This document shows, one piece after another, positions 1-64,000 of a DNA stretch of 64,000 nt. Under the pieces are notes generated by a model. The model had not been told where the DNA came from. It did not search any database and saw nothing but the letters and a program-made list of their open reading frames with translations. Both the position numbers and the translations under genes were made by a program. Each line of letters begins with the position of its first letter. Position 1 is the stretch's first letter. The stretch comes from Cymbidium sinense (taxonomy: Eukaryota > Streptophyta > Magnoliopsida > Asparagales > Orchidaceae), in NCBI GenBank assembly GCA_021442155.1, contig CM038222.1, positions 114,021,121-114,085,120 of the forward strand, read 5' to 3'.

Positions 1-1530
1 ATTATTCTCCAATTGATTGAGCTTGGGAAGTGAGAGCAAGGCAAGCCTCCCCAAGCTTTCTAGAGTGAGTTTGAATTTTCATTTCCTCGATTTTCATAGA
101 CTGAAAATAGGGGAGCTCCACTTGAAATTCATCTCACTCAATACTCCAAACCAACTCAATTCACTTTCCAAGCTCCCTCAGGGGATCAAATCGAACTCAC
201 TCCAAGCTTCACACAAGTTCTCCAAGCAAGGGAGGAGTGCCTTTGACCAAGACAAAGCTCAAGTGAAGGTGAAGTTGGTCCATAGGAAGATCCATCCAAT
301 TTCAACACCTCAAACCTTCAACAAGGTCAGATCCACTAGATGAAGTCGCTAATCGAGCATTGGTGATAGCCTCCAACGAGGTATACCATTAGATCGAGCT
401 TAGATTAGCCTTGATGTGGATCTTTGTGAAGTGAATTTCTATCTCATGAGAAACTAGCCATTGGATGTGATCTCCCTTGCATGGTGATGGTGTGGGTTGA
501 GGTTGGATTCAATCCAAGCTCAATCGAGCTCGAATCTTTCCCTAGAAGATGGATAGTGGCCATTTCTCATAGAAAAGATCAGGGATGAATCATGGGTTGT
601 CCATTCGTGCATTTTGGATGGACAGCCATGATTAAAACACGTAGGATCCAAGGATTAATCCTTAAGAACCGCGTGCTTGATCTTAGCCGTCTGATCCTTA
701 ATCGGACGGAGAGGGAGAAAGCGCATAGCACCGCCGCTGACACGGTGCTATGATATGACTACTTAAATAGCCACTCCCGTCACGCCACATGTAAAGTGCA
801 CGCCGTGTCAGCCTCCACGCGGCGTTAATGGGATTAGCTATATAGTTTGGAGATTAAATTATCTAATTAATCAAGAAAACTTCAAATATTCATATCTATG
901 TGTAGAAAAATAAAAAATATATGAAACAAATTGCATATGAAAGATAATTGAATGTTGAATATTATAAAATTGACTTTGATAGACTCGGTGTATATTTTCG
1001 AATTTGGGTTTTATTGAGAATATAATTAGCTAATTACTCGATTATTCCATTAATTAATCTCAAACTTCTCATGTGTATTTAGTGGGATGACTTCTGCCTC
1101 CCCTAATTTTCTTGAGATTTATTAATGTCTTAATTAGAGTAATTGTTGGATTCATTCTTAATTACTCTCCTAATATAATTAAGCCTAATTAAGTATATAA
1201 TCAATGGTTTAATCCCTTGATTTAGCTAATTAAAGTTTGTTTAGGTGAATAGGAGGTTTAGAGAATAATTTTGGGATATTTTCTTTAAGCTATTCCTTAA
1301 ACCCCCTCTTTCTTCCTTAATCCAAACTTAATTTAAAATTAATCCAATTACCTACCTAATCAATTTGATAAAATCCCAAAAATCTTATATAACTTAACTA
1401 ATTTACTTTGGGTAGATGCTTGTTATTCAATAACAAGTATCTTTAGGAAATCAAAATCTAACTCACATGTGAGAAGGATTATGAAATTACTTAACTTAAA
1501 TCCCTTAGCTTAATTAATCATTAATCATGA
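1..1530 (+). repeat. Giant Tat-type LTR, truncated copy A
   Basis: This is the middle part of the long LTR seen complete at 28524-36428. The block from about 250 to 1527 follows the same order of landmarks as 31550-32780: the 'ggaagatcca' stretch, the 'gcactggtga / cattggtgat' stretch, the wording around 'gatggtgtggg', a GC-rich island (680-830) with 'gtgtaaag', and an AT-rich tail ending in 'cttagcttaatta...atgagcca'. The copy starts before the window and stops abruptly at the TA microsatellite, so its 3' 3.6 kb is missing. The short open frame at 17-343 lies inside this LTR and shows no protein similarity I recognise. The identity of the block is well supported; its original element is unknown. 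Confidence 0.8.
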
Positions 1531-1970
<440 letters not shown>

Positions 1971-2205
1971 GGGATCGTTTGGAATCACTTTTATTTATTA
2001 TTTATTATTTTTATGTTATATTTTATTTAAAAATAAAATTTATTTGATTATACTTACTATTTTTAAAAATATTCAAATAAAATTTTTTATTTTCAAAAAT
2101 AAAAAATAAAATCATATAAAAAATACTCTAAATAAATATATTTTTAAAAATAACATAAAAATAAAAATAAAAAAATATAAAATAAAATTGATCCCAACTA
2201 ACCCC
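1971..2205. mobile_element. Small AT-rich inverted-repeat element (MITE candidate)
   Basis: The left end (gggatcgtttggaatca, 1971 on) and the reverse complement of the right end (ggggttagttgggatca, ending near 2205) match in a gapped way and continue into shared 'ttttattt'. The 235-bp interior is almost only A and T with A-run and T-run blocks that can fold back on each other. This is the usual look of a non-autonomous DNA transposon. No clear target duplication was seen, so the superfamily is not assigned. Confidence 0.5.
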
Positions 2206-3463
2206 TATTTCAACTTTTATTTTCATAACAGTAAACTAATAAACAAAATTTTGGCATATTTAAGAAGACAATCAACAAGCATGTTTCTACAATTTTATGA
2301 AGTTAAATTTCCTTTATTTTATTTTCATTTTTTCTCCTCATCTTTCAATCATAGTAAGATGGATAAAAAATAGGATATTTAGTGCAGTGCAGTTCGAACA
2401 ATGCCAAAATAGGCATCTGACGAATTGCAATTTGAAGAAGCTGAGATAAGAAAGTTATGTTTTTTAATATTATTTGAGAGTGTTGTAAGAAGAAGATAAT
2501 TGATTTTTTAAAATAAAAAAATTATAATCTATACTGCAACATTTTAGACAGATGCTTCTTTTACAACAACTCCATCATAACTTTTATAGATAACTACAAT
2601 TGCCCCCAAATAGATCCTAAATAGTTTTAAAATTCATCGAATCGACTACTTCAACTATGAAACAATCAATTAGTTAGTTTGATCAAAGTCTAAAATTTCT
2701 TCTACATATAACTAATCAAAATTGGTAGTTGAAGCAGTGAATTTATGAACTAGGCTATTTTTTAAGAATATGTTGATTTTAAAGTTAATCAAAATTTGAC
2801 TTTTTAATTTTGATTAGATTGATAAAAATTAAATATTTCATTTAAAATTGAGAAACTAAGAAATATCTTATTTCAAAATATTGAATTAGAATCATATTCA
2901 AAACATTCATGAATGAAATATTTTAAGCTAGATAACTATATATTAAATTAGTAAAAAATATCATTATTAAATTATTTAAATCATACTTAAATAATTTTAA
3001 TATTTATTATATCATCAAGTTCAACTTTAGGTTCAACTTTGATTCAAATGTTGAGGTTTAATGTCCAATTTAATTTTCAAAAATTTACATAATATTTAAA
3101 TTCATTTTTTAAATTAGTAAAAATAAATAAATTATTGCTCAAATGTAAAAAAACTTAATTATTTATAAATATATTTCAATTTTTTTATAATACTATCATT
3201 GTAATTTTGGAGTAGAAAAAAAATCTAAATGAATGAATTATACTATAATAATAATAAAAAATGCTTCATCTTCTGATGATAAAAAAAGTTATCATGCGAT
3301 AAAAAATACATGTGTCTTTATTTTTGAATAAAATAAATCTAGTAGGTAGTTAAATGAGTAAATTAAGAAAATAAAGAAAATTTTGTATACTAGCACATAA
3401 TTCTAATGCATTTATATATATAAAAATTATATTTGATATTTATAGATATAATATTTTTGGGGG
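2206..3463. other. AT-rich intergenic DNA, nothing recognised
   Basis: A 1.25-kb stretch upstream of the gene with no long open frame and no repeat border that I can defend. The frame at 2188-2373 straddles the MITE edge and has low-complexity composition. Confidence 0.5.
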
Positions 3464-3670
3464 ATTTACATACATAACACATAATTCTTATGTATTTACA
3501 TATCAAAGTTAAATATTTATTTATCAAGACTTTTCTACGCTTAAAAAGATTTTCTTTTAAAAATGAATAAAGTTGTATTTTTTGAAGTGATATTGAAAAT
3601 TATTATATATAAAAATCAGTTTAGTGTTAGATATGTAAATACATAAGAATTGTGTGGTATGTATGTAAAT
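3464..3670. mobile_element. 40-bp near-perfect inverted repeat element (foldback MITE)
   Basis: Bases 3464-3503 and 3631-3670 are inverted copies of each other with 2 mismatches in 40 by direct comparison. They flank a 127-bp spacer. Long terminal inverted repeats around a short AT-rich loop are typical of foldback-type MITEs. A diverged piece of the same arm may also occur at about 3390-3415. It lies some 310 bp upstream of the exon 1 start codon. Confidence 0.6.
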
Positions 3671-3980
3671 ATTTTTTTATGCCTGAAAATAACATTTTAT
3701 TTTAAAAATTTAATAATCTTATTATTTTTGATATAAAATTAAATATTTGAATAATTTTATATACATATAAAAATTTAAATTTTAGATATAAATATATGAA
3801 ATTATGTCTTATACTCTTATTTATGTACAATGACCCGAAAAAATTAAAAAAAACATGATGTGCAAAATAAAATCCGCTACTTCGGAAAGGTAAAGTTGCG
3901 TCTCCGAGACAGTCAAATAATCAAAACTCGAGTGAAATCGCACAAGCAAAACGTTGAGGTCTTCGATTGAGCAGCGGTCA
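3671..3980. other. 5' flank of the host gene
   Basis: Upstream region of exon 1. AT-rich until about 3880, then it shifts to more balanced composition, which fits a 5' untranslated region from about 3880 to 3980. No convincing TATA box was picked out. Confidence 0.35.
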
Positions 3981-4158
3981 ATGGCAGAGAACATCTTCGA
4001 TGGACTCCTCCTGGCAACACATGAGGCGACGGTGGAGCAAGAGCGGCCTTCGATCTTCGAGACTCGTGAGTCGGCTCCGTTTCCCATTCCCCCCATGCGA
4101 CCTCCTGCCCTCAAGAGCGCGCTTAAGAGGGACAAGCCACCGGAATCTCCTGGTGAAG
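3981..4158 (+). CDS. Exon 1 of the unknown gene
   Basis: Starts with ATG (MAENIFDGLL...) and encodes 59 residues plus one base. It is followed by a donor at 4159 (gaag|gtattc). The ATG was chosen because it opens the longest clean frame, and the surrounding DNA turns from AT-rich to coding-like composition here. The encoded stretch has a run of prolines and 'PPALKSALKR'. The frames at 3967-4167 (+) and 3821-4177 (-) are shadows of this exon. Confidence 0.7.
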
Positions 4159-6461
4159 GTATTCTAGGGTTTCCCACTTGTTCTACATCTCATCGCTACA
4201 TTGCTTATTACTTGTAGACTGGTCATGCTGTTAGGGTCTTGTTTTGGGCTTTTACATACACCATCACCCAATTCTTCAGTGTCGATGCTAGGCATTTAAT
4301 TGAGATTACATGATGTGAAATTTTTTGTGGAATTTAGCAGTCACGTAACTTATTTGTTGATTTTATCATCTGATAGTGGCTTTCTATTGTTCTCTGAAGT
4401 CTGTTTAGTAAGTGCTTCCATCAGGCAGTGTCACAAAATTCATTATTTGTAAACTATTTACGAAATTATGAACTGCAATCTATGAAAGGAAAAATACGTT
4501 TTGGGTTGCTATGCAAGAAAAGAAACAAGAAGTGAAGGGATGTATGGATAGAATGGGAATTTTTATTCTAGCAAATATGTTTTAGTGTACATTCTAGCAA
4601 ATGCATGCACATTTTACATGCTAGCTCAGTATATTATTAATTAGCATACGATTGCTTATGCATGAGTCTCACATATATCCAATATCTAACAAACAAGTTC
4701 TCTTCGATAGCCATATGTACATGTTCAAATGCTGGCTAATACATACATGTTCACATAATACCATTTCATGTTATTAATTTAATAGATATACAAATTATTG
4801 TTATTTTTATTGCATGTGTTCATATACATGTTCACATGCAACAATTGTAAAGTTTACGCCACCATCATATGATTTTATTCCTATTATAGAATGCTAAGAA
4901 TTGATGGCTATTAATATTTTACGCTTTTTAGTTTGTTTAAGTTAAGATGAAATGCTTGGATGATGATGAATTTATTAACAGTTAGAAGATGAGGACAATA
5001 AACTTTTGCTTTTAGTTGTGAGTAGTCGAAAGTTTGTGATGATGTGTAATGTTTAAGGGTTTGTGTATGTTGACCTTGTGGTATTGTGTTGCACGCCATC
5101 ATGTAGCTTTCATTTTGTTGTGTCTAATGAATGACATTGGATGGACTTTGTTTGATTTGTGGTCTCAACTGTGACCTAGTTTTTAAAAGTGTATTCAAAT
5201 AATGCTCAATCTATATTTTTAATGAAATTAGCATCTTTCATTGACATTGCAAAGATGTTGGACTAAAAGCTTTACTTGCATAACTTCTACTAAATGAGAA
5301 TATCAACAAACATTCCCACACATAGGAACATTGATAATATAACAGAAACTCAAGTACATTCCCAAATTGTTCCTTCCCAAAACATCCCTTTAATCTGGCA
5401 CCCAGGATAGTCGAACCTGGGATTTGTTTCCGCTTTACCGTGAGTTCAGCGCTTTCTTCGAATTCCTTTAGAAATATAACACATTGCTAATACACCTTGT
5501 AAACTCTTTATGTGTAGATTCACTTGCTATGGATGTTGGAAAGGGAGAAGGAGCTTTGTCATGTAAGCATAAGAACCCAGTTAATGTGCAAGATATTTGA
5601 ATTTAACCAGATCACTTGGGGGAAAAAAAAGAGCACTTGGGTAGTCAAGACAGAAAATCATTTACAAAAAAACGTTCCTTGTTTTTCTTAGTACAATACA
5701 CAGCATCCTTCTTTCCTGGAGACTATTACATACCATTTTTCTTAGTACAATACATTGGCATTTTCTAGTGTGGCGATCTATGCAATTAATCAATTCTCAA
5801 TTTAAAGTTTATTTAACACTTATCATGTTATTATGTCCCAGTTGATGATAAGCAATTAAAGTCAGCAAACATAACCGTAGTGCAATAACTTTCATGCTAA
5901 TTGTATGCTATTTTCTCTCCTTTCTTCCTATTTAGGCCTATTTTTACCCCCTTGAAAAATATTGTAGACATGACGTATGCATTTGAGATGCTGTTTTAGA
6001 TGTTGTGTTGCCTATATTTTCTTTTAAATGTAAACTTGCAAAGTCCTTTTGAAAAGCCTGGAACTAAAATCTTAATCTTTAGGTTTGTTTTCATTTGGAA
6101 TTAAGTTGTGCAAATAGGATGTTGGTGAAGTACATTAGTGGGTTTTACTAAAACCTTACCGATTATATTCGATGGATCACTTTCTGCACTTTGTTCAAAG
6201 ACATCCTCTATATATGTTTTTTTAATGACATCGAACTGTAATTTGAATTTTGAAAGATATCTTGTTATGCAAAAACTTTTGGTATCTGACATGATATAAA
6301 TGTGGAGCATTTATGTTTTTCCTTTAACAAATAATACTAACGCCGGGACAATTATGATTTGGCACTGATCTGCAGTAGGTTGCCTAGTAACATGACAAGA
6401 AACTATATTTTTAGTTTATTTTTTTCCTATAATTTTCTCTTACAAAGTCATAATTTTGTAG
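4159..6461 (+). other. Intron 1
   Basis: A 2.3-kb T-rich intron between a gaag|gtattc donor and a tttgtag acceptor. No coding segment or mobile element was recognised. A short tRNA-T-arm-like palindrome near 5395-5440 is discussed among the rejected items. Confidence 0.6.
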
Positions 6462-6736
6462 TGGCACCCCAAAAGCGCCTCAGATTCAAAACTGCAGTTG
6501 ATGCAACTGAAGCACAAGTTATTGAAGCAATGAAGAAGATCACTTCACATATAAAAGTTCCTTCGAAGTTTAGCAAGGCGTCAAAGCTTGCTATACAATG
6601 ATTCAGTGGTAGTGTAAAGTCGAAAAATAGTGACCACTTCTTTGCTTTTGTCGGATGCGGCAATGTCTTCTCCATCGGTTGCAATGAACCTTCATTGAGA
6701 GCAGATTATCATGCACTGTTCTCTGCAGCACAAGAG
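6462..6736 (+). pseudogene. Exon 2, with stop codon and frameshifts
   Basis: Begins after the acceptor at 6460-6461 and completes a valine codon from exon 1. The first 46 codons read cleanly (APQKRLRFKTAVDATEAQVI...). TGA then interrupts at 6600. Around 6630-6690 the sensible protein moves to another frame (LSDAAMSSPSVAMN) and returns to the original frame for SLRADYHALFSAAQE. It ends at a GT donor at 6737. Two opposite one-base shifts plus a stop are most simply decay, although one-base sequencing errors could produce the shifts. Confidence 0.65.
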
Positions 6737-7233
6737 GTTACTCAGCTCATATTTCAGCCTTGTTTTTTCATTTATTTTGTTAAATAAGATTCTTTTTATA
6801 TTTTGTAATGGAGTATGAGGAAGAACTGTTCGTTTCATGCTTTATTTATGAAAAGTAATTTTTTCACATTACTAGCAAGTTGCTAATTAGCTTGATTGTG
6901 GCAGTTGGTTGTGTTGCTAAAGGCTTATGATTGGAATTGTTTTGTTATAGATCCTGATAAAGTTGTGTAATTGATTTTTTTTCATGTTAATTTTAATTTC
7001 TTTTCTTTAAAGTAATAGTTTCACGATGCCTGAAATTTATTAGCTTGATTGTAACGGTTGGTTGTTTTTGGTGAAGGCTTATGATTGGAATTATCATACT
7101 TTAGATTCTATTAAATTTGTGTAATTGATTTGTTTTTCTCTGGTTTAATTTTGCATTCGTTTATCTTAATACTTGTACCGTAGCTTGAGGCATGTATTTT
7201 TAGTGGTGATTACTATTCCTTTTTTTTTTGTAG

Positions 7234-7323
7234 TGTTTCAGTAAGCAACAGAAGAATCTTTTGGCAATCTGGATGATAAAGGCGTTGGTGGCCAATGATC
7301 TGTATACTGATGACAGTTTTGTG
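7234..7323 (+). CDS. Exon 3
   Basis: Exactly 30 codons between a ttgtag acceptor and a gtg|gtaaga donor. It encodes a hydrophobic helix-like stretch (NLLAIWMIKALVAND). Intact, and in phase with the exons on both sides. Confidence 0.7.
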
Positions 7324-7589
7324 GTAAGAGAAATGAAATCAATCAATTAATGTACAAATAAATGAATATTGAATTGGTGCGCATGGCTTGATCTTTTTTT
7401 GAATTAACATGGAATTATGCTTTGTATCCTTGGTACTGTCTTCCATAAGGGCAAGACTACAGAGGAGGTTTTCTAGTTTAGTTTATTACGAGGTCCTAGG
7501 TTTGAGACATGAAAACAGCCAATTTGCAAATGTAGGGGTAAGCTTGCACATATCATGTATTAACTGGTGCTTCATGTGTTGGGTATTAA

Positions 7590-8079
7590 GGGGTTGTTTG
7601 GTTGGATGTTTTTAAATACATGAGTTTTAGGAATATATGTCAATTTGAATGCATGGATTTTAGAAATGCCTAAGTTTGATTGGTTGTAAATCAGTTACAT
7701 TAAAATAATTTTTTGTTTGCTGTGATATTTTTCAAATGTATTGAAATACAACAGACATGGAGTTCGTTTGCAGGGAGTGGCTGGTAGGGGTTGGGGGCAG
7801 CAATAGGCTGGCTACAGTAGTTGGCAGTGATGGCAGACAAGTGGCGATTGATGGTGAAGATGAGGTCACGGGATGTAAGTTTTTTCCGCATTTAGAATTT
7901 TCTCGATTTTATCCAAATCGAGTGAATTCCAAATTTGCTAAAAAATAGTCACTCTGGGATATTTAAAATCCCAATCTTCGATACTTTGTATTTGTTTTAC
8001 TTCTAATCAAACACTAAAAAAATCAAAACTCTTACATTCCTTTTTTTTACAGTCCTAATACTTACAACCAAACAACTCC
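7590..8079. mobile_element. PIF/Harbinger-like MITE in intron 3
   Basis: Terminal inverted repeats read ggggttgtttggttg at the left and, on the reverse strand, ggagttgtttggttg at the right. Both sides are flanked by TTA (7586-7588 and 8080-8082), the 3-bp target duplication used by PIF/Harbinger elements. The element is 490 bp and has no transposase, so it is non-autonomous. The open frames at 7700-7948 on both strands lie inside it and look accidental. Confidence 0.75.
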
Positions 8080-8639
8080 TTATTGTCTCCTAGCAATATG
8101 GATACTAGAATGGATATAATTGTATATGGTTTGTTTTAATGTTCACTTTCAGTTTTTGAGTGCCTTCCCATTATACATAAATGACGTTGAAGTTTAGGAG
8201 TTTTATTTTCTAAGTAGGGATCTGTGTTCGACCAGCGTGCAAGCAAACAGCAAACTCATCTGTCATGCAAAACCATGTAGTAGAAAATACAAACTAAATA
8301 TGTCTTTGTCATGTTTAAAATAATCCAAACTGTTTTATACTCTTCAAAGTTTGGTTGTCAAGTACAATGGCGTTGCTTTTTCCTGTGGTAAAGTCTGCTT
8401 TCCTTTTTTGTTTCAAATTTTATCAGTGCATAGATTTTATTTTTTAGTGCACAGAAACTAGTGTTAATGTTCGTTCAGTTTGTCGTACATTGTCGTTATA
8501 TTATATTCAAATGATGTTGAAGTTTCAGGCATTTTATGTTCTAGTTAGGGGTTGATGTCTGAATAGCTTCCTTGTATGGAAAAAAACATATTTCTACATT
8601 CTGTTTTGCAGAAATATGTAGTTAAAAGATACAAACTAA

Positions 8640-8782
8640 ATATATGTCTCAGACAGTGGTTAAATATACACTCTAGTTTAATGTTAGAGAGCTTAGGCTT
8701 TCAACTAAAAGGTTTTGGGTTCAAACTCTTGCACATGTGTTGTGTGTGTGAGTTTATGATTAAATTCACTCAAATGTCTAAA

Positions 8783-8818
<36 letters not shown>
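8640..8818 (+). mobile_element. Possible SINE-like segment ending in (AAT)n
   Basis: A stretch containing gggttcaaactc, which resembles a pol III B box, is followed about 60 bases later by a tail of AAT repeats (8783-8818). This arrangement is seen in some tRNA-derived SINEs. No convincing A box or flanking direct repeats were found, so this is a weak call. The microsatellite itself is certain. Confidence 0.25.
8783..8818. repeat. (AAT)n microsatellite
   Basis: Twelve consecutive AAT units in intron 3. Confidence 0.95.
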
Positions 8819-8923
8819 TGGCTGTCATGCACAAAATGTTAGGTAAATTGCTGTTTCTTGTTTTTCTCTTTTGTGGATTCATAGTTTTTATTTTATTTGT
8901 TACAAAAACTTGCATGAGTGTAG

Positions 8924-9255
8924 TATTCAAAGGCTGCTGGAAAGATAAAGGATGCCATATCTAATCTCCCTGCTGCCACTGTGGAGGATGATGGAGAAGA
9001 GGCAGAAATCCTGATAAAGGCTGAAAATGGCAAGGCTGCTTTGGTTAATGATTCTGTGGATGTTATATCGTCACCTTCTCCTTTTGGATTGGATGCTCTG
9101 CTTCTGCCTGCAGGAAAGAAAAATGAAAGGCTAAAAAACGTTACTGTTTTAAGCAAGAAGGTAGAAGAAGAAGAGTATAAGAGATTTATAATGGCACAAA
9201 GAGAGGTTTTACTTCTTTGTTTGGAGATAGCTGCACGGCGTTACAAAGTTCCATG
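8924..9255 (+). CDS. Exon 4
   Basis: Starts after the acceptor tag at 8921-8923 and stays open for 110 codons (YSKAAGKIKDAISNL...). It ends with TG of a tryptophan codon at the donor catg|gtaaat. The acidic stretch EDDGEEAE lies at about residues 20-27 of the exon, and a long charged helix (KKVEEEEYKRF) follows at about residues 75-85. If intron 4 were retained the frame would stop at once (TAA at 9257-9259), so an annotation that ends the protein here would be too short. Confidence 0.7.
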
Positions 9256-9259
9256 GTAA

Positions 9260-10350
9260 ATCTTGGGTTACACCTTGCTCTCATTCAGCCTTGCTTTTTT
9301 TAAGATATCTAAGTAGTGTGTAAGATATATTGCCAAATGCCATACTCTATTTACTCAAATTTCTACTACTTTATTTGCCGAATTACTTTTATTTGAAACA
9401 GGGAATGACTTACATAGGACAGATGCCTTCTGATGTGGAGGACTAGGATTATTTTTGATGGGTTTGAGACGAAGGTTATGATGATTAGATGAGAAGTAGT
9501 GATGTTCCATCCCCTCAACTTGAGGGTTTTGTGCTGGACCATTAAGTAGTCTCAAAGATAGTTGAAATGATTGGAGGGGGAGACTGCTTAAATATATTTT
9601 AAAATATATTTTAAAATTGATCTTCCATTGAGTTATAGTGAACAATAATATTGTTGGATTTGTATGATTATGAATAAAATGATAGTCTCAATGTTTTTGA
9701 TATGAACATGAAAATTTTAGTTATTGACAATAGCAAGAATTAAGATATTATCATCATAGAGAGGTGTCAAAAAAGCCATGATGTACCAATATAGACTTGA
9801 AATAATACTCATCTATTAAAAAATATAGAACCGAATATGCATTAGATAGGATATTTTAGTATTATCTCTTAAAATTAAGCAAATAAAATAATTACATAAA
9901 TTAAATAAATATGAAATTAATTTATATAATAATAAATTTATTTTAATTGCTCATAAAAATAGATATTTAAAATTTTTAAATACCTTAAACTTAATTGAAG
10001 AAACAATTGTTACATGACATTATAGATTGTTAGCTTGAAGTTGAAAAATATTTTTTATTCTATAAAAAATAAAAAATAAACATAATAATAAAAACATTGT
10101 AAAATAAATCAAAATAAGGAAAATTAATTAGTGTTAAATAACTATTATATAATTTAAGTAATATATTTTAAAATAAAATAGAAGAGATGTCTTAAGTTAT
10201 TTATATAATATAATTTTAAAATTAGAATTTATCATTGAAGATATGGTTAAACACTGTTCTTCATGTGTTGTATGTTGGGCAAATGAACTTCATTATCGGA
10301 AGTGTTGGTGCATAACAAAAAAAGCTCATGTAGAAGTTAACATAATTTGA
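9260..10350 (+). other. 5' part of intron 4, AT-rich
   Basis: No gene was recognised. 9650-10250 is very AT-rich with short A and T blocks, probably an old element or plain intron. The 3' end of the copia relic may lie here but no LTR border could be matched. Confidence 0.45.
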
Positions 10351-11019
10351 TGATGTAGCTTTAGTTGATGTTTAAGCCATTATTGTTTTTGATGCACCAA
10401 GAAATATGTGTTTGCCAAAGAATGCATAGTTACCTATGATGGATATTTTATCATGGAGATCTTTGGCCCAGTTGGAATTTATGTAAGCATGAAATTTGAA
10501 GTTATTTCTTTAAATGGGGTTGCTATAGTGATCTACCTTGGACGTATCTGTACAAGTGTTTTAGTTGCTGGTAATGGAGGTGGATGGATTTGTGCATGTT
10601 TGATATAGATGGTTGGCTACAAACAAGATACTTGGCCTTGTAATAATTAGATACTAGAGGTGAGTCTACAAGGTTGCAGTACAAGGAGGGATTGCCAAAC
10701 TCTTATTGTAAGGTTTTGATGGGGGTGGTTTGGCTAAGTTAGGATTTTGAATGGTCATGCTATCATTCATCGTATTCACTGTAGATTGTCTAGTGCATAT
10801 GGCATTTTATGTTGTTAGTGAGACCACAGTGCTTAGAAAGTGTGATATATTGCCAAGGTTTCACCTATGGAAGGGATTTGCTAGCATATGTTAGAGATTT
10901 GAATTTGCATTTGGATTCTTCCCACTTATCAAAATATCATTAATCTAGATTAATTCATAGAGCAAATTGATTTGGCTTTGTAGAGCATTCATAACCGGTG
11001 CCTGTTCTGCTAAAAATAA

Positions 11020-11740
11020 AATCTAGTTATTGTAGATGGCTAGTGAAAGTTTTAAATGGCAGGAATTTTGGCAACTAAAGGTTTTAGTGTAAGTTGATAC
11101 TACGCTCTTGCTCAAGCCTTGTTGCATGTCTCTTGTTAAACCGGCAAGCATTTTAGCAACTAGACTAAAGGTTTTAGTGTAAGTTGATACATGCTCTTGC
11201 TCTTTCTTCAAGCCTTGTGCCATGTCTCTTGTGTTGGACTATGGTGCCATCGAGTTATCTTTAGTTTTAAGTGTCCATTTGCAACCCGGAGGTTCTAAGT
11301 TAGAGATGGCGGAAGTCTAATCGAGTGCTTTATAGAGTTTGGAATTATGATATGGCCTTGTGTTAGTGAGGCTTATTGACAACTGCATGATAGTTATTCG
11401 AATTGCTGGAGGATATAATATTAGTAAGGCTAAGTTTTGTGAGGTTTGCTGACTTTAGCGAGATCATAGGATATTCGCATAGTGATAAGGAATGTTGTGC
11501 GTTTGGGCTGTCTTGATGTTGAGATAGTGCGGAAGGAAGGGGCAATGGGTTGACTTGTGAGATAAGAAGGGATTTATTATGTTGTAAGAGGGGAGGAATG
11601 CTTGAAACGGGTTAAGGGAGTTAATGTTGATGTTGTGGTGCTAGTTTGAATAGGATCAGTAGGAGTGTGAGAGGGGAATGTATTTTCATTGAATAGTGCA
11701 TGATGAGAAATGAATGTCTTACTCGAGATTGGATTGTGAC
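11020..11740 (-). pseudogene. copia reverse transcriptase remnant with an internal duplication
   Basis: The reverse strand encodes GCKWTLKTKDNSM followed by AQGLKKEQEHVSTYTKTFSLVAK, which matches the start of the copia reverse transcriptase domain. The segment around TYTKTFS occurs twice about 91 bp apart (11076 and 11167 on the + strand), a direct duplication inside the domain. The catalytic YVDD was not located. Confidence 0.65.
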
Positions 11741-12269
11741 ACTTGTAGCCTTTTTGCGGTGAAACATGGCCAGTAAAATTGCAATTGAGTGATCAAGGAG
11801 AGTTTATCTGTAGGGAAAATATAAACATCAAAATATTTTAAGGTAAGAATAATTGGGATGTGTTTGATATAATAGTTGGTAGGGTGAGAAGTTTTTGGTA
11901 GTGGGTGAGGGTAAGCAACTGTAAGTAGAGCATCTGCCTAGAAAGAATGGGAGAGGTTAGCATTGAGCAATGGAGTGCACATAGTTTCTATGAAGTGTTG
12001 ATGTTTACGTTTGACCACCCTAACTTGTTTTGGGAAATAGGAACAGTTATATTGATGTTGTAAGCCTCAAGTTGATATATGAAGCATTGTTATAAAATTT
12101 GGTTTAGATGTAAAACTTGAGAATTGAGATATAAAAGTGATCCATGAGATTCTAAGAAATCAATAAATGATGTAAAAAATTTAACTTTAGTGATTTATAC
12201 AATAGATTGGATACCAAAGAAGGTGAAAGACATATGAGTTAACTAACCAAAGAGATAGGAGAAGTAAAG

Positions 12270-13840
12270 ATCTAGTTCAAATGAGGTATTAAAGATGAAA
12301 ATCATAAAGTCTTTTTTTAGAAAAGATATTGAAAATAGGTGGATGAGGTATTTTAATAAACTTTTCAATGAAGGATCTGAAAATACGATTGATTTTAGCA
12401 ACCTTACCCTAAACAAAAATAAAGAATTTAATTTATATCGTAGTATTAGTAAATTTGAAGTTAGAGAAGCTTTAAAGAAAATGAAATGTGGAAAAACAGT
12501 AGGACCTGATGATATTCCAATAGAAGTGTGAAAATGTTTAGGAGATAAAGGAATTTCTTGGCTTAAAAATCTTTTAATATTATTTTAAAGACTTAAAAGA
12601 TGTCAGATGAGTGGAGAAAGAGTTTGTTGGTTTCTATATTTAAGAATAAAGGTGATGCACAAGAGTGCAAATTATAGAGGAATTAAGTTAATGTGTCATA
12701 CATTAAAATTAAGGGAGAGGGTAATTGAGCATAGGTTACGATGCCAGGTAAATCTACTATGGATGCTATACATTTGTTAAGAGGTTTGATGAAAAAGCAT
12801 AAATAAAGTAAGGAGGATCTACATATGATATTTGTTGATTTAGAGAAAGCTTATGATAAAGTTTCAAGAGATGTTCTTTCGAAAGTTCTAGTATTGGTTA
12901 TATTCAAGTCATTAAAGATATGTACACTGAGAAGCATTTTGTGTCCAAACACAAGGAGGATTGAAAATATTTTCTTATTTCAATTGGATTACATCAAGGA
13001 TCACTTTAAGCCCTTATCTTTTGCTTTAGTTATGGATGTTCTTACTAGCATTTAAAGGAAGATGTATCTTGGTGTATGTTTTTTTGTCGATGACATTCTT
13101 CTTGTTGATAAGAGAGAGAGAGTCCAAGAGAAACTTGAATTATGGAAGTCAACCAGTCTAAAAGTTTTCGTTAAGTAGATCTAAACCCGAATATATGGAG
13201 TGTAATTTTAGTAGAAGTTCTAGTGGTAGTATTGTGATATTGGGTGAACAAGTCATTAAAAGAGTGAGATATATATCTAGGCTCAATTGTTCAAAATGAT
13301 GGTGAAATAGTCGGAGATGTTATTAGTAGAATTCAAGTTGGATGTTTGAAGTAGAGGAATGCTTCTAGCTTGTTGTGATAGAAAAGTGGCTCAAACTTAA
13401 GGGAAAATTTTATAAGATGGTGGTAAGACTTGCAATAATTTATGGTGCAGAATGTTGGCCAATATAAGAGAAGCATAAGACTAAGTTAAGTGTTACAGAG
13501 ATGAGGATGCTCAGGTGGATGAGTGGCTTTACTCTTAAAGATAAAATGCAGAATGAGTATCAAAAAGTTGGAGTAGCTCCAATGGTAGATAAGATTGAGG
13601 GAGTCACCTGGTTTTTGGCCACATAAAATGTCTGTCCATGACCTAGGAGAGTAGATGCATTTGATTTGTCTTATGTTAAGAAAGGTAGAGGTAGACCTAA
13701 AAGACTTGGTTAAGATGTATAAAAAATGACCTTAAGTATACTTGAATTAAATGAGAATTTAATACATAATAGACACAATGGAGAAGGATTTATGCCGATC
13801 CCATAGTGGGATAAAGGCTTGTTGTTGTATTGTTGATTCT
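12270..13840 (+). mobile_element. LINE (non-LTR) reverse-transcriptase relic inserted in the copia element
   Basis: The + strand encodes a decayed LINE reverse transcriptase: KMKCGKTVGPDDIPIE, then KCLGDKG, ANYRGIKLM, a conserved MIFVDLEKAYDKVSRDVL block at 12825-12878 and FVDDILLVD at about 13084-13110, the active-site block with the FVDD form typical of LINEs. The carboxy end has GRGRPKKTW-like residues near 13685-13715 and ADP at about 13796. Numerous stops and frameshifts show it is dead. The 5' part with an endonuclease is missing, the usual 5' truncation of LINEs. It lies between the integrase and pre-integrase segments of the copia relic, so it inserted later. Confidence 0.85.
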
Positions 13841-14419
13841 TTGCCACCATCAATGTGGAGTGTTTTGATGGGATAGGATTGTTTTTCTGCAATATTTTTG
13901 AACTTAATAAATTTGGAGAAGGTGTCAAATTTGAAGTGCTTGGGAAATACCCTACAATGACATTGGTAATCATCAATAAATTATACATAATATTTGTTTC
14001 CATATATAGATGCAGTATAGATCTTCATACATTTGAGTGTTTAAGTTCAAGAGATTTTGAACAAGTAGCTACAAGAAATGGAAGTTTATGACTCTTAGAT
14101 AATGGCATGGGCCACATGATTGTTTGGAATTAGAATTTCATATTATTGAAATACTATGATCTAAAATAGATATCATAGAAGAGGAATGATGAATGAGGTT
14201 CTTGATTGATTTTGTGGTGATAGGAGCAAGGTTGGTGTACATGGACCGAAGTGTGAGATGCGAACTGAGTGGGCTGATACCTTTGTGGCAAGGACTTTTA
14301 AGGAGAATTTGATTGTTTCCCAAGTCTTATATTTGGTGAGATCGAAGGTGATGGAGTAAGAGTTGTCATTAGTAAGGAAGGAAAAGGGGATTGTAGGAAA
14401 TGTTTGGGTCATGAGGTAT

Positions 14420-15354
14420 AATTGGACAGAAGCTTACTGTTGGGTGTCGGTAGTATATTATGACCTGTATGGGTAGTTGAGAATGGACTGTTCCTACAAT
14501 AACTTTGTACAGTCCATGATATGCCATAGGTTGTTGGGGTTGGGTTTGATCTATGGTAAGGTGTGTGCCAGTATCTAATACCAATCAGCTGAGGAAGTGG
14601 AGTTGGTAAAGAGAGCTTGAGGGTTGGGGCTGATTGAGGTTGGATCAAATCTGTACCAGCAATGAGCAGCGAGGGACTTGATTTGACACAAATTTGGCAA
14701 ATTATTTGTTGTGAAAGTGGCTTGATCCTGTAGTAACCAAAGGAATATGAGTGAGCAAATTTGATGATGGTTGTCTTGTTGCGTGTGGACACCCACTGCT
14801 ATTGGAGTGAAATGGGCAGCCGCAACTTGTCATTGAACACTAAGAGCTGTTGGAGGCTTCATAGTTTGAAATGAATGGAACTCACAGTGCCTTGATAACT
14901 AGATTGGTTTTCGCATGAGCAGAGAGTAGAGGCCATCAAGTGAGAGTGGTTAGAAATTGGTTCTGATGGCAATCTTGAAGGCTTGGTAAGATGGGAGGTA
15001 GATCATTCAGTGTATGGAAAATGATATCCTTTAAGTGAGAAGCCACCGCTACTAAGAACCAACTTTAGCTTTGATTGTAGAGAGGTATTAGGTCATTATT
15101 TGTTCTTTCATCATGATATGTTGAAGTCCATTTTTAGTTTGGATGCAAGAGCAATTGGTGGATTCGACTGCCTCTATACAATTATCTAGATTTTGGTGCA
15201 AAGTATGTAAGGTGAGATCATATGGGAGAAGGGATGAAGAGATGGAGTAGAGGGCTACTGTGAGGTTTTGATCTAGAAGCGTCCAAGTGTTGCGATGATG
15301 ATTGGGAGTGATTCCATCATCTTGTCAAGTCGCTGGGTCGATCCAAGTATCCAT
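14420..15354 (-). pseudogene. copia gag-protease remnant
   Basis: The reverse-strand translation, patched by eye across frames, gives the plant copia gag (UBN2-type) pattern. A 'LDQNL..ALYS' segment comes first, then 'ESTN...', 'AFK.AIRTN' and 'LSLD.LYSLL', the zinc-knuckle remnant CQIC...CWYRFDP, and 'SSADWY' leading into the protease start. Several knuckle residues are altered. The open frames at 14173-14796 on this strand are fragments of it. Confidence 0.75.
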
Positions 15355-15439
15355 CAAACCCATTGGTCTGAAAGATTTTGAGAACTTGAGGAGATGTGAG
15401 AGTGTAGCTTATTTAAAGTTGGGATTATGGGAATCGTAG

Positions 15440-15724
15440 GGCCAGCTGCTCTGGGTCCAAGAAAGAAGAAGAGGCAGATACATTGAAGTGATGCATTTAA
15501 GAAGAGCACGGCAGAGCTGAAATAGAAAGTACTATCAACAGGATAGAGACGCAGAACTACATTGATTGCTTTATATAGAGCTATAGAGGCGTACATAGGA
15601 TAGACATGTTTTGATTCAGAGATCTAGGAGATGGTTATGAGTTAAGAGTTGTGATGAGTATAGGACATGTAGTGCTATATACTTTTGGGAGAGGTTTGTT
15701 ATGTTATATTACTGTTGTAAACAT
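15440..15724 (-). repeat. Probable 5' LTR of the decayed copia element
   Basis: On the reverse strand a TG-initial stretch near 15724 leads to a clear TATA motif (ctctatataaag, + positions 15568-15580). An untranslated leader then runs up to the gag frame beginning near 15354. No second LTR copy is available to fix the ends. Confidence 0.45.
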
Positions 15725-16040
15725 TCAGAACAACCTTCACAACAACCTCCATCACTTTTAATGATTATATCCAATTGAATGCCAATCCTCACAAACATTA
15801 TCATTATCGCCACCGTGTGTAGTATGATTCTAGCCTCATAGCTTTTCTTTGCCTCCATAACTGTTGTTAAGCAATTCTTTAGCATGCATCTAGCTTTTGT
15901 CGTATTGTTCTTAATCTACATATATTCATTTTCATCACTTTTTTTACACTTAACCTTACAGACTTGAATAATAATTTCTAGCTTTCTTTCTAGAATTATG
16001 ATGATGAATATATATTATATTCTACTAATTTTCTTCTCGT
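15725..16040 (+). other. 3' end of intron 4
   Basis: About 315 bp of intron between the copia LTR and exon 5. It becomes T-rich toward 16040, as an acceptor tract should, but the expected AG immediately before 16041 is absent. Confidence 0.45.
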
Positions 16041-16260
16041 GTGCCAAACTGTGATAGATATTCTTGCAAAGCATGCTTTTGACCACAAAGGATGATTCAC
16101 GCTAGGCAAAGAGAGGCGATTGAAAAACTTTGGATCTCCATAAAAGATCAGCAGATAAGAAGGAAGCAAGGCAAATCGGTCACCAAGTACATGAATGCTT
16201 TTGAGTGGTCAGGAGAAATACTCATGAGAAGATAAGCATACCATTACCCGCTGGAGGCTG
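16041..16260 (+). pseudogene. Exon 5 remnant, cut by the assembly gap
   Basis: The sequence from 16041 supplies the base that completes the exon 4 tryptophan codon and continues CQTVIDILAKHAF. The protein then needs another frame for RQREAIEKLWISIKDQQIRRKQGKSVTKYMNAFEW and a third for NTHEKISIPLPAGG, which runs into the N run. The link to exon 4 rests on phase, on character (a helical Q/R-rich tail) and on my memory of how such proteins continue. A family search would settle it. The acceptor is missing. Confidence 0.6.
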
Positions 16261-16360
16261 NNNNNNNNNNNNNNNNNNNNNNNNNNNNNNNNNNNNNNNN
16301 NNNNNNNNNNNNNNNNNNNNNNNNNNNNNNNNNNNNNNNNNNNNNNNNNNNNNNNNNNNN
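16261..16360. other. Assembly gap (100 N)
   Basis: Exactly 100 N, a conventional placeholder of unknown true size. The end of the host gene and most of a giant LTR (over 7 kb) have probably been lost here. Confidence 0.99.
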
Positions 16361-16940
16361 CTTAGGCATTTCCAAAATATTATGTTGTTGGACTATAAGC
16401 CCTAACATTCTAATAAGATTCCAACTTAAATAAAAGTAAAATCTCTATTTCAAAAATATAAAGCCTCATTATAGGGTAGATTGGAGAACCCACAAAGCTT
16501 CCTAGTATCTTGGGTACTCCCTACTTGCCTTCCTATGGAATTTGTAAATAAGTATTTCTATTTGAACTTTCCCACTCAATTTCTAAAAAGTACATAGTAT
16601 ATCTTTGAAATCTTTAGATATGCTTATTGACTACTTTAATCGAGTGTGTTCTTAGGAAATTCTTTTTTTCTAAGATGTAATTAACTATGGAAGCTTTCTT
16701 CCATAGAGAACTAAAGAACATGACATAAAATAAACCCTACTTTACTTGTCCATGTAAAGTAGGGAAAGATCTCTGGTATATATGTAGACCTATCTGACTT
16801 AGGAGTTCTTATTATGTTATTAGGTCCATTGTAGTGTGATGTTTCTATCTTCTGATATACATCATACCTTAATGTCACACCCAATCACTTTAATAAGTAT
16901 CCTATAAGATCTGTGTGGTGTCCTACAACTCCAGACACCA
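16361..16940 (+). repeat. End of giant LTR, copy D (5' LTR of Tat element 1)
   Basis: Matches the last 0.6 kb of copies B (35800-36428) and C (61280-61875). The same landmarks appear in the same order: cttaggcattt, 'aaagcctcattatag', 'ctccctacttg', the 'catgtaaagtaggga..gatctctggta' block, 'cagaccatct'-like text, and 'aagatctgtgtggtgtcc' near the end. It ends in CACCA at about 16940. The following ACTCC suggests that the usual LTR/primer-site junction has suffered a deletion of about 15 bp. Confidence 0.8.
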
Positions 16941-17480
16941 ACTCCAAATTAAAACACTACAACCACTTAAGTAATTTAAAATTTTATTTTGACTAATATT
17001 ATTTATAGGTACGGGTACTCATGTTAATTATCATAGATAATGAGCATAATTTGTTGACAATGGGGCTAAGAGACTTTTGAAAGTCTTAAAAAGTACAACT
17101 AAAGTTCACTTCAGCTCCTACAAAATAATAGCAAGGTAGAAGCAGCTAACAACAAGATTCTCAACTTACTAAAGAAGAAGGTAGAATGTGATAAAGCCAA
17201 AATAGGTTAATGCATTACCATAAATACTCTAGACCCTCAAGATGACTCTTACTAATGTAACAAGGCATTCCCTATTTTCCCTTTCACATGGAATAGAAGC
17301 AATTTTATTCATCGATACAAGCTTCATAACCAAATAATCTTTGTAATGGAAGGACTAGAGATGATATTAGTAAGTGGGAAAAGGCAAATTTTGAAGCGAT
17401 AGAGGAAACACTCAACATGCTCAAAGAATTTGGGTTACAAAAAACAAGTTTCATCCTCTCTCAAGATCAGATAGAGAGGA
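16941..17480 (+). other. Leader of Tat element 1
   Basis: Untranslated sequence between LTR D and the first coding traces. It lacks the hairpin tandem repeats found in the leaders behind copies B and C. A short broken coiled-coil-like reading (about 17090-17210, rich in L, N and K) is present but not assignable. Confidence 0.5.
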
Positions 17481-18480
17481 TTCCAGGAGGATCCGTTTGT
17501 TGCCTCCACTAGTGGTGCATCTACAACCGACAGTTTCTAGGAGTAGGAGGTTGTACATTGGCCTTTGCTCTATTCTACGCTAAGTAGGTGGAGCCTACAA
17601 ATGCTTGAAGTCTGATACTCAGTTTGATTTATGATATGTTATCCCCCACAGTGTAGGGAGGCAGATCCATCAGGAGAGGGCCCATGAGGCCCATACATCA
17701 TACATTACTAGTAGAGAGTGATGGAGGTTCAGCCGTCAGTCAGTCTCTTCTACTTTGGTTGACCTTCTAGCTCGGTGCGATACCCGCGCTGACCATACTG
17801 ATAGTATCCTCCTCACGGGGACCAGCCATCACAAAAGGGTTGCTCCTGTACATAGAGAGTCGGTGGTGTCTCCACCCCATGGCTCTACCCACATCCACCG
17901 CCGTCAGCATCATCACCATTCCATCAAGGCCATGAAGAGGCTTGGGGAAAAATATACCCCGTTGGTGATCCAGCTATGACCAAGGGATCCTACTCCTCAT
18001 ACACCACCCATTGTGGTAGGGTCGAGCTCTCCTACTCGACCTTCTGCCCCAGTAGTAGTGCAGAAGAAGTGGCGACCCCGGAGCATCATGGTCATTCCAT
18101 CACCGACTCCACCCATTCAATCAGACGAAGATGGTGTTGACTATCATGGATATTCCAAATGACATTCCATGGCGTAGTGGTAGAGGATCATCCTAGGATT
18201 GTTACCCCTATTACATCCAATATCAGTTAGGATTATCATTCTTCTAGTGAGTACAGTCTACACAGGATTGACTCCCTAGCCACAGGTGAGGTCCATTGCC
18301 TCTCGGTGCATGATAGCAATCACACTAGTCAGCCCAAGCTGTTTGTACCTATAGAGTTAAATCGATCCTTAGATGAGATAGTTGCACACTATTTTATGGA
18401 GAAAAAGTAGATCTTACGGTATGCATGGTCTGATGAAGAAATAGTCACCTTCAATCCAAATAAAGATGACTTGATGGGGG
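17480..18480 (+). pseudogene. Extra coding region upstream of gag, Tat element 1
   Basis: Decayed frame whose part at 17740-18010 (DLLARCDTRADHTD.ILLTGTSHHKR) is clearly related to 63735-64000 in element 2 at both the nucleotide and protein level. The two copies fall at the same place relative to the LTR end and leader, so this is element sequence, not captured host sequence. Ogre-type elements have an extra ORF1 of unknown role at this position. The open frame at 17755-17979 is its best preserved fragment. No domain was recognised. Confidence 0.6.
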
Positions 18481-19900
18481 ATTCAACTAGCATATGCATG
18501 GCCGATACTAGAGGTTTTCTTCTCAGGGAGCAACAGGCTATGGAAGGTGATGAGGTTGATCAAGGAGACACCGCAGAATCAGCCCATCACCTTCTCCTTC
18601 AATTAAGGCATAAAGATGAATAGATTGATAGGATGGCACAGTAGTGGCAGGACTTGTTAGCAGTAGTGTCAATGCTTTAGAAGCAAGCCCCTCCAGTTCA
18701 TCCTAGTACAATCGATGTCAATCAACCAGAGTTAGTGCATGTCTTAGATCCAGTTAAGACTCTACCTTCTGTTGAGCAAGGTAGCACTAGTCTGTATAGG
18801 AAGGTAGTGGATAGTACCTCCATACATGGAAAAGATCTAAAATCCATGCTTGAGTAGTAGGTGAAGAAAGCTTTGGCTCAAGCCTAGCGAGGATCATCAG
18901 TTCTAAAGGGTAGACCCTACCAGAGGAATTCGATGCTATCCAGTATCGTAAGGGTTTTGTGTCTCCTTCATTCAAGAGCTTTGATGGCAGTGGAAATCTG
19001 AGGCAGTATATAGCTCACTTCACACACAGATATTGCAATGCAGGTGGCAGCGATGCTTTACTCTTTAGACTCTTTGTCAGTAGCCTAGCGGGTTTTACTT
19101 TTGATTGGTATGTTGAACTGCCCAATGGTTCAGTTAAGACATTTGCTGAGTTAGAGTAACTCTTCATTAGGAGATTTGATGGAGCTTAGCAAAGGGTTAC
19201 GGTAGGTGATCTCGTTGTAGCCCAATAGTATTTTGGTGAGTCACTTATTCATTATATTCTCTGATGGCATAACCTGAGTACAAAGGGTGAACCACAGCTA
19301 TCTAAGCAGCATACCATTGAGATTCTCTAGAAGAATACCCATGGCCCAGTCGCCTTCATGCTTAAGGGCTTCACTATAAAGATATTTGAGAAGCTAATCA
19401 ATAAGGGGGCTAGTCTACAAGAAGAGGCCAAATAGTTGCCTTTTGGATCGGTTCAAAGCAAAATAGCAAATCTAAAGGAGGTAGAAGTGGTTGACAAGGG
19501 AAGTAGCTAGCTAGAGATCAGTCTAAGTGACCATGACCTCAGTAGCCTCCACCTCCTTTGCCACCACCAAGGTAGCCATACCGGCCTCCACCTCAACCTC
19601 CATGGGCAGCACAGCCACCGCCTCAGCCATACCACCAACAGCAGCAGCATGCATATCTCCCGCCAGGTAGCTATGGTCCACATACTCTATTAGATAAGTT
19701 AAACAAATCTTATTCTTTTAAGAGGGAGGTAATTTGGAAGATCTTTAAGAATCTCTTAAAGAAACCTGATTTTTAGCTACCCGAGCTTATGAGAACGGAG
19801 GAAATAGGCAAAAGTCATGATCCAAACTTTTGCCCTTAACCCCGTATGCAAGGCCACATTTTGGAGGATTGCTTCACATTCAAGGGTTGGCTTAAGCACA
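18480..19900 (+). pseudogene. gag of Tat element 1
   Basis: The 18910-19440 stretch encodes the retrotransposon gag core: SPSFKSFDGSGNLRQYIAHF, then FVSSLAGFTFDWYVELPNGS, then LFIRRFDGA. This is the usual F.G..P..HL..F / L.G.A..W...LP pattern of plant Ty3/gypsy gag. A proline/glutamine-rich region follows at 19540-19680. A zinc-knuckle-like remnant (FCP*PRMQGHILEDCFTFK) lies at about 19828-19885, where the expected tyrosine/histidine residues are hit by a stop. It is interrupted by many stops, mostly TAG. Confidence 0.8.
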
Positions 19901-21030
19901 ATTTCAAAATCAGTGTTGTCGTTATCCCGAAGGAATACCTTATGGAATAACCTTCTAATTCTATTAGGGTAATCCTTGGGTATACAGTGATCCTACCAAA
20001 ACCAAAGAAGGTTGGAACACTCCTTTGTCTAAAACCTCTAAGAAAATCATTTAGAAGATCAAGAAGCTTTCTTTGTAGGTTCCTGAGTCAGGTTAAACCT
20101 CCAACACCAAGGAAGGTTTGCAAGTTGCCAGTGCCAACTCTAGGAAAGTGGGAGCTCAGCAGCAGTAGCATGTGTCAACCCAGGATAGCCCCTTAGCATA
20201 GCCACCGACCATGTCTAGACTCCAGCCTTCAGTTGCAGCTTCCACACCGATAACTTTTAACATTTCAACTAGTTCTTTTGTTTCTTCTACTAGTAGAACT
20301 CTTGTATCAGGGGATAAGGGCATCAAATACCTTATTCCACTCACTCTACCTGACTTCTACTTTGTACCTCCAAATACATCCAAGAAATTGAAGAATAAAG
20401 CTGATTTGAATTACATCTGTGTCTCTTCTGATGAGTTATCTTCTTCTATTCCTAATGATAACTCTTTAAGTCTAACTAACTATAATAATTTTGATCTTCC
20501 TCTTTCTAATTCAGATTTGGACTTTCCAACTCTGAATACTATGAGTTCACCTCTTAAGATTGACTTAGAATCATCTAATTTTGAGGGTCCCATAGGAGAA
20601 GTTATAGGTGAGCTTGAAGTGCAAGTAGAACTTGCCACCACCTTGCCTCCAGAGATTACCGAAGTCAACCTCCCTAGTGGCAAGGTTCTACCTCCTAGGG
20701 TAGCACCTCATGATAGAGGGAAACAAGTCATTAGTATTGAAGATTAAGAAGCCCTTCCACAGGGTGCTCCACCCTTAGATATGCTTATGGAAGACCAACC
20801 AAAGGTGAACTACATCATCCTTTCTCATCTAAGAAAGTTACCATCTAAGCTAAAAATAATTTCAATAAATGCACCTCCAAGAAGCTAGAGATAATCACTA
20901 TCAAGACCTCCTTGATTTATGTTATATAGCGGATTTTGGTGATGAGAGCATTATGCAAAAGAAGCCTAATGGATCACCTTCACAGATGAAGACCTTCTAC
21001 TGGGAGACTTGGAGTACAACTGTCCCCTAT
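19900..21030 (+). pseudogene. gag-protease linker of Tat element 1
   Basis: Decayed coding region between the gag knuckle and protease. The longest open piece (20211-20747, 178 residues) is serine/threonine-rich and acidic with no recognised domain. It lies in the same direction as gag and pol and is probably the variable linker of the polyprotein. Confidence 0.55.
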
Positions 21031-21560
21031 ACATTACAGTCAACATGGATAGGTTCAGGCTCACCAGAGTTCTCGTGGGTTTAGGTGCATCAATAAACAT
21101 TACGAACCTAAAGACCCTTGACTATTTGAAGATCGACATCTCTACTCTCTAAGGATATAGGATGATGTTGAGAGGATTCAATGATCAAGGCGATTGGGCT
21201 TTAGGTTCCATAGTGTTACCGTTGAAGATCGGTGATTGCAAGACATCCAAGTTCTACATCATTGATTCGAATACTTTGTTCACTGCTTTGCTTGGCAGGC
21301 CTTGGATACATCAGAACATGATTGTTCCATCCTCCCTTCATCAGTGCATCAATGGGGATGAAAAGCCATTCTCAGTTAGAGAGGTTGAGATCTATGAGGA
21401 TGCGACCTATTATCTTCCTCAAAATATCCTTTCTCGTGAACTTGGACAAAATTCAAATACAAATCTAGAAACAAAAGAAAATGAAACAAAAGAAAAGATA
21501 AAAGAAAATGAAAAGAAAAAGGAAAGTCCAAGTACACAAGAAAGGGGAATTGAGGAATAA
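21030..21560 (+). pseudogene. Retropepsin-like protease of Tat element 1
   Basis: The stretch from 21070 reads VLVGLGASINI. Tat and other plant gypsy proteases usually have an aspartate-glycine-glycine-alanine-serine core here, so the catalytic aspartate has been lost. Downstream are GYRMMLRGFNDQG and FYIIDSNTLFTALLGRPWIH, the normal 'LLGRPW' end of the domain. The tail (21440-21560) is a lysine/glutamate-rich linker. Confidence 0.8.
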
Positions 21561-22629
21561 GTGGATTCGCATATCACATTCCACCCACAGTTCATTCCAT
21601 CATATGGATATGTGGGTAGGATGGCTCAACCTCTATTAGGCAGAGGCAGAGATAGAAATAGAGGTAGTTCCAGAGGTGGGAGACCCCCTAGTTGGCCTTC
21701 AGCCAATAGAGGTCATGTTCAGTTCACAGGAATACCCCTACTATCCACATAGACTTGGAATCTAGTTTGGAGGATGAGTCCAATGTGATTAGTATACCAG
21801 CCAACCCCTCTTAGCGGGTTCCATTGGAGATGACTCTTGATCCATCCAGAAACGAAGACCAGGCCTCCAAGCAAAGCAAAGTATTCAAAATTGGTTTAAG
21901 TGAAACTATTCAGTAGCAGTTGGGAACCTTAGCTCTTACATAACTTACATCTTAAAAAGTTGAAGGTATAGCAGTTAAGGAAGTCCCTAAGTCTTCCAGT
22001 GACATGAAGCAGAAGAGGTTCTTTTTGGGTTCATCATCCTCAAGTTTAGAGCTCGATGGAGGACTTGAAGATACTTTAAAGAATTAATGGAATTACCTTT
22101 TGACTTTTACTCACCTTGTGTTCAAAATCTTATACAAAAAAGTTTAGTTCTTCACACTTGGTCCAAGCACTGGTCAAAATATTTCAAAAAATAATGGAAT
22201 AATATAGGCAGGGAAGCACAATCAAGAGCAGGACTAGGATGATTACAGTGGTCGATGATGAAAGATTGCCTAATTGTTACCAACCATTTGGAGTCGATAG
22301 GTTCTTCTCACATCCCCAACTCTTATGAGAATGCGTGTTTAAAAACTTTAAATTATCAGATGATCTCCAAGTCAAAGAGGCACCGCCAGAATTTGAAGAA
22401 GAAATTCATTCAACAATCGACAAGCTTAAAGAAATCAACCTCAGGACAGAAGAAAATCCTCACCCAACATACATCAGTTCATTGCTAAATGAAGAAGAAA
22501 CCAATGACTTAGTTAGGCTATTGACTGAGTTTAAAGACTTCTTTACATGGAGATAAGAAGAAATGCCTGGATTATCTTCTAGCATTGTAGTCCATAAGCT
22601 AGCAATAGATCCTAACGTTATCCCTATTA

Positions 22630-23300
22630 AGTAAGCTCCTAGATGTATGCGATTAGAAATTGAACAATAGGTCATTTCTGAAGTCAAGAAACTGATCGAT
22701 GCTAGTTTCATCAGGGAAGAAAAATATCCTACCTGGTTAGCTAGTGTCATCCTAGTTAAGAAGAAGAATGGCCAAATTCATATTTGTGTCAATTTTAGGG
22801 ACTTAAATAAGGCATGTCCTAAGGATGAGTTTCCTCTTCCTATACTAGAATTAATGGTGGACATTGCCTCATCTCATGCAGTCTTCTCTTTCATGGATGG
22901 ATCATCTGGCTATAACCAAATCAAGATGTCTCCAGAAGATGAAAGAAAACACTACTTTTGAACCCGTCAAAATCTTTGTTATAGGGTCATGCCTTTCGGC
23001 CTTAAAAATGTTGGTGTTACATGCCAACGGGCCATGACTTAGATCTTCAATGAACTCATCCATCATCAGGTTGAGTGCTACATTGATGATCTAGTAGTGA
23101 AAAGTCTAGAAAAGGAAGACCATCTCTTTGACTTGAGAGTAGTTTTCGAACAGTTAAGATAATATAACCTCAAGATGAATCCCCTAAAGTGTGCATTCAG
23201 AGTCACTTTAGAAACATTCCTTGGGTTTGTTGTTCGACACTAGAGAATAGAAATAGATCCTGAAAAGATTAAATCTATCTTAGAAATGCCACCTCCTAAG
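22630..23300 (+). pseudogene. Reverse transcriptase of Tat element 1
   Basis: Recognisable blocks in order: FIREEKYPTWLASVILVKKKNG, ICVNFRDLNKACPKDEFPLP, FSFMDGSSGYNQIKMSPED, MPFGLKNVGVTCQRAMT, and the catalytic YIDD at 23079-23090 (CYIDDLVVKS). The block LKMNPLKCAF follows. The active-site aspartates survive, but stop codons (TGA for arginine in the TRTR region, TAG and TAA elsewhere) break the frame. It belongs to the gypsy type, as the 'FGL.NA..TFQR' block shows. Confidence 0.9.
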
Positions 23301-23730
23301 AGTTTAACTCAACTCAGATCCTTTCAAGGATGGTTGGCGTATCTAAGATGCTTTATCTCAAACTTATCAGGGTGATGCAAACCCTTCTCAGCACTTGTCA
23401 AAAAAGATGCCAAGTTCAAGTGAGATGATAAGTGCCAGCACACATTTGAAGATATCAAAGAATACTTAGTGAAGCCGTCGATTCTAGCAGCCCCTATCCC
23501 GGGCAGGCCATTGATCCTTTACACTGTTGCATTGGATGACTCCCTCAGTGCTCTGTTGACCCAAGCCAATGATGAGGGGAAGAAAAGTGTTATCTACTAC
23601 CTTAGCCATCATCTAATTCCTACTGAAGCAAACTATCCACCTATTGAAAAACATTACCTAGCTTTGATCTTTACATCTCAGAAACTACTGCACTACATGC
23701 TTTCTTATAAGGAGAACTTAATCTCCTGAA
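23300..23730 (+). pseudogene. First RNase H domain of Tat element 1
   Basis: Follows reverse transcriptase through the connection segment (SILEMPPPKSLTQLRSFQGWLAYLRCFISN). It reads PGRPLILYTVALDDSLSALL, then KSVIYYLSHHLIPTEANYPPIEKHYLAL, the normal gypsy RNase H order. This domain frequently shows altered catalytic residues in dual-RNase H elements. Here the first acidic position appears as 'VALDDS', so activity is doubtful. Confidence 0.8.
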
Positions 23731-23929
23731 CCAATCCACTGTAGTACCTCATGACACAGCCAACGCTTTACAAATATTTGGCTCATTAGTCCATGATACT
23801 CTCACAGTTTGATATCACATTTGTACCCCTCTGTATGGTAAAAGGACAGGCACTAGCGGATTTCTTAGCAGCACACCCACTTTCTATTGATTCTCCGCTT
23901 AGTGATAATCTCCCCGATGAACAAATCAT

Positions 23930-24400
23930 TAACTTAGGGGAGGTAACGGGCAATGGGAGATGTATTTTGATGGTGCTACTTCTTTTCTTAAAGGTTAAGC
24001 ACCACGATCTATTCTCGGGAAAGGCAGTAGAATAGTTCTTCTAACTCTAAATCGCTATGTGATGAGATTCTCATACTATCTTTCCAATCCCTACACCAAC
24101 AACGAAGCTGAGTATGAGGCTTTGATTATCAGTTTGGATTTAGCCATTACTATCAATGTCAAGAGCATCAACATCTTTGGGGATACTCAGTTGGTCATCA
24201 ACCAGATTGTCGGGTCCTACCAGGTTCTCAAACCCAAGCTTTATCATTACTATGAGTATACCATGAAGCTGTTGGCCCAGATTCTTGAAGTCACCATCTA
24301 CAAGGTTCCTCAAGCAGAGAATGCAGTAGCAGATGGCTTGGCAAAACTTTCCAAAGAGTTGGCTTGTCCGAAAGATGAGTCCATTTCAATAAGGGTCTAA
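23930..24400 (+). pseudogene. Second, archaeal-type RNase H domain of Tat element 1
   Basis: Starts at about 23950 with WEMYFDGA, then NEAEYEALIISLDLAI at about 24098-24145, GDTQLVINQI at about 24180, and NAVADGLAKLS at about 24320-24352. The order of D, E, D, D residues matches the extra RNase H known from plant Tat elements. A frame break lies near 23990-24060. The open frame at 24059-24400 is most of this domain. Confidence 0.85.
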
Positions 24401-24499
24401 AATAGACAAGTCTTATCCCTTATTGATGCTAAACTCATCAAGAGACTTTCTCTTAAAGGGGATATTATCATTGCCAAAATGGACAAAGAGCTGGATTAG

Positions 24500-25740
24500 A
24501 GGCAACCATTCATTACTTGAACACCGACAAACTACCTCAAGAGAAATCTCAAGCCCATCAGGTGAAACATAGAGCACTCTCCTACGCTCTTATTGATGGC
24601 ACTCTGTACCGACAGTCCTTTGACAAAATGTGGTTACATTATTTAGACGAAGCATGTGGCATTATAACTGAGGTACATTTAGGTCTACTTGGAGCACATC
24701 GGTCCGGTCCAAAGATGAAGTTGAAGATCAAAAGACTTGGATACTATTGGCCTTCGATGATCATAGATTACATGGACATAGCTAGAAGATGCCATTAGTG
24801 TCAGGTGCATGATGTGGTCCTCCACCAACCACCCAACATTCTACACCCTACATTGGCTTCATGGCTATTTGAGTGTTAGGGTACCGACATTGTAGGTCTG
24901 ATCGGTCCTCCTTCTTCTAAGGGGCATCAATTCATCTTAGTTGCTATCTACTACTTTTCCAAGTGGGCAGAAGCCATCCCACTTAGAGAGGTCAGAGCTC
25001 ACCATGTGCTTTAATTTTTAGGAACCATATCGTATATAGGTTCAGGGTGCCTCGATGAATTATATTCGATAATGGTACTACATTCAAAATCATGAAGATC
25101 AATAGCTTCGCCAGAAGACACGGTACAGATTCGAGATACTCCACCATCTACTACCCTATAGCTAATGGTTTAGCAAAAGCATTCAACAAAACTCTCATCT
25201 AGATACTGAAGAAGACTCTTGATGATAACAAATGATTATGGAATGAGTAGTTGGTTGAAGCCTTGTGGGCTTATCGCACCACATACCAAACTCTAACTCA
25301 GTCTACCACATTTTCCTTAGTATATGGATTTGAATCCATTCTTCCTTTAGAAGTTCAACTCCCTTCACTAAGGATAGCATTGGGTAACAAGATCACTATA
25401 AAGCAGAATGCAAATTTGCAGTTAAAAGAGCTCGAAGGTTTGGAGGAAAGTCACCTACAAGCGTGCCAGAACCTCGAGTTGTACAAGGCCAAAATGATTC
25501 AAGCTCACAACAAGCTAGTCTACCCTAGATATTTCTAAGTAAGAGAACTTGTGTTAGTCCTAAGGAGATCAATTATTGCCCATCAAAAGTTGAGAGGCAA
25601 GTTTGAACCCACTTGAGAAGGCCCCTATGTCATAGAGAAGGCCTACCAAGGAGGATCTTATTAACTTATTGATTGTAATGGGGAACACCCATTGCTTTCA
25701 ATTAATGGGCTCTATCTAAAGAAATATTACCCATGAAATA
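24500..25740 (+). pseudogene. Integrase of Tat element 1
   Basis: The HHCC zinc region reads EVHLGLLGAHRSG...MDIARRCH.CQVH at about 24670-24810, with one codon changed to a stop. The catalytic core follows (TDIVGLIGPPSSKG..FILVAIYYFSKWAEAIPL at about 24885-24985). After frame breaks comes LWAYRTTYQT...F.LVYG near 25260-25330, and a C-terminal segment ends LLSINGLYLKKYYP at about 25690-25730. This end wording is typical of plant gypsy polyproteins and marks the end of pol. Confidence 0.85.
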
Positions 25741-28523
25741 AAACTTGTTTGAAAATAATTCATTAATAAAAAGAATAAAATTTAATTCCATTCATCAAAT
25801 CTTCTCTTCTTTCGAAGTGTTGTTTGCTTATCTTGCGAATCCGTCGTGACATGTTTAGGGTAGGTGTAAGAGCCCCCCAGTGGTATCCTATCCCTCTTTC
25901 ACAACAAAAACTCAAACTCTCGATGCTTTAGAATAGGTGTAAGAGAACTCGAGAGGCATCCTATTTCGATTAGCATAACTAAGTTAGGTGTGAGAGAACC
26001 CAAGTGGCATCCTTTCTTAGTGGGAATTTTTATTATCATCCACGGCATCATTTCATAATTTACCAACATGTTTTAAGGTAGTTGTAAGAGTCCCCCAGAG
26101 GCATCCTATTCCTTTTAACACATGCACAAAATAAAAACACAAATCTTTTATCTCGAGCTATTTTAATGTGGGAGCAATCCCCCTTATGGCAATCACTTAT
26201 TAGCTGCTCTAGGTCGGGTCTACATGCTACCTCACCAGTGGTCATTTATTGGAGGATGTGTGTCACTGAGCTTTCTTCCTAACTTGATAATTGTAAACCA
26301 CTGAGCGCCTCGTTCGTATGATAGTTTTTACTACCCAGCTAGTAAGCTACCTCATGTTGACTTTACTTAAGAAGATGTGAGTCCCTATCCTTTCTTCTTG
26401 AGCTAGCCATCATGCTCTAACTAGGTCGAGTATATTTAAGGTTTAGGATAAGTCCCCCAGAGGCTCCTTTCCTCTTAACTATTTTTGAGTCAATATAAGT
26501 CCCCGGTGGCACTCAAGTCACCCTAGGTGGGATGGTACTTATCGGACAGACTATCCTAGCGGTCGTTACTATAGAGGATGTGAGTCCTTAAGCTTTCTTC
26601 CTAGGCTAATTATTACAAACCGACGGGCACATTAGGTTGGTTGATGCTTATTATGCTAACAGCGACTCACCTGGTGAGTACACCACTCTTAGAAAATATG
26701 AGTCCCCATGCTTTCTCCTTTAGTTGGACACCGAATACCTATTGGATATATGACTAGCCATGTCATTTTCTTTAGGATGTTGGATTAAGCCCTTACCAGC
26801 CCCATCCCCAGTGGCACTCTATTTGGATCAAATCCTTTGCGACCCGATTTAGACACTACATGGGTTACTTTTAGATTAGACAATCCCCCATTCCTAGTAA
26901 CCACCCCTGTGGTTTGAAACTTTGTTTAGTGGATGTGCAGATTCTTGCTTAGTTCAGTAAATTTGAGATAGGTTTAGTTTGATATAAGCTCCTGCTTAGT
27001 TTGATCCCTTGCAAACTAATAGGGTCCATGATAAAATAAATAAATAATCAAAATAAATAAATAAAAAAGTTAATTCGCTTGTGGATTAGGAATTCAAACC
27101 CCCAAAGGGCCCCTTCTCCAAAGCGCATCCTATCTTTAGAGGCTGTAGAATTTCTTGACTACCTCAGTTGAGATAAATCCCTGGGTCGGTACTCACTCTG
27201 TAGTTGCCATTAGGTCGGGTTCAATCTATTTTTCCATAAGCAGGTTACCCCGGTAATCATTCCGCTTTGAAAGATATAAGACTATGACACATTCTGTCTA
27301 GCATGATTATCACAAACCAATAGGCAGCTCTAGGTCAGGTTTTATTTATTGCTCAAAGCAATCGATCACCCCAATGATTTTTTTCTAGTGGAAGATGTGA
27401 GTCCCCGAGCTTTCTTCCCTTCAATTAATCATTGCAAACCGAAAGGCACTCCTTTGGTTGGATAGTTTTCCCATCGACCAAGAAGCAACTCCCTTTAGTT
27501 CAGTAAATCTGAGATAGGTCTAGGCTTCTATAAGCTCCTTCTCAGTGTGATCCATCACAAACCAACAGAATCCATAAAATAAATCTAAAAATGAAAATTA
27601 ATCTTGACTATTCCTGAGTTGATCTAAGTCTCCTAGTGGCATTCGCTCAATAGTCAACCCTAGTTCGGGTGTGATTTGGTACCAAAAGCAACTGAACATC
27701 CCAATGCTTCCTTATTTCTAGAAGATATGAGTCCCTGTGCTTTCTTCTTAAGACTCAACCATTGTATACCAAAAGGAATTTCTCCTTGGTTGTATACTCC
27801 TACCTTATGGTTGGTAGAATACTCCCTCTGAATTGGTAAATCTGAGTTAGGTCTAGGCTTCCAAGGTCCCTACTCAGTGCAGATCATCGCAAACCTATGG
27901 GATCCATCATAATCAAAATAAATAAAACTAAAACTAAAATCAATCTTGACTATCTTTGAGTTGATCTAAGTCTCCCAGTGGCATTCACTCAATACTCAGC
28001 CCTAGGTTGGGTTCAATCTTTTGCCTTGCCAATAGATTACCCCAGCAACAATTCTTTTACTTTGGAGGATGTAAGTCTACTATGCTTTCTTCCCTAAAGA
28101 TTCTTTACACGAAAGGCATCCCCTTTGGTTGGCTAGTCCTACTATGTTTAGTAGACTACCCCTTTGGATTGATAAATTTGAGTTAGGTCTTAGCCTCCAT
28201 GGCTCCTTTTCAGTACAACCCATTTCAAACCGATAGGGTTCATCTTAAAAATTCAAACCTAACAAAAATTTGAAATAAATCCAACCTTCTCCCCAATGGA
28301 GATCTCTTCTTAGTGAGATTCAAATCAAATCAAACCATTCATCTCCTCGTAGATGACTTGAACTTGCTTCCCTAGTGGAAGGTTCACACTCTATCCCTTT
28401 GTGGATTTCTTCCTTCTCTCTTATGTCTTAAACATAAGTAGCCACATTGCATTAAGCTCGATTCTCTCTTTTCCTTGCATCAAGGATAGATAGTTTATGT
28501 TAGTGCTTGTGATCTTTTGGTGT
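25741..28523 (+). repeat. 3' untranslated region of Tat element 1, built of two tandem-repeat types
   Basis: 25860-26130 carries four short units sharing 'taggtgtaagag.. ccc..gtggcatcctat', spaced about 50-140 bp. From 26160 a longer unit takes over, marked by 'gatgtgagtcc..agctttcttcc', then 'accgaaaggcac..ttggttgg' and 'aaatctgagttaggtctaggct'. Successive marks at 27392, 27721 and 28063 give a period of about 330-340 bp. More diverged units occupy 26250-27060. No long open frame exists here. Repeat-rich 3' untranslated regions of this kind are known for Tat elements. Confidence 0.8.
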
Positions 28524-28919
28524 TGTTGATCATTTCAGTCAACCCTAATACATGCGGTGTTCCTGGTTAGTCACACCACACCTATTGGGCGCCCTTTGTT
28601 GACCTCATTTCTAAAATGAGCTCTCAACACCTCCAACTTAGAAATAGGATTTCTCTTAGAATTTAAGTGTTCCTTAGTCTTAAGACACATCTAGTGATTT
28701 GGTGGACACTCTTACCTAGCCCTAGAAGACTTAGAAGAGTTAGCAAGAGGAATAGGTCATGCCTTATGGGTGTCAGGAAATTTCCTACCCTTTAGCTTAA
28801 AACCTCACTTTCCTTCTCTTTAGTCAAACTCAAATCAATTCTATTTTATTTTCTCAAACTCAAATCAATTCCATAGTTGAAAGCTATGATTGAAACCCAT
28901 GACCAAAATCCATCAAAAA

Positions 28920-29640
28920 ATTCTTAAGTCCAAAAATTCTTATGTCCTTAACCCTTTCTTATGGACTTAGCCAAAATTATCATCAAAACCTATTCAAATC
29001 TTTGAGATTTTCTCATGATCCATTTATATTCTCATTTATATTCACATATATAAATGAAATATAAATTCAAACCCATCAAATCAAATTCAAAATTCAAAAT
29101 TAATTCAAGAAATTTTCTTAAGTCCCTTTAATTTTTCATTAAAGGACTTAGCCAAAATCAACTCTAAACCTTGATCAAATCAATCCAAATTCTTGGATTT
29201 TCTCAAAACCTATTTATATTCTCATTTATATTCACATATATAAATGAAATATAAATATAAATCAATCCAATCAAGGACAAAAATTAAATTCCAAATTTAA
29301 AATGCTTGAAATTCCCTTAAATCCCTTAATTTTTCATTAATGGATTTAACCTAAAATTTGATCAAGCTCATTCAAATTCATGGGAATTTCTCAAAAATTA
29401 TCTGTATTCTCATTTTATTCTCATATATAAATGAAATATAAATATAAATCAATCAAATCCAATTCAAAAATTAAATTTCAATTTAAAATTTCACTTAAAT
29501 CCTTTAAATTCCCTTTAATGGATTTAACCTAAAATCATGATTGAACTCTTTCAAATTCTTGAAATTTTCTCATGATCAATTTATATTATCATTCATATCC
29601 ACATATATAAATGAAATATAAATTAAAACAATCAACCAAC
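28920..29640 (+). repeat. Four tandem repeats of about 185 bp in LTR B
   Basis: Units are marked by the block catatataaatgaaatat at 29044, 29234, 29422 and 29601 (spacings 190, 188 and 179). Each unit has an 'atttatatt...aatataaat' inverted repeat able to form a 9-bp stem, and a 'ttaagtcc...ggacttagcc' segment. Copy C has no comparable array at this place. Confidence 0.85.
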
Positions 29641-29969
29641 TCCAAATATCAAACTCAAAATCACTCAAAATCAAATCTAAGCCTTTCAAGCCAAAATCTT
29701 GAACTTAACCAAATCAATTCTAAATCAGGCCAAACTCTTGATTTTCTCTCATGGTTCAATCAATCCTACAATCATGACTCATATATAAATCCAAACCTCA
29801 ATCAAAAAATCAAAACCCAAATCAAAAATCAAACCCAAGACTCTTTCATATTCTTCTTTTGAATATGAAATTTTCAAATAAATCAAAATCCATTTGACTT
29901 CAAACCACTTGTAAATGGATTTATATTTCAATCATAAGTCCATATACAAGATAAATCAACTTCAAATCA

Positions 29970-31045
29970 AGCTTTGACCAAGTCATTTGACTCACTTAGG
30001 GTCACTTGACCCAAAATGACCTAAAGTACCCTTATGAGCCAACTTTTGATCCTAACCAAATCGGAATGAACCAAACTCATATACCCCTCTCACCATAATC
30101 AACAATCATTATGGGATGATCAATCAATCAAATTGGGTCAAACCAAGTCAAACTTAAGGGTTGACCAAGTCAACACTTAACCTAAAATGAAACCTTCATA
30201 GCCAAAATCCATCATAGGCTAAATTGATTGAAACCATTGATCTAAGTTCACTCATAACCTATGTTTGAACTAGACCAAGCCAACATTTGAGCCCACTTGA
30301 CCCAAGTTGACCCATTTTGACATGAAGGTCCAAAATGTGTCAAAAATTGATCTAAGCCAAATTGATTGAAACCAATGGGTCAAGTCCATTCTAAATCACT
30401 TGTGGAACTTGACCAAAGCCTCAATTAGCCAACTAGACCCAACCTAGCCCAATTGACCTTAGACCCAACATGACCTAAAGGGGTCATGTTGAGTAAAACT
30501 AAACTTAACTTAAATTAATTGGAAACAAAGATACCAATCCACTCCATATGACTAACCTAACCTAAACCTACCCTTGACCTAACCTAAATAGGTCAAATGG
30601 GTCAAATAGATCAACTTAACCCATTTGACCTAAATGAGTCATATGAACCAAACCAAAAGCACCAAAATATTTCAAATGGTCATATGAACTTTACCTAACC
30701 CTTGGTTTGACCCAATTTGACCAATTGGTCAACTTGACCCAAGTTGACCCATTTTGACCTAAATGGGTCAACATGAGCCAAACCCTATCAAATGGATTCC
30801 AAATCTAATGAAACTTGGCCAAACCTATTTTCTCAACATACCAAACATACCCAAATTGAAAAAATTGGAAAAATACCATTTTACTCCTTGTCCATAGAAC
30901 AAATTTTGGCCTAGCCCACAAGTATTTTGGTCATACACTCATCACAATCACTTGAGGCTTTCCTAAAAGCTCAAGGGGACTTAGTGATGAGTGGTTCACC
31001 CAACCCAATGGGTTTTGGTCAACTCATTTGACCCATGGACCAAAC
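29970..31045. promoter_or_regulatory. Dense TTGAC/GTCAA (W-box core) cluster in LTR B
   Basis: By hand count about 27 TTGAC or GTCAA pentamers occur in about 1.08 kb, against about 2 expected at random. Many extend to TTGACC or TTGACT, the W-box bound by WRKY transcription factors. They are often in tail-to-tail pairs such as ttgaccaattggtcaa. The same richness occurs at the equivalent position of copy C. Binding is inference; the motif density is directly visible. Confidence 0.55.
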
Positions 31046-34000
31046 CCGACCCTTAGCCTTGAAATTCAATTTTTGAACTCCCTACTAAGCTCAATTTGAT
31101 GCACATGGGAGTTAGCATTCCACTCCTTTGGCCAAACCCACCACGTGCATTGATCTAACAGCCTAAGCAGTCCACTCTATATGGTCAATTGGATCAAAAT
31201 GGCAAGCTCATTGCCGGCCAATTTATTTCCATAGGGAGAGATATACTCCCCCTAATTCACTAAAATCTAACTTCACTCACACTCAATTGAGGCCTAGAGA
31301 GATTTACCAATCATCAGAGAGCATCCCTAAGCTTCTAAGGAAGATTAGAATTGCTTCTTCTCAATTTTGCACTATGCAAAAATATGGGAGGTGGAGTGAT
31401 TAGCAAACTTCTTCTATACTTGATCCCATCCAAATTCCTTCTAAACTCTTCATCTAAGGACCAAGTTGAGCCTGCCCAAGCATCCATTTGAGTTCCCACA
31501 ATAAGGAGAGCCTCAATTGGATCAAAGCTGCAAGGGAAGTCAAGTGGCGTTGGTCCATAGGAAGATCCACTCAACCCCAAGGCTTGAAACTTTCAACAGG
31601 GCTTCACCTCCAAAAGATGAAGCTACCACATCAATCTTGAGCACTGGTGATTACCTCTAGCGAGGTATGTGATTTTCTGACCATTTAGATTAGGAGGTGT
31701 TGGTCCTTTATAAAATGAATTTTTATTGCATGTGGAATCCACCGTTGGATTGGCTGCTCTACTCCTCTAGATGGTGTGGGCTGAGTCTTGGTTGACTCTA
31801 TGCTAGATCGAGTTCAGATCTACCCTTGGGTCATGGACAGCCTCCATTAATCCTCAGGGAAGAACTTGGCTCATATCAGCCACCCATCCACGCATTTTAG
31901 ATGGACAATTTAGATTATTAGGCATGTTTTATAAATCCCTAATTAATTTAAACCATGGTGTATCCTTGGCCGTCCATCTTTGATTGGGCGGTGATATATG
32001 CCACCGCCTCCCATCAATGTGATGTTTAAGTGGTGGCTCACGCATGGCGTGTAAAGCACTGCGCCATCCACGCGCATCACTCTGTGAGCCGGTATTAAGC
32101 AGGGATTAGTTAGGGATTTTAATTAATTCCAAATTAATTCAAAAAACTTCTAAAAATCATAACTCCTTCAAGAAAATTCAGAAAAATAAAAGGAAAAATG
32201 CTATGGATAGATAATTTCATCTAAATATTTTTAAAATATTTTTAATGTATATTGAATTCCTCTTTTCTCCAAATTTGGGTTTCTTTAGAAATTTTAATTA
32301 GTTCATTATTCTATAATTAAGTCACCAATTGATCTCAAATTTTTAGGGTTCATTTTAGGGCATGACCACTGCCTGGCCTTAATTAGGGAAATTGCTAGTT
32401 CATTCCCTAATTACCCCTTCATGTAATTAAGGGAAATTAAGGTGTGATTAGTGGATTTACTTTATGATTGAGTTTAATTAAGGTTAGATCCAGTGAGTAG
32501 GGGTTTTATGGAATAATTTTAGGGTATTTACCCAAACCTATTTCCTAAACCCCCTTCTTCTTTCCCTAATCCCCTCTTAATTATGGGTTAATTCATTAAT
32601 TATCCCTTTAAATAATTTTCAAAAATTTTAAAATGTTTTAGAACTTAATTAATCTACCTTGGGTAGATGCTTAGGTGTTTAATAGCCTAAGTATAATTAA
32701 GGAAATTAAAACCCTTTCATAAGTATGAAAGGGTGGTTTAAAAGTACTTAAGCTAAACCCCTTAGCTTAATTAACTTTTAATAATGAGCCAAATCGCATT
32801 AAGACTTTTCCTTATTAGGTGCATTGCAAATTTAAATACCATATGGGTTTTATTGCATCTCATTGGCTCATAATTACTTAGTTAATTTTTCTAAGGTGGT
32901 GTAGGTAAAGATTAATTAAATCACTTAATTTATACCTTAACCAAATCAATGCTTAAAAATGAATTTAATTATCTAAAATTTAAATAAAAATAGAAAACAC
33001 ATGTGGGAATGGGTTAGAAATAGGAAACTCATCTCACCTTTTCAAAATTAAATCAAACTTCAAACTAAAAAAATTCATTTTGAAATTCACTTTGATTTAT
33101 TCTAAATTTTCTTATTCTTTAAGAATGCCTTTAGGATTTAAGTAAAGTGAGTTTGTTTGCATGATTTCATTGCTTTGGATCTTTTCTAGCATGTTAAGTT
33201 GTATGTCATGTGATTCATGCATTCATAATTTCATGTTTCAAATTTTAAAATAAAAAATTGTTTACTTTATGTCAAATGTGCATGTGTTGGCTAAAGTAAA
33301 AAATCAATGGCTATTATCACTACTAAATCCAAAATATTTTCAAAACTTATAAATAAAATATCAAATCTAAAAGTGTGTTATTCATATCTTAATTATTAGC
33401 ATGCATGTGATGGATTATAAATTCATGTTTAGTGTAGCCTTTCCTTTCTATCTTATGTTAGCATAGTTTTGAATAGGAGTTAGTAAGATGTAGGGTTCAT
33501 TTGAAAAGAACCCAACACTTACTTAACTCCAAACCCTATTCATCTCTCTGCCATCATTTAAGAAGGATTGCCTACACTTGCATGAATAAATTGCATAAAC
33601 AAAAATGAAACTATTAAACAACTTTTGCATATTCTTTTTTCATTTCATTTCTTTTATATGTATGTTAGTACTTAAGAAAAGTGGTATATTAGTCTGGACA
33701 ACCCTGAGGTTGTGAGGCTTTAAGTAGCCCTAAGTATGTCTTATACCTTACACCTCTGGTTAACAATGGACTGTACTCACTTATGCCTTTATTACTTTCA
33801 TGTATGTGAAATTTTGGATAAGGAAAACCTTTTCTACCTAAGAAAAATCCTACATATTCAACATCTATATTTTCTTAAATGGATTATTTAGCATGCATCA
33901 TGAAGTGTGTTAACTATTCTCATTTGCATGTATAATTTATCCATCCATATGTTATATATGTTTGGAAAGAATGAAGTAATGTGTGTTATTTTGAATTCAT

Positions 34001-34810
34001 TTTATTTAATCTTAAAATACCTTTTTTGAATAGGTTTGTTTAATTTAGGATTGATTAAAAGATGTAATCAAAATATTCACCTAAATGAAATTAAAATGTG
34101 AACTTAGCTTAGAAATTACATAAGGATTAGGGAAGGAAAGAGAAGTTATATTCTCTTTCCCTCTCTTCATAACTTAGGAATTAATTATAGGTTTCACTTA
34201 AACCAAATTAAAACATGAAATAAAAATAATAAAAAACACTTAAATAACTTAAATGAAACTCACCTCTAAGCTGAACATGTCATTCACACTTATAAAACTT
34301 GAACCAAAAAGTCCTAAGCTAAGCATACCACACAAACCTTCAAAGCACACACATTAGCCTGAGTCACCACTTCTAGCTGTTAGGTGCATGGTTTGATGTT
34401 ATATTTGTTTTATGATGAATATTTTAGACTGGATGTTATTGCTCAGAATGAATGGAAGGACATGCTTGGTCAACTATTCATTTCTGTAAGGGATTGTGCT
34501 AAAGGCTATCATAAATAAAATATAAATGCTTCTTGCTTGCAAGTGCTTATACCCCTTGCATAATCCATAGTGGACTTAGTCACCCATGGGGTGATAAGTC
34601 CAATATACATGCTTGGAATTTGTGTGGTGTGATTTGACTAACCTTTGTTTTGTAGGTGTTAGTTAGATTTATACTTTTCCATTTTCATGTAAAAATTTGT
34701 ATATTTAGGATGTTGGAATGATTTATTATGGGGATTACGATAAGCATTGGTCATAAATTCCATCTTATGTGCCATGTGAAGTCTTAGAGCATCTACCATT
34801 CAACCATCCA

Positions 34811-34955
34811 AAGGAGGAACTGAAGAAAAAAGAAGAAAAGAAAAGAAAGAAAGAAGAAAGAAGAAAGAAGAATAAAGCTTGAAGACCCCCATAATAATGA
34901 ATTCCTTTGCTTAAAATTATAATTTAATTCTTTTGTAATCTAGGTTGTATAAGAG
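34811..34955 (+). promoter_or_regulatory. Candidate core promoter of LTR B: purine tract plus TATA
   Basis: A GA-only tract (34811-34876) is followed by a 'gaagacccc' block and by ttgtataagagtagag with TATAAG at 34948-34953, then 'cttggctaccca'. Copy C has the same order (60280-60373). Conservation of the TATA and the downstream 'ggctaccca' against a diverged background points to the transcription start region, which would leave a U5 of about 1.4 kb. Confidence 0.5.
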
Positions 34956-36436
34956 TAGAGCTTGGCTACCCACATTTGATATTTTTGGGTTTGTGCGGTG
35001 GTACCCGACCACAAATGGCCATTTATTCATTTTATGATTTTCTTCATAAATTGTTTGATGATTTGTTTAGCTTTTGCACTAAATGGCATGATTTTCCTAT
35101 TTTTTTTCCTTGCTTTATGTATGGCCTGGACGTGGATTAGGCTCTTTAGGGAAAGATAAATCTTTTACCCAACTTAACAATTCAAATTAAAATTAAACAA
35201 CTCATAACCTCACCAAAAGCTTTGGATTAAAATCAAGATAAAAAAATTTAACAAATCCATGCACAAATCCATCTTATTTCACTCTTGATTGAAGAGCATC
35301 CACCTTTGCCAGAGAACCTGGCTTAACCTTTGAGGGCCGTGGTGGAAACTCACCTCTTACCTTCTCGTAGATTTTGGCCAATAATCTGATTTCTCATGCA
35401 TTAGTCATAAAAATCTTATTATCCTAAGTCAAAATGATTGTCCAAAAATAAAAGTAAAATGAAATTTGAAATGCATTAGATTTAGGTCATTTGAAGCATG
35501 CCCTTTACATGATCTAGTCTCTTTAGGGAGTGAGTTTAAGGTCTTAGTCTCTTTCTACATAAAAATAGCCCAGCTATCTTGCATAAGCATAAAGACTTGC
35601 CTACATGTATTTAAAATCGTAGGAGGAGTTAGTTGGAAGTCCCCGTGCTGTAAGTCCAAGTTGGTGGTTTGTCCTCTTGTGGAGAGGCAAACCAATTACC
35701 CATTTTGCCTTAGATTTAGGTTGTGCTTCCCTCACTAAGCTCCTAGATTTAGGTTCGGGTTGCTTTTCCCTTTGTGGGCCATAAGCATAATTCCTCACCT
35801 CTTAGGCATTTCCTTAATCTTACATTAAGGAATATTAAGTCCTAAAAATTCTAATGAAAAATACAACTCAAACAAACTAAATCAATTTCCAAAATGTAAA
35901 GCCCAATTTTAGCATAGTTTGAGATGCGTGCTAGGTTTCCTACCATCGTGAGCATCTCCTACTTATTCCCATTTTGGCCTCAATAATAACTCCCTCTTTT
36001 GATCAATCTCATTTGATCTTCAAATATAAATCAATCAATTGATTGTCCTTCCTATTGAAATCTTCAAAGACAACGATCATTTACCTTAATGGAGAGTTTT
36101 CTTAAGGGATCTTGTCCCTTAGGATGCAATTAATTATGGGGGCTTGCCCCTATAAGGAACTTAATGAACTCGGTTTAAAATAAACCTTGCTTTACTTTTT
36201 CATGTAAAGAAAGAGAAGAATCTCTGGTACATATGCAGACCCATCATCCTTAAAAGTCCTTATTGAAGTGATTGGTTCCATTAAAGGGTAGTGACTTCTG
36301 TCTTTCGAGATAGTACACTATACCTTGATGATGTACCTTATCACCTGAATACATACATCTACAGATCTGCATGGCATCTTACTAAGATAAATTTCCACAT
36401 ATATAATTTTACCTTTCCATTCACCACAGATTTGAA

Positions 36437-36454
36437 GGTGACTCCGGGAATTTT
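36437..36454 (+). other. Primer-binding-site-like sequence behind LTR B
   Basis: GGTGACTCCGGG lies 8 bases after the LTR end. The equivalent site behind copy C reads TAGTGACTCCGTTAGGG. Both resemble the TGGCGACTCC type of site used by plant Tat elements. Its presence means that B can act as a 5' LTR. Confidence 0.55.
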
Positions 36455-37040
36455 TCTCCCATGAGTATGACAAGATACTCGTGTCATTTTTTGGCAAAAA
36501 GAATAGTTCTGCCTAATGAATTGCATAAAGCTTGGGCAATAAATCTAAGAACCTGGTGTTCCATCCTTGGCCTGAGAATATTATAGTCAAGCAAGCAATC
36601 CATGAGTTAAAATTGTTAACCTCATAAATTTTAATATAACTGAAATACAAATTTGACATAATTGGCAATCAAGAAAAATTAACACTCCAAGTAGTTAGTA
36701 AGTATAAGATGGAAAACCTAAAAGGTTAGTAATTATTGACTAAAAGACCAACTCTTCCTAGTTGGCAATTCAAAAAGGCCAACACTTTATGTGGTTGGTG
36801 AGTCTTATATAAGACCAACACCTAGAGAGGTCAGAGACTATTAATTAAAAAACCAACTCTCTATAGTTGGAAATTAAGAAAACCAAAACTCCTTGTGGTT
36901 GGCAACTTTTGTATAGGATTGATAACCTATGAGGTTAATGAATATTAATTAAAAGATTGACTTGCCATAATTAGCAAAATAAGACTTGACACCCATGGTT
37001 GGCAATAAGAAATCATCAAACTTGTCGTGAATGGCAACTA
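36455..37040 (+). repeat. Leader with about 100-bp hairpin tandem repeats
   Basis: Units start near 36650, 36747, 36852 and 36956 (spacings 97-105). Each begins with a variant of accaactcttcctagttgg, where CCAACT and AGTTGG can pair, followed by ggcaa..aa.. and 'cc..tgtggttgg'. They lie in the leader position behind LTR B, as the different hairpin repeats do behind LTR C. Confidence 0.7.
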
Positions 37041-40000
37041 TAAAGAGGTGACTCACAAAAGTCAACAATCAAGTGCATCACGAAGTCAGTATTCATAATC
37101 TCTTTATGTCCCAAACAAAGTTTTCATATAATGGTGAGTACAATGTAAATAGCATGAATTTCTTGCCAAAAAAATCTAGAGAGTATCCACAAAGATATAA
37201 CTCTCACATCCATTAAAGGAAAAGTAATTATTGTTTCAAATGAACTCAGGAAAGAAAAAAATGATTATTTTGATTCATAAGTAAAATTTTTACAAAAGTG
37301 TGAATGTGAGTACTCGCAACAAAAAAGAGAAAGATAATCCATTTGTGCTTCCCTCATTGTCATCTCCATCATAATTTGAAAGGGTGGGAGCATTAGAGAA
37401 ATCTAAAAACATGGTAATAATGAAGTCAATGCCTGCCTTGAATTTTTGTTGCAATAAGTCCTAATACTCATCAGAATCAAAGCAACCTTTAAACTTGGCT
37501 TTCTTATTTCAAAATTCCTGTATAATGATATAAATTCTTTTCTGGCAAAGTGAGTCAACTTTAGAACCACCATGTTCTTCTTCTCCTCCTTCCTAGTTGC
37601 CTCCACCTAAAACTTAGATATTTGTGCATTGGAGGATTAGGGATCATCCTTCAAAGTAGGCAATTCAGCCCTCACTGTAGACAAGGCCTTCCACTTCATA
37701 AAGAACAAATAAATCTTCTACTTGAACTCAAAGGCTTGATTTGTTGGCTTGGATATATTTGGGGTATAATTATTGATATCATACTCCTCCTCCTCTTCTT
37801 CCTCCTCCTCTTTCTTAGGATTGGTTTTCTTCTTCTTCAAGCATCTTTAGGGAGTCAAACTCACTACCCTTTTTTACACTTTTTAGAAGTTGTACTTGGC
37901 TCAACCTCATCAATGGCCTTAGTGGTAGCAAACTCTTCCTCATCCGCTCATGCTCACCATCCTCTAAGAATTGAACTACTAAGGGATCGAGTGGAGGATA
38001 CATATAAGTCTTATCTCTTACAAATGAGCAAATGAAATGATTAGAAAAGAGTGTGTCAAAAGGGCAATATAAAATTTATGAAGGACGATGAAATATGTAC
38101 CACAGAACACACTAGAGAATCAATCAAAATAGAGATAGTGATGGATATTTATAGTCTTATCAATTACTTTCTATAGCATCTCCTTCACCCTGCATTTTGA
38201 CTCGCGAGTAGTTGCATTTCTAGCAAAAAATAGAAGAGGAATGGTTAGAACTTGCCATAAAGATGAGCCTTTCACAAACAAGATCTTTGAGTGTCATTCC
38301 CTCAAAATATTCACCAGGCTTTGAATCTTCATCAAGACTGCCAAAAACTAGATAGTCTCAACTTGGTAGCCCTTCACTAAAAAACATAACCAAATGGGTT
38401 TAGCCTCCACAATAACTTCTACTTCCTATGGTATAGAATGAAGGTGTGATGCACATCACATAATTTGACAAAACTTGGGCTGGGATGACCCCATGAAAAT
38501 TTAGAATATCCACCCACTCACTAGGAAAAGGAAGCTAAAGATCACATATGAAATTATCAAGAGGGATGCATAGCTCATGTGATCAGGTTGAGTTAAGCCT
38601 CTTATCTTTGTAAGCCACTTGCATCGTAAAGTTAGAATGACTTTTTAGTAGTTGAGGAAGATGCGAGTAACTATCACAAGATCAAGTTTAGGCACATCTT
38701 TGTCATTGATCTTCATGAATGCAACCACTGCATTTCTTAGAGCTGCATTCAAGTCAATCAAAGAAAAGTTGCTTTAAAATCCAAGAGGGATGTGACTTAC
38801 TCATTAAGACAAGAAGTCCAGAAGTCCTCTTGCTTAAAATTGGAGGCATAATGAGGACTCAACCATTCATGATAAGAATGAATCTATAGATAGAAGGCAA
38901 GGCTTAGTAACATGGATGTTGCATCAAGTATTAAATAGAGAAACCATTACGAATATTTCAAGCAATGTAATTCATGATAAAAATAATTAATATCTTGCAC
39001 TCACAACCCAACCATAAAAGAGTCTCGATAAGAGAAATGGTGGGTAATAATTAACTACACATTTTATTAAAAGTAGAAATAATAATTGCAATACACTTGC
39101 TATGTCCATTATACATCTTTTTTTAGCTACTTGATAAAGGGGTAGTTTGAGTGCCATTCCATGTCAAGCCTACCCTTATCACACATGTAATAAAATAAGA
39201 AATTAACTCTAGAAATGAAGAGAGCACTCCCCTATGACTCAAAAGAGAATTGGAATACAGTTAACTCGACCCTTATGATCACAAAATTCCTTTAAGACTC
39301 TACCTTCACAGTCTACCTCCACTATAACTCCACCTTTAACATTGATTGAATCTCACTTAACTCTTACTTTGATGAGTCTAAGTATTCCACAAGAAGAACA
39401 ATCCTCATTTACAAAGTAACAAACGTGGATGGATCAATGAGTGCCATCAATCTTCTCTCAACACCTTCCCCCTCTGGGTAAGAAGAATAATCCTACGCAG
39501 ACTAATCACTATCTCACCAAGCAAAGAAAGAGAAACTCACCAACATCTCCTAGATGTCCACCGAAGTAAAGCTGGTCATCCCTATAGAAGAAACGGTGAG
39601 TTCCTCGATGATTGCTCTTTATTAGTATGCACACTCTCTTAAGACAAACTCAACGTTGCCAAGTCAACCTGTAGTGAAGCTAGAGTCACCCTTAAATGAT
39701 GAGAAATGAATTTATCAAAAAATAAATAATGGTATTTTGATAAGGAGCTTAGGTAAGGGCCATATCCTTGGGAAAAGAAGCCAATCCTTGAGGGAATGGA
39801 CTTTCTTAAAACTTGAATGATGACTTAACAGCTTGCCTATAGTAAGGTGAATCATTTCCTTAAGAATACATAGAGTATCAGGGGAAATAAGTTGAGATGA
39901 GGAATTGCCCATCAATTCCTTCTATCGACCTACATTCATCATACTCAACTTCAATAATAGAAAAAATTTAGAATGGCTAATAAGAAGAATTAAATAAGAT

Positions 40001-41369
40001 TGAGTCCTACCACCAAAGACACTCCACTAAATTATTTTTTTTGCAGGAGGTTCTCGTCAACCTACATACCATGACTTTTTGATCCTGCATCAAAGGATTA
40101 TCTTCTTTCTTCTTTTGAGCACTCACAAGTTGGATCTACCACAACAGTCACATTCTTTACCACAACAGAGCGAGTGCTCGGCTCCTTCCATGAGTCCTTG
40201 ATGCTACCCTTGGTTGAAGCAACAATAGACTTATAAATGGGGATGATTGTGGTACTCACCTCGGTCATAGGGGTAGTTACTGATTTCACTAGCTTCTTAC
40301 TTTTCTTCATCTTTTTCTACAGGCCCGCCTAGAGTTTAAAAGAATTGATATTACCATGAGAACTCTTAACATCCATAGTGAATAAGTGAATCCCTCTCAC
40401 CTACAATGAATTGACAATGAGAAGAAATTCTTAGCATAGCAGTGGGCACAATAAAAAGAAAGATTTCCAAAAGAGAAAGGGTAAAGGTTCCTTTTATAGC
40501 AAGTGAAGCTTGGGTACTTCATAAGGTGATCTAACCATTCATACCTTCATAATAAATGCTCAAATCTAATTATCTTCTCATTCTTTTATTGTTTAGTGAG
40601 TTTCTTCTATAAAAAGGAGAAGAATTAGGAAGCTAAATATTTTTCCAAATATATAGGCAAGCTAGAATAGCCTTCATAGCAAGCCATCACCAAAAAAATA
40701 TTTGATATATGAAAGTGAGTTATTCGATAAAAAGGACTTGCCATGCATAGGGAGGGTTAAAAAAGGAAGACTAAAAATTGAAATATGGAAACCGACAACA
40801 TAAGTAGACTCACCCAAAGCTAGTGGACCAAAGAAGATCAGACAACACTACTATGACATATTTATTCACCCCATTCGAAAAGGCAGTAGGTCACCTGTAC
40901 CAATGAGTTATGGAGCTTACTGCTTGCCAAATAACACTCACGTCATGTTAAGGCAAGTCCCTACCTATACTCGACTTACTTTACATTTACTTACAATATG
41001 TAACTACACCCCATTGCTATTCAAAGCAGAGGGCAAGGCAAAGGTGGTTACGATGGGGGCAGGGGGGCATTTTATTTTTCAGAGTTGGTGTCATAGATTT
41101 TACTATTTGTACTATACCTTAGTGCAATAATACAATTAATGATACTTTTCATACTTCTTTTATTTTTATTTCTATATTTTTTTACCCTATTTTCCAATTA
41201 TCTCAGAGAGTTTTTCTTCACTCCACTAACATATTCAAATTCAACAATATTGATGAAGTAAATGAATTTTAATATCATAAAATTTATCTACATACAATCA
41301 AAAGTATGCATACAAGTTTATGAAATAAAGAAGAAGAAACTTTAAAAAGAAATCTTAAGTTGGTAGAGC
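37041..41369. other. Decayed repeat DNA with - strand coding traces, not identified
   Basis: Short reverse-strand frames at 37403-37606, 37815-38003, 39715-39915 and 40098-40310 have coding-like composition. The last is S/T/V-rich after a lysine-rich start, and 37790-37810 encodes a run of charged residues. Frames between them are broken every few dozen codons. This looks like an old element in the - direction, but no reverse transcriptase, integrase or transposase block was recognised. Sequence from 40500 to 41369 shows nothing I can name. Confidence 0.35.
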
Positions 41370-42611
41370 ATGTTTCTTATACTTGGGATTATTTGACATC
41401 AAGCTAGATTGTTAGTTATATGTATTTAACTATGCACTTCATTAGTCTTGATTGAAAGTTGCCAAGAAGGATAATTAACTTTAATGACTTATAAACCACA
41501 CCCCCTCCTTATAGTGGTTTTGTTATTTATAAGGCTTTTTCTAAATTATAGTTGTAATGAGATCTTCAAAATAAAGTCTATATAGTTACATTAGATAATG
41601 CCTCTGCTGAAGAAGTTGCTACTAAGAACTTGAAAGCTTTGTTCAGCAAAAGGTTTGGATTACTTTTTATGAGAGAAATTTTTTTATGCTAAGTGCGTTG
41701 CTTATTCAAGATGGTTTAAAGTAAACCAATCAAATGATTGATAAGGTAAGATAATTTATTTTTGTTTATAAAGAGATCTCCTAGCTTGTTTCATAAATTT
41801 GGTGAGATTCCAAGATAGTTTGGCTATCCATAATAAAATTAATTTACATTGATGTTCCAATTTTTTGGAATTCTACATATAAGATGCTTGAGTCAACTTT
41901 TTATTGTACAGATGTATTTCATGAGTATGCTTTGAGGGATCTTAATTATTTATAGTTCCTTTTTGAACATCAATTGAATCAATTTGATAAAGTAATACAC
42001 TTGTTTTTTTTAATCATATTACTAAAGTTTTTTTTAGTTTAAATTACCTAGAGGCTAATAGGCTTCTTTGGAAATTAATTCATATTAAAAAAAATTTGGA
42101 TAGAGAATGCAATTTTGAGAGTACATTTTTATCAAATATGCTCATTTCTATAAAAGCTAAGTTAGATAAGTACTAGGCAAAGTCTTCCATACACTTCCCA
42201 GTTGCATGCATAATAGATCTTAGAATGAAAATATTTGGGATCATATACTATTATCCATAGATATGGTACTGATGTTGTGAATGAGAAGATGAAAAGTGTG
42301 AAGAAAATACCTTTTGAGCATTTCTATTACTATGTAGTTTAGAAATACAATGTTGGAAAAAATAGAATAATCACTAACAATTATTTTTGCAGTAGTTGAT
42401 GACCCAACCACTTAAGAAGTAGATTTCGTTAATTTTATAGGTCTCCTTCTTTCACAAAAAGTTTTTTAGAGATTTATTTGGAAAGAGACTTGTGTGAAAT
42501 TCCTAGTTTTTTAATTTAAAATTCTTGAGTGGTGAAAAATGTTTTCCTTGAAGTACAATAATTTATGGAAGATGGCTAAAGACATTTTACTATCCCTAAT
42601 ATAACTATTGT
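41370..42611 (+). pseudogene. hAT transposase relic, N-terminal and central part
   Basis: The broken + frame contains YIVTLDNASAEEVATKNLKALF at about 41580-41645, matching the 'TLDNAS.ND.A...L' core of plant hAT transposases. It is followed by SALLIQDGLK (the 'LNLIVQDGL' position). At about 42125-42250 come SIKAKLDKY and IIDLRMKIFGI ('MK.KFDKYW...LDPR.K'), and at 42520-42600 FKILEW.KMFSLKYNNLWKMAKDIL ('DVL.WWK.N...YP.LS.MARDIL'). Stops are frequent. The reading breaks at 42611 where an LTR is inserted. Confidence 0.8.
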
Positions 42612-44945
42612 TAAGAAGCTATGAATACTTACTAAAAAAATTTAAATTAAATCATAATTTTTAAAACCTTGTTTAAAACTTAATTATAAAATATTGTAAA
42701 TAATTTTTAATGAAAGAGTAAATCAACCATCCAACCAAATAACCAAAGTAAAGTGCAAAAAAAAAAGATAAGTGGCATAGAGATTTTTATGTGGTTCGAT
42801 CAAATCCCAAAATTACATCCACCCTCCTAGTCACCCACTAGAATTCACTAATCAAAATAAGATTAGAAACAATCTCATGTACTTTCCAATTATAATTTGA
42901 ATACCCACTAAACAATATTAAGATAAATAAGAAAAGAGTTCTTAGGCTTATAGCATATATTTTATGAATTTTTAAGGTAATGATATGAACTTGAAAATAT
43001 TCTTAACACAAAATGTAAGAATGAAGAATAACCATTAAAATTACACGGACAAAAATGGAGGGCTAAGAAATTAAATATGACAACCGTTATTTGTAAAAGC
43101 CTTGAGACTTTAATTCAATCAAATCAAATAGAAAACCTTTTAAATCACTTAAAAGAGAATAAAAATAGATTTGAAAGATACTTTAACTATAAAGGACATG
43201 AATATTTTCATTCAAATTAAACCAACAAAATCAATGATTTAAAAGATTGACATGTAGTAATTATTCTCATGTCCTTGTGGATGTAAGCAACAAAATCAAT
43301 GAGCTTTCCAAGGCTTACAAAAATTTGAAGATGATCTCCATGAAGATAAAGTTAAGAAGAGTGTAGATGACCTTAAGCACTTGCACTTCAAGCAATCTCT
43401 AATGTGATTCTTCTCAAGGGGAGCAATCAAGAGAGAGATGTTTTAGCATTGTGAATCTAAGATACACCAAAAGTTCAACTAGAATGGTTGACCAAGGTGG
43501 AGAGAATTAAGAAGGAGGTAAGCTAAGGTAGCACCTCATTAAATAAGCTTTGATTCAAGAGGGTTCGACCAAGTCAAGAAGAAATGAGAAGGAAATTAGT
43601 AGGAAGGAAACTTATATGGAAAGAGTTTGATTTTGAGCAATTGATCACATGCAAATAAAATTTAAAATTTAATGAGTGAAATCGGCCAAGCAAGAGAGAG
43701 AGAGAGGAGAGGGAGAGATAACTTTAATTAATTAAGCAATCTCATGACAAATAAATCCATGTGGAATTCGTCCAAATTGATTGAAATTAAGATGGAAAGA
43801 CACATGAATCATGGTTCGGCCAAATAAACTTCTAAAGGGATTCAATCATGATTCATGAAAATAATAGGAGAGATTACTTAACTAAATTGATTGAACTTAA
43901 GAAGGAAAGACACTTGAATAAAATCCATTAAAATATATCAAAAATAATTTTGGCTAAAGGAGTTTTCAAATAAAAAATCCATTTCCAATCAATATAAATC
44001 AAGGGAGATCAATTAAGAAATTTTTCAAATATTTTCATAATTTAATTTTATCAATTTTAAAAGAAGGGACGACCAACTCATCTCCTTAAATAGAAAATTA
44101 AAAATAGAAAATACTATTAATTTAAAATCTAATTGAATTTGTATTTGAACTAACATAAATTTAATTCAAATAAATTTAATTTTAGGAAATTAAAATGCAC
44201 TGGGGTCAACAACACATGCCAAAAATAATTTAAAACACATTTGGAAATATATCATGACAAAATATCATTTATATTTCAACATTAATCAAATTCAAAATTT
44301 AAATAATTATGAATTTAAATTTTTAATAAATAAATAAAATTAATATGGAAATAATTTTAATAAATTCCAAAAAAAATTCATCATGCCAAAATTAATGAAA
44401 ATGCAGCTAAAATAAAAAGCAAGAGAAGATTATTGCTAGTGGAGACAAAAAAAAGAGTAGGAGAGAGAAAAGAATAATTTTGGTAATGAAATAATAATTT
44501 AATTCTCATGATAAAATAAATATATAAAGTTAATCTAAGCATGAAAATAGCTTAATGAAATGTAAATTAAATTTGACTCACTTTAAAAGTAATGGATAAA
44601 GCTTAATCGTATTGAAGTACTCAAATTATTCAGAAAGAATAATTCCAAGAATAAATAATGCAATTAAAATATAGAAGAATATCTAAAAATGTAAATAAAT
44701 TATATGGAAATATGTAAGTCATTACATTTATGTTTTTAAGCTATCATTTGTATTATTATTGCAAAACCTAGAAAGATACGCAAACTGCTCTAGTCTAGGT
44801 TGATCTTGACTTTCCAAATCTAACTAAGCATAATAAGTCTAGTTAGCTTCTTGAAACACTTAAAATAACACATTAGTTTCATCCAATCATATATTTATTA
44901 TCATTAAAATCAATTACATAAGCAATATGGTTCATAGAATCAACA
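42612..44945 (-). repeat. Solo copia-type LTR inserted in the hAT gene
   Basis: A 2.3-kb block flanked by the 5-bp direct repeat ATTGT (42607-42611 and 44946-44950). It is related to the 2.2-kb LTRs at 46617-48809 and 53850-56084: 'atgtggttcgatcaaatccc...tagtcacccactag' near 42790-42850 matches 'acgtggctcggccaaacccc...tagtcactcctag', and the end 'tcattaaaatcaatt...catagaatcaaca' matches their ends. No internal coding part is present, so it is a solo LTR from recombination. Its first bases read TA rather than TG, probably a mutation. Confidence 0.8.
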
Positions 44946-45074
44946 ATTGTAGCTTTTAAACTGGCTTCTAGTGTAAGAGATCGTGTGTTTGGAGATTACA
45001 AAAGCTTATTATCACTAAAACTACTTGATGCTTTGATTTGTACTCATAATTGGATTTGTTCTTCTAATAAGTGA
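44946..45074 (+). pseudogene. hAT transposase relic, C-terminal dimerisation part
   Basis: Resumes exactly where 42611 left off: IVAFKLASSVRDRVFGDYKSLLSLKLLDALICTHNWI, then a TGA. This matches the hAT C-terminal pattern 'TVASESAFS..GRVLD..RSSL.P..VEALICTQNWL'. The ATTGT duplicated by the solo LTR encodes the same isoleucine-valine on both sides, which proves continuity of the two halves. Confidence 0.85.
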
Positions 45075-45102
45075 AAAAGTTTAGTTAAATTAAAATGAAT
45101 TT

Positions 45103-46616
45103 CTATGTAAAAAGTAAAAAAGTCAACGCCAATACATGTTGTGTGCCTTGTCAGTTACACCACACCTATTGGAGGTCCTTTTGTTGACCTCACTTTTGGA
45201 ATAAGGATTTAATCTTCCCATCTTAAACCTAGGAGTCTTCTTGACACTAAGACTTTCTTAATCATAAGACACTTTTAGTAGTTAGGTTAACACTTAACCT
45301 AAACATAGAGGCTTAGGAGGACTTGCCATAAGTTCAGGCTATGTCTTAGGAAGCCTACCCATCCTTTAGCCTAAACCAAGCCCATGTCTACCTCCTTAAC
45401 CAAAACCAAACCTAAAATCAATCCAACCAATCCAAATTTAATTCCAATTCATATCCAACTCCAAGACAAATAATGGAAAACCATAATATAAATCCATTTT
45501 TAGTCCCTAAAGCCACCCTATGGACTTAACTTGAATACCTTCAATCTAACCCAAATCCAATTGATTTTCACAAAACACTCCAACCATTCAAACCTTCATT
45601 CCAACAACCAAGTCAATCAAACCCATTGACCAAAATCAATTTAATCCTTAGCTAGCCCATTTGAACCCAAAATGTCCAAATGAGCCAAAATCCAATTAAA
45701 ACCAAATAAATTGCAATCAAAGCCATCAATCAATTCCAAATCAATTATCAACTCTTAAACTTGAAACTAGCTAAATTGGTCCATTAGGCTCACTTGACTC
45801 AAAGTGAACTAAAGGATCCATTCAACCAAACTCCAATCCAACCCAAATTGGATTTAACAAAGCATCAAAATCTCTTATATTGATATTGATAATCATTGAT
45901 TGATCATTTGCAATCAATTGGGTCAAGCCAAGTCAATTTGGTCATTTGATCAAGTTGACCCAATTAGCCTACATAACCCAAATTGAACCAATCTCCATTT
46001 TACACCAAAAGTGATTGAAACTAATGATTCAAATCAACCCAAAATTGATCTTTGAACATGACTTGACCATTTATTGAGCCAAAATAAACCCAATTGGCCT
46101 TTGACCTAATTTGACCTAAGTCCAAATTAGGCCAAATCAAATTATAATCCAAATTGATTGCAACATATGACTCAAATCCATTTCAAGTTGATTATTTAAC
46201 ATGATTAAACCCTTGGTTGAACTCAATTTGACCAAGCCAACCCAATTGACCCATTTAGCCCAAATTGACCAAAAGGATCAAATTGGTCTAAATCATTCCC
46301 AAATCCAAATTAATTGAAATCAAAACCTACAATCATCTTCAAATAACTAATTGAACCTAAACTAACACCTAACCAACCAATTTGGTCAATTTGACCAAAT
46401 TTGTCAACATTTCCCATTTGACCCAAATAAACCCATATGAGTCAAATTCAAATCTACTCAAAATCAAATCAAACCAATTGAACAAAAACATCCCAAATCA
46501 TCATTTAAACGTGACCAAGCGGTTTGACCTAATTTTACCAATTGGTCAACCCAACTAGCCTAATTTGACCTACATGGGTCAAATTGAGCCAAACCCACTC
46601 AAAACAAGCCCAAACT
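45103..46616 (+). repeat. Giant LTR copy C, first segment
   Basis: Collinear with the first 2.3 kb of copy B: 'agtcaacgccaatacatg', 'caccacacctattgg', 'ttttgttgacctca', the 'cataagaca..tttagtagtt' stretch, then the TTGAC-rich block. It starts about 30 bp after the hAT stop codon, so the element appears to have inserted next to or into the hAT relic. It is cut at 46616 by the SIRE-type copia element. Confidence 0.8.
45610..46585. promoter_or_regulatory. TTGAC/GTCAA cluster in LTR C
   Basis: About 21 TTGAC or GTCAA pentamers by hand count in 0.97 kb, at the position equivalent to the cluster in copy B. Individual sites have shifted but density and pairing are kept. Confidence 0.5.
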
Positions 46617-48809
46617 AATTTTTGAGTTTTAGTAGAAAATTAATTTTTGAGTTTTAGTAGAAAATTAATTTTTGATTTTATAATGACAAGATACAATTCT
46701 TAATGCAACAAAAATAAAATAATAGCAAAGTAAAAATAGATAATAGGCACACAATTTTTACGTGGCTCGGCCAAACCCCAAAACTAACCTATTCCATGCC
46801 TAGTCACTCCTAGCTAGGAACCCACTAAATGCAAAATACCTTACAAATAGTACTCTCCTATAACGAGATAAGTACAACCCCTACAATAATATGTACTCTC
46901 CTATAAAGGGGTGAGTACAACCCCAATATAAATTTTATAGCATAAAAATAAAATATAAAATAATAAATTTGATAAAATAAATCTCATAAATATACCAAGC
47001 TATCCAATTTAAAAAAATTATCTCACAACTTATAAATGATCACTTTATAACTTCAAAATTTTGGCAAGATAAAGTGCTCACTTAATATTGATAAGAAATA
47101 ATAAAATAAATATCTTAAAGTGATCTTACTATGATGTTTATGTTATTACAATTTGTAGACCAATATAAAAATAATTTCAAAATAAATTCACAATATTCTT
47201 TTGCATAATAAAATAAATTTCAGAAAGGAATAATTTATTTTATTTTAACCAAAAGATGCTTTCAATTAATGCAAATGATCACATACTTAAATAAAATTAG
47301 TATATGATGATAGATAAGTAAATAATAAGCTTTAATTAAAAGAGGTCGACAAATAAAAAATAATTTACCATAATAAATTATTTTAAAATGCTTAAAATAT
47401 ACTTCTAAAATAGATCTAAGAATAAATGATCTTTCAAATAAGACTAATGAAGAAATATTTCAAGAAACCAAAAGAAATTTGTAGGAAGATAAAAATTTCA
47501 ATAAGTTGAAAGAAATCCTACAAACAATCACAAGAATTTTCAAATGATTGAAGAAACTTTGATGTGAAAACTTAGACTTTGATGTCCAAAGATTAATCCA
47601 CTAAAAAGTATAAATTAAAAAGAATAAATAGATGGTGAAAATAGTATGAACAACTTAAAAAAGGATTAAGATCAAGAAAACAAACTCAAGTAACTTCAAA
47701 AAGTTTGCTTAGTTGAAGATGTTGAAGCTTCCAAACCAAGGATTTGATCTTGCAATATTTGGAGAACACTTGGAAGAAAAAACTAGGAAATTTTCTCTTA
47801 GCTTTTCTAGAGGGATTTTGAATTTGAATGAGGAATGCTTTCATGAAAAGAATGAGGGCTATTTATAGCAAGAAGGTCATTTTGAATTATTTCAAAAATA
47901 TATATATATTATTATAACATCATTTTATCATATAATAATTTAATATTCATTAAAAATATAATTTATATTAAATAAATATTAAATTTAAATTGCTAAATAT
48001 TCAACTATCACATGGGCAAGTCAAAAATAATCAAATATGGCTCTTAATATATTAAATGCATGTAGCATGCATTCATTATTAAAATCAGCTAATGTTTGAA
48101 AAGTCATATTAAATTCAATTTTAATCAAACCTTGGTCATGTAACCAATAAAATTAAAGAAAAAGTCCAAGGAATCCATTGGAGATGAAATCAGATATAAA
48201 TTCCTTAATTATAAAATGACTTTGGCTAAATACAAAATTCCACATATTTTTGTTAGTTTTAAAATATGACATTTAAATATTATTTTATAATTTATATATA
48301 ATCATACATATGTTAGTTATCATATAACCTTCAAATTAAATTAAAATAAACAATTATGTTAAGTAAATAAAATAATTACACTTAATAGTCATAATTTTTT
48401 TCTTTTATTATTTTGACAATTCAAATGAAATGCATGAAACATATAATTGAATGTTAATTAGATAGAGATTAATATAAATTAACCTTAGTATCATTATTTA
48501 AAATAAATAAAAATAATATTTTAAGTTGTGAGCAAATTGATTCATGTCAATGAACTTATATGGATTTCTAAGATAATTATAAATGCATATAAACTAAAAT
48601 ATTATATCTTGAGCTTCACATTATCCATTTTGACCTGTCCCTCATTCTTCTATTCTTGTAATTTCCTCAAACATATTATGAAATGTATTGGATATGTAAT
48701 TAGCAATAAATATATCTGAAATACATAAAAATATTCATTAGAACATCCAAGCATTCATTTATTATCATCAAAATTGATTGGATTGAACATGAGGCTCATC
48801 AAGCCAACA
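46617..48809 (-). repeat. 3' LTR of the SIRE-type copia element
   Basis: Ends, read on the - strand, in TGTTGGCTTGATGAG at 48809, identical to the other LTR. The opposite end has lost about 80 bp that the 5' LTR still has, and it carries a 26-bp duplicated piece (gttttagtagaaaatt repeated at 46627-46668), a sign of a messy deletion. The short open frame at 48528-48719 is antisense inside the LTR. Confidence 0.9.
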
Positions 48810-48823
48810 ATCATCCCCTTTTT
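48810..48823 (-). other. Polypurine tract of the SIRE-type element
   Basis: The - strand reads aaaaaggggatgat directly before the 3' LTR, the standard position and composition for priming of plus-strand DNA. Confidence 0.8.
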
Positions 48824-49300
48824 GATGATGACAAACTAATGTTGGGTATTGATTTTGATGAAGGTGCAAATTGACCTTTCATCATAGTTTTTTTTTAATT
48901 CTCTTCTAAAAAAAATTTATACACAATAGATGAATAATGTTGCTCCCCCTAAATGTATGCATGAAATAGACTTAGTACTAACCAACATTTTACTCCTCTC
49001 CCCCTTTTCACAACATCAAAAAGTGAGAACAAACTATATATAATTTTAAATATTTGGATCTAAGATTCCAAGCATGCGTCTTAAAGTACAGAAATGTTCT
49101 TCTGGTAATGGTTTTGAAAAATATCTACAATTTGTAAACCAGTACTAATGAAATTAATATTAACATCACCTTTCAAAACATGATCCCTAATAAAATGATG
49201 TCTAATTTCTATATGCTTGGTTCGTTAGTGCTGGATAGGATTTTTGGTCAAACTAATAGCACTAGTATTATCACACTTAACTAGAATGTGATCTTGCTTA
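48824..49300 (-). other. 3' internal region of the SIRE-type element
   Basis: About 480 bp between the RNase H traces and the polypurine tract. It contains pieces such as 'ttgatgttgtgaaaagggggagaggag' on the - strand (about 48990-49020). No open frame is supported. Confidence 0.5.
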
Positions 49301-49660
49301 ATACCAAAATCTTTTAATTATTACTTTAACTGAAGGACCTAAACAACACAACTATCGACAGCTATGTATTCAGCCTCAGCAGTGGATAAAGCTATAGAAT
49401 TTTGTTTTCTAGATGACCAAGACATAAGCAATGATCCTAAAAATTGACATGTGCCTGATGTGCTTTTTCTATCTACTTTATATCAAGCAAAATCAACATT
49501 AAAATAAGTAACCAAGTCACATGATAAAGAATTTTTATGATACCATAAACCTAATCTAGTAGTGCCTATCAAATACCAAAAGATATGCTTAACTACTATT
49601 AAATGAGATTCTTTCGGGTTGGCCTAAAAATGAGAACACAAATAAACAGCAAACATAATA
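49300..49660 (-). pseudogene. RNase H of the SIRE-type element
   Basis: The - strand encodes VDRKSTSGTCQFLGS, then SWSSRKQNSIALSTAEAEYIA, the hallmark end of copia RNase H, with frame breaks. The metal-binding DE pattern is partly kept (AEAEY). Confidence 0.85.
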
Positions 49661-50460
49661 TCAGGCCTTACTAGCAGCAAGGTATAAAAGTGAACCTATC
49701 ATACTCCTATAGAATTTTTGATCAACAGATTTTCCTAATTGATCTAAATCCAACTTTGTAGATAGGCTCATAGGAGTTTTACTAAATTTAAATCTTTTCA
49801 TGTCAAACCTCTCAAGCACTTCATTTGTGTACTTAGTTTGATAGATGAATATGCCATTTTCTAGTTGCTTCACTTGATTACCTAAGAAAAAATTAAGTTC
49901 TCCCATCATACTCATTTCAAACTCTTTAGACATCAAAGATGAGAACTCATGGCACAAAGATTCATTTGTACTTCCAAATAATATATCATCTACATACACT
50001 TGTACCATAATCAAATCATCATCTATGCTCTTAAGGAATAAGGTGGTATCTACTCTACCCTTTCTAAATCCATGATCTATCAAAAAGTTACTTAACCTAT
50101 CATACCAAGCACAAGGAGCCTATTTTAAATCATATAAGGCTTTCTTTAATTTATACACATTATTTGGACAATCAAGGCTCTCAACTCCAGGTGGTTGCTC
50201 TACAAATATGTCTTGGTTAATAAATCCATTCAAAAGTGCACTCTTGGCATCCATTTCAAAAATTTTAAAATCCCTAAAATAAGCATAAGTAGGGAGTAAC
50301 CAAATAGCTTCTAGTCTTGCTACGGGTGAAAAGATTCTTCAAAATCTATACCTTCAACTTGTGTGTAACCTTGTGCAACTAACCTAGCTTTATTTCTAAC
50401 AATACAACCTGAATCATCTAGCTTATTCCTAAAGGCCCATTTTGTTCCAATGACATTTTG
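49661..50460 (-). pseudogene. Reverse transcriptase of the SIRE-type element
   Basis: The N-terminal part (50090-50460) has GTKWAF, KARLVAQGYTQVEGIDFEE and MDAKSA.LNG with stops. The open frame 49661-50083 has DTTLF, the catalytic VYVDDILFGST at about 49983-50015, FEMSMMGELNFFLGNQVKQ, and FYRSMIGSLLYL. The YVDD core is intact. Several stops between the two parts make the whole inactive. Confidence 0.9.
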
Positions 50461-50463
50461 ATC

Positions 50464-51620
50464 TTAGGGTCTTAGTACTAATTCCCAAACATCATTTCTT
50501 ACAAATTGATGCAACTCTTCTTCCATAGAAATAATCCAAAAATTATTTTGTAAAGCTTCTTCTAAATTTTTAGGTTCAACCTCAGATAAAAATGTTGAAT
50601 GATCTACAACCTCTCTATCATGTCTTCTGCTCATAACTCCTTTTGAAAGATCTCCTATAATTAGTTCCTTTGGATGATTTTTATTATATTTCCATTCTTT
50701 AGGCAATGAATCATCCACAATATATTCTAAAGATATTTTCTTAAAATTGTCAATCTCTTCATCAATCACTTCATTTATAATGGGATCAATTAAATTTTCA
50801 ACAAAAATAACATGCATTGATTCTTCTACAATTATTTTTCTCTTATTGAAAACTCTATAAGCTCTACTAGAAAGGGAGTATCCTAAGAAAATACCATCAT
50901 CTGATTTGCAATCAAACTTACCTAAATGCTCTTTTCCATTATTCAAAATAAAGCATTTACATCCAAATACATGAAAGTGTTCAATCTTAGGCTTCTTTCC
51001 AAAAAAAAATAATTCATCCAGTGTCTTCTTCAAAATTAGTCTAAAATAGATCCTATTCTTCACATAACATTCAGTATTTACTGCTTCTGCCCAAAAATAT
51101 TTTGGCAATTTATACTCATCAAGCATAGATCTACTTAATTCAATTAATATTCTATTTTTTCTCTCTACTCCATTTTGTTGGGGAGTTCTAGGTGCAAAAA
51201 AATTTTGTCTAATCCCATGTTCATCACAATAATCCTCAAAAAAAGTTATTTTCAAATTCGCCACCATGATCAGTTCAAATCTTATTAATCAAATGGCCTT
51301 TTTCTCTTTGAATATATTTAGAAAACTTTCTAAACTAACCAAAAATATCATCCTTGTAAGTTACAAACAAAACCCAAGTATATCTAGAGAAATCATCAAC
51401 AATCACAAAACTATAATTTTTTCCACCTAAGCTAGTAGTGCTAATAGGACCAAATAAATCCATGTGCAACAATTCTAAAGGTCTAGAAATATAAACAATA
51501 TTTTTACTTTTAAATGAGCTTCTAGAATGTTTATGATGAATACATGCATCACTTTGAATGAAAATTTAATTTAGGCAATCCAACTACTAAATCAAGTTTA
51601 GCAATTTTATTGAGTATGTG
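50464..51620 (-). pseudogene. Integrase of the SIRE-type element
   Basis: The open frame 50464-51267 contains DEHGIRQNFFAPRTPQQNGVERKNR, SMLDEYKLPKYFWAEAV, FHVFGCKCFILN and DDGIFLGYS, the second half of the copia integrase core and its tail. The first half lies at 51270-51620 in other frames. The catalytic glutamate sits in the QQNG.VERKNR block and is kept. Confidence 0.9.
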
Positions 51621-51766
51621 CATGTTAATATGACATAGTCTCCTATGCCATAACCATATATCATCATGATGCTTTTAAAACAAAGTAAATTCAAATTCAC
51701 ATCATGAAAGCTATCTAAATCAATGACATAAATATTTTTATATCTTTGTCCTACTAACAATACATT

Positions 51767-52042
51767 TTAATTATTTTTTATAATGCAATTTGATGCATGG
51801 AATACTACATTCAAACCTTTATCACATAATTGACTAATAAAAATTAAATTATGTTTTAATCCTTCTACTAGAAAAACTTTATCTAAAGTGATAGAATTCT
51901 TACAATTAGAACCAATTCCAATGATCTTTCCCTTTGCATTATCTCCATATGTAACAAATCCTCCATCACTTGATTCTAAAGTTGTGAATTTATCTTTATC
52001 TCCTGTCATATGTCTTGAACATCCACTGTCCAAGTACCACAT
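51767..52042 (-). pseudogene. Aspartic protease of the SIRE-type element
   Basis: Reads MWYLDSGCSRHMTGDKDKF: the active-site D-S-G is intact and followed by the usual CSRHMTG. The end (LKHNLIFISQLCDKG) leads toward integrase. It is in a different frame from gag in this copy. Confidence 0.9.
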
Positions 52043-53790
52043 GCCTTCTTTTATTTTGTTTTGAGGGCATTCCTACAAAATAAACTCACATGTTAACTTT
52101 TGAAACCCAAACATGTTTGGTTCCACATTTTAAATTTGAAGCAAGATATCTAGCATGTATGGTTTGTGTAGTACTTGTAACTTTTGGTACCCAAACATAA
52201 GATGATTGCTTAGTGTTTTGTAATTTATGTGCATAGCAATCAAATGAGATATGCCCTTTTCTATCACAATAGTTGCACCAAACATTAGTGTTTGCATATA
52301 GCTTATCATGACAATTATAAGGTATATGAGTGGGATGTGTATGATGCAAATATTTTTTATTAAATGTTTTACTTGATGAAGCATTATAATGAACTTGTGA
52401 TTTCAAACATGATTCTAATCTTGCTTTTAACAAGATATTCTCTCTTTCAAGTTTACATACAAGTAAGGAACAATTTAATAAAGAAGTATTTTTACTTTTT
52501 AAATTATCACATTCATTTTTTAAATCACAAAAATGCATATCTAAATTTTTATGTTCTTTTTCTAAGGTTTTGTGTTTTCTTTTTTATTTTTTATATTCAA
52601 TAATTAAATCATTAAAAGCATCATCTAATTCATCATAAGATATATGATTACATACCTCTTGAGAATCTAAGTCAGGTTCTCCATTTGCCATAAGACATAT
52701 GTTGACTTCTTCATTAGATGAGAAAGTACTTGATTCATTTGAATCTAGATTGGCCCATAAAGCCTTCTTCTTCTTATGGTACTTTTTCTTCTTCATATTT
52801 TTTCTTCTTTCCACATTAATCTCTTTCTTGTTTGATTCAGCAAGTTCTGGACAATCACCTCTTATGTGTCCAGGATTTTTACAATGGTAGCAAATGATCC
52901 CTTCACCTGTAAGAAATTTCTTAGTTTGAAATTTATAGTTTTTAGATTTTTTTTTGTATACCTTTGATTCTACTTCCTTAGCAAGTTTCCAAGCCTTTTG
53001 GATAGCATGACCACCTCATCATTATCACCATCCGAGCATGAGGTGTTATGCTCATCACTATCATCAACTTGTAATGCAATGGCTTTTCTTTTCTCCTTGT
53101 CCCTTTTTGCTAAGTTATCCATCTTATCCCTTTGAGCCATAACCTATTCATGTGCTATCAAAGAACCAAAAAGCTGATCAAGTGGATAAGTAGACAAATC
53201 CTTGCTTCACTAATAGCTATTACTTTAGCTTCCCTTTCTTTTGGAAGATATCTAAGAATCTTATAGACTAAGTCTTGATTCCTATATATTTTTCCAAGAG
53301 AATGCAATGTGTTAATTATTTTCATGAATCTAGTATACATATCATAGATTCGAGGAGACATATGAAATAATCCCATATTCATGAACAAGTCTTTTATGTG
53401 AGCATCTCTAACTTCACTAGTTTCTTCATAAGTTATAATGAGTTTATCCCATATTTCTTTAGTTGTACTTAACATAGAAATTTTCATGTAATCATCACGT
53501 AATAAAGCACAATGTAAAGTATTACAAGCCCTAGCATTTAATTCATCAAGTTCTCTTTCAGCTACAGTCCATTCCTTAAGATGTTTTTTTTTACTTTAAT
53601 GCCATTTACTTCTATTGTGGGTGTATGATATTGATGTGTCAACATATACCACGTGCATGCATCTTGACAAATTAAAAATGTACTAATTCTATTTTTTTCA
53701 ATAATCAAATGGTACACTATCTAAAAGTGGAGTTCTATGAGTGGATTGTCCCTCTGGTAGTGAACCCTTTGGAAAAACTTGTGCTATAGT
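52043..53790 (-). pseudogene. Gag of the SIRE-type element
   Basis: From the start near 53790 the - strand gives the UBN2-type gag segment (about 53158-53560: STTKEIWDKLIITYEETSEVRDAHI, then LVYKILRYLPKEREAKVIAI). Two CCHC zinc knuckles follow: CYHCKNPGHIRGDC at about 52850-52890 and CNYCDRKGHISFDC at about 52240-52285. A coiled-coil-like segment lies between them (about 52330-52560). The LPK.WEAKV wording and two knuckles fit the SIRE lineage. Frames are split at about 52580, 52815 and 53157. Confidence 0.85.
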
Positions 53791-53832
53791 GAAAATATCT
53801 ACTCTTGGATGTTAAGCCAATAAAAGAGCCTA

Positions 53833-53845
53833 GGCTCTGATACCA
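53833..53845 (-). other. Primer-binding site of the SIRE-type element
   Basis: The - strand reads TGGTATCAGAGCC four bases after the 5' LTR end, the standard site for initiator methionine tRNA in plant copia elements. Confidence 0.95.
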
Positions 53846-53849
53846 ATTA

Positions 53850-56084
53850 TGAATCACTATAGCACCCAAGAGGGGGGTGAATTGGGCGATATTAAAAAAT
53901 TTAAAAGTTATATCTTAAATTTTAAGTTTTAGTAGAAAATTAATTTTTGATTTTATAATGACAAGATACAATTCTTAATGCAACAAAAATAAAAGAATAA
54001 TAAAGTAAAGAGAGACAATAGGCACATAATTTTTATGTGGTTCAGCCTACATCCCCGCTTAGCCACCCCTGGCTAGGAATCCACTAAATGCAAAATAGCT
54101 TACAAATAGTACTCTCCTCTAACGGGGAGAGTACAACTCCTACAACAATATGTACTCTCTTATAAAGGGGTGAGTACAACCCCAATATAAATTTTACTGC
54201 ACGAAAATAAAAATATAAAATAATAGATTTTGATAAAATAAATCTCTCACAAATATACCAAGTTATCCAATTCAAAAAATGATGTCACAACTTATAAATG
54301 ATCACTTTACAACTTAAAAATTTGGCAAGATAAAATGCTTACTTAATATTGATAAGAAATAATAAAATAAATATCTTAAAGTGATCTTACTAAGATGTTT
54401 ATGTTATTACAATTTATAGACTAATATAAAAATAATTTCAAAATATATTCACAATATTCTTTTGCACAATAAAATAAATTTTAGCAAGGAATAATTTATT
54501 TTATTTTAACCAAAAAGATGCTTTCAATTAATGCAAATGATCACAAAATACTTAAATAAAATTAGTATATGATAGATCTAAGTAGGCTAGTAAGTTTTTA
54601 ATTAAAAAGAGAGATCTAGCAAATATGAAAATAAATTTAGCACAATAAATTTATTTTAAAATGCTTAAAATATACTTCTAAAATAGATTTAAGAATAAAT
54701 GATCTTTCAAATAAGACTAATGAAGAAATATTTTAAGAAACCAAAAGAAATTTGCAGGAAGATAAAAATTTCAACAAGTTAAAATAAATCCTACAAACTA
54801 TCACAAGAGTTTTTACAAAAAAATGATTGAAGAAACTTTTGATGTGAAAACTTAGACTTTGATGTCCAAAGACTAATCCACTAAAAATTATAAATTGAAA
54901 AGAATAAATAGACGGTAAAAATAGTATGAAGAACTTAAAAAGAGATTAAGATCAAGAAAATAAACTAAAGTAATTTGAGAAAGCTTGCTTAGTTGAAGAT
55001 GTTGAAGCTTCCAAACCAAGGATTTCATCTTTCAATATTTGGAGAAAACTTGGAAGGAAAATCTAGAAATTTTCTTTAGATTTGCTGGAGGGATTTTGAA
55101 TTTGAATGAGGAATGCTTTCATGAAAAGAATAAGTGTTATTTATGGGCAAGAAGGTCATTTTAAATTATTTCAAAAAATATATTATTCTAACATCATTTT
55201 ATCATATAATAATTTAATATTCATTAAAAATATAATTTATATTAAATAAATATTAAATTTAAATATCCAAAAGTTTGGCTATTCACATGGGCAAGTAAAA
55301 AATAATCAAATATGGCTCTTAATATATTCAAAGCATGTAGCATGCATTCATTATTAAAATCAGCTAATGTTTGAAAAGTCACATTAAATTCAATTTTAAT
55401 CAAATGTGGATCATGTAACCTATCAAATTAAAAGAAAAAAAATCTTAGGAATCCATTGGACATGAAATCAGATATAAATTCCTTGAAATGACTTTGGATA
55501 AAATACAAAATTCCACATATTTTTGTTAATTTTGAAATATGAAATTTAAATATTATGATATAATTTATATATAATCATCTATATGTTAGTTATCATATAA
55601 CCTTCAAATTAAGTTAAAATACTTAATTATATTAAGTAAATAAAATAATTACACATAATAGCCATAATTCTTTTATTGTTTTATTATTTTGACAATTCAA
55701 ATGTTATGTATGAAATATATAATTGAATGTTAATTAGATAAAGATTTATATAAATTAACCTCACTATCATTATTTAAAATAAATAAAAATAATATGTTAA
55801 GTTGTGAGAAAATTGATTCATGCCAATGAACTCATATGGATTTCTAAGATAGTTATAAATCAATATAAACTAAAATATTGTAACTTGAGCTTCACACTAT
55901 CCATTTTGATCTATCTTTCATTCTTCTATTCTTGCAATTTCCTAAAACATATTATGAGATGTATTGGATATGTAATTAATAATTAATATGTCTGAAACAC
56001 ATAAAATATTCATTAGAACATCCAAGCATTCGTTTGTTATCATCAAAATTGATCAGATTGAACATGAGGCTCATCAAGCCAACA
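53850..56084 (-). repeat. 5' LTR of the SIRE-type copia element
   Basis: 2235 bp, from TGTTGGCTTG at 56084 to ...GATTCA at 53850 (read on the - strand). Highly similar along its length to 46617-48809, with small differences that show some age. Confidence 0.92.
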
Positions 56085-58559
56085 CCTAAGCTCAAATTGT
56101 ACATAAGGATCACTAGCTCACCTGACCCAAAGCTGGTTCAGTTAGCCATGAGCCAAGTAAAGGTGAGCTAACCCACTTCCTCCCATTAGAACACTTGGAA
56201 ACCAAGGACAAGCCTTCTCAGCCTTTGGCAGCCCACTCCCCTTTAGTCCTCCACTTAAAATGAGCCACCTCACCGATTCCCTACCACCCATGGCTGTCTG
56301 CGCCTGCCAAACATCTACCCATGGCAGAATTAATCCAAGCCATCAGTTTGGATGGATATGAGAGTATACTTCTCCCCATTCAATTCAAATCAGAGTTTCT
56401 CTAGAGCATGAGAGAGCCGAGACGAACACCTAAAGTGATTTCTCGAGTTCCCAAAGTCTCCCCATCACCAAAAATAGCAAACCCAAAATAGGACAGAGCA
56501 CATCTCCACTCAACCTCTCCCAAACTCTATCATTTTCAAATTAACTCTACCCACATGTTCACCAACCTCCGATGAGGAGAAAAGGCTCGATTCCTGATCG
56601 ATTTGAGCACCGAAGACCACTCCTAGGCCAATGTCAATAAGGATTCTGACAACATTTGATCCACATAGCCACTGGCAAGGAGGCAAGGTGAGAGCTTCTC
56701 AGCATGGTTTTGTCTCTTCAAGATAAAGCTACCTCAGTCAGTTAACCACTAGTCCTGAGCTCTCGCAAGGTAAAATCTAGCAAACTATCTAAATCTCAAT
56801 TTTTCTTAGGCCTTTGAAAAGTAAAGTGTGATTTCGTGTGATTCCAATAGTAGAATCCCTTTAGATTTTCTCCCTGAAGTTTTTAGAGTCGATCCTGACA
56901 CCTCATGAGCATTAGCGAGCTTGGATCAAGCAGTGGAGGGTAGACGGTGACTGTCTTTTGTCACTCGAGAAATGAAGGATCATCCGCCGTCCATTCCACA
57001 TGATTAACATAGATGATCGTGATTAATCCATTGGATAAATTTGATTTAATTCTATAGGAACCATGGGATTAATCCCCACCATCCGATCTTAGACCAAACG
57101 GCGAGGATGAAAGTGTGTCCGTCGCCACCACATCAACACCTTGTCTGACCGTTTAAGTGGCCAATTCTGAAGCACCACATGAAAAATTATGCCACTTCAG
57201 TCATCTGTGAGGCACCAATGAAATTAGGGATTAATTAGGCTTTAAAATATGATTAATTTACTGAAATATCATAAATCCATAACTAATTGTAGAAAAATCT
57301 AAAAAAAATACAATTAAACACATTTTGGAAAGGTTAAACATAGGAGAATTTTATAAAAATGATTCTATTTAATTTTGAATAGTGATTAAGTTTTAATTAG
57401 GATTTGAATGTTTCCTTAATTAACCAAATTAAGCTCTAATTACTTAGACAACTAATCCCAAACTTGGCATGTTGATTTAATGGGATAACCTCTGCCTCCC
57501 ATAATTTTATTGGGATTTATTGGCTATGTAATTCAAAAAATTTGAAATTCAAACCCTAATTACTCTCATAATTAATTTAATGATTAATTAAAGTTTTAAA
57601 TAGTAAAAATTAATTAATTAAATTTCATCAATCATTAATTAACAGTGAGATAATGAGGATGATTGATAAGAACCTCTTTCCTAATTACTCTTTTCAATTC
57701 ATCTCATTAAAGAAAGTTAATTAATACATGGTTTAATTAAGTAATTAATTAATTAATTAATGGCCAAATCAAATCAAATTAAATTGCTAATACCTTCAAA
57801 TAATCAACATTTAAATAAAGGGTTCATCTTTATGTGTTCAATAACATAAAGACCTTTAAGGAAACTATGATTAGCCCATAAGTGTGGGAAAATCATAAGA
57901 GTACTTAATTAGATTCTTTTACATAATTAATCTCTAATCATGAGCCAATTGCATTAGGTCCCTTATGAGCATTGCACTTTTATTTTCACTCATGTTCATA
58001 TCATTTCTGGCTCATGATTAAATGATTAATTAAAATAAAGAATCATAGGAAAGGGTAATTAAATGGATTACTTAATGGTTCAATTTGATTAAATTATAAA
58101 AATCACTTAATTATCTTTCCTTAAATAAATTAAGATCATTAACATGGGAATGGAATAAAAAAAGAAAATGATTACTCCTCTTTAAGTTCAATCAAAAATC
58201 CAAAAAATCAAATTAATAAGAAGCTTTGGATTTATTTAATGTGATTGTCCTTAGGAATTTGTGTGATTGAATGAATCATGTGAAAGTGTTTCGCTACTCC
58301 TTTTCACTCACTTTAATTGTTGTATGTCATGTGACTTCATCCATTCATATTTTCAAAAATCAAATGAATTTACTTATGTAAAATTGCATGTGTTGGCTAA
58401 ATCTTATTATATGTGTGGCTATTATCACTAATAAATCTAAATTTATTTTCCAAAAAGTTATAAGTTGATAATAATATTTGGAGTGATAGTAGTTATGAAT
58501 ACATATTGGATTTACATGTGTTTATAGTTTAAGCAAGTGAAGGTAATATTTTCTTTCTT

Positions 58560-59290
58560 AAGATATATAGATTTACATATGTTTGAATGATAATAAGTAT
58601 ATAGTCTGGAGATCTCGAGAATACAAGACTTTAAATAGCCCCAAGGAGGTCACTTGATTACCTCACTTCCTTGGTTTAACAATGGTATGCACTTGTTTGA
58701 TTTCATTCCTATGTATCTTTGTATTATAATTTGGATAAAGCTTTATACCTTACATGTATAAATAATTCAATCAAATAAGATACAATCTCCTACATGATTT
58801 TCATTCTTCCAATCATGTATGCATTCATATGTATTTAAGATAGCAAGTATATAGTCTAAACATCATGGGAATACGAGGCCTTAATTAGCCATAAAGAGGT
58901 CATTTGATTATCTCACTTTCTTGGTTTAAACAATGATACATGTTTTCTTACATCTTTTATTCATGTGTATGTGTGTTTGATTAAAGAATGAGAATCTTAT
59001 TTTCTACTAATAAAACAAGCATTCATAATCATTTAACCATATCAAATGTATTGTATGTAAAGGTAGTGTTTTCTTTCCTATGTTCATATATGGATTTACA
59101 TATGCTTGGATGATGATAAGTATATAGTCTGGACATCTCAAGAATTTGAGGCTTTAAGTAGCCCCATGGAGGTCATTCGAATATCTCGCTTCCCTAGTTA
59201 ACAAAGGCACGTACTTATTTAATCTCATTTATATGTATATTTGTATTAGAATTTGGATAGAGCTTTAATTTACATGTATAAACAATTCAA
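58560..59290 (+). repeat. Three tandem units of about 250-270 bp in LTR C
   Basis: The block 'aagtatatagtct..acatc' recurs at 58595, 58845 and 59118. Each is followed by 'gaggc/gactttaa.tagccc..agaggtca' and 'ttcc.tggtttaacaa'. Copy B has only one such unit (about 33670-33830). Confidence 0.85.
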
Positions 59291-60279
59291 TCAAGTAAAA
59301 ATACAATTTCCAAATGTATGCATCCATGAGCATTCAAGTGTGCCAAAATATGTTATATGTATGGGTATACTATGTGTTAAATCATATGCATGTTATGGGT
59401 GATGGAAAAGAATGGTTCAACATATTCTATATGATGGTAATTCAACCACATTAATCTTAAGATGCCTTTCATATTGAATAGAATTATTTAAAGTTAACCT
59501 AAACTTAGGACTAATAAAACATTTAATAAACCATTCACTAAAAAAACTAAATCATAATTATATGTTTTAGAAACAACTTAAGGTAGGGATGAAGGTGGTT
59601 ATGCCTCTTTCTTCTCTTTATAACACTTAGATGCTAAGTGTAAATCAAATGTAACAAAACAAAACATAAATTAAAACTTACAAATCATTTAAACAACTTA
59701 AAGTGAAACCAACCGTTATAATAACTTGAATAATTCCAAACTTAAGAAATTATAATCCAAATACCTAGCTGAGACATACCACATTAAGCCTAAGCACATG
59801 CATTATAATGCTATCACCACTTCTAGTCTTAGGTTAGGATGGTGTATAAAAAGATGATGTATTTTATTTTATGATGTAATATTTTGGACTGGATGTTAGA
59901 AATGTGGATCATAGACTGGATGTTAGCCATTGATAGCATGATCTTATTTTTATGCAGGGGATTATCTTAAGGGGATGCTCAAAAATAAAGATAAATATTC
60001 TCTTTGTAGGTTTCTTATACCCATAAGCATAATTCATATTAGGACTGGTGGGCTTGGTTACTCATATGTAAGATGCTAAGTCCAAATTATGAAATATAAC
60101 TACTTGAGTTTGTATGTATGTTTTGCTAGCATTTATTTTACAGGTGTAGTTAGATTTACTTTTCTCATAAAAATATAATTTTGCAATAGGAATTAGGATT
60201 AGTTCTATGGGGATTAAGTTGAGTAGTGGCTAGAAGGCTTAGTCGTGGGGTGCCTTGTGATGCCTTGAAGCAAATCAAA

Positions 60280-60373
60280 TCAAAAGGAGAAAGAAGAAAT
60301 GAAGAATGAAGACCCCATAGCATGTATTTAATTCTAAATTATAATATTATTTTGTAATTCTGGATTGTATAAG
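60280..60373 (+). promoter_or_regulatory. Candidate core promoter of LTR C
   Basis: A purine tract at 60280-60315, 'gaagacccca', and attgtataagggaggga with TATAAG at 60368-60373, followed by 'ctaggctaccca'. This is the same arrangement as in copy B and could drive element 2. Confidence 0.5.
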
Positions 60374-61885
60374 GGAGGGACTAGGCTACCCATCTTTTCT
60401 CTTTCTTGGGGTGTATGGTGGTATCCGGCCACACCAACCTTTTATTCTTTCACGGTAGTTTCTATAAAGATGATTGTTGTTATGTTTAGTTTGTGCAATA
60501 GAATAGCATGATTTTCATAGTTTCTTCATGATTGATGTTTGAATGTGTGGCCTTGATATGGTAAGCTCTTTGGATAAAATTAATTTTTCTACCCCAATTA
60601 ATAACTCATAACCAAATTTTAAAATAACTTTTCACCTCACTTTAAAGCCTAGGTTGTAATCAAGATAATTAAAAGATTTAGCAACCCATTAATTATATGT
60701 TGTATGTCTATCATCATGCATATAATATTGAATCACTCTTGGAAAAATGAAGGCCTCCATTTCAGCACTTCAGGGACCACTTGACTTAAGAGAGCAACAC
60801 CTTATGATGGAGCTTCACCCTCTTTCTCTTTTGATTTGGCCAACAACCAAATTGCATCATGCATTAGGCATAAAATATCCCAAACCTTTGTCCAAATGAA
60901 TGTGTCAAAATAATATAAAATTTGAAAAGATTTTGCATTTTTAGACTAAGTTATATGCACATACCAAACATGATCTAGTCTCTTAGGGACTGAGTTTGGG
61001 ACTCTAGTTTTTTCCAATTAAATAACAACTTAAACCATTTTGCAATTAGATAATATTGGACTATATGGTTTTGAATCATAGGAGGTGTTAGTTGGCGGCT
61101 ACTTCAGGCGATTCTAGGTCTAGAAGAGTCAGACTGTTTACTCTCTCTTGTGGAGGTAAACCGTTATGTCCCCTTTCTACTCAGAATTAGGTCGTGCTTT
61201 AACATGTGTTAAAGCTCCCTAGATTTAGGATCCAAAGTTACTTATTTTCTTCAGACTATGATTATAAATCTTTACTTCTTAGGCATTTCCATAATCTTAT
61301 TTTTATGCATTTTATGCCTTAGCAAAAAATTTCAACTCAAATTAAATAAATTCCCATCATTTTCAAAAATATAAAGCCTCACCATAGGATAGGTTGGAAT
61401 GCTCACTAGGCTTCCTAGTATCATGAGCATTTCCTACTTATTTTCCTTTGGATTCTAAAATAAGTTTTTCAATTGAACAGTCCCACTTGATTTTCCAAAA
61501 TATCTAATTTATTGATATTCTTAGCTTTGAAATCTTTGAAGACAATAATTGACTACTTTAATCTAGAGTTTTTTTAAGAAATCCCATTTTCTAGGATATA
61601 ATAACTATGGAGGCTTGCCTCCATAAGAAACTAAAGAACTCAATTTAAAATAAACCATGTTTTACTTTTCCATGTAAAGTAGTAGAAGAATCTCTGGTAC
61701 ATACGAAGACCCATCATGTCTTAGTTGTCCTTATTAGGTGATTAAGTCCATTATAAAGTGATGTTTCTATTTTTTGAGATAGTACATCATACCTTAATGT
61801 TGTACCCAATCACTTCAATAAGTACCCCACAAGATCTACGTGGTGTCCACCTGGCGCATCCGAAAATGAACACCATAGATTTTTC

Positions 61886-61902
61886 TAGTGACTCCGTTAG
61901 GG
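61886..61902 (+). other. Primer-binding-site-like sequence of Tat element 2
   Basis: TAGTGACTCCGTTAGGG, 10 bases after the LTR end. It resembles the TGGCGACTCC-type sites of Tat elements with two changes in the first four bases. An alternative site TGGCGCATCC lies 34 bases upstream (61852), so the exact LTR end is open. Confidence 0.5.
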
Positions 61903-62289
61903 ATGGTTGCTCTCTCCATCTTTAGTAGTCAACTATTGTTTCCAAGAATCGATAGTGGACTTAAGTTTTATATGAGTCTGAAACTATTTTCTTTTTATTG
62001 GCACTTTACTTATTTCATTATTAAACAAAGGTGGCCAACATCCTTTAGGTTTTAGGACCTCATTCCTAGTAGGTCTTAAAACCCCTATTAGGTCCCCCAA
62101 TAGATAAACAAATTAATTAATTAAATAAAAATAACCAAACATCAATCAAACTAAATTAAGAATCTCTTGTCACTAGCTTGGTGAAGCAAGGCTCATCCAA
62201 TCCTCAACATAATTCCAATAAAATCCAAAGTAAAAAAATAAAGAAAATCTTATCCAAATTTTCAAACTCTTTTTCGAACAGAATTAATA

Positions 62290-62790
62290 AATCACCCTCC
62301 ACCACCCCATTTAACATAATCAAATATGTTAAATGAGGGTTCTCATTTAAAATCAAAATAAAACAAATAAACAACAACAAACAAAAACAAAATCCCTTCT
62401 TCAAAAATTTCAAAATCTTTTCAAACAAAATTAACCATTTTCATTTAACATAACTAAATTTGTTAAATGAGAATTCCGCTTTCAAAATCAAATCAAAATT
62501 AAATACCAACAACAACAATAAACCACAAACAAAGTCTCTTCCTCAAAATTCTTCAAAATTTCTTTGAAAATAATTGACCCCCATTCAACATAACCAAATT
62601 TGTTGAATACGGGTTCTAACACAAAATCAAAATCAAACAATAACAATCAAAAATAAAAATATCTCCTTCAAAATCCCCAAAATCTCTCCAACATGAATCG
62701 AACCCCATTTAACATAATCAAATTTATTGAATGTGGGTTCCAATTCAAAATCAAAATCAATAATTCAAATCAACACATCAAAGCGAAGGC
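62290..62790 (+). repeat. Four leader repeats of about 130 bp, each with a hairpin
   Basis: Units start near 62309, 62442, 62582 and 62706 (spacings 133, 140 and 124). Each holds CATTTAACA (or CATTCAACA) and, about 10 bases later, TGTTAAATG (or TGTTGAATA), which pair into an 8-10-bp stem. The hairpin is followed by 'ggttc...aaaatcaaaa'. In unit 3 the T-to-C change in the left arm is matched by A-to-G in the right arm. Composition is A/C-rich and has no stop-free frame. Confidence 0.8.
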
Positions 62791-62870
62791 TAATCCTATT
62801 CTCTTTTCTAATAATGTAGTAAAGATACCAGCCCAGTTCCTTTATTCCTTCTTTCAATCTGTCTTTCGAT

Positions 62871-63735
62871 ATGTCTTCTGGTAAGCTGACTTTTTTCTTC
62901 GCCTCTGGTGTGGATTTGGCCCTAGATCAGTCCATACTCACCGATGCCTCGATCATCAAGTTCATACTTGGCTTTGAGCATTTCAAAGTCACATGTGAGG
63001 GACCGGCCCTCACCACTATTAGTAGAGAGGAAGTGGCAGGCAAGAGGAAACTCTTATAGTTCAATGTGCAGTCCGACTCTGAGTTACCCTCTTTAAAAAG
63101 GAAAGCTGTTGATGTTCCCCTATTTATTCTACTAGTTCAGTCAGTTGCCCTTGTTACAGTTCCAGCATGATCTACTACTTTCTCTGTGATTGCCCTGGCT
63201 TCGAAAGGGAAGGCTATCTTAGCTTTTGAGATAGTATCATCTACATTTGAGGTTGATTCTAGTTCCAGTCCAGCCCCACTCACCAAAACCCAATACCGTA
63301 ATAAGAACCATAAAATAAAAATACATTATGAGTGTGTGGCCAAAGAGGCAGATGAAACTTTCCATGTTACTAAGGAGGGTTCCCCTCGTAAGACCTCTCC
63401 ACTTTTTGGTGGAAGTAGGTTTCACCCCCTTTTAGCTTCAGAGGGAGAGAAGGACTACCAGAGGATTACTTCATTACCCCCACCGCTTGCAGAGTATGAG
63501 ACATTGGCTAGGGAGAGGAGGGAGCCCTTTGCCGATCTATGGTCTATGCTTCGTAGAGTTAGGAGAGCCCACGGACGCTCAAATTCAGGTACTTTTCATG
63601 ATCTGAGGAGACTAATCCCTAGAAGTGTTAAGAATCATATTCACTAAGAAAGGGCCACTGAGGCCAATGTGACTGCACAAGCGGGCAAGAGAGAGAGAGG
63701 AGGAGGTTCACCAGGCAGTCGATGGCCTCCATTTT
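62871..63735 (+). pseudogene. Extra ORF ahead of gag, Tat element 2
   Basis: One frame runs from ATG at 62871 to TGA near 63735 with only three internal stops (TAG 63057, TGA near 63167, TAA 63645). The encoded protein would have about 288 residues: MSSGKLTFFFASGVDLALD at the start, a serine-rich middle (VDSSSSPAP) and a basic end (LRRVRRAHGRSN, then LRRLIPRSVKNH). I recognise no domain. The position matches the ORF1 of unknown function of Ogre-type elements. Element 1 has a related but far more decayed version. The longest stop-free part is 63186-63647. Confidence 0.6.
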
Positions 63736-64000
63736 GATTGATTTTCTTGATCGGTGAGCTGATAGAGCTGATCATTCTGACCGCACTATCCTTACCAGTA
63801 CCAGCAGTCACAAGAGGAGATCTACAATGGAGAGGTAACTAATGTCCCCACCATTGCACCATTCCACTCACCTTCTACCTTCACCAGTTTAGGTTCCACG
63901 ATCTACAGTCCCCACCAAGTTCCATAAGCCCCCATCTGGAGAGAGAGCCTCTTCTTTGGTGATCCTGCTATGACCCAAGGATCCCACTCCATCTACTCTA
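63736..64000 (+). pseudogene. Continuation of the upstream coding region, cut by the window end
   Basis: Reads DRADHSDRTILTSTSSHKRR in one frame with stops, aligning with DTRADHTDSILLTGTSHHKR of element 1 (17780-17845). Downstream it is proline/serine-rich. Probably the end of ORF1 or the start of gag. Confidence 0.55.

Follow-up and report, generated by a model that had tools for sequence, protein, structure and literature searches.

The stretch of Cymbidium sinense DNA analysed here (64,000 nucleotides; hereafter the window) very probably carries the long terminal repeats (LTRs) of Tat-type (Ty3/gypsy), probably Ogre-like, retrotransposons whose LTRs normally measure 7.2–8 kb: LTRs B and C belong to two subfamilies and fragment A is the end of an LTR of a third. 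Constant borders and lengths of copies in the genome, solo LTRs with target duplications, a complete element (E2) and a primer site together lead to this reading. The initial annotation, made from the letters of the window, had proposed giant Tat-type LTRs of 7.3–7.9 kb; independent copies, two solo LTRs, E2, the primer site and two RNase H domains uphold a range of 7.2–7.9 kb. The features are as follows, all on the forward strand except the nested copia:

44..1537, +, LTR fragment P, matching B at 31320–32794
16361..16940, +, LTR fragment A, the 3' end of an LTR of the third subfamily, truncated by an assembly gap
17448..28596, +, 5'-truncated Tat internal region adjoining LTR B
22671..22958, +, reverse transcriptase fragment (RVT_1, E 8.8e-05, 22.7 bits, under the Pfam cut-off of 29.6)
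23424..23726, +, first, RT-linked RNase H (RT_RNaseH_2, E 1.7e-21, above cut-off)
23999..24397, +, Tat-like second RNase H (RVT_3, E 2.8e-12, passing the cut-off)
24457..24795, +, integrase zinc-binding fragment (Integrase_H2C2, E 1.1e-4, 22.7 bits, under the cut-off of 25.5)
28597..36461, +, LTR B, a complete 3' LTR of 7,865 bp, borders from 20 fetched copies
28917..29838, +, tandem subrepeats in LTR B, with repeated matches also in fetched B-type copies
45121..45181, +, 61-bp remnant of an internal-region 3' end, directly before LTR C
45182..46618, +, LTR C, first part (C1), from sequence matches to B and the starts of scored and fetched C-type copies
46619..56084, −, nested copia splitting LTR C
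56085..61877, +, LTR C, second part (C2), bringing LTR C to about 7,224 bp
58537..59311, +, tandem duplication within LTR C, from the window self-comparison
61886..61903, +, primer site after LTR C, complementary to the tRNA-Arg(ACG) 3' end at 14 of 18 bases
61904..64000, +, 5' portion of the internal region behind LTR C, truncated at the window end

The Tat internal region before LTR B

The Tat clade is marked by an additional RNase H domain (PMC6317226), and in the region before LTR B, whose coding part is broken, RT_RNaseH_2 and RVT_3 each pass their cut-off at a position of their own. When the second RNase H was used as a protein query, 28 proteins came back, at most 45% identical except for one short match, and these do not place its lineage. 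From 17448 onward this region resembles 63419–63990 in the internal region behind LTR C, 18793–23356 has a counterpart inside a C-type element's internal region, and the 3' end of the region before B is common to four copies elsewhere (L010, L011, L016 and L022).

Borders and lengths of the LTRs

We set the borders of LTR B by comparison with copies at other places in this 3.5-Gb genome, scoring for each query 40 of 8,134 to 17,720 first-look candidates, numbers that suggest thousands of copies. With a near-identical duplicate left out, 13 of 19 fetched B-type copies begin at 28593–28601 without the preceding internal region, four have internal sequence before the LTR and two lack a clean start. 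The block had been taken to run from 28524 to 36428; the copy starts move its beginning to 28597, leaving 28524–28596 as the end of the internal region, and the genome copies put its end at about 36461. The LTR thus bounded starts with T[G/A]TTGACC and ends with ...CTCCCA. The string GTGACTCCG at about 36437 was considered as a primer site and rejected, the genome copies placing it inside the LTR and the primer site after the LTR end. The leader found behind the B-type LTR end in copy L012 accompanies such an end at all 39 other scored places.

For LTR C, the 38 scored C-type places have their starts either at 45121–45134 (24 places) or at 45176–45187 (14 places); among 18 fetched copies, 11 have the upstream sequence, the internal 3' end, in common, and the other seven start with unrelated flanks. 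The copia that splits this LTR has LTRs of its own (46640–48809 and 53915–56084, 89% identical) and a possible target duplication, ACTAA/CCTAA, with one mismatch.

In six related copies both ends could be defined, giving lengths of 7,257–7,977 bp. LTR retrotransposons leave target duplications of 4–6 bp, and exact ones were found in two of the seven copies having unrelated sequence at both ends: the solo LTRs L018 (GGAAT) and L021 (GTATG), which span 7,882 and 7,257 bp. The flanks of L017 agree at four of five bases, and those of L015, L020, L023 and L028 have no exact match. The genome-wide search for younger copies that the initial annotation had called for returned copies with 5-bp duplications, but no young ones: among the 40 scored per query, the best non-duplicate matches reach 84% (C-type) to 92% (B-type).

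Two direct LTRs around an internal region, the hallmark of an LTR retrotransposon, are present in E2, a complete C-type element elsewhere in the genome; the LTRs within the window are not pairs. E2 has a 5' LTR of 7.32 kb, running from flank to primer site, an internal region of 9.2 kb and a 3' LTR of 5.80 kb, which is without about 1.5 kb; its LTRs are 82–86% identical over aligned pieces, and CAAC or ACAAC bounds it on both sides, a 4–5-bp target duplication. Another element, E1, has lost most of its 5' LTR. E2 has, beside its 5' LTR, a tRNA-Arg(ACG)-like primer site (15 of 18 bases), as do LTR C, where all four mismatches are transitions, and L012 (12 of 18); in L013 just eight of 18 positions match, ungapped. 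Genes for tRNA-Arg(ACG) having that 3' end are present in the genome; the window itself gave no hit to Rfam and none in a tRNA scan. Behind LTR C the internal region holds tandem repeats at 62305–62782.

Pairing hit coordinates among the 40 scored places per query gave no B-type element with two LTRs, and a partner LTR of L012 is absent among 40 scored places. The C8 candidate for a B-type pair from this pairing turned out to consist of nested LTRs. On C4 a candidate C-type element was likewise dropped, L047 and L048 having revealed a different LTR, in minus orientation, and a B-type LTR nested in a C-type one.

That 28524–28596 and 45121–45181 are internal would fit blocks in which an LTR of ordinary size is joined to conserved non-coding sequence of the internal region, either its 3' end or a 5' leader. 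We consider this very improbable, given that the solo LTRs with exact duplications extend over the full length and that the 5' LTR of E2 does so from flank to primer site.

Relationship of the LTR sequences

In the window self-comparison long stretches of B align with C1 and C2 at 58–65% identity, with a best score of 835 bits, against a top score of 44 bits for 100 dinucleotide shuffles of B. A is 75% identical to C and 66% to B, P is 63% identical to the part of B that it matches, and the last ~600 bp of A, B and C are 66–76% identical. The four stretches had been described as collinear pieces of one sequence; they are collinear and related, but at these identities A, B and C fall into three subfamilies rather than LTR pairs. 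Their LTR sequence totals about 17 kb (0.58 + 1.49 + 7.87 + 7.22), in place of the more than 25 kb first estimated. The non-coding nature ascribed to the block is borne out by 37 ORF fragments of B and C2, none with a Pfam match better than E 0.011, and by the longest ORF (89–112 aa), which sits at differing places in the LTRs of seven copies.

The arrangement first implied, a single tandem array (LTR-internal-LTR-internal-LTR) in which neighbouring elements share A, B and C as their LTRs, draws on the common strand of all copies and on the internal sequence on both sides of LTR C. It is nonetheless very unlikely: the sequence after A matches the primer site at seven of 18 bases and that after B at eight, so there is no primer site at either, the three LTRs come from three subfamilies, and 36462–45120 is without Tat content. 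The latter region has no similarity to 16941–28523 or 61889–64000 and no Tat domain in 47 fragments; it does contain one sub-cutoff hAT-transposase match. The claim that the stretches flank Tat internal regions stands before B and after C, but neither for 36462–45120 nor for P, beside which no internal region was found within the window. Behind B, a 3' LTR, lies flank that has no Tat content. A 100-N gap at 16261–16360 truncates A, and of 40 places scored for the junction between A and the sequence behind it, a segmental duplicate is the only other one to have it; A is at most a candidate for the 5' LTR of the coding region.

Other dispersed or satellite repeats likewise decay, contain tandem repeats and reach high copy numbers, but constant borders, target duplications and a constant order, with the internal 3' end upstream or the primer site downstream, make it exceedingly improbable that such a repeat lies beside Tat elements by chance.

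Proposed history

The elements with these giant LTRs would have replicated by tRNA-Arg-primed reverse transcription and integrated with ~5-bp target duplications. The last ~0.65 kb of the LTR, best kept between subfamilies, probably holds R-U5, and the remaining ~7 kb would, judging from sequence, be U3 with the promoter. Size differences between subfamilies stem partly from separate internal tandem duplications (28917–29838 in B, 58537–59311 in C). The copies spread millions of years ago and have since undergone decay, insertions and recombination; LTR C, flanked on both sides by internal sequence, looks as it might after recombination between elements.

Detection and significance

In one published pipeline an LTR may be no longer than 7,000 bp, a maximum that the LTRs here exceed, and the two LTRs of a pair must reach 90% identity (PMC10373317); this setting agrees with the initial expectation that an LTR finder would miss these elements. 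If LTRs of 7–8 kb are normal in abundant Ogre-like families, a fixed 7-kb limit hides them and leaves solo LTRs as 'unknown', and the share of such elements in large plant genomes is underestimated. In E2 the proportions (2 × 7.3 kb against a 9.2-kb internal region) make the LTRs about 60% of the element. Long LTRs are said to lower transcription and transposition (PMC3485330), which raises the question of how transposition continued at this reported cost, and also that of the role of a ~7-kb U3.

Comparison with known lineages

Our search of largely open-access literature yielded no plant LTR of at least 7 kb; we do not claim absence from print. We put forward, tentatively and as somewhat less probable than its opposite, that these are the longest plant retrotransposon LTRs described, in at least two subfamilies with a ~7-kb non-coding U3 and thousands of copies in a 3.5-Gb genome, and that, being missed at a 7,000-bp maximum and 90% identity, such LTRs are perhaps widespread and under-annotated.

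The LTRs of BAGY-1 and Retrosat2 (Ty3/gypsy) are described as among the longest (PMC1142308; PMC3485330), but at 4.2 and 3.2 kb they have about half the length and belong to other lineages, Tekay/Del (PMC6317226). Retand, also of Tat, shares the Tat organisation and a long internal region, whereas its recent LTRs are 315–1,194 bp (PMC11963269) as opposed to 7.2–8.0 kb here. Ogre (Tat, Ty3/gypsy, OTA clade) has LTRs given as 'over 5,000' bp (PMC1142308), the largest Ogre value in the literature covered and one that the LTRs here surpass, those of Medicago Ogre being 2.4 and 3.5 kb. Further Ogre traits are an upstream ORF and a gag-pol intron, placed between protease and RT. It has a tRNA-Arg primer site, as found here, a feature not exclusive to it, being present in 10% of the elements surveyed (PMC6317226). 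A plant mobile domain ORF occurs in 57% of Ogres (PMC6317226); the scanned fragments, which are decayed, gave no Pfam match to this domain. The Tat element is probably Ogre-like, and its LTRs represent an extreme of size within a known kind, not a new mechanism.

Collinear blocks and assembly context

Comparison of the window with itself connects by collinear blocks the four stretches that the initial annotation had proposed, here delimited as 44-1537 (LTR fragment P), 16361-16940 (block A), 28.5-36.4 kb (block B) and 45.1-46.6 plus 56.1-61.9 kb (C1 and C2, the parts of block C on either side of a nested copia). Under a permissive scheme, the top scores were 213 (B-A), 328 (B-C1), 401 (B-P) and 835 bits (B-C2), with a maximum of 44 bits in a dinucleotide-shuffle control of B versus C1, C2 and P (n=100 shuffles). 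Identity between B and C2 is 50-74% per 200-base step and 69-74% in the final three; their stepwise global alignment is unreliable at 28.7-29.9 kb due to tandem repeats in B, and local matches cover that part.

The window (G000:C9:114021121-114085120; assembly of 3.53 Gb, 2,174 contigs) contains one run of 100 N at 16261-16360, which truncates A; 1-16260 and 16361-64000 are hence probably separate contigs of a scaffold. The sequences flanking this gap need not be neighbours in the genome. Window 16650-45560 and G000:C9:112411856-112440535, 1.63 Mb apart on the same contig, form a segmental duplication with nearly equal spacing and 92-97% identity at the three queries tried. ORF fragments at 12268-13052 resemble LINE reverse transcriptase by eye, with no convincing Pfam match for the one fragment scanned.

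LTR B and its solo copies

Using 30000-31000 as query, we scored 40 main places including self and the 96% duplicate, all with at least 82% identity, plus 22 short rows, and fetched 20 of the 40 as B-type copies. One (L009) is a near-identical duplicate of B, including its flanks. Among the other 19, the LTR starts at 28593-28601 without the preceding internal region in 13, three of which (L013, L020, L025) have other LTR pieces upstream; four (L010, L011, L016, L022) also carry upstream the internal region preceding B, and two (L019, L027) lack a clean start. The LTR begins with T[G/A]TTGACCTCA, at window 28597, and ends with ...GAATTTTTCACCACA or near variants, the window version being ...TTTTTCTCCCA, at 36461. 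Thus, LTR B spans 28597-36461 (7,865 bp), so that the originally annotated length of about 7.9 kb holds but its borders (28524..36428) are shifted.

Both ends are defined in six B-type LTRs, whose lengths are 7,257, 7,874, 7,882, 7,886, 7,963 and 7,977 bp; the LTR of L020, whose end had to be chosen, is about 7,872 bp. Lacking internal sequence, L018 and L021 are solo LTRs flanked by exact 5-bp target duplications (GGAAT and GTATG, respectively). The flanks of L017 agree at 4/5 bases, and no exact duplication was found at those of L015, L020, L023 and L028. B-type LTRs also begin directly within other LTRs (L013 1-1825 and L048 529), i.e., LTR-into-LTR nesting.

LTR C and a complete C-type element

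Query 45060-45560 yielded 38 scored places beyond self and duplicate, with matches starting at 45121-45134 in 24 and at 45176-45187 in 14. In 18 copies fetched of the 20 listed for the start check, about 590 bp upstream of the LTR are mostly common to 11, whereas 7 share none of it, the LTR start point being the same; therefore, 45121-45181 is what remains of an internal region, and 45182 is the first base of LTR C. Excluding the copia, this LTR measures about 7,224 bp, close to the 7.3 kb first estimated. The copia is as follows:

46619-56084, minus strand, nested copia with 2.17-kb LTRs (89% identical, K2P 0.087)

Its gag, integrase-side and RT fragments score above the Pfam cut-off, and ACTAA/CCTAA is a candidate target duplication by eye, with one mismatch.

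A complete C-type element, E2 (about C2:215657218-215679485, on contig C2), comprises a 7.32-kb 5' LTR, a 9.2-kb internal region and a 5.80-kb 3' LTR lacking about 1.5 kb, flanked on both sides by CAAC, or ACAAC if the LTR end shares one base. Its LTRs differ by a K2P of 0.157 (5,522 aligned bases), that is, an insertion age of 6 or 11 million years at substitution rates of 1.3e-8 or 7e-9 per site per year. In E1, on contig C4, the 5' LTR is mostly deleted, and LTR identity is 86.5% over 1,049 aligned bases. On contig C17 there may be another C-type 5' LTR, about 7.19 kb long as judged from hit coordinates alone.

Subfamilies and LTR content

In the final ~600 bp, mutual identity is 83-88% among B and seven B-type copies, and 82-84% among C and the two E2 LTRs; A is 76-77% identical to the C-type and 65-68% to the B-type, and these two are 69-75% identical to each other. 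Hence A, B and C represent three subfamilies rather than the one sequence initially envisaged. The uniform 83-88% identity among B-type copies suggests that they may stem from one burst. The anticipated younger copies did not emerge: among the scored places, the best non-duplicate identities were 92% (L012), 89% (B), 88% (A), and 84% and 83% (C).

We take the LTRs to be non-coding, since the longest ORFs (89-112 aa) differ in position among seven LTRs, and a Pfam scan of 37 fragments from B and C2 produced nothing better than E 0.011. The last ~650 bp, the part most conserved between subfamilies, is probably R-U5. The G+C-richer 31097-32096 changes fastest among copies (75-77% identity vs 81-93% elsewhere). 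In seven copies, CpG observed/expected is 0.15-0.26 over the LTR and 0.36-0.49 in the 31097-32096 core, consistent with methylated DNA.

Internal regions and primer sites

Before LTR B, we found an RT fragment, an RT-linked RNase H, a second RNase H and an integrase zinc-finger fragment, in that order, with both RNase H domains above the Pfam cut-offs and the other two below. An extra RNase H domain is the Tat criterion in PMC6317226, by which this region is Tat. It resembles the region after C from 17448 on; 18793-23356 also has a 69% identical counterpart in a C-type element outside the window. The 5' part of B's internal region is missing or unrecognisable; with query 16650-17500, all 38 scored places beyond self and duplicate end at 16921-16977. 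For 36462-45120, previously taken as another Tat internal region, we found neither similarity to other internal regions nor a Tat domain among 47 fragments, which counts against that assignment; a match to hAT-like_RNase-H (hAT transposase family) at 41991-42173 (E 9.8e-05) lies below the cut-off.

What we take to be the tRNA-Arg 3'-end pattern had 10 exact places in the genome (reversed control, 0), and ARAGORN called tRNA-Arg(ACG) in 2/3 loci scanned. The complement of its 3' end plus CCA matches, ungapped, at 14/18 positions after C (at 61886), 15/18 in E2, 12/18 in L012 and 8/18 in L013, against 8/18 at B and 7/18 at A; in 1,996 60-base stretches of the window used as random control, the mean best match was 7.7, with 0.15% reaching 13 and 0.05% reaching 14. 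From these scores, LTR C bears a primer site 3' of it as a 5' LTR does; B, with an internal region before it and no primer site after it, has the form of a 3' LTR; and no primer site was found after A. The B-type LTR end with its following leader, as in L012, recurs in 39/39 other scored places (81-84% identity). Recombination between elements would be the simplest explanation for the internal sequence on both sides of LTR C. The anatomy as a whole points to reverse transcription primed by tRNA-Arg and integration leaving short target duplications, with solo LTRs probably forming later.

Comparison with known elements

Ogre LTRs are given as "over 5,000" bp and BAGY-1 LTRs as 4,200 bp (PMC1142308), Medicago Ogre LTRs as 2.4 and 3.5 kb with a tRNA-Arg primer (PMC2533021), and Retand LTRs as 0.3-1.2 kb (PMC11963269). 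One published pipeline sets a maximum LTR of 7,000 bp and an LTR identity of 90% (PMC10373317); these settings would reject LTRs of the present sizes and ages, in line with the earlier contention that automatic finders miss them. If both LTRs were full-length, an element like E2 would compute to about 24 kb, compared with 24.1 kbp for the longest element in one survey (PMC6317226). These giant LTRs are an extreme case within an already known type of element.
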